Source of the DNA: a virus
Reading direction: 5' to 3' (one strand)
Virus record (IMG/VR): IMGVR_UViG_3300034198_005941
Coordinates: 1-25,771 of that record
Length of the DNA: 25,771 nucleotides
In this document: piece after piece, positions 1-25,771 of the stretch
How positions within the stretch are numbered: position 1 is the stretch's first letter
How the letters are laid out: each line of letters opens with the position of its first letter
Made by a program: the position numbers and the translations under genes
The notes under the pieces: model-generated
What the model was told of the DNA's origin: nothing
Databases searched by the model: none
The model's input: only the letters and a program-made list of their open reading frames with translations

Positions 1-26
1 GGCTCTAACCATTGAGCTACAGGTTC
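1..26 (-). tRNA. tRNA, 5' part only (cut by window edge)
   Basis: Read on the minus strand from position 26, the sequence has the form of a tRNA 5' end: a 7-base acceptor strand GAACCTG, the linker TA, then a D-arm with stem GCTC/GAGC around the loop AATGGTTA. The anticodon, T-arm and 3' end lie outside the window, so the amino acid cannot be given. It lies just downstream of the DNA polymerase gene, with only a short AT-rich spacer between. tRNA genes are common in T4-like phages. Confidence 0.75.
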
Positions 27-59
27 ATTATTGTAATATACAGTATATATATTGGTTTG

Positions 60-2612
60 TCAAGAAAAGAAATCATCTAATGATGATGTTTTCTCTGTCT
101 TCCATCCAATACAATCAAGAATAATCTTGAGAGGATCAAGAAACGATTTCTCAAACTGAGTCTGATAATCAATATATTGTACCAAATCAAACTCTTGTGG
201 GATCACTTGTTGGAATGATATCACATTACTTTGAATTGGATTCGGTTCTTTGAGATAGATAAACTTGATCTTCTCTCCCTCATTGATCTTGGTATATTTC
301 TTGGTCAGTTTGTTCTTTTCAAGATGATAGTTATATAGAATGGAACCTCTAACATGAATTGGTGTACCCTTAGAAAACATACCAGACTTCTTATCTGTAT
401 ATTGTTCAATACCATTCACACCACGGGGAAATGCAATATCAGCAGGATCAAGCATTTCAAAATCTTTTCTAAACTTTTCAATAAAATTTATCATATCATT
501 CTCTGTACCATTGAGAATAACATCAATAGATTCCGACAACTTATCACGACATGCTGTGGGTGTAGATGACTTGATCATCTCAAGACCCATCACTTTTACT
601 TTAGGCTTAACATACTCTACACCTTCATTATTATACACATTAAGAATATAACGCTTTTTGGCTGTCCAAATACCTGTGTCAGCCAATGCTTCACGTTTCA
701 TCATCATTTTTTGTTGGTAGGCATTAGTATACTTAGCAAGATCGCTATAAGACCTGTCAATAAATGGTTGTATTTTAGTTTCACAAACCTTATCCAAGAA
801 CTGGATGATTTCTCTAGTTCCAGTATTTGGATTCTTTTCAATAATAGTTCTGCCCACCAATTCATCAAGAGAGAGATAAATTGAGTCTGTATCTGATGCA
901 ATTACATAGTCCTTATCTGTATTTCCTAACAACTTATTTAGATATTCGTTAAGTCTTTTTTCAATCCAACGAATAGCTAACTGACCAGCTGTTGTGATTG
1001 CTGATGCTTGACGAATATCAAAGAAACGGAAAAACTGATTGCCTAGTGCACCATAAGCTGAGTTTAGACATACTTTCTTGGCTAGTTGAAGATTATTATA
1101 TCTTGCTATTAATTTTTCAATCTCAATTCTCTTGAGTGAATCTGTTTCTTTCTCTAGATCCTTCTTTGCTTGAATTGCTTTCTTCTTATACACAGACCGA
1201 TCATTATACATATCTTCCATCATCTTAGCAAGAAAGCCTTGCTCTTTTGTACGGAAGAATTGACCATTTGGAGTCAGCGTACATGATTCATTAATGAGTC
1301 TGGAAGTGTCTATATGAGTCATTAATAGTTCATCAATTGTGATACTACAAGAGATAAGATTCCTCATAACATCTGTATACTCTTCAGGCTCGATCAACAT
1401 TTCTGGTGAAATATTAAACTGCATGATAAGATGTGGATACAGACTATTCAAGTCAAACGATGCAACCCAATTATGTTTACCGACTTGTGGATCTTTGACA
1501 TATGCTCCAATGTATGCGGAATCTTTGCTATGTCTCTCAAGTGGAGGAATAACAATGTCCATTTTCTTGAGATGATTATAGATCAGAGCATCCCACATTC
1601 TTGTTTGCTGAAATACATCTTCATAGTTTGTTCTAGAGTCATAAGCCAGAGTCAATGCTAGATCAATAAGTTTTAACTTATCATCTAGTTTGTCAACAAG
1701 TTCAACGTCTCTGATATTATATTCAATGAACTTCTGATAGTTATCACGATATAGTGTATGAAGATTGCCATATTCTTCATATGACATTTTGCGTTCATTC
1801 AATTCAACATGACAGATAGCGTCCAACTTGTATGATTCTTGTGAAGCACCACCAGGAGAAAACTTCTTATACAATTCAATATAATCAAGAACTGCAATAC
1901 CTAATGGTACATATGTTTTCTGTTCACGACCCATGATATTAACAATACGTTCATTCAATGTATTCCATGGTGACAATCTCTTTGCAAAGTCTTCACCCAA
2001 GAGTTTTGTAATGCGATTTACCAGATATGGAATATCAAAAAACTTGACATTCCAGCCAGTGATGATATCGGGATAATTACCTGTCCATTCATCAATAAAT
2101 CGTTTGATGAGATCAATTTCATCAGAGCATCGGACATAACGCACATCATCACGGCTGTTGTTAAATTCACCACAACCAAAGACAACGAATCTGTCTTGTG
2201 TCTTCATAGTAATTGCTGTGATAGGTTCAAAAGCAGTAGAAGGCTCAGGGAAACCATTCTCTGAGCCAACCTCAATATCAATATTACAGATTGTGATATG
2301 ATCTCTATCCCAGTCTACATCATCTGGATGTTGTTCTGAGATAAAGGCATATTCATACTTTTGCATTCCATAGATTTTGAAATTCTCTACGGACTCATAT
2401 TGCCCAACAAAATTCCGACAATCACGAATATTACCAGGAGCAATATCGGATACATATTCACCTCGGATTGTACGAAACTTTGTTGGCTTCTGTGATGTTA
2501 CGAATAGTGTAGGATTATAATCAATCTTCTGTTTAATCTTTTTACCGTTTTGAACACCTCTGAATAGAATACGGGAACCATATACTTGAACATTTGTGTA
2601 AAACGATTTCAT
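60..2612 (-). CDS. 43: DNA polymerase, family B (T4 gp43-like)
   Basis: Replicative DNA polymerase with 3'-5' proofreading, 850 residues (T4 gp43 is about 900). The exonuclease motifs are visible: Exo I IDIEV with D112 and E114, Exo II GWNVKFFDIPY with D193, and Exo III YNIRDVELVD with D302. The polymerase motifs follow: motif A FDLNSLYP with D387, motif B KKVCLNSAYG near 512-521, motif C SDTDS with D574 and D576, and a KKRY motif further on. The last residues, SLDDFFS, look like the short C-terminal peptide by which such polymerases bind the sliding clamp (inferred). The start has AGGAG seven bases upstream. The gene follows the 103-residue ORF by eight bases. In T4 it follows regA directly; here about 16 kb separate them. 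Confidence 0.98.
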   Translation of the reverse strand: MKSFYTNVQVYGSRILFRGVQNGKKIKQKIDYNPTLFVTSQKPTKFRTIRGEYVSDIAPGNIRDCRNFVGQYESVENFKIYGMQKYEYAFISEQHPDDVDWDRDHITICNIDIEVGSENGFPEPSTAFEPITAITMKTQDRFVVFGCGEFNNSRDDVRYVRCSDEIDLIKRFIDEWTGNYPDIITGWNVKFFDIPYLVNRITKLLGEDFAKRLSPWNTLNERIVNIMGREQKTYVPLGIAVLDYIELYKKFSPGGASQESYKLDAICHVELNERKMSYEEYGNLHTLYRDNYQKFIEYNIRDVELVDKLDDKLKLIDLALTLAYDSRTNYEDVFQQTRMWDALIYNHLKKMDIVIPPLERHSKDSAYIGAYVKDPQVGKHNWVASFDLNSLYPHLIMQFNISPEMLIEPEEYTDVMRNLISCSITIDELLMTHIDTSRLINESCTLTPNGQFFRTKEQGFLAKMMEDMYNDRSVYKKKAIQAKKDLEKETDSLKRIEIEKLIARYNNLQLAKKVCLNSAYGALGNQFFRFFDIRQASAITTAGQLAIRWIEKRLNEYLNKLLGNTDKDYVIASDTDSIYLSLDELVGRTIIEKNPNTGTREIIQFLDKVCETKIQPFIDRSYSDLAKYTNAYQQKMMMKREALADTGIWTAKKRYILNVYNNEGVEYVKPKVKVMGLEMIKSSTPTACRDKLSESIDVILNGTENDMINFIEKFRKDFEMLDPADIAFPRGVNGIEQYTDKKSGMFSKGTPIHVRGSILYNYHLEKNKLTKKYTKINEGEKIKFIYLKEPNPIQSNVISFQQVIPQEFDLVQYIDYQTQFEKSFLDPLKIILDCIGWKTEKTSSLDDFFS

Positions 2613-2620
2613 TAACTCTC

Positions 2621-2932
2621 CTATGTAGGAAGAATGAGATTGGATGAAGGAGTAATAATCTTACTAAAGATCATATTATACTGATCAATAAACTCCTTGA
2701 TTGGATTCATTATAGCAATTACATGGAGTTTGTCAATAGAAATTTCTTTGTCATCCGAGAACTCTGCCCAAGGTGCCAATCCAACTGATGGCTGTTGTGA
2801 TTGTGTCTTGGGTGGCATCATGATAATAAGTGTGGGATTGGAAACTTTCAAGATTCCAACTGAATCACTGATAACTTCTGCCATAAGTTGTTCGCCTGTA
2901 ATTAATTTAATTAGTTTGATATTCTTGGTCAT
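2621..2932 (-). CDS. Small conserved-looking phage protein, possibly Sm-like
   Basis: 103 residues, not firmly recognised. The N-terminal half (IKLITGEQLMAEV, then a run of alternating hydrophobics) and the later segment EISIDKLHVIAIMNP have the strand pattern of a small beta-barrel such as an Sm/LSm fold. This is a pattern impression only. A proline/glutamine-rich insert (residues about 40-52) lies between the halves. The start has a strong GGAG eight bases upstream, inside the end of the preceding gene, and the two overlap by four bases (ATGA), suggesting coupled translation. It lies directly before the polymerase gene and probably shares its mRNA. No membrane segment or signal peptide is seen. 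Confidence 0.75.
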   Translation of the reverse strand: MTKNIKLIKLITGEQLMAEVISDSVGILKVSNPTLIIMMPPKTQSQQPSVGLAPWAEFSDDKEISIDKLHVIAIMNPIKEFIDQYNMIFSKIITPSSNLILPT

Positions 2933-3126
2933 GCTACTATCTCCATTATAAAGTCAAACACATCTGTTGTAATCCATTTTTCAGGGATCAATGTCATCTT
3001 GACACCTGATTCGTTAATATATGTATAAGAGTTTTCATAGTCCATAATTTTGACTATCTTCTCCCATCTCTTGTCCCACTCACGTTGAATGATTTGAGTT
3101 TCAAGAATTACCATATCTTTTTTCAT
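2929..3126 (-). CDS. Small hypothetical protein
   Basis: 65 residues, charged at the N-terminus and rich in W, I and V, with no motif I recognise. AGGA lies seven bases before the ATG. The stop overlaps the next start as ATGA, and the methyltransferase gene upstream ends 11 bases away. This packing and the good ribosome binding site support a real gene between the glycan island and the replication gene 43. Function unknown. Confidence 0.65.
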   Translation of the reverse strand: MKKDMVILETQIIQREWDKRWEKIVKIMDYENSYTYINESGVKMTLIPEKWITTDVFDFIMEIVA

Positions 3127-3137
3127 ATTTTATCCTA

Positions 3138-3704
3138 TTATTTGAAATAATACCACACATCGTTTACTGTAGTGAGAACTTGTTTATTAATTTTTCCTGC
3201 AAATTCATCAACAGATTTGTTGATAGCAGGAATTGTCTTGTAGTCATGACCACAAAATAGACCAGACTCTTTTAGTTTTGGCCAATAATTATAACAATCT
3301 CTTAGTGTTTGATTATATTCATGAAGACCGTCAATAAACACAAAGTCTACAGAACTGTTAACAAATTGTTCTACTGCTTCATCAGAAGTCATACGAAGAA
3401 GTTTGTATCTATCTTTATATGGCTTCATTGTATTCATAAATTTTCTCAACACATCTTCACGATCATTGAGATTATTACCATTCCAATCAATATAAGACAT
3501 ATATGGATCTATACAATACAAAAACAAATCTTTTCGTGTCTCTAATAGATATGAAGCTGTTTCTCCAACATCTGATCCAATTTCAATACCAACTGGATTT
3601 TTAATATCTTTGATCAGATCAATAATACCTTGACCAGAACATTGATATGAATTTTTGTATGAAGTCACACCACTTGATGTATTATATGTAATAAACTCAG
3701 TCAT
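3138..3704 (-). CDS. SAM-dependent methyltransferase (Methyltransf_24-like), copy 1
   Basis: 188 residues with a class I methyltransferase core: motif I VGIEIGSDVGET, the acidic strand end YCIDPY, and FVFIDGLHEY followed by GLFCGHDY. The family (Methyltransf_24, related to metal-dependent sugar O-methyltransferases of the TylF/NovP type) methylates small molecules or sugars, so O-methylation of a glycan is a reasonable guess in this setting. I chose the ATG at 3704 because GGAG lies nine bases upstream and the overlap with the preceding gene is then only eight bases; an in-frame start at 3746 would overlap by 50. It is clearly paralogous to the gene at 6400-6933 (shared DW..x..NDRE, IDGLHxY, NYWPKLK, GLFCGHD). 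Confidence 0.9.
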   Translation of the reverse strand: MTEFITYNTSSGVTSYKNSYQCSGQGIIDLIKDIKNPVGIEIGSDVGETASYLLETRKDLFLYCIDPYMSYIDWNGNNLNDREDVLRKFMNTMKPYKDRYKLLRMTSDEAVEQFVNSSVDFVFIDGLHEYNQTLRDCYNYWPKLKESGLFCGHDYKTIPAINKSVDEFAGKINKQVLTTVNDVWYYFK

Positions 3705-4389
3705 CTTTAAATTCTCCACTTGGTGAGATAAAACCACTGACACCAATCTTGTCTAGTTCTACAACTTTGTGTTTGCTTAAAAACTTATACATTGAATGTT
3801 CAACATTGATATCATACAGAATTGAATCATTAATCATATTAACAATTTCATCTCTATATGTATTCAACAAAGAATAGTCCATGTGATATAGTCTTGTTTC
3901 ATAGAACTTTTTAGCGTTTGCTTGGTCTTGTTTCTCTATTGGCATCCAACTATCAAACGATTTGAGAAATACAAAAGAATCTTTATACTCAAATCCAGGT
4001 TTAAAGTTATCATTGAGCACATATCTGCCTGATATTTTATAGATGCGTTTTCCTTCTACAGTATTCTTTTTGAACCAATCAAGAAAATGAAACAGACAAA
4101 GATTCTCAATGAATATCTTGAATCCTTTTTGAGCATATGTTCTGACTTCTGGATAATCGTATGCTTTAAAAATATGAACACCCATAGACTCAATTACTTT
4201 TAACTTATCTACATCAGGATCTTCTGTTGATCCTTCAATTAGATACATTGTTGAGTTTTCTGGTCCATATTTCTTGATAGATTCTATCGTTTGTATTGTT
4301 TGTTTGAATCTTTCTTCTTTGTTATATAATGATAGATGATCTACTGTTCGTAGGGCTGAAGTAATTAAAAAGATACCATCATATGTCAT
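3697..4389 (-). CDS. Probable glycosyltransferase of unknown family
   Basis: 230 residues. The segment YKISGRYVLNDNF (about 117-129) resembles a motif seen in phage and bacterial proteins encoded in polysaccharide loci. The N-terminus (GIFLITSAL, then a helix and MYLIEGST) fits a nucleotide-binding alpha/beta fold. No clear DxD is seen, so catalysis is not proven. It lies inside a run of glycosyltransferase genes, overlapping the gene before it by 11 bases and the methyltransferase after it by eight. Assignment rests on context and a partial motif. Confidence 0.7.
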   Translation of the reverse strand: MTYDGIFLITSALRTVDHLSLYNKEERFKQTIQTIESIKKYGPENSTMYLIEGSTEDPDVDKLKVIESMGVHIFKAYDYPEVRTYAQKGFKIFIENLCLFHFLDWFKKNTVEGKRIYKISGRYVLNDNFKPGFEYKDSFVFLKSFDSWMPIEKQDQANAKKFYETRLYHMDYSLLNTYRDEIVNMINDSILYDINVEHSMYKFLSKHKVVELDKIGVSGFISPSGEFKDD

Positions 4390-5146
4390 TTTCTACATAA
4401 TATCCATTGTTTGATCTGACATTAAATGCTTTGGTATTTTCTTTTGCGCAAATCCAGAACTCATCTCTAAATCTATTTGCCAAATTTTGATACCATGGTT
4501 CAGTAGAATTTTTCTTGAAGTTAATCCACCAAGTATCATCTCGTGGATCTGGTAGTGCTTTGATATGTTCAGATTTAGACCACCAGAAGTTGCCTCTAAA
4601 ATGTGGTGGTGATAGTTGATAATCTATACCAGCAGCATCATGTGTCCCTAAAGAATCTGTACACACCCTCCAATAATTTATAACACCATGATTCATGAGT
4701 TGACGCCACAGATGTCTGTTCTTGAATTTGGATGCATGACCATGTTTGATAAGACAGTTTGATACTGCTGTAACTGCTTTGGTATGAAGATACATAACAT
4801 TCATATCTTCATTTTTGCAATCATCATAAATCTTAGATAGAGTATGTGTCTCACTAAAAGGCTTTGCTTCATCACCTTGAAGATATGACCAATCTTCAAG
4901 CATTTCAAAATCATTCTTATAGGTACTCATAACAAATTCAAGTTCTATATTAACAGGAAATGAAGTGCACAAGTTCTTAAATACATCCATCACTTTCTTG
5001 TCATTCTTTGTAATCGCTGTAATTTTAATCTTATCTGCATTTGATAAGATTCCACTTTTTTCCATCATGCAGAATTGATCTGTCATAATATGTGCCCATG
5101 AATAATAATCATCTAGATAAGCATGGTAATATATTCTGTTTGTCAT
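4379..5146 (-). CDS. Probable glycosyltransferase (NFWW-motif type)
   Basis: 255 residues. MYLHTKAVT (about 118-126), the block GTHDAAGIDY, NFWWSKSEHIKALPDP (186-201) and the late EFWI match a recurring pattern in bacterial and phage glycan-locus proteins (HTKG, then NFWWA.x.Y...LP, then an acidic pair) treated as glycosyltransferases. That family knowledge is general, and the donor and acceptor are unknown. The start overlaps the stop of the C-methyltransferase gene as ATGA, with only a weak ribosome binding site, so translation is probably coupled. Confidence 0.8.
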   Translation of the reverse strand: MTNRIYYHAYLDDYYSWAHIMTDQFCMMEKSGILSNADKIKITAITKNDKKVMDVFKNLCTSFPVNIELEFVMSTYKNDFEMLEDWSYLQGDEAKPFSETHTLSKIYDDCKNEDMNVMYLHTKAVTAVSNCLIKHGHASKFKNRHLWRQLMNHGVINYWRVCTDSLGTHDAAGIDYQLSPPHFRGNFWWSKSEHIKALPDPRDDTWWINFKKNSTEPWYQNLANRFRDEFWICAKENTKAFNVRSNNGYYVENDI

Positions 5147-6396
5147 TTTTTAAACTCAACTTTTGGAAAATATGTGATAAAGTGATCATCTGCATTTGGT
5201 CTAATTGATTTGATTTTTGCTCGTATTTCATCAAAGAAATTCCATGCTAAAGGAACAAATATCATATTATCATTGGTTTTAATACTATCTGAACCTAAAA
5301 TGGGAATACCACGTCCAGGAGTAAATCTATTTTGTTTGAAAGGATTATCATCAACAATCCAGTCAAGATCAATATTGGTGCAATTTAGCAATGTCATACC
5401 TTTGGCGGCTGCACCATAGCCAACAATTTTCGCAGTCTTGTCAACTGATCTGCAAGCAAAAATGATATCTTTTAGTTTTTTTGCAATATACTCACAGTTA
5501 CTAGCATAATTAATATATGTTTGTTCTGACAATAGACCAGCTTTTCTTTCCATTGCAATGTGATTTGCAATATTAGCAGGGCGTGACATATTCTTGTTTC
5601 TTGAGATAACAAAGATATAACTATTGCCATGAAGTGGACACTTGACAACATCAACCAAATACATACCTGATCGTTTGCATAGTTCATTCATTGAGTTTAT
5701 ATTATAGAATGAAATGTGCTCATGATAAATTGTATCAAACTCATTATTTTTTATCATATCTGCTTGAGATGTTTGAACAAACAAAAGTGATTCTTCTGAC
5801 ATGAGATTTCTAGCAGCAGTCAAAAATGCTTTGGGATCATAGTTATGAGCAAATACATTTTGTGCAACTAGAACATCAACAAGTTGCATACTATGTAACT
5901 TAAGAAAATCCATAACAAATTTTAAATCAAAAAAAGTAGGATATACATTGTGTTTATTTGATGATATTTTATATAAATTTTCTGCTGGATCAACACCAAA
6001 TGTTGAAATATTTTTTTCTTTATAGAAATCAAGTTGTGATCCGTCATTACATCCAATATCTAAAACTGAATAAGGGATAAACGTATTTTGCAACTTAAAA
6101 TATTCAATAGTATAATCAGCAAACCATTTAAAGTGATCTTTCATAGTTTGTGAAGTACCTGAAACATACAGATAGTCCTTGAACATAAGTTTAGGATCAA
6201 CTGCATGTGTCAATTGAACATGAAAGCAATCATTGCAACGATTGATTGCTAAAGGAAATTCATCCTGTTTCTCACACTTACTAAGTTTGTATGAGTTTGC
6301 GAGTGGTTGATTATTCAGATCAAGAGTAAGTTTTAAGTTTTCTGAGCCACATGCTAAACAATGATTTAATTTCATCATATTATTAACAAATGTCAT
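5143..6396 (-). CDS. Sugar C-methyltransferase (NovU/TylC3/TcaB9-like)
   Basis: 417 residues with the three-part layout of this family. An N-terminal zinc site has C13xxC16 and C54xxC57. The SAM-binding core has VLDIGCNDGS at 111-120 and the catalytic-type YHEH at 224-227. A C-terminal domain has GYGAAAKG (326-333) and DDNPFKQ. The family adds a methyl group to C-3 (or a neighbouring carbon) of dTDP- or related 4-keto-deoxysugars, giving branched sugars. The RmlB-like dehydratase that would make a 4-keto-6-deoxysugar is two genes upstream, which fits one pathway. A C-3 enzyme would normally also need a 2,3-dehydratase, not seen here. AAGGA precedes the start. Confidence 0.94.
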   Translation of the reverse strand: MTFVNNMMKLNHCLACGSENLKLTLDLNNQPLANSYKLSKCEKQDEFPLAINRCNDCFHVQLTHAVDPKLMFKDYLYVSGTSQTMKDHFKWFADYTIEYFKLQNTFIPYSVLDIGCNDGSQLDFYKEKNISTFGVDPAENLYKISSNKHNVYPTFFDLKFVMDFLKLHSMQLVDVLVAQNVFAHNYDPKAFLTAARNLMSEESLLFVQTSQADMIKNNEFDTIYHEHISFYNINSMNELCKRSGMYLVDVVKCPLHGNSYIFVISRNKNMSRPANIANHIAMERKAGLLSEQTYINYASNCEYIAKKLKDIIFACRSVDKTAKIVGYGAAAKGMTLLNCTNIDLDWIVDDNPFKQNRFTPGRGIPILGSDSIKTNDNMIFVPLAWNFFDEIRAKIKSIRPNADDHFITYFPKVEFKK

Positions 6397-6399
6397 ATT

Positions 6400-6933
6400 C
6401 TATTCCTTATACCAGTACCACACATCTTGTGGAACAACATTGATAGAACGAACAACTTGACTTGCAAAATGTACTACAGCATTATGTACATCTTGTATGG
6501 TATTAAAGTCATGTCCACAGAACAATCCACCACTCTTGAGTTTTGGCCAATAGTTCTGACAATCTTTAAGTACCTGTTCATATGTATGTAGACCATCAAC
6601 AAAAATAAAATCTATACTTTGATCTTCAAACATACTTACAGCATCATCAGATGTTTTGCGAACATGAACGAATCTATTACCAAAAACACCTGTTCGTTCT
6701 GTCATAATAGACATAACACGTTCACGGTCATTTACTTCAGATCCATACCAATCATTATATGTAATATATGGATCAACACCATATAAAACAGAATTTGGCA
6801 GAGAATTTAACAGATGAACACTTGTTGTGCCATAATCAACACCAATTTCAATACCAACTAGATTGCTTCTTCCCAGGAGAAGAGAAGGGATTCCTTCTCC
6901 TGGCAACCAACCAAGTGCTTCATATTGTGTCAT
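6400..6933 (-). CDS. SAM-dependent methyltransferase (Methyltransf_24-like), copy 2
   Basis: 177 residues. Motif I is VGIEIGVDYGTTS, followed by YGVDPYITYNDW, FIFVDGLHTYEQ, NYWPKLKSGGLFCGHDF and a C-terminal DVWYWY. All of these align with copy 1 at 3138-3704, so the two are paralogs; the N-termini differ. It starts inside the stop of the RmlB-like gene (ATGA overlap) and ends four bases before the C-methyltransferase. It is therefore sandwiched between two sugar-nucleotide enzymes, which makes O- or N-methylation of the same deoxysugar plausible but unproven. Confidence 0.91.
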   Translation of the reverse strand: MTQYEALGWLPGEGIPSLLLGRSNLVGIEIGVDYGTTSVHLLNSLPNSVLYGVDPYITYNDWYGSEVNDRERVMSIMTERTGVFGNRFVHVRKTSDDAVSMFEDQSIDFIFVDGLHTYEQVLKDCQNYWPKLKSGGLFCGHDFNTIQDVHNAVVHFASQVVRSINVVPQDVWYWYKE

Positions 6934-7967
6934 AGATTAATCCAATCTGGGTTTTTCATTGACCAGTCCACAACTTCTTTGATGCGTTCACGAAGAGTAA
7001 ATCGTGGTTCCCATCCAAGTTGACGCATGAAATCACCAGACAAAGCATAACGTAGATCATGACCAGGACGTGATGTATGAAAATCAATCATTTCATACTT
7101 TAATTCTTTGCCTTGACAATCTGCAATATACTTAGCCATTTGAAGATTATTAATTTCTTCTTTGCCGACAACATTGAACTTATGACATTTAGCACCACCA
7201 AAGTCTGGTTCATATGCTAACTTTAGTTGTTCTTCATTAAGATTTAGAAGAAAGTGAATTGCATCAGCCACATCTGATCCATGAATATAGAATCGTGAAC
7301 CAGGAATAGTCTTTGTAGAATCAGAATGAATAAAGACAGTATCATTGTCTCTAACTTTACGAATGCACATAGGAATGTACTTCTCTGGATGTTGACGTGG
7401 TCCAAAGACATTCATTGTATGTGTGATAAAGATAGGAAGTTTATATGTGTTCTCAAATGCAACTGCCAACTCTTCACCACCTGCTTTGGATGCAGAATAT
7501 GGATTGCTGCAATTGTATCTATCCTTCTCTTTATAATTGACACCATTTGGTGCAGGTCCAAATACTTCATCTGTTGAGAAATAGATGAAACGCTTTAGAT
7601 TCTTTTGTTCACGTGCAAAATTGAGGATGTTACAAGTACCAACAACATTGTCCATCACAAATTCCATTGGATGTGTGATAGAACGATCCACGTGACTTGA
7701 TGCTGCTAGATGAATAATATATTCAAACTCACCTAGCATATTCTTGAGTAGTGTATTGATTTCTGCTTTTAGATCATGAAATACAACTTTTACACGTTTT
7801 CTATCTTCTTTAGGAAAAACAGAAACAACACTATCAAGTCTGTTCAAGTTGCCTGAATAGTCAAGGCGATCAAGAGAAACAATTTCCCAATCAGTTTCTT
7901 TAAGAATCATTTCTACAACATGATGACCAATGAAGCCTGCGCCACCAGTTAAAAGCACTCTTGTCAT
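6930..7967 (-). CDS. NDP-sugar 4,6-dehydratase (RmlB-like)
   Basis: 345 residues, extended short-chain dehydrogenase. GGAGFIG at 8-14 binds NAD. HLAASSHVDRSI (86-97) and the catalytic set STDEVFG (T132, D133, E134) with Y157xxxK161 are typical of dTDP-glucose 4,6-dehydratase (RmlB), usually about 350 residues. It would convert an NDP-hexose (dTDP-glucose is the usual substrate) to the 4-keto-6-deoxy sugar. The DxE pair distinguishes it from simple epimerases. AGAGGT precedes the ATG. The methyltransferase copy 2 and C-methyltransferase genes follow directly. No nucleotidyltransferase (RmlA) is seen here, so the substrate would come from the host or elsewhere in the genome. Confidence 0.93.
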   Translation of the reverse strand: MTRVLLTGGAGFIGHHVVEMILKETDWEIVSLDRLDYSGNLNRLDSVVSVFPKEDRKRVKVVFHDLKAEINTLLKNMLGEFEYIIHLAASSHVDRSITHPMEFVMDNVVGTCNILNFAREQKNLKRFIYFSTDEVFGPAPNGVNYKEKDRYNCSNPYSASKAGGEELAVAFENTYKLPIFITHTMNVFGPRQHPEKYIPMCIRKVRDNDTVFIHSDSTKTIPGSRFYIHGSDVADAIHFLLNLNEEQLKLAYEPDFGGAKCHKFNVVGKEEINNLQMAKYIADCQGKELKYEMIDFHTSRPGHDLRYALSGDFMRQLGWEPRFTLRERIKEVVDWSMKNPDWINL

Positions 7968-7979
7968 TATAATACCTCT

Positions 7980-8750
7980 TTATTGATTTTTGTGAGAAAA
8001 GTCTACACTTGCTCTCTTTTGAATGAACTCTTGAATTTCTGGATCGTCTTTTTGATCATCACGAGGAGCAAACAATGCTCTTACACGATTTTCTGACGAA
8101 GCAGGAGCGGGTTGAATGAAATAAGCAGCAATACTTTTTCTTACAACACCTTCTGGACAATCAATATGTTTTGGAAGACCGTGCCAAGAATTTTGTGTAG
8201 TATCAAAGATTATAGCACGATTAAAAATATTGTCAACCACTTTTACACATTCTTTTGGTTGATTGTTATCATAATCATGTGACCATAGTTCTAGACCACC
8301 ACCCCATTCTTTTTTCCAATCTTTGGAAAGATACACGATAATATTTAATTTTCTTTGTTGTCCTGTTTTGGGATGCAGATTATAATCAAGATGGACATTG
8401 TTGACTCCACCTTTACTATGCATGTGCCAACCACCACCATTAAGACCATAATCAAGAGCAAGTTGATCTGTTCCAGAAAGCATTTTCATTTGTTTTAATA
8501 TTTTTTCATTGCCAAATTCCAAGAAAGCACGATAAGTGCATGATGGAAATCTATCCCAATGATTGTTTGATTTTTTATTTTCTAATGGATTATTGAGATT
8601 GTTGATTGTTGGATCATTATAGTCAGGAAATTCTTCTGATAGTTTGTCTGCAACTTCTGGTGTAAAGAAATTGTCAATTACCACATGATTGAATGGAACT
8701 GCTGCATCATATTCAGTATAAATTTTAAACCAATCTAATTCACGAATCAT
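7980..8750 (-). CDS. 2-oxoglutarate/Fe(II)-dependent dioxygenase (prolyl-hydroxylase type)
   Basis: 256 residues with the double-stranded beta-helix signature. The iron ligands are H120xD122 in VHLDYN and H190 in SWHGLP, and R204 in RKSIAAYF would bind 2-oxoglutarate. GGGLELWSH and NRAIIFDT are the usual flanking strands. Such enzymes hydroxylate proline, small molecules or sugars using O2 and 2-oxoglutarate. The substrate here is unknown; sugar, lipid or virion-protein hydroxylation are all possible. It overlaps the upstream DUF707-like gene by four bases (ATGA) and lies in the glycan island, which suggests a glycan-linked role. 2OG oxygenases are common in marine T4-like phages. Confidence 0.93.
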   Translation of the reverse strand: MIRELDWFKIYTEYDAAVPFNHVVIDNFFTPEVADKLSEEFPDYNDPTINNLNNPLENKKSNNHWDRFPSCTYRAFLEFGNEKILKQMKMLSGTDQLALDYGLNGGGWHMHSKGGVNNVHLDYNLHPKTGQQRKLNIIVYLSKDWKKEWGGGLELWSHDYDNNQPKECVKVVDNIFNRAIIFDTTQNSWHGLPKHIDCPEGVVRKSIAAYFIQPAPASSENRVRALFAPRDDQKDDPEIQEFIQKRASVDFSHKNQ

Positions 8751-9469
8751 CGTTTATATCCTCTAAGTATCTGTTGCACATCAATTGGCGAATAGTCTAT
8801 GTTAAATTTCTCTTTCATATACTTAGGAAAGAAATCATTCATCAGATAATTCATTTCTCTGAATCCATCTTCCTTTGAATATGAACTCTCTAGTCTCATA
8901 TGTTTTATTGATACATCATGAACAACATGTGCTGATGCTTGTAAGTAATAGCAGAGTACTTTATCAATACCCCAATCAGACTTTTCATACTTATAGTCAT
9001 TCAAAAATCGTAGAACTTTTCTGAATATATCATTTCTGAAAAATGGCACACCAAGTTCTATGAAATTTGTCTCTGTGAATATATAGTCTTTGTTTTGTTT
9101 AAGACATGGATAAACAGTCCAAGAAGTCAAAGATTGTTGAAAAAGACGAAAATCAAATTGTCTTGCTAATTCTAATGCTTTATTGACTGACTGAATATCA
9201 GTTACATAATCATCATCCCAACAACCAATGTAATCATAATCTTGCCAATTAATAATCTTACATACTTCTGGTATCAGATTCCATTTGAGTCCCTTTTTGC
9301 GAATAATGTAATCATATGTTCCTGGCTCAGGTTGATGATCATTGAAAACAACAACACATGTTTCATATGTTCTTTCTGGTTTAGTAAATCTCCAATGATT
9401 TTCTTTGTCATAATTATCATCAAGGAAATAATTAGTGCCAGTTGGCGTAATAATCAATGCTTTGTTCAT
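8747..9469 (-). CDS. Glycosyltransferase-like protein (DUF707-like)
   Basis: 240 residues. WDDDYVTD (D85-D87) resembles the acidic DxD metal/sugar-nucleotide site. FTETNFIELGVPFFRNDIF, then SDWGIDKVLCYYL and VVHDVSIKHMR, follow the DUF707 pattern, a family considered glycosyltransferase-like but with little direct biochemistry. Donor and acceptor are unknown. The start overlaps the stop of the GT10 gene (ATGA) and the stop overlaps the start of the 2OG oxygenase, so the three genes form a tightly coupled string. No transmembrane segment is seen, as for a cytoplasmic enzyme. Confidence 0.83.
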   Translation of the reverse strand: MNKALIITPTGTNYFLDDNYDKENHWRFTKPERTYETCVVVFNDHQPEPGTYDYIIRKKGLKWNLIPEVCKIINWQDYDYIGCWDDDYVTDIQSVNKALELARQFDFRLFQQSLTSWTVYPCLKQNKDYIFTETNFIELGVPFFRNDIFRKVLRFLNDYKYEKSDWGIDKVLCYYLQASAHVVHDVSIKHMRLESSYSKEDGFREMNYLMNDFFPKYMKEKFNIDYSPIDVQQILRGYKR

Positions 9470-10359
9470 AGATTTATTGTGCCTTTATATACAGTCTTAT
9501 CAAACCAATTGAGAAACTTATCTTTGTCAAAGAACTTGTTGACTTTCTGATAATCAGCAAACATAGGCTGAAGATACATTTCTTCATATAGTTCTGGATT
9601 ATCATCAACTTCTTTAATTGCTTCAAAGAATAATTCATCATCCTGATAATCATGCCAATTGAGAAATGCTTTGGGATTAAAGTCAACTTCTATTGTTGGA
9701 CTTCCCCAATAGATAGGCACTGTCTTGGCACATAATGCTTCATAAAGTTTTTCTGTAGCATAACCAGGATAACTTGAATTTTCAAAACATAAATTGAACT
9801 TATGTGAATTGAGAAACTTGATTTTCTCTGCTATACCATCTTCACCTCTTGATAAAATATAACCAATGTTGTTGAAGAGAGGTCCACCAGATGATACACC
9901 TTTATAATCATTCAACTTGTGAAACCATTGATTACGCATCTCACAACCACCATTCTTGACAACAAACGAACAGAACTTTTTTGTTTCATTCAGATCAGAT
10001 GGTGATCTAGAGATTGTATCTGTATTAGGAACAGAAACTGGTCTATAATGATTGTCATAGTCATATATCACATATAGTGGCAGTCTGTAGTTTCTGCCAT
10101 CAAAAGTATCATGATCAAAACTGATTGAATAATGACACTTGTAATTATATGGACGTTGATTTTCACCAGTGAAGAAAATCTTGATGCAACGATTAGAATC
10201 ATACTTTAGATTATTCTGACCAAAGTTTGTATCACCAAAAATCAGATAATCAGGATTCTCATCATCACGAACAATTTCATATTTCTCTGAAAGAATTTTG
10301 GTAAAGAAGTTTTCTACTCCACCAAAAGTATCAGTAAATCCAAAAACAAGTTTATTCAT
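9466..10359 (-). CDS. GT10 alpha-1,3-fucosyltransferase-like glycosyltransferase
   Basis: 297 residues. The hallmark GT10 block is intact: LCFENSSYPGYATEKLYEA (about 190-208), then CAKTVPIYWGSP and a following FNPKAFLN. An earlier FTGENQRP (63-70) matches the conserved acceptor/donor-site glutamate region. The family transfers L-fucose from GDP-fucose to glycans such as Lewis-type structures. I prefer the ATG at 10359 because MNKLVFGFTD is a natural start for the fold; ATG 10365 and an upstream TTG are alternatives. It overlaps the GDP-mannose 3,5-epimerase-like gene by eight bases, so its real donor may be a GDP-L-galactose-type sugar (inference). Confidence 0.92.
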   Translation of the reverse strand: MNKLVFGFTDTFGGVENFFTKILSEKYEIVRDDENPDYLIFGDTNFGQNNLKYDSNRCIKIFFTGENQRPYNYKCHYSISFDHDTFDGRNYRLPLYVIYDYDNHYRPVSVPNTDTISRSPSDLNETKKFCSFVVKNGGCEMRNQWFHKLNDYKGVSSGGPLFNNIGYILSRGEDGIAEKIKFLNSHKFNLCFENSSYPGYATEKLYEALCAKTVPIYWGSPTIEVDFNPKAFLNWHDYQDDELFFEAIKEVDDNPELYEEMYLQPMFADYQKVNKFFDKDKFLNWFDKTVYKGTINL

Positions 10360-11386
10360 TTGCATTTTCACTTTCAATCCATTTATATGTCAAAGTCAAA
10401 CCTTCTTTGAGTGAATACTTTGGCTTCCATCCTAACTTTTCTTCAATCAAACGATTATCTGAATTGCGACCACGCACACCAGTTGGACCAGGTACATAAT
10501 TTCTTTTCAAACTTTTGTGCCCAATCTCACAAGCCATATCAACAAGTTGATTGATTGTTACCATTTCTTCAGAACCAATATTTACTGGACCCATGAAGTC
10601 TGATGTCATCAGCATTCTAGTAGCATCAATGCAATCATTAATATATAGGAACGATCTAGTTTGCTCACCATCGCCCCAAATCTCAATATCACCATTTGAT
10701 TGAATTACCTTCCGACAAATGGCAGCAGGTGCCTTTTCTTTACCACCTTTCCATGTACCACAAGGACCATAGATATTATGATATCTTGCAATTCTAACTG
10801 GTAAACCATGATTACGATGATAAGCTAGATACAGTCTTTCAGAGAAAAGCTTTTCCCATCCATATTCACTATCTGGATTTGCAGGATATGCAGAACTCTC
10901 TTCACAGTTAGGATTGTTGGGATCTAATTGGTTATGTTCTGGATACATACATGCCGATGATGAATAGAAAATCTTGGGTAACTTCTTAGAACGATCTTTT
11001 ACACGTGAATGTTGAACAACAGCATCTAGAACATTCAGATTAATCATAGCAGAATTATGCATCACATTGGCATCATTGTTGCCAGTGAAAATATAGCCCG
11101 CACCGCCCATATCAGCAGCAAATTGATAAATTTCATCAAAGTTTTCGTCAAACTGCATAGCATATGTTTGATATGGATTTCTGTTACATCCTGCATATGA
11201 GATGCATTCATACACATCTTTAGAGACTCTAAGATCACGATATACAAAATGGTCAGCAGCAGTTTTTTCAAACTTAGGTGATTCTAAATCTACTGCTCTT
11301 ACCCAATATCCTTCATCCTTTAATCTCTTGATCATGTGATGACCAATGAAGCCACCACCTCCCAAAACAAGTGCTGTCTTTTTCAT
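10352..11386 (-). CDS. GDP-mannose 3,5-epimerase-like enzyme
   Basis: 344 residues, extended SDR. GGGGFIG at 9-15 binds NAD. Beyond the fold, sequence specific to GDP-mannose 3,5-epimerase is present: ADMGGAGYI (91-99), YSSSACMYPE (131-140), GTWKGGKEKAPAA, GDGEQTRSF and GVRGRNSDN. From memory of the plant enzyme, the catalytic Cys, Tyr, Lys and second Lys have spacings of 29, 33 and 72 residues from the Cys. C136, Y165, K169 and K208 here have exactly these spacings. The enzyme converts GDP-mannose to GDP-L-galactose (and GDP-L-gulose). ATG 11386 was chosen because GAGGT lies six bases upstream; a start at 11410 would run into the previous gene. Confidence 0.93.
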   Translation of the reverse strand: MKKTALVLGGGGFIGHHMIKRLKDEGYWVRAVDLESPKFEKTAADHFVYRDLRVSKDVYECISYAGCNRNPYQTYAMQFDENFDEIYQFAADMGGAGYIFTGNNDANVMHNSAMINLNVLDAVVQHSRVKDRSKKLPKIFYSSSACMYPEHNQLDPNNPNCEESSAYPANPDSEYGWEKLFSERLYLAYHRNHGLPVRIARYHNIYGPCGTWKGGKEKAPAAICRKVIQSNGDIEIWGDGEQTRSFLYINDCIDATRMLMTSDFMGPVNIGSEEMVTINQLVDMACEIGHKSLKRNYVPGPTGVRGRNSDNRLIEEKLGWKPKYSLKEGLTLTYKWIESENANE

Positions 11387-11388
11387 AA

Positions 11389-11907
11389 TTACCTCGTATA
11401 CCAAAACCATGTATCATTTGCTACACTAATAGGTGTACCGATTTTCTTTTCTCTTCTAAACTTATTGAGTAATTCTTTTACATGTGTTGCTCCATGTTCG
11501 TTACCACAGAAGATTCCATTAGGTTCAACTGTATCATAATACTTATGAAGGTTATTATACAGATCACTTTGTCCATGAATACAAACAATGTCTGCTTTGG
11601 ATGGTGCTTGTTCTAATGAGAATTTGCTTTCATATTTCATGTTTTGTTTGAGGACATCTTCATATTCAGGATTCTCTTTAGCATATGAAATAACTCCATA
11701 GATCATCTTGATCTTTTTCTTAGTGTCATTTGCTAATAACATAAAAGCATTTTCACCTTTCATGACACCAATATCTAATACAATAAGATCATCTTTCTTT
11801 TGTCTAGCGATGTATGGTGAGATACCATGAGCAACAAGATTACTTGGTGGCCACATTCCCATTTCTTGCATTTGTTTGATAGTGAATAAATCAGGATCAA
11901 GATTCAT
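11389..11907 (-). CDS. Divergent Methyltransf_24-like protein, copy 3
   Basis: 172 residues. IVLDIGVMKGENAFMLL is a recognisable SAM motif I. The C-terminal part (VEPNGIFCGNEHGAT, then VANDTWFWY) lines up with GGLFCGHDF and DVWYWY of the two other copies. The middle is changed: IDGLHxY is replaced by IVCIHGQSDLY, the GVDPY..DW region is missing, and the HD of GHD is NE. This looks like a distant paralog that may have lost metal binding or changed substrate. AGGA precedes the start and the gene ends two bases before the epimerase gene. Confidence 0.82.
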   Translation of the reverse strand: MNLDPDLFTIKQMQEMGMWPPSNLVAHGISPYIARQKKDDLIVLDIGVMKGENAFMLLANDTKKKIKMIYGVISYAKENPEYEDVLKQNMKYESKFSLEQAPSKADIVCIHGQSDLYNNLHKYYDTVEPNGIFCGNEHGATHVKELLNKFRREKKIGTPISVANDTWFWYTR

Positions 11908-11917
11908 ATTTTTTTCC

Positions 11918-12841
11918 TTACACAGAATGATAAAATATCACATTGTCATTATTTGTGCCCATAATCTTATCTTTTAATGCTGGCACACGATCCCATTGAT
12001 GAACGATAGCATACTTGATGCCTTTATCGTTTACAACAGAACCATCATCTAGGATCTTTGGTTGTATATCTTCATAGTTCATCATGTATTCTTTCATGCC
12101 CTTTGAATCTTGAGCATACTTACCTAGATCACCAGAACCAGCTTTGACGGCTTCAAGTGTTGTGCCTAAATTGATTGCCCATGAATCTGTAGCATATGTG
12201 AATTGAGTATCTTTTTTGATCACTGGCAAATCAAGAATAAAATTATACACAGCCTGATCTACAATCTGAATTGGTCGACCAAGACTTAATTGAAAAATCA
12301 TGAGCATCATACTCTTGACATGTGTATATGACCCAGCAATAACACCAACATTGAAGATATAGTTCTCTTTGAGTTTATTGTGAAAATATCCACCAAATGA
12401 TTGAAATAGATTTGTGTTACCCCAAGGTTCATTCTTATAACGCATACCTTCTGATGCAGCCACAAGGTCATGCATCCTCATATTTTCTTCTAACCAATCA
12501 CTTGGATTTGTCTGAAAGATAACATCTCGTGTATCAGTAACAATTACATGAGAATATAATTCTTTAGTTTTCTCTAGATAATCCCAAATGTAAAAAAATC
12601 GTTCTACATGTGGAGGTAGTCCAGACTTTGCTTCTACACCACCTGACTCCGTTTTAGTACCATAAAGAGACAATTGTACACCAAGAGATGTAAGTTTGTC
12701 AATAGTTTCTTTATTCATGTTTGTTCCTACAAGAACAACATCACCTTTGAATTCAGATTTCTTGATTGAATTTACCCAATACTGAAGTTCATTCCAAGAA
12801 TAGTTTGTAGCACCACCAATAATCAAATCTTTCATAGCCAT
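11918..12841 (-). CDS. Probable GT-A fold glycosyltransferase
   Basis: 307 residues. VIVTDTRDVIFQTNP (D103, D106) is a typical donor-binding DxD strand of GT-A enzymes. It is followed by FNVGVIAG (163-170) and VDQAVYN (194-200), the usual acceptor-side blocks, and the C-terminal VHQWDRVPALK has the late histidine found in many such enzymes. Family and sugar are unknown. The start at 12841 has GGAGG nine bases upstream; an ATG two codons later would fit the ribosome binding site less well. It overlaps the GT2 gene by ten bases. Confidence 0.85.
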   Translation of the reverse strand: MAMKDLIIGGATNYSWNELQYWVNSIKKSEFKGDVVLVGTNMNKETIDKLTSLGVQLSLYGTKTESGGVEAKSGLPPHVERFFYIWDYLEKTKELYSHVIVTDTRDVIFQTNPSDWLEENMRMHDLVAASEGMRYKNEPWGNTNLFQSFGGYFHNKLKENYIFNVGVIAGSYTHVKSMMLMIFQLSLGRPIQIVDQAVYNFILDLPVIKKDTQFTYATDSWAINLGTTLEAVKAGSGDLGKYAQDSKGMKEYMMNYEDIQPKILDDGSVVNDKGIKYAIVHQWDRVPALKDKIMGTNNDNVIFYHSV

Positions 12842-13581
12842 GGATATTTGCCTCCGTGTATATTCTTAATCATTTCATTACCTTTCTTGAAGAACTCCAT
12901 ATCACCACCATATGCTTTTTCCATATCTGGTAGATTGTAGTTTAATGTATGAAGTCCTGTTGTGTCATATCGTGTACCTGGATTGTCTTTAATAATCGTA
13001 AAGAATCTGCGATCACCACCCCAACCCCAATGCCATATTTGACATACGTTGATTAGAAAATCTCTCTTGAAACAATATGAAGATGTGTCAACAAGATGTT
13101 GTGGCTTATCTGGGTATGTAAACCAGATTGGATATCTACCAATACTTTCACAGCAATCATCGTCTAGATATACATCATTCACATATACCTTTCGGAGTGA
13201 ATGTGCCCATGACAAATGTTTATCTTCAATTAGTTCAACAAGACTTTTGATATGATTTTTATCCCACCAATTATCTTCATCCAAAAATAGAACATAATCT
13301 TCATTTACTAAGTGTGGATATGCAGCATAGATTCTGTGTCCATACATGCCATGTGCACCGGCATTGATTGGTGCACATGTTACTTTGATATGATCATTAT
13401 TTTCAATACCAGAATATGCCAAGAATGTCACATTATCATAGAACTCTGGACCATCAGCAACGATTAGATGTTTGATATTTTTGTATGTTTGATCCCTAAC
13501 AGAATTAACTGCTCTAGTTAGGGATTTGCGGCCAACAGACGGTGTAATAACAACTACAGACTTTTCAATCACAATTTTCAT
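12832..13581 (-). CDS. Family 2 glycosyltransferase (GT2)
   Basis: 249 residues. The N-terminus VVVITPSVGRKSLTRAVNSV followed by DQTYKNIKHLIVADG is the canonical GT2 beginning, and LFLDEDNWW (D101-E-D103) is the DxD site. GT2 enzymes transfer sugars from UDP-, GDP- or dTDP-donors with inversion. No transmembrane anchor is seen. AGGAG lies six bases before the ATG and overlaps the stop of the endolysin gene, so the glycan island begins immediately after the lysis gene on the transcribed strand. Confidence 0.92.
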   Translation of the reverse strand: MKIVIEKSVVVITPSVGRKSLTRAVNSVRDQTYKNIKHLIVADGPEFYDNVTFLAYSGIENNDHIKVTCAPINAGAHGMYGHRIYAAYPHLVNEDYVLFLDEDNWWDKNHIKSLVELIEDKHLSWAHSLRKVYVNDVYLDDDCCESIGRYPIWFTYPDKPQHLVDTSSYCFKRDFLINVCQIWHWGWGGDRRFFTIIKDNPGTRYDTTGLHTLNYNLPDMEKAYGGDMEFFKKGNEMIKNIHGGKYPWL

Positions 13582-13590
13582 TGTAACTCC

Positions 13591-14916
13591 TTATGCTAAT
13601 CTAGCAAATTGGAAATGCATCCAGTCAAAGTCTCTTTCAATACCTAGAGAGATTGCACCTTCGTCATACACAAATTCCCAAAACTTGTCATATACAGGCT
13701 TAGATAAAGAAGCTTCTTTTCTATTCATATTGAGTTGATTTCTGTCTGGATCAATGTCAACTGCAATACCCCATGAATGCATTGACCAAGAAGAACCACC
13801 TTTCATTCTTCTAACATTCAAACAACCACCAAAATAGTGGAGACGTAGATCAACAATCTTTTCGTATCCATAGTGTTCTAGTGTACGATTCCAAATTCTT
13901 TCCATAGGATCTTTGACTAGTTTATGACAAGAATATTCAGTAAGCTTTGTCTTAGTATCCCATGCAAGAACCATAGTAAATGGTACTTTACACTTGACTT
14001 GATTTTCACCAACATCACCATAATAACTAATACATTGTGCTTGTGTTGGCCATGTTGGCTTGACTAGCTTAGCTGGAGGAATTTTAACTTTTGCTGGTTC
14101 TTCTTTTACACATTCAGGAAAGATTTTAGTCCAATCGCCAGTAGATGCTTTGGCAAATTCTTTTCTTGCATCATCAGGTCGATCTTTCAAACCAAACCAT
14201 TGTCCTTGTGTTGCACGTCTCATAGCTTCAAATGCTGGAGCTTTACCAGACTTTACTGCTTCATATGGTGCTGGATATTTTTTCTTAAGATATTCATGCA
14301 TAGCAATCGTTTGTTGTTCAACACTTGATGTTCCATTCTTACCACCACCATTCAGATGAAAAGCAATCTTGGCATCAACACCACGTCTAATTACATCACG
14401 AACATCTAGTGTATTTGTTTGATAGTATCCATAGTCTGCACCATCAGAACCATATTGTCTCACATTAGCATTGTTGCTTACTTGATTGTATGCTTCTGAA
14501 TATGCTTCTTTCTTTGAAAATCCTGTTTCTGTTTGACCGATACCACGAATGAATGCGAGTTGATTAATATCAATATCAGCAAGTGATTTGGCAAATGTAA
14601 CAGGAAACAACTTTTCTGTTGTATCACGCCATGTTGTTACAAGTTGTGATTGATATACTTCTCTGGCATGTTGTGTTTGTGGTCCTTCTAGACCATCAAT
14701 ATTACCAACTTCAATATTCTTTGTGTTATAAAGATATTGTTCACCTGCCAAAAAGACTCTATCATCTTTCCAACCTGTGATATCAATTTTGTTTTTTGTG
14801 AGAAGATTTTTAAGTGAATCAACTGATACAGGATCACTAACTTTACCATTATATAACTTCTTATCAATTAGTAACTTTTGGAGTTCCATTTGAACCCAGA
14901 ACTTTAAGTCTTGCAT
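13591..14916 (-). CDS. Two-domain endolysin: lysozyme-like domain plus M15 peptidase
   Basis: 441 residues, long for a phage endolysin. The C-terminal domain has SMHSWGIAVDID and DWMHFQ, giving the zinc ligands H380, D387 and H434 of M15 (VanY/L-Ala-D-Glu type) peptidases that cut peptidoglycan cross-bridge peptides. The middle (about 110-260) looks lysozyme/transglycosylase-like: GIGQTETGFS offers E130 as catalytic acid and DYGYYQTN resembles the following substrate strand. Residues 72-89 (NIDGLEGPQT) resemble a peptidoglycan-binding repeat. A proline/lysine linker lies near 270-290. No signal peptide is seen, so release would need a holin or other help. GGAG lies seven bases upstream. A TATAAT at 14945-14950 has no matching -35. 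Confidence 0.88.
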   Translation of the reverse strand: MQDLKFWVQMELQKLLIDKKLYNGKVSDPVSVDSLKNLLTKNKIDITGWKDDRVFLAGEQYLYNTKNIEVGNIDGLEGPQTQHAREVYQSQLVTTWRDTTEKLFPVTFAKSLADIDINQLAFIRGIGQTETGFSKKEAYSEAYNQVSNNANVRQYGSDGADYGYYQTNTLDVRDVIRRGVDAKIAFHLNGGGKNGTSSVEQQTIAMHEYLKKKYPAPYEAVKSGKAPAFEAMRRATQGQWFGLKDRPDDARKEFAKASTGDWTKIFPECVKEEPAKVKIPPAKLVKPTWPTQAQCISYYGDVGENQVKCKVPFTMVLAWDTKTKLTEYSCHKLVKDPMERIWNRTLEHYGYEKIVDLRLHYFGGCLNVRRMKGGSSWSMHSWGIAVDIDPDRNQLNMNRKEASLSKPVYDKFWEFVYDEGAISLGIERDFDWMHFQFARLA

Positions 14917-14957
14917 AGTATCACTCCATTAATAGATAACATACATTATATATACAT

Positions 14958-14987
14958 AAAAAAAAGCAGGGGTAATTAGCCCCTGCC
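14958..14987 (-). terminator. Rho-independent terminator after hsp20
   Basis: On the minus strand a perfect 7-bp stem GCAGGGG/CCCCTGC encloses the loop CTAATTA and is followed by eight T. It lies 11 bases after the Hsp20 stop, so it should end the late Hsp20 message before the endolysin gene. Confidence 0.93.
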
Positions 14988-14998
14988 AATACTGTTTT

Positions 14999-15472
14999 TT
15001 AGTCTTTCAAAAAAGTTTTCTTGTCTTCTTTCTTTTCAACAATATCAATCTTCTTTGGTTTTTTGCTTTCTGGAATAAAACGTTCTAAGAAAATCTTGAG
15101 CATACCGTTGATTAGATCGGCATTTTTGATTTCAACTGTGTCTGCAAGTGTAAACTTGCGAGTAAAAGCACGATCTGCAATACCTTTGAAGATGTAATCT
15201 GGAGTTTCATCCGTTGTTATTTGTCCTTTGACAGTTAATACGCCATCCTCTAGAACAAGTTCAATGTCTTGTTTACCAAAACCTGCAACTGCGATTTCAA
15301 TCACATATGTGTTGTCGCCAGTTTTTTTTATGTTGTATGGAGGATACATTGGCACTTTTGGTAGAGATTCACTTAAATCTCCAAGCCTTTTGACAATATC
15401 GTCAAAACCAATCGCACCTTTTGATAGTTGTGAAAATCCGAATGGATCTGTAGTGTTCCATGATGGTAGCAT
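14999..15472 (-). CDS. hsp20: Small heat-shock protein Hsp20
   Basis: 157 residues with an alpha-crystallin domain at about 43-135: YPPYNIKKTGDNTYVIEIAV, then AGFGKQDIELVLEDGVLTVKG, and the closing A-D-L-x-NGMLKI motif. It is an ATP-independent chaperone that holds unfolded proteins. Hsp20 is a common gene of marine T4-like phages, where a role in virion scaffolding or assembly has been proposed but not shown. The tail is rich in K, E and D. I chose ATG 15472 because GGAG lies seven bases upstream; the frame stays open to 15595 but that extension crosses the promoter and hairpin. It has its own late promoter and terminator, so it is a single-gene unit. Confidence 0.93.
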   Translation of the reverse strand: MLPSWNTTDPFGFSQLSKGAIGFDDIVKRLGDLSESLPKVPMYPPYNIKKTGDNTYVIEIAVAGFGKQDIELVLEDGVLTVKGQITTDETPDYIFKGIADRAFTRKFTLADTVEIKNADLINGMLKIFLERFIPESKKPKKIDIVEKKEDKKTFLKD

Positions 15473-15530
15473 GTCATTACTCCTATGTTTAGCGAGTTTA
15501 ATTATATGTCTTCCCATAATTGGCAAAGAC

Positions 15531-15561
15531 GTGTTGGGAACGCAATACCTTATCCCAACAC
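15531..15561 (-). other. 9-bp inverted repeat in the hsp20 leader
   Basis: On the minus strand GTGTTGGGA and TCCCAACAC pair perfectly around a 13-base loop. The likely start site of the late promoter falls within the first arm, so the mRNA would begin with most of this hairpin. It ends 58 bases before the ATG and leaves the ribosome binding site free. A 5'-end stabilising role is possible. Confidence 0.7.
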
Positions 15562-15564
15562 TGC

Positions 15565-15572
15565 TATTTATA
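15565..15572 (-). promoter_or_regulatory. T4-type late promoter for hsp20
   Basis: The minus strand reads TATAAATA, the exact T4 late promoter element recognised by the gp55-type sigma factor with the gp45 clamp and gp33. It lies about 93 bases before the Hsp20 ATG, and transcription would start some six bases downstream. It is the only exact match I found on this strand. Confidence 0.85.
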
Positions 15573-15595
15573 ATACATTTTTGAAGACTTGTCAA

Positions 15596-15889
15596 CTAAT
15601 ATACTAAAGTATCTGATGATCCCTGTGCAGTCATCGGTGTGCAGTGGGGTAGATCATCATCTCTACATAAGCTATCTGGATATGCATCATCAGGCGTATG
15701 TGCTATAATAAGTTTGTTCTCAACAAAAATTGTTGTACCTGTTGGTATCAATCCACCAGCACCATGATCAACAATATCATCTTTGACTGCCCATAGTTTA
15801 TTATTTACAAATACTGTAGATTGACCAATAACAACAGTTTTTCCCCCACATGTTCTTAAATCATCTTGTCTATGTGCTCCATAAGGCAT
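15596..15889 (-). CDS. PAAR-motif spike tip protein (gp5.4-like)
   Basis: 97 residues, about the size of T4 gp5.4. The PAAR pattern is visible: a short beta-rich chain with the repeat VNNKLWAVKDDI / VENKLIIAHTPD, GGxxIPTG, and a closing GSSDTLV. Candidate metal ligands are H42, H64, C75, H82 and C14. PAAR proteins cap the triangular end of a spike beta-helix and sharpen the tail tip that pierces the outer membrane. The gene starts within the stop of the spike-like gene (TAATG), matching their expected physical contact. The hsp20 late promoter follows it. Confidence 0.9.
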   Translation of the reverse strand: MPYGAHRQDDLRTCGGKTVVIGQSTVFVNNKLWAVKDDIVDHGAGGLIPTGTTIFVENKLIIAHTPDDAYPDSLCRDDDLPHCTPMTAQGSSDTLVY

Positions 15890-16170
15890 TACTTTTTATA
15901 TCCACTATTATCATGTTCTGGATTTAAATGAATAGTAGGTGCCTGTTCTACAATTTGTTTACCTGATCCAATATAAACATTTTCTCTTGCTTGAAGATTA
16001 ATGTTCTTGGCATCAAACTCAATATCTTCTTCACACTTGAACTTCATTGATTTATGACCTTCAATAGTTACATTACCACCATAGTCAACAAAGATAGTAA
16101 CGCCTCCATCAACCTCAATGATTGATGGAGAAGTAACCTTAACTACATTATGATCTAGTCTCTTGAGCAT
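15889..16170 (-). CDS. Short beta-helix spike protein (gp5 C-terminal-like)
   Basis: 93 residues of regularly alternating beta-strand sequence: VTIFVDYGGNVTIEGHKSMKF, then DIEFDAKNINLQARENVYIG, ending in a short charged tail. This resembles the triple-stranded beta-helix at the C-terminus of T4 gp5 and of VgrG spikes. No lysozyme domain is attached, unlike T4 gp5. ATG 16170 was chosen because AGGAG lies seven bases upstream; a longer frame to 16200 overlaps dUTPase. The PAAR gene follows with a one-base overlap, which supports a central-spike role. Assignment is by pattern and context. Confidence 0.75.
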   Translation of the reverse strand: MLKRLDHNVVKVTSPSIIEVDGGVTIFVDYGGNVTIEGHKSMKFKCEEDIEFDAKNINLQARENVYIGSGKQIVEQAPTIHLNPEHDNSGYKK

Positions 16171-16171
16171 A

Positions 16172-16675
16172 TCAAACTCCTGTAGAACCCAAACCACCAT
16201 TCCTATCAGTTTTCAATGATGGTCGTGTCTTTGCTTCTTCAATTGTGTATTTGACTGATTTGACCAACTCTGCTTGTGCAATTCGTTCACCAATACGAAT
16301 GGTTCTACCAACTGATGATCTGTTATATATCAACACAAAAACCTCTTCTACATAATCAGAATCAATAACTGCTTCAGAGTTAGCTAGAATTAGTCCTTCT
16401 TTTAGAGACAGTCCTGACCTTGCATGTAGTCTAACTGAATATCCTTCTGGAATATCAAAAATCAATCCAGTTGGTACTAGAACTCTTTCATGAGCGTTAA
16501 TAAAGACTGTACCGTTTGGTGTTGGTCGTGTAAAGAGTTTATTTGTATCATTATAACCTTTATAATCATGCTTTCCATGACCTTGAAATGCAATGTCAAA
16601 GCAAGCAGCTTGTTTTGTAGCAAAGGTAGGTAGAATCACATCAGGATGGGTCTTGTGAATTTTCAATGTAGCCAT
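16172..16675 (-). CDS. dut: dUTPase (trimeric dUTP diphosphatase)
   Basis: 167 residues carrying the five dUTPase motifs in order: motif 1 AACFDIAF (23-30), motif 2 HARSGLS (84-90), motif 3 with VIDSDY (catalytic D105), motif 4 RIGERIAQAEL (126-136) and the glycine-rich motif 5 RNGGLGSTG near the C-terminus. It hydrolyses dUTP to dUMP and pyrophosphate, limiting uracil in DNA and feeding dTMP synthesis. An insert near 33-55 makes it slightly longer than bacterial enzymes. GGAG lies eight bases upstream. Its place between virion genes is unusual for an early metabolic enzyme. Confidence 0.97.
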   Translation of the reverse strand: MATLKIHKTHPDVILPTFATKQAACFDIAFQGHGKHDYKGYNDTNKLFTRPTPNGTVFINAHERVLVPTGLIFDIPEGYSVRLHARSGLSLKEGLILANSEAVIDSDYVEEVFVLIYNRSSVGRTIRIGERIAQAELVKSVKYTIEEAKTRPSLKTDRNGGLGSTGV

Positions 16676-16690
16676 AATATATCTCCGTTC

Positions 16691-16861
16691 TTACTTCTTA
16701 TCTTTTTTATCTTTCTTTTCTTTAAATACTGGCTGACCATCTTTCCATTCAACGTCAGCAGTATTCTTTGGTAGTTCAATATTACTCAAGTCAATTTTAG
16801 GTAGAGCATTTTTTATATTAATAAAAGCCGAAGAAAGTTTTGCTTTCAACTTCTCTAACAT
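16691..16861 (-). CDS. Small lysine-tailed hypothetical protein (56 aa)
   Basis: A 56-residue reading frame fills the gap between the structural protein and dUTPase genes. AAAGGAG lies seven bases before the ATG, the spacing to both neighbours is 12-15 bases, and the frame closes with TAA. The protein starts MLEKLKAKLSS, has a central VEWKDGQPVFK, and ends in a run of K and D (EKKDKKDKK). No family is recognised. The basic tail suggests nucleic-acid or protein binding (inference). The excellent ribosome binding site is the main reason to accept it. Confidence 0.72.
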   Translation of the reverse strand: MLEKLKAKLSSAFINIKNALPKIDLSNIELPKNTADVEWKDGQPVFKEKKDKKDKK

Positions 16862-16873
16862 TTTAGTCTCCTT

Positions 16874-18181
16874 TTATCTAGATATTTCTTCCCAATCCAT
16901 TGAAGCAAGGATCTTAGCAGATGCATTATCAGCTGCTGTGACAAGAGTAAGTTCAAATGGAGTCGAAGTTATTGAATTACGTTCTAATTGAAATTTAAAT
17001 AGAGCTTCTTTAAGAATATCTGTAGGGTTTGAACCTTGAGCAGATCCATTAAGAAATCCAGATGCTAGTGATCTACCACCTGAAAAGCTTGTTCCTGATA
17101 TATTATATTCAACAGAAGAATCTGTACCTGCGCTTACCCATGACCCACCTGTTGTTGTTCCAGAAGCTATAACTTTCCAATTATAGTATGTGTTATTTGT
17201 TATTCCTAATATAGACAATGCAGTAAGAATTACAATTGCATCAAGTTTGTTTGGTGATGTTTTCAATCTGATAGAAATTACAGGATAATAAGTTCCAGCA
17301 GTTGCAAGATTTGTTGGACTTGTAATTGGTGTTTCTACTGCTTGTTGTGAACCTCTAAGTTCGTAACCACCTTCAGAAATAACAGTTGAGCATACTTGTT
17401 TCATCAAACTTGTGTTACCAGTAGTTCCTGTATTCGTTATTTCATATCTCAGTGGAAGAGATGCAGTTGTGATATATGTTGATGTAATATAGTTAGCATG
17501 ATGAAAAGAATGACAGTGTATGATTTGACCATCAATAACAAATCCACATCTTACAGAGCCAAGTCCCAACCATTCTAAATCAATATGTTGAATTTGTGCT
17601 TTAGATATATCTAGTGTTTTTCTTGATGGACCAGTACCATCAAGTGGATCTATATTCCAATCAGATTGAGCAACACGAGTTTCTGTCATAGTGCCTGTAA
17701 CAGAAGTTCTTTCTACAAGAGATAATGTATTGTCACTTAACTCAAGATATATTCCATTGTTTGCTCCATAATAACCAACTCTCTGTCTAAGATTTGTTTG
17801 TCCTGGTGCCATTACAAATGTGTTGAGAACTGATAAACTTTTTCCTGGCTGATAAGCAAATACTTTTGTTGTTTCTCTAATTATTTCAGCATTGTTGGCT
17901 GTAGATACTGATAAATTAATCAAACCTTCATTAGAAGAAAATGTGATTGTTGTGTTGCTTGTATTTGAAGAAATCCAAAGACCATTGTCTCTATATCTAT
18001 GTGAAGAATCAAAAAGAGTCAAAGGTGTAGACACTCTTGCTCTACCAAAAGCGTCTACTGCCATACCAGAAGGATTAGCAGGACCAACAAGATTGCCATA
18101 TTGGTCAGAGAGCATTACAACTTCAAATATAGTAGTTTCTTGTGGTAAATATTGATGTGTATCTTTTCTAAACTGTGCCAT
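16874..18181 (-). CDS. Virion structural protein of the marine-phage type
   Basis: 435 residues, rich in S, T, N and beta-strand, with no enzyme motif. VDAFGRARVSTPLTLFDSSH (about 42-61) and the block SDWNIDPLDGTGPSRKTLD followed by FVIDGQIIHCHSFHHAN match sequences that recur in proteins of aquatic T4-like phages annotated as structural, probably surface or appendage components. Which part of the virion it forms is not known. The start overlaps the RegA stop by one base (TAATG). A late-promoter-like ACTAAATA lies 34-41 bases upstream inside regA, which would suit late expression. Confidence 0.82.
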   Translation of the reverse strand: MAQFRKDTHQYLPQETTIFEVVMLSDQYGNLVGPANPSGMAVDAFGRARVSTPLTLFDSSHRYRDNGLWISSNTSNTTITFSSNEGLINLSVSTANNAEIIRETTKVFAYQPGKSLSVLNTFVMAPGQTNLRQRVGYYGANNGIYLELSDNTLSLVERTSVTGTMTETRVAQSDWNIDPLDGTGPSRKTLDISKAQIQHIDLEWLGLGSVRCGFVIDGQIIHCHSFHHANYITSTYITTASLPLRYEITNTGTTGNTSLMKQVCSTVISEGGYELRGSQQAVETPITSPTNLATAGTYYPVISIRLKTSPNKLDAIVILTALSILGITNNTYYNWKVIASGTTTGGSWVSAGTDSSVEYNISGTSFSGGRSLASGFLNGSAQGSNPTDILKEALFKFQLERNSITSTPFELTLVTAADNASAKILASMDWEEISR

Positions 18182-18588
18182 TATGGTTCTCTTTGTTTTG
18201 ACTTGCCTATAGTATATTTAGTGACTAGAGACCATTCTGGTTTTTCTTTATGCGAAATAATTTTTACTTGACTAATAGGAGCAACTGGAGATTTGCTTTT
18301 TTCTTCATCTACTAAATCAAGAAGTTCCCAATCATGAAGAAGATTGGCAATTGTATTACGTCGTCCTTTGTCCTCTTCAGAAAAATCAGATCGTTTACCA
18401 TCTAACAAAAACATTTCTTTAAAGTGAACAATGTAATATTTTCCTTGTTTATGTAAAATGTGACAAGATTGATATAATGTCTTGTCTTTTCTTGAGGCAA
18501 CACCAATTCTAGACAATGTTTCTCTGACTTTTAGAAAATCATCTTTTTCATTTAATCTCACCTCTATCAGATCGCTTATGTTTAGCAT
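18181..18588 (-). CDS. regA: RegA translational repressor of early genes
   Basis: 135 residues (T4 RegA is 122). DDFLKVRETLSRIGVASRKDKTLYQSC, HILHKQGKYYIVHFKEMF, then LLHDWELLDLV and a late KYTIG follow T4 RegA closely from memory. RegA binds early mRNAs near the start codon and blocks ribosome loading, including its own message and those of genes 44, 45 and 62. The start has AAGGTGG five bases upstream and overlaps the gp62 gene by 41 bases. The order 45-44-62-regA is that of T4. Confidence 0.97.
   Translation of the reverse strand: MLNISDLIEVRLNEKDDFLKVRETLSRIGVASRKDKTLYQSCHILHKQGKYYIVHFKEMFLLDGKRSDFSEEDKGRRNTIANLLHDWELLDLVDEEKSKSPVAPISQVKIISHKEKPEWSLVTKYTIGKSKQREP
18215..18222 (-). promoter_or_regulatory. 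Possible late promoter inside regA
   Basis: The minus strand reads ACTAAATA, six of eight matches to the T4 late element TATAAATA. It lies 34-41 bases before the start of the virion protein gene. Useful because a structural gene follows an early gene without a gap, but AT-rich coding sequence can give such matches by chance. Confidence 0.3.
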
Positions 18589-18967
18589 TCAATCCACCTT
18601 TATCTAATTTTTTCTTAATTTCAGCAATCTGGTCATCAGATAAAACTGTCAAGGCTTCTTTGGCTTTCTCGTTAGAGTATTTGAAATATTCTTTTACAGC
18701 CTCAAGATTTTCTACAGTCTCTCTCTTATGCCACTTCTGAAAGGGTCTCTTATAGGACCTTATACTATTTAGATAATAATCATATTGTAGTTTTCTGTCA
18801 ATATTTGGTGCAAGATTCATGGCATTGGCTTGCATAATGCAGTCATAATGAAAGCTTAAAGCACGATTGACAACGAAAGGGACATAATCCCTCTCATTGT
18901 CAGTAGAAATGACTGGCTTCTTAGTTTGAAGAATAGATGGTATAATTTCTTTGAATAGATCAGTCAC
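18548..18967 (-). CDS. 62: Clamp loader small subunit (gp62-like), GTG start
   Basis: 139 residues. The core DYVPFVVNRALSFHYDCIMQ, then ANAMN and YKRPFQKWHKRE, corresponds to the gp62 pattern (T4: YSKFMVENALSQFPEC...YAMN...GKRYGKWAK). The C-terminal helix ALTVLSDDQIAEIKKKL also fits. With gp44 it loads the gp45 clamp onto DNA. No ATG is available near the natural N-terminus. I chose GTG at 18967, giving VTDLFKEIIPSI, with GGAAC ten bases upstream; the frame is open further to a TTG at 19030 but lacks a ribosome binding site there. It overlaps the chimeric ORF by eight bases and regA by 41. Confidence 0.88.
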   Translation of the reverse strand: MTDLFKEIIPSILQTKKPVISTDNERDYVPFVVNRALSFHYDCIMQANAMNLAPNIDRKLQYDYYLNSIRSYKRPFQKWHKRETVENLEAVKEYFKYSNEKAKEALTVLSDDQIAEIKKKLDKGGLNAKHKRSDRGEIK

Positions 18968-19193
18968 TGAATGATGTTCCTTTAGCTTTGTTAATCCGAT
19001 CTTCTGCGATTGAAAAATACTTAGAATCAACTTCTATGCCAACAAAATTTCGTTTTGTATTTACTTCATAACTCATTCCTCTAAACAATTCGGTTATTAA
19101 CTTTTCGCCCAACATACCTTTTGATTTATTGTTCAGCCACACATATCCCTGAAGTGGAGTATTTTTCCATGGATCAAATATATTTATCGACAT
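18960..19193 (-). CDS. Chimeric small ORF: endonuclease-like N-terminus joined to a DNA-methylase-like C-terminus
   Basis: 77 residues with an intact frame, GGAG seven bases before the ATG and a position between genes 44 and 62. Residues 1-47 (FDPWKNTPLQGYVWLNN, KGMLGEKLITELF) look like the start of a phage restriction-endonuclease-like protein. Residues 48-77 (NFVGIEVDSKYFSIAEDRI) are the characteristic last strand and helix of N6/N4 DNA methyltransferases. Neither catalytic domain is present. The simplest reading is an in-frame deletion that fused two former neighbours and left a translated remnant, perhaps kept because gp62 translation is coupled to it. It could also be a small gene with a new role. 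Confidence 0.65.
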   Translation of the reverse strand: MSINIFDPWKNTPLQGYVWLNNKSKGMLGEKLITELFRGMSYEVNTKRNFVGIEVDSKYFSIAEDRINKAKGTSFSD

Positions 19194-19205
19194 GACAAAT
19201 CTCCA

Positions 19206-20144
19206 TCATTTCACTTCACAGTCAACCATGATCTCTGTTAAACATGCTACCAGATTAATCTCTTGATCTGGCACAAAAGCACTTTGATATTGATATTTGG
19301 CTATGATGACAACGGCTTGTGGTATGCTTTCTGGCTTCATATATTCATAAAGACCATCATAAATCTTTCTGTAGATTCTAGCTGTGTCAATATCAGAATT
19401 TGTCACAACCCATTTACGCATCTCTCCGAAGTTCTTTTCTTTAAGATACTTAATGAGTTCCGTCATGTTCTTAAGATCGGAAACTTGACTCAGAACAGAT
19501 GCATCAATATTACCAGAACTTGAGTACCTTTGCAACTCATTTAATGTACGCCGATAATCAGGAAAAAACTTCTCTACCACTTTAGCAACAACTGCCTTGT
19601 CAAATGTAACATTTTCTTTAGTCAAAATGTCACACAGTCTCTTAAAGAATTGTGCAGCCATCTTGGGCTTTTCGCCATTGACCAAAGTAAAGTCAATGAC
19701 CGAACATCTAGAATGAATCGCATCAATCAACTTAGACTTAAAGTTACAGGTAAAGATAAACGAACAGTTGGAAGAAAACTCTTCAATAGCACCACGCAAG
19801 GCTGCTTGTGCTTCTGGTGTAATATAATCAGCTTCATCTAGAATGATAACTTTTTGACTTCCACCAAATGACATGGTAGAAGCATAACCACGAATCTTTG
19901 TTCTGAGTGTATCAATACCTCGTTCTTCAGATGAGTTGATGAAAATATAGTCTAATCCAATCTCTTCACACATAGCAATAGCAGCCGTGGTTTTACCCAC
20001 GCCTGCTGTGCCGGTCAACATGAGATTTGGAATAGTCTTGTTATTTACATACTCTTGAAAAACTTTCTTTAGTCTATCTGGTAAGATACAGTCTGCGACT
20101 TTCTTTGGTCTGTTTTTTTCAGTCCAGAGAAATTCTTTAGACAT
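19206..20144 (-). CDS. 44: Clamp loader large subunit (gp44-like AAA+ ATPase)
   Basis: 312 residues, close to T4 gp44 (319). Walker A GTAGVGKT is at 45-52, Walker B ILDEAD at 101-106, the sensor-1 region FTCNFK at 131-136, and the SRC motif with its arginine finger at 145-147. These are the features of the replication factor C/gp44 family. The ATPase opens and closes the gp45 clamp at primer-template junctions together with gp62. GGAGG lies eight to nine bases upstream. It starts eight bases inside the end of the DsbA-like gene. Confidence 0.98.
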   Translation of the reverse strand: MSKEFLWTEKNRPKKVADCILPDRLKKVFQEYVNNKTIPNLMLTGTAGVGKTTAAIAMCEEIGLDYIFINSSEERGIDTLRTKIRGYASTMSFGGSQKVIILDEADYITPEAQAALRGAIEEFSSNCSFIFTCNFKSKLIDAIHSRCSVIDFTLVNGEKPKMAAQFFKRLCDILTKENVTFDKAVVAKVVEKFFPDYRRTLNELQRYSSSGNIDASVLSQVSDLKNMTELIKYLKEKNFGEMRKWVVTNSDIDTARIYRKIYDGLYEYMKPESIPQAVVIIAKYQYQSAFVPDQEINLVACLTEIMVDCEVK

Positions 20145-20439
20145 TCTTACTACCTCCGTTGATCACGATTGTATAGAATTCTTCAAATGTACGATTTTCT
20201 TCTGATTCGGCATTAAAGTTGGCTTTGTGATGTGTCTTGCCAAGTTTGCGAATTAGCTTCTTATCAAGACCCAACTTTTCTACGGCTTTTTCAATTGCTT
20301 CTTTTTGAAGTTCTCGTTCGGCTGCAACCCGTGTCAAGGAATCATCTAGCTCCTTGACAACACCCTTGAGATACTCTTTGTCCGCTTGTGACAAAGAATT
20401 AACAGAGACAAATTGCTTGTTATGACCAATTAGCGACAT
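20137..20439 (-). CDS. Late-transcription dsDNA-binding protein, DsbA-like
   Basis: 100 residues, mostly helical and charged. The second half, EKLGLDKKLIRKLGKTHHK followed by NAESEENRTFEEFYTIV, lines up with the C-terminal half of T4 DsbA as I remember it (DELGVDGKMFNRL..., YHKDN, FEAETEEVVELYDTVF). DsbA binds double-stranded DNA near late promoters. T4 has a different gene (rpbA) at this place between 45 and 44, so RpbA-like is the alternative. I chose ATG 20439, overlapping the gp45 stop as TGATG with GGAG eight bases upstream; GTG 20442 is possible. Confidence 0.75.
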   Translation of the reverse strand: MSLIGHNKQFVSVNSLSQADKEYLKGVVKELDDSLTRVAAERELQKEAIEKAVEKLGLDKKLIRKLGKTHHKANFNAESEENRTFEEFYTIVINGGSKNV

Positions 20440-21092
20440 CACTTAGACTCCACAACAATGAAATACTTCAAGTTCTTTGTCTTAGATACAAATGTAGCAA
20501 ACTTACCTAGCTTTACCTCAACAGAATAATCATCAGGAATCATCTTGATGTTTTCTGTCTTGAATGTAGCAATCATATCTTCACCAGCATGATCACCAAT
20601 TCGGATTGATGCATAGTTGGACAGATTGTTAGCCTTATCATGCACCATAACACTCAACTCACCAGACTTTACAACAAAAGAAAGATGTGGCAAGTTATTC
20701 ATAGATGCAAGCCGAAGGAGACGATTGACAATCGTTTGTGATAGATCAAACTTAACTTCTGGATCAGTAAGTACCAATTCTTTGTTTGGTGGTGAAATGA
20801 TCAATTCTGGATTACATGAACTGTACTTGACAGTCATCATATCATCTTTCATCATGACAAGATTATCTGAAAAGTCCATATCAGGTGCATTCAATGCTAG
20901 TGTGTTTCCCAGAAACTGATTTAGATCATAGATACCAAACTGACATGGGAAAGTATCTTCAAGTGTTGCTTCAACCAAAACACTCTTTTCTGGCGACATT
21001 GTACGCTGTGTTGCACCAGACCGAATAACGACACCGGAATTAATTGAAGCAAAGTTCTTTAGAACAGTTAGTGTTTGTTCCGAAAGTTTCAT
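20439..21092 (-). CDS. 45: Sliding clamp (gp45-like)
   Basis: 217 residues (T4 gp45 is 228). The start MKLSEQTLTVLKNFASINSG is nearly that of T4 (MKLSKDTTALLKNFATINSG), and IYDLNQFLG, VNRLLRLA and late strands with IRIGDHAGED also correspond. It forms a trimeric ring that tethers gp43 to DNA and, in T4, activates late transcription with gp33 and gp55. This connects directly with the late promoter seen before hsp20. AAGGATG precedes the ATG by about ten bases. Confidence 0.97.
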   Translation of the reverse strand: MKLSEQTLTVLKNFASINSGVVIRSGATQRTMSPEKSVLVEATLEDTFPCQFGIYDLNQFLGNTLALNAPDMDFSDNLVMMKDDMMTVKYSSCNPELIISPPNKELVLTDPEVKFDLSQTIVNRLLRLASMNNLPHLSFVVKSGELSVMVHDKANNLSNYASIRIGDHAGEDMIATFKTENIKMIPDDYSVEVKLGKFATFVSKTKNLKYFIVVESK

Positions 21093-21114
21093 TACAAATC
21101 ATCCTTTCTCAAGT

Positions 21115-21756
21115 TTAAGCAGATAGAGGCATATTAACAGGACCATGAAAAATGTCAAGCATATGTTTTGTCATAGCTTCTAATTGTACCTTAGAACCAT
21201 CATTGTTGATCACATAGTCAAATATGGTACCAATCCATGCCCATTCAGAAACATGGACATTAGGATATTTTGAGTACATGTGGTACTTTTCATTTACATT
21301 GTGATCATACGCTGTCTGATACCACTCTGGATCAGGACCACGAACCACACGAACAATGAATCCACCAGATTCACGAATAAAGTTTATTTCATTAGGAAAT
21401 CTTACATCAGTTATAACAACATTCTTTTCATTTTGAATCCTTTTCTCTAGAGAATGAATCCAAAAATCTTGATGGAATACATCACGTCCAGCTTCTGTTC
21501 CCATCTTCTGAAGAATCATTCTTGGGGTAACATCTTCACCAAACCGAGCACTCCAGAAGAGATCAATCTTTTCACGAAACTCACGGCTTTCATCTGTATC
21601 ACCTTCAAGTAATTCACGAGACCAACCAAACATAATAGATACAGTATCTTTTAGTGTGTCAGCAAACGCAAACTTCTTGAAAGAATATTTGTCAGCAAGG
21701 ACATCACCAACTGATCCCTTGCCTGACCCTGCAAAACCCACTAGACCTATGTTCAT
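21115..21756 (-). CDS. 1: Deoxynucleoside monophosphate kinase (gp1-like)
   Basis: 213 residues. The P-loop GFAGSGKGSV is at 7-16. FADTLKDTVSIMFGW, then ARFGEDVTPRMILQKMGTE and VVITDVRFPNE, are characteristic of the phage dNMP kinase family related to T4 gp1. It phosphorylates dNMPs (in T4 dTMP, dGMP and hm-dCMP) to dNDPs for DNA synthesis. The substrate range here cannot be read from sequence. The stop of the upstream glycosyltransferase gene abuts the start (TAAATG). Confidence 0.94.
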   Translation of the reverse strand: MNIGLVGFAGSGKGSVGDVLADKYSFKKFAFADTLKDTVSIMFGWSRELLEGDTDESREFREKIDLFWSARFGEDVTPRMILQKMGTEAGRDVFHQDFWIHSLEKRIQNEKNVVITDVRFPNEINFIRESGGFIVRVVRGPDPEWYQTAYDHNVNEKYHMYSKYPNVHVSEWAWIGTIFDYVINNDGSKVQLEAMTKHMLDIFHGPVNMPLSA

Positions 21757-22575
21757 TTATAGATTCCCTGTTAGTGCGGCGATCTTAGGTAAATCTCCAG
21801 AGAATGCATATGTGCCGACATGTTGCGTTTTCATCCAAGGACATAACCATATTTTTCCACCAATATTCCTAAAATACTGACAGAACATATAGTCCTCTGA
21901 AAGATATCTATGACTATCAGGGTCAATCACTGTATCAAAGTATGCATGAATGTACCGTGAACCGTCAAAGTTTGCTTGACCAACATGATCAGGCTTATAG
22001 TTCAAGTGTGGATATTCTGTTTTGAACTTATCAAACACTTCTCTCTTGACCATCATGAAACCTGTACCAATTTCCATAACTTCAAGAGGTTCTGTCACAT
22101 TAAATTGCTTTGTACCTGGCACTGCATTAAACACATACTCACCAGTTACACTTTGCAATTCAGCAGGATCAAATTTACTTTCGTCAAATGTAGGATTTTT
22201 GATAAGATTCTTTGATGCTGTCCATACTGCTTTCCAGTTGATGGATTTCTTAGGATATGGACCACCGATAACATCTTTGTCAAGTGCTGCTAGAGCAATA
22301 ACATCCATTGGATCAAAAAGAATATCTGAGTCAATGAATAATAAGTGTGTCATACCTGATCTGAGAAATTCATCAACCAAATAGTTGCGAGCACGTGTAA
22401 TCAAACTTTCGTTGAACAAAAATGAAAAACGGCACTCTATACCATACTTCATACATAGACCTTGAAGATCAAGACATGCTTTCATGTAAAGACCGTTACA
22501 GTTACCGCCATACATTGGCGTTGCAACGAATAATTTGACTTTACGCAATTCTTCAACTTTAATAGATAATTCCAT
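21757..22575 (-). CDS. GT-A glycosyltransferase-like protein
   Basis: 272 residues. LFVATPMYGGNCNGLYM (15-31), a helix with ESLITRARNYLVDEFL, LLFIDSDILFDP (D82, D84) and GGPYPKKSINW follow the pattern of a glycosyltransferase-like family common in marine T4-like phages. The DxD and the late SEDYMFCQYFRNIGG support a GT-A fold. Donor and target are unknown. It lies outside the glycan island, directly before dNMP kinase in the replication block, so it may act early, for example on DNA bases or host surface (speculative). GGAG lies seven bases upstream. Confidence 0.82.
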   Translation of the reverse strand: MELSIKVEELRKVKLFVATPMYGGNCNGLYMKACLDLQGLCMKYGIECRFSFLFNESLITRARNYLVDEFLRSGMTHLLFIDSDILFDPMDVIALAALDKDVIGGPYPKKSINWKAVWTASKNLIKNPTFDESKFDPAELQSVTGEYVFNAVPGTKQFNVTEPLEVMEIGTGFMMVKREVFDKFKTEYPHLNYKPDHVGQANFDGSRYIHAYFDTVIDPDSHRYLSEDYMFCQYFRNIGGKIWLCPWMKTQHVGTYAFSGDLPKIAALTGNL

Positions 22576-22599
22576 ATGTGGACTCCATAATATGTTTCA

Positions 22600-22611
22600 G
22601 TGCTATAGCAC
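22600..22611. other. 12-bp perfect palindrome GTGCTATAGCAC
   Basis: A perfect 12-bp palindrome 25 bases before the glycosyltransferase ATG, in the 124-base spacer after the winged-helix gene terminator. It contains TGCTATAGC, a weak extended -10-like element without a convincing -35. An operator for a dimeric regulator is possible. The rest of the spacer is AT-rich and shows nothing else. Confidence 0.4.
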
Positions 22612-22649
22612 ACGACAGAAATATATATAACACTTTGGATGCCGAATAT

Positions 22650-22680
22650 AAAAAAAAAGGAGGAAGCATTGCTTCCCCCT
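22650..22680 (-). terminator. Rho-independent terminator after the winged-helix gene
   Basis: On the minus strand GGGGGAAGC and GCTTCCTCC form a 9-bp stem (one G-U pair) around AAT, followed by nine T. It lies about 20 bases after the stop of the winged-helix gene and should end that transcript. Confidence 0.92.
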
Positions 22681-22699
22681 CTGTGTAAAAGTAGCACTA

Positions 22700-22927
22700 T
22701 CAGGCTGCTCGGATATTACCTGCAAACCGATAGAACATTGTCCTCTTACCATCTACCTTGCGATAATTGCTGTAGATTTGACGACCTTCAATATTACGAA
22801 GGTCGCTCACTCGCTTATATACGTTTGACAAAGGCACTTCAGCCATTTCAGCAAGGTGTGCTGGCGTAATGCCTGTACCCTTAGTATTACGGCGAAGATG
22901 CTTTGCAACACGAGTTAGCTGGGACAT
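22700..22927 (-). CDS. Small winged-helix DNA-binding protein
   Basis: 75 residues. ITPAHLAEMAEVPLSNVYKR (about 20-39) is a helix-turn-helix, followed by VSDLRNIEGRQIYSNYRKVD and KRTMFYRFA, which read as the wing. It likely binds DNA and regulates transcription; its target is unknown. I chose ATG 22927 with AAAGGAG eight bases upstream; an in-frame start at 22963 lies in the structured leader. It is followed by a strong terminator and preceded by a leader with interleaved inverted repeats, so it may be separately controlled. Confidence 0.87.
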   Translation of the reverse strand: MSQLTRVAKHLRRNTKGTGITPAHLAEMAEVPLSNVYKRVSDLRNIEGRQIYSNYRKVDGKRTMFYRFAGNIRAA

Positions 22928-22948
22928 ATAGTTCTCCTTTACGAAAAT

Positions 22949-23001
22949 GGGCATCTCTTTCACTTATATGTATCCGTCAACCGATGCCCTTTAGTGGACG
23001 G
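22949..23001 (-). promoter_or_regulatory. Leader with interleaved inverted repeats (possible pseudoknot or switch)
   Basis: On the minus strand the order is CCGTC (23001-22997), GGGCATC (22989-22983), GACGG (22978-22974), GATGCCC (22955-22949). The first pairs with the third and the second with the fourth. The helices interleave, so they form either an H-type pseudoknot or mutually exclusive structures, 20-odd bases before the winged-helix ATG. Confidence 0.5.
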
Positions 23002-23011
23002 TACCTCGTTA

Positions 23012-23031
23012 GGCAGGATGTTACTCCTGCC
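23012..23031 (-). other. Hairpin after the AAA+ ATPase gene
   Basis: GGCAGGA and TCCTGCC form a perfect 7-bp stem around GTAACA, five bases after the ATPase stop. There is no T run after it, so it is not a canonical intrinsic terminator. It may stabilise the 3' end or pause polymerase. Confidence 0.6.
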
Positions 23032-23036
23032 AATTC

Positions 23037-24218
23037 TTAGAATTGAACGTCACCAGTTGCTGCACTTTCAGCGGGTGCTGGTGCAGGATTGATTGTCTCG
23101 TCCAATTTCTTATACAAATCCATGAATGAGTTTTTGGTATCTGTATCAAATCGGTTGAGGCACAACTGAATTGCCTTCTCACGATTCCGATTGAAGATAG
23201 AATATGCTTCACAGATATGCACAAGACGCCGTGTGGAAATGATTTCTGACACTGCACCTTCAAGGAAAGACTTACGAATAACTTCAGCCCAATCAACCAG
23301 ACGTTTAACAAAGTCGGCATCTTCCACACCAACAGACTGAAGCACGTTGGTAAGGATCTTAGACTCGACCTTAGACTGAGGATATTCTTGTTCCATAGTG
23401 ATAGAGAACCGCTCAAGGAATGCTTCGTTCATCACATTGGTACCGATGAACCGACCATCATCTGAGCCCTTGCCCTTGGTGTTAGCAGTAGCAATGATGT
23501 TAAAACCAGAAGTTGGTGTGATCAACTTGTTAATCTTTTTGAGGAAGATGGGTTTACCTTCCAGAACAGGCTGAAGGCACATAAGCTTGTTAGAGCCAAG
23601 GTCGACCTCATCAAGCAACAGAATAGCACCACGTTCCATCGCATGGATAACTGGACCATTCTGCCACACAGTACGACCATCGACCAGACGGAAACCACCA
23701 AGGAGATCGTCTTCGTCCGTTTCAATCGTAATATTGACACGGATGCACTCACGGCGTTCCGCAGCACATACTTGTTCTACCATCATTGTCTTGCCATTGC
23801 CAGACAAGCCAGTGACATACACTGGATAGAACCGATTTGACTTGATAATCGACCTAACATCATTAAAATGACCGAAAGGTACATAACCAGAAGCTTTGGG
23901 TGGAATCAAAGATACTTGATCAGGTGTGTCCAACTTGACTGCAGCCATAGCCATATCAACAGTAGCCAACTCTGAGGATGTTTCAACGACAGGAACTGGC
24001 TTAGCAACGGACTTAGCCGTCTTAGGAAGCAAATTAGTAGGTAGAGCATACATACCACGACCAGCACGATGGTCGGGATCGTTGGTCAACCACGTTGGAT
24101 AATCAATACCAGTTTCCTCACATACCTCGACCACTTGCTGGCGAGAGATGGTCTTAATAGCGCCAAACTTGGTGATGGCAGCATTGACGAAAACCGAGCG
24201 ATCAATCTTCTTAGGCAT
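23037..24218 (-). CDS. MoxR/CobS-like AAA+ ATPase
   Basis: 393 residues. The N-terminal 60 residues resemble a small helix-turn-helix domain (ISRQQVVEVCEETG...). The AAA+ domain has Walker A GLSGNGKT (137-144), Walker B LLLDEVD (200-206), a sensor IIATANTKG and the arginine-finger region NEAFLERF. This is the MoxR/CobS group, often annotated CobS in cyanophages. Its usual partner is a VWA protein, and one is encoded directly upstream. Together they may form an ATP-driven chelatase-like or protein-remodelling machine. No CobN-type catalytic subunit is in the window, so a vitamin B12 role is not supported. GGAG lies eight bases upstream, and a sigma70-like promoter lies about 27-55 bases upstream. 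Confidence 0.9.
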   Translation of the reverse strand: MPKKIDRSVFVNAAITKFGAIKTISRQQVVEVCEETGIDYPTWLTNDPDHRAGRGMYALPTNLLPKTAKSVAKPVPVVETSSELATVDMAMAAVKLDTPDQVSLIPPKASGYVPFGHFNDVRSIIKSNRFYPVYVTGLSGNGKTMMVEQVCAAERRECIRVNITIETDEDDLLGGFRLVDGRTVWQNGPVIHAMERGAILLLDEVDLGSNKLMCLQPVLEGKPIFLKKINKLITPTSGFNIIATANTKGKGSDDGRFIGTNVMNEAFLERFSITMEQEYPQSKVESKILTNVLQSVGVEDADFVKRLVDWAEVIRKSFLEGAVSEIISTRRLVHICEAYSIFNRNREKAIQLCLNRFDTDTKNSFMDLYKKLDETINPAPAPAESAATGDVQF

Positions 24219-24244
24219 TCTGTGTCTCCGTTGATTATGGTAGT

Positions 24245-24273
24245 ATATTACATGGATTAGGTGGCAAAGTCAA
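24245..24273 (-). promoter_or_regulatory. Sigma70-like promoter for the AAA+ gene
   Basis: On the minus strand TTGACT (24273-24268) and TAATAT (24250-24245) are separated by exactly 17 bases. The predicted start is near 24238, about 20 bases before the ATG and just before its ribosome binding site. This is the form of an early promoter read by host RNA polymerase. Confidence 0.7.
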
Positions 24274-24277
24274 TAAC

Positions 24278-24311
24278 AACCAGAGAAAAATTTTTGCTGT
24301 TTTCTCTGGTT
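24278..24311. other. 12-bp perfect inverted repeat between the VWA and AAA+ genes
   Basis: AACCAGAGAAAA and TTTTCTCTGGTT pair perfectly around a ten-base loop, 20 bases after the VWA gene stop and five bases upstream of the promoter -35. No T run follows on the minus strand, so it is not a standard terminator. A smaller inverted repeat, GAGAAA/TTTCTC (24314-24329), adjoins it. Confidence 0.65.
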
Positions 24312-24330
24312 TTGAGAAAGAATTTTCTCT

Positions 24331-25771
24331 TTAAAATGAAGTCGTTGCAACTTGCTGCATAAATTTGGAAAGCATGACCCGATTGATAGTCTTACGTTCA
24401 CTGAACTTCATGAATGTACGAGCAATAGCACCTTTGGTCATAGAACTATTCACTTGCAGATCGTCATTCACATTTTTATTACGACGGGTACGAATGATGT
24501 AATACTGATCGTAACCAGCCGAGTTTACACCAACATAATCATTTTCTTTCCATGACTTTTGAATTTCAGGATTGTTGACAACCGAGTCATCAATTATTCC
24601 TGACCTAGACAAACTATTAAGATCAGAACTTTCATACAGAAAGAAGCCAATGAGATTGCAATCAGTCCGATCTTTGAGAATACGCAAGTAAACTGACGTG
24701 GCTGAATAATGGTAATTGTTGTCAGTCCAATATGTCTTTTTGGTCACATTGTCACGAACAATATACTTGTTACCACCTTTCTTCCATTGATAACCAGTGC
24801 TATTCAATCCAGAGTAATCCGAAGCACCATCAGTGAGGAAAATAGTATTGACGATTTGGACTTTATTCTTCACACGGAAATCGTTCACAAGTTGGTCAGC
24901 ACAAAGGATTGTTTGATTGAGTGGCGTGGAATCCATCCGATCACAAGAAACCCAACGAAAAACAGCACACATCCACAAAAGATTGTATGCTTTGTTGAGT
25001 GTATTGATATCCATACGTGATGACAAAATGTTCCGAATCTTGAAAGCATTAATACCAAAGTGCATGTTAGATTTAACTGAATGATCAATATGATTGTTAT
25101 TATTATTGTATGCCGTGCGGAACAAGTACACTTCAAATGGAATGTTGACACGTTTGCAGAACATTGTCAGCGAAAACAATTGCTTCATAGTGTTCATGAG
25201 ATTGGAAGTCATAGAACTAGACCAATCAAGGAACATGACAAAGCCATGGTTCTTGCCTGTAGGAACAGTAGTAACTTTCTTGAAGATATCGTCCGAGAAC
25301 TTGTATTTGGTCAACTTGTTGGTATCAATAACGCCAGTTTTGGCTGTAGCAATACGTGCATAAGCATCAGCCGACTTACGCATTTCAAATTCTTTGATCA
25401 TGTACGAAATGGTATCGTTTTCTTGACGTTGCCAAGTTTTGCGCTTAGTACCCTCGACACTCAAAGAATATTCTTTGAACTGCTTTTCCATTTCTGGAAG
25501 GACAACAGTATAATCATCTACAACATGCTTGAGATTAAACTTAGGCACATCCAGATAGATATAATTTACATCAGAATCATTCACAATTTTGGACAATGAC
25601 TTTTCCGATGCTTCATAAGTTTCCGACGTGGGTGCTTCATCTGAAGATGTGGAACTTGTTTCATCTTTATCAAGACCGTCCGTCATGTTGTCGGATTCTT
25701 CATCCGTTTCACCATCAACGGCCGTTTCATCATCACCGTCAGATTCCATATCACCGTCAGATTCCATATCA
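24331..25771 (-). CDS. VWA-domain protein, CobT-like (N-terminus cut by window edge)
   Basis: About 480 residues are visible and the frame is still open at the window end, so the true start is outside. The visible N-terminal part is strongly acidic (D, E, S, T), including two copies of MESDGD. The C-terminal half is a von Willebrand A domain with the metal site DWSSSMTS (codons near 25204-25227) and a later FLTDGAS. CobT and other VWA partners of MoxR/CobS ATPases have this layout: acidic linker plus metal-ion-dependent adhesion site. It is expected to work with the AAA+ ATPase encoded next. TAA is at 24331. Confidence 0.88.
   Translation of the reverse strand, partial: DMESDGDMESDGDDETAVDGETDEESDNMTDGLDKDETSSTSSDEAPTSETYEASEKSLSKIVNDSDVNYIYLDVPKFNLKHVVDDYTVVLPEMEKQFKEYSLSVEGTKRKTWQRQENDTISYMIKEFEMRKSADAYARIATAKTGVIDTNKLTKYKFSDDIFKKVTTVPTGKNHGFVMFLDWSSSMTSNLMNTMKQLFSLTMFCKRVNIPFEVYLFRTAYNNNNNHIDHSVKSNMHFGINAFKIRNILSSRMDINTLNKAYNLLWMCAVFRWVSCDRMDSTPLNQTILCADQLVNDFRVKNKVQIVNTIFLTDGASDYSGLNSTGYQWKKGGNKYIVRDNVTKKTYWTDNNYHYSATSVYLRILKDRTDCNLIGFFLYESSDLNSLSRSGIIDDSVVNNPEIQKSWKENDYVGVNSAGYDQYYIIRTRRNKNVNDDLQVNSSMTKGAIARTFMKFSERKTINRVMLSKFMQQVATTSF
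25732..25771 (-). repeat. 18-bp in-frame tandem repeat in the acidic region
   Basis: Two identical 18-base units (25750-25767 and 25732-25749), each coding for MESDGD, with the first four bases of a further unit before the window ends. The number of copies cannot be seen. Confidence 0.85.

Follow-up and report, generated by a model that had tools for sequence, protein, structure and literature searches.

A CobS-like ATPase and its VWA partner in T4-like phages: a candidate protein-remodelling machine under a vitamin B12 name

A viral cobST gene pair has been described previously, and the label "peptidase" of its cobT half was called a mistake (Liu 2021, PMC8651126). The cobS half belongs to the 25 core genes of cyanophages (PMC3037559); virus surveys treat it as a B12 auxiliary metabolic gene, and it has served as a cyanophage marker (PMC9983427, PMC2984593). 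A second line of work describes, in jumbo phages of group 2.2, a MoxR ATPase accompanied by a vWA protein with an N-terminal metallopeptidase (Iyer 2021, PMC7824862); in that text this pair is not linked to the cobS name ("cobS" has 0 occurrences there). The gene pair analysed here joins these two literatures, which have been unlinked.

The window, by which we mean the whole stretch of 25,771 bases of an IMG/VR record, is a fragment of a T4-like virus with aquatic bacteria as hosts. Its minus strand carries a T4-like replication module comprising gp43, RegA, gp62, gp44, a DsbA-like regulator, gp45, a deoxynucleotide kinase and a PHROG 1574 protein, as well as the pair itself (Table 1). A gene of PHROG 1645 ("virion structural protein") also occurs once inside this module. 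The first-pass annotation, made from the sequence alone, had placed a complete ATPase next to a VWA protein with a DxSxS motif and an acidic linker, and this was borne out: both ORFs were found on the minus strand, the ATPase is full-length and matches PHROG 249 ("porphyrin biosynthesis", E=2.3e-119), and the VWA protein carries the motif as DWSSS, with the linker occupying residues 1 to ~56 of the fragment. The pair had further been held to be richer in G+C than its surroundings, which is true of the ATPase gene (0.453, as compared to 0.347 for the window left of the pair), but only weakly so of the VWA gene (0.384); the small gene at 22700-22963 is also raised (0.447). We rejected these values as a sign of recent transfer, since gp45 follows the pair in all 51 loci with about 6 kb of downstream sequence and composition alone differs. 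The small HTH-like gene was seen at 57 of the 74 loci with 3 kb downstream and in none of four isolates (0/4), and its product gave a weak match to B-block_TFIIIC, below the cut-off.

Table 1. Features of the pair and of the neighbouring replication module, in window coordinates
Feature	Position	Strand	Remark
DNA polymerase gp43 homologue	60..2612	-	PHROG 262, 1063 bits
Clamp loader gp62 and RegA translational repressor homologues	18181..19030	-	PHROG 225 and 242
Clamp loader gp44 homologue	19206..20144	-	PHROG 168, E=2.3e-122
Sliding clamp gp45 homologue	20439..21092	-	PHROG 223, E=1.3e-59
Small HTH-like gene, 87 aa, directly downstream of the ATPase, possible third member	22700..22963	-	
CobS-like (MoxR-clade) AAA+ ATPase	23037..24218	-	393 aa, complete ORF
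Presumed Walker B, LLLDEVD, residues 200-206	23601..23621	-	invariant in 37/37 aligned proteins
Presumed Walker A, GLSGNGKT, residues 137-144	23787..23810	-	invariant in 37/37 aligned proteins
ATPase N-terminal domain, residues 1-60, replaces CobS_N	24039..24218	-	AF2 model, pLDDT 86-90
VWA (CobT-like) partner	24331..25770	-	479 aa fragment, ORF open at contig end
MIDAS Asp314 (TDG)	24829..24831	-	42/42 aligned proteins
MIDAS Thr282	24925..24927	-	42/42 aligned proteins
MIDAS DxSxS (DWSSS), fragment residues 182-186	25213..25227	-	Asp182, Ser184 and Ser186 in 42/42 aligned proteins
Acidic linker, joining the VWA region to the N-terminal domain beyond the contig end	25603..25770	-	sequence

The ATPase matches AAA_5 (PF07728, E=9.9e-18), and besides the two strings that we take to be its Walker A and Walker B motifs, further AAA+ residues are invariant across the 37 aligned ATPases. 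When its sequence profile was compared with solved chains, CobS (9ujv) was found at E=1e-32; in bits, Midasin scored 167.6 (spread over several stretches), CobS 116.7, CbbQ 49.7 and NorQ 46.7, and by structure comparison the protein fits NorQ/CbbQ. It does not reach the cut-off of TIGR01650, the model for cobaltochelatase CobS (89.8 bits against 558.55), and it has no match to CobS_N (PF12556) at E<=0.1, a domain that was detected in the CobS of SAR11 with E=4.2e-13. The modelled residues 1-60 that stand in its place run helix-strand-helix-helix-strand-strand, an element order like that of winged helices, and may adopt such a fold. The corresponding N-terminus of an Acinetobacter relative has a weak ROS/MucR match below the cut-off, and winged-helix-like as well as ROS/MucR-like N-termini would suit contact with nucleic acids. 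In a tree of the ATPases, a single group (98/98) unites the Kyanoviridae-type proteins and stands apart from cellular CobS (99/99), though the tree has several very long branches and, of the 17 bacterial CobS loci chosen for it, contains only the 8 that were kept by the motif filter, one of them from SAR11.

Roughly one third of the VWA protein lies beyond the end of the contig; its full-length relatives measure 703-834 aa, and the fragment covers only positions 240-736 of the 736 of PHROG 459 ("peptidase", E=3.1e-112). A sequence profile of the VWA protein found nothing below E=0.07 among solved chains. The modelled VWA domain of a full-length relative (L007) can be superimposed on the VWA of NorD (9qh6_G; Z 15.6, rmsd 4.7, 240 residues) and on that of Midasin (Z 14.7, rmsd 3.4, 220 residues). 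The CobT families PF06213 and PF11775 (CobT_C) were found at E<=0.1 neither in the window's protein nor in four full-length relatives, whereas the CobT of SAR11 matches both and the distant phages RHEph10, ICP2 and CRP-810 do match CobT_C. With the Walker motifs, the MIDAS residues, the conserved synteny and the structural fits, the pair belongs with the MoxR-VWA systems, as had been proposed from the sequence.

What the contig end removes from the VWA protein can be seen in its relatives, the nearest full-length one being 61% identical. Among 56 full-length ORFs, 41 of them distinct, an HExxH motif near the N-terminus followed by a later ED.R motif is present in 41/41, while N-termini shuffled in composition contained HExxH in 43 of 8200 cases. 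L007 as modelled with AF2 (mean pLDDT 72.4) has strands at residues 27-30, 38-40 and 45-48, followed by a helix (56-72) with H65ExxH69 and another (97-122) with E111; residues 218-295 form a disordered acidic linker (pLDDT <50), after which the VWA fold begins. A minimal zincin would show this succession of three strands, a helix with HExxH and a helix with a glutamate. Judging from this HExxH...E signature in the relatives, the N-terminal domain is a putative zinc metallopeptidase. Peptidase families gave no match to the window-type N-terminus, and fold searches with the VWA model returned no zincin, all matches falling on the VWA domain such that the N-terminal part was barely probed. We considered, and rejected, the view that "peptidase" is a mere mislabel (Liu 2021, PMC8651126), as the N-terminal HExxH supports the label. 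The domain was invisible to the first-pass annotation because the window cuts the VWA gene.

Do all bearers of this domain keep the motif? Among 13 more distant CobT-like proteins of phages and plasmids, HExxH is found in 10, and it is absent from ZY21, BUCTxx99 and an Acinetobacter plasmid. These three keep the domain without its histidines, and some pairs therefore work without cutting. The HExxH domain of RHEph10 exceeds the Pfam cut-off for CobT (31.5 bits, cut-off 26.1) and also aligns with the window-type N-terminus (hhalign 95%, E=5e-8), and hence the domain looks like one family; a direct hhalign comparison between the window-type and CobT N-termini is weak (5%), the link being made only through RHEph10. 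When CobT N-termini from Alphaproteobacteria and the Pelagibacter family (29 ORFs, one of which, the one showing HE..H, was left out as wrong-frame) were aligned through RHEph10, both histidines were replaced and the glutamate was kept in 28/28 valid N-termini, with serine, alanine and others at the first histidine, and arginine, lysine and others at the second. Cellular CobT may thus be an inactivated relative of the phage-type peptidase, a statement that we did not find in the literature searched, which was limited to open papers.

The same observations could mean that the pair is a MoxR-VWA remodeller without proteolysis, whose HExxH domain serves as a structural or zinc-binding docking domain, as might be expected if three of the 13 distant relatives and true CobT do without the histidines. 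Within the window's own group, however, HExxH is kept in 41/41 proteins at a mean column identity of only 43%, and we consider a purely non-proteolytic role improbable.

The pair is an already known and conserved core feature of cyanophages and pelagiphages. Of 50,697 phage records searched with tblastn, 603 contained the ATPase and 463 the VWA protein, with equal counts for the two in records named Synechococcus (365), Cyanophage (61) and Prochlorococcus (24). For synteny, 80 IMG/VR relatives and the four isolates HTVC008M, Mosig, S-H38 and S-PM2 were compared, 84 loci in all. A VWA match precedes cobS in 77 of these, the remaining seven having less than 900 bp upstream, and in all 72 loci whose upstream sequence reaches 900 bp or more, it does so directly. 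In the four isolates the order is VWA, cobS, gp45, gp44, gp62, RegA and gp43 (where reached), with other genes interspersed, and a gp46/SbcC-like gene precedes the pair, either immediately or with a few genes in between. The gene psbA is present in both cyanophage isolates and in 0 of 22 larger IMG/VR relatives, which hints at non-cyanobacterial hosts for the window-type relatives.

Gene position also bears on a role in virion assembly, in which the MoxR-VWA pair would act as a chaperone while the peptidase processes structural proteins. A virion role was proposed for the jumbo-phage MoxR-VWA pair (Iyer 2021, PMC7824862), and p618 of ATV is a virion MoxR ATPase whose activity is enhanced by the VWA protein p892 (reviewed in PMC4124505). 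In the T4-like loci compared, the pair is found beside gp45 wherever the sequence reaches far enough (51/51), and not beside head or tail genes, but since the window's replication module itself holds the PHROG 1645 gene, position is not decisive. We regard an assembly function as rather unlikely, yet worth keeping in mind.

With respect to vitamin B12, viral CobST has been proposed to hijack the host's CobN for making cobalamin (Liu 2021, PMC8651126), e.g., for ribonucleotide reductase, and a B12 role of cyanophage cobS is also told elsewhere (PMC2984593). The closeness of the ATPase to solved CobS in profile comparison would be in line with this. The first-pass annotation had noted that a CobN-like subunit is missing from the window, and indeed PF02514 is absent from it. 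The window being a fragment only, we also looked at near-relative phage records carrying the pair, drawn from the four isolates and from 44 IMG/VR relatives (out of 80), and CobN was found in 0 of these 48.

The search for CobN in hosts had a mixed outcome. HTVC008M and Mosig infect Pelagibacter, whose family may not be the host group of the window's phage, and among 147 genomes of this family (that of the genome titled Candidatus Pelagibacter ubique) neither CobN (0/147) nor the corrin gene CbiC (0/147) was detected. Single genomes may be incomplete, but a sampling gap is an unlikely cause of 0/147 for CobN. The same genomes contain CobS in 128 (96 over the cut-off) and CobT in 135 (none over the cut-off, most full length), and a DnaJ-domain gene adjoins CobS in the three loci of the family that we inspected. 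Among 115 Alphaproteobacteria, CobS occurs in 90 and PF02514 in 46, with 46 having CobS and no PF02514; since PF02514 covers magnesium chelatase H as well, such counts would overstate CobN rather than understate it. In the Caulobacter control genome, CobS and CobT were detected and CobN was not. CobS and CobT are thus kept without CobN, and CobST alone is no sign of B12 synthesis. The cyanobacterial control, Synechococcus elongatus, does have a detectable CobN and no detectable CobS, so that a cyanophage could supply what this host lacks. Phages infecting E. coli K-12, Salmonella LT2 and V. cholerae, hosts which are not known to use CobN, have related pairs too. With CobN absent from the 48 phage records and the 147 genomes of the Pelagibacter family, and with an HExxH domain in the phage partner that CobT does not have, a B12 role fits poorly; we rejected the chelatase as the main reading, and a viral contribution to cobalamin synthesis seems to us quite improbable.

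Outside the T4-like phages, we inspected 16 annotated phage and plasmid loci with a related ATPase. In nine of them, DNA polymerase III alpha is encoded within a few genes after the CobS-like ATPase, and in one of the nine, on an E. coli plasmid (L242), the VWA gene is not annotated. The other seven, without this polymerase, are an IncC plasmid and phages of or named Listeria, Staphylococcus, Gordonia, Tsukamurella, CRP-810 and ICP2. In ICP2, whose ATPase gave no matches as a scan query, a primase and another DNA polymerase follow within ~4 kb, and on the IncC plasmid the ATPase lies near ssb, bet and an exonuclease, with no VWA recognised. No polymerase was found within the inspected stretch for Listeria, Staphylococcus, Gordonia, Tsukamurella and CRP-810; gene order is reversed in the last three of these, and in the Listeria and Staphylococcus phages the AAA+ protein matches, but the next gene has neither DxSxS nor HExxH. 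The neighbourhood of DNA polymerase III alpha is suggestive only as a clue to the client, and some of the nine loci may share one inherited module.

The explanation that we favour, and to which we give about an even chance, is that the pair forms one AAA+-driven machine that remodels and probably cuts proteins, and not a cobalt chelatase; the usual vitamin B12 name of the phage pair is probably wrong. By analogy with its family, the CobS-like AAA+ protein would form an ATP-driven ring, on which the VWA partner would dock. The metal site of the MIDAS may bind the client, as in MoxR-VWA systems, with the predicted zinc-metallopeptidase domain placed at the far N-terminus of the VWA protein, across a flexible acidic linker. 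Hydrolysis of ATP would then remodel the client and probably feed it to the predicted peptidase, which would cut or mature it. Our first guess for the client is a protein of replication or recombination, or a host protein hindering that stage, because the pair lies between gp46 and gp45 and, in several unrelated phages, beside DNA polymerase III alpha; gene position is weak evidence in this respect. The suggestion of the first-pass annotation that the pair remodels a phage or host protein complex was thus a better reading than a chelatase, while it missed the peptidase-like domain, the core status of the pair and its position in the replication module.

A wider proposal can be put forward tentatively, and it is somewhat unlikely to hold in full: viral "cobST", which is widespread, would be a zinc protease that is driven by an AAA+ ATPase and acts in the replication or recombination of phage DNA, CobT would be its dead-peptidase descendant (histidines lost, glutamate kept), and cellular CobST would have a second, CobN-free job, with SAR11 carrying it beside a DnaJ gene and having no corrin pathway. 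Should the pair prove to be a protease that remodels proteins, the metabolic inferences on B12 that are drawn from viral cobS fall. SAR11, which is among the most abundant marine bacteria and keeps CobS and CobT without CobN, is one place to test their function; the HExxH residues in a cyanophage are another.

How does the pair compare with the known systems? With the cobaltochelatase CobS-CobT it shares a CobS-homologous AAA+ protein and a MIDAS-containing VWA domain after an acidic linker, and it differs in lacking CobS_N, a CobT/CobT_C match and CobN, and in keeping HExxH (in its full-length relatives). NorQ-NorD and CbbQ resemble it in combining an AAA+ protein, which in the phage pair would likewise form a ring, with a VWA adaptor, and provide the best structural matches, whereas the one NorD that we inspected has no HExxH. 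The clients of NorQ-NorD and CbbQ are metalloenzymes.

ATV p618-p892 is likewise a viral MoxR-VWA pair (PMC4124505), but is described as having no peptidase domain (Iyer 2021, PMC7824862) and as having a role in the virion tail. The cobS-"peptidase" genes (cobST) of Kyanoviridae cyanophages and pelagiphages (S-PM2, S-H38, HTVC008M, Mosig) are the same two genes in the same order with gp45 next; the AAA+ proteins of these isolates are 52-55% identical to that of the window and fall into one group with it in the tree (98/98), the VWA proteins are only about 30-35% identical, and the window-type relatives differ from them in having no psbA (0 of 22 IMG/VR records) and, in most cases, a small HTH gene directly behind that of the ATPase. 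The pair of the group 2.2 jumbo phages, finally, has the same architecture as the window-type pair, a MoxR AAA+ protein together with a metallopeptidase fused to a vWA domain (Iyer 2021, PMC7824862), and as in that system HExxH lies N-terminal to the VWA domain in every full-length relative of the window's protein, which is itself cut before this region.

In the Pelagibacter family, CobS-CobT is a conserved host pair that stands without CobN or CbiC, neither of which was found in any of the 147 genomes searched. At three loci of this family (L266, L267 and L268), a gene with a DnaJ domain adjoins the retained CobS-CobT, and the genes for shikimate kinase and ribosomal protein L28 lie nearby.

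On the phage side, the small HTH-like gene by the ATPase gene (window 22700-22963) has the same raised G+C as the latter, and it is kept in 57 of the 74 relatives whose loci include 3 kb downstream. Elsewhere in the window, about a dozen genes, several of them sugar-related, are inserted with gp43 on one side and RegA on the other (3138-15595). Within the replication module, a gene adjoining RegA (16874-18181) matches PHROG 1645, a 'virion structural protein' (E=3.1e-155).

Features of the gp43-RegA insert and of distant AAA+ loci
Feature	Source	Position	Remark
'DNA methyltransferase' paralogue 1	window	3138-3746	PHROG 2675
'DNA methyltransferase' paralogue 2	window	6400-6933	PHROG 2675
Nucleotide-sugar epimerase paralogue 1	window	6930-7967	PHROG 540
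Nucleotide-sugar epimerase paralogue 2	window	10352-11410	PHROG 540
Glycosyltransferase gene	window	within 3138-15595	
Endolysin-like gene	window	within 3138-15595	
CobS-like ATPase	Acinetobacter plasmid (L241)	3482-4723	
CobS-like ATPase	Pseudomonas phage ZY21 (L246)	4533-5756	
846-base gene	Listeria phage (L247)	5797-6642	directly after AAA+ gene
846-base gene	Staphylococcus phage (L250)	5837-6682	directly after AAA+ gene

The 846-base genes of the Listeria and Staphylococcus phages, in which DxSxS and HExxH were sought and neither motif was found, are possibly an unrecognised partner of the AAA+ gene. The plasmid and ZY21 ATPases both start with a C..C...H...H stretch whose likeness to ROS/MucR fingers scores under the Pfam cut-off.
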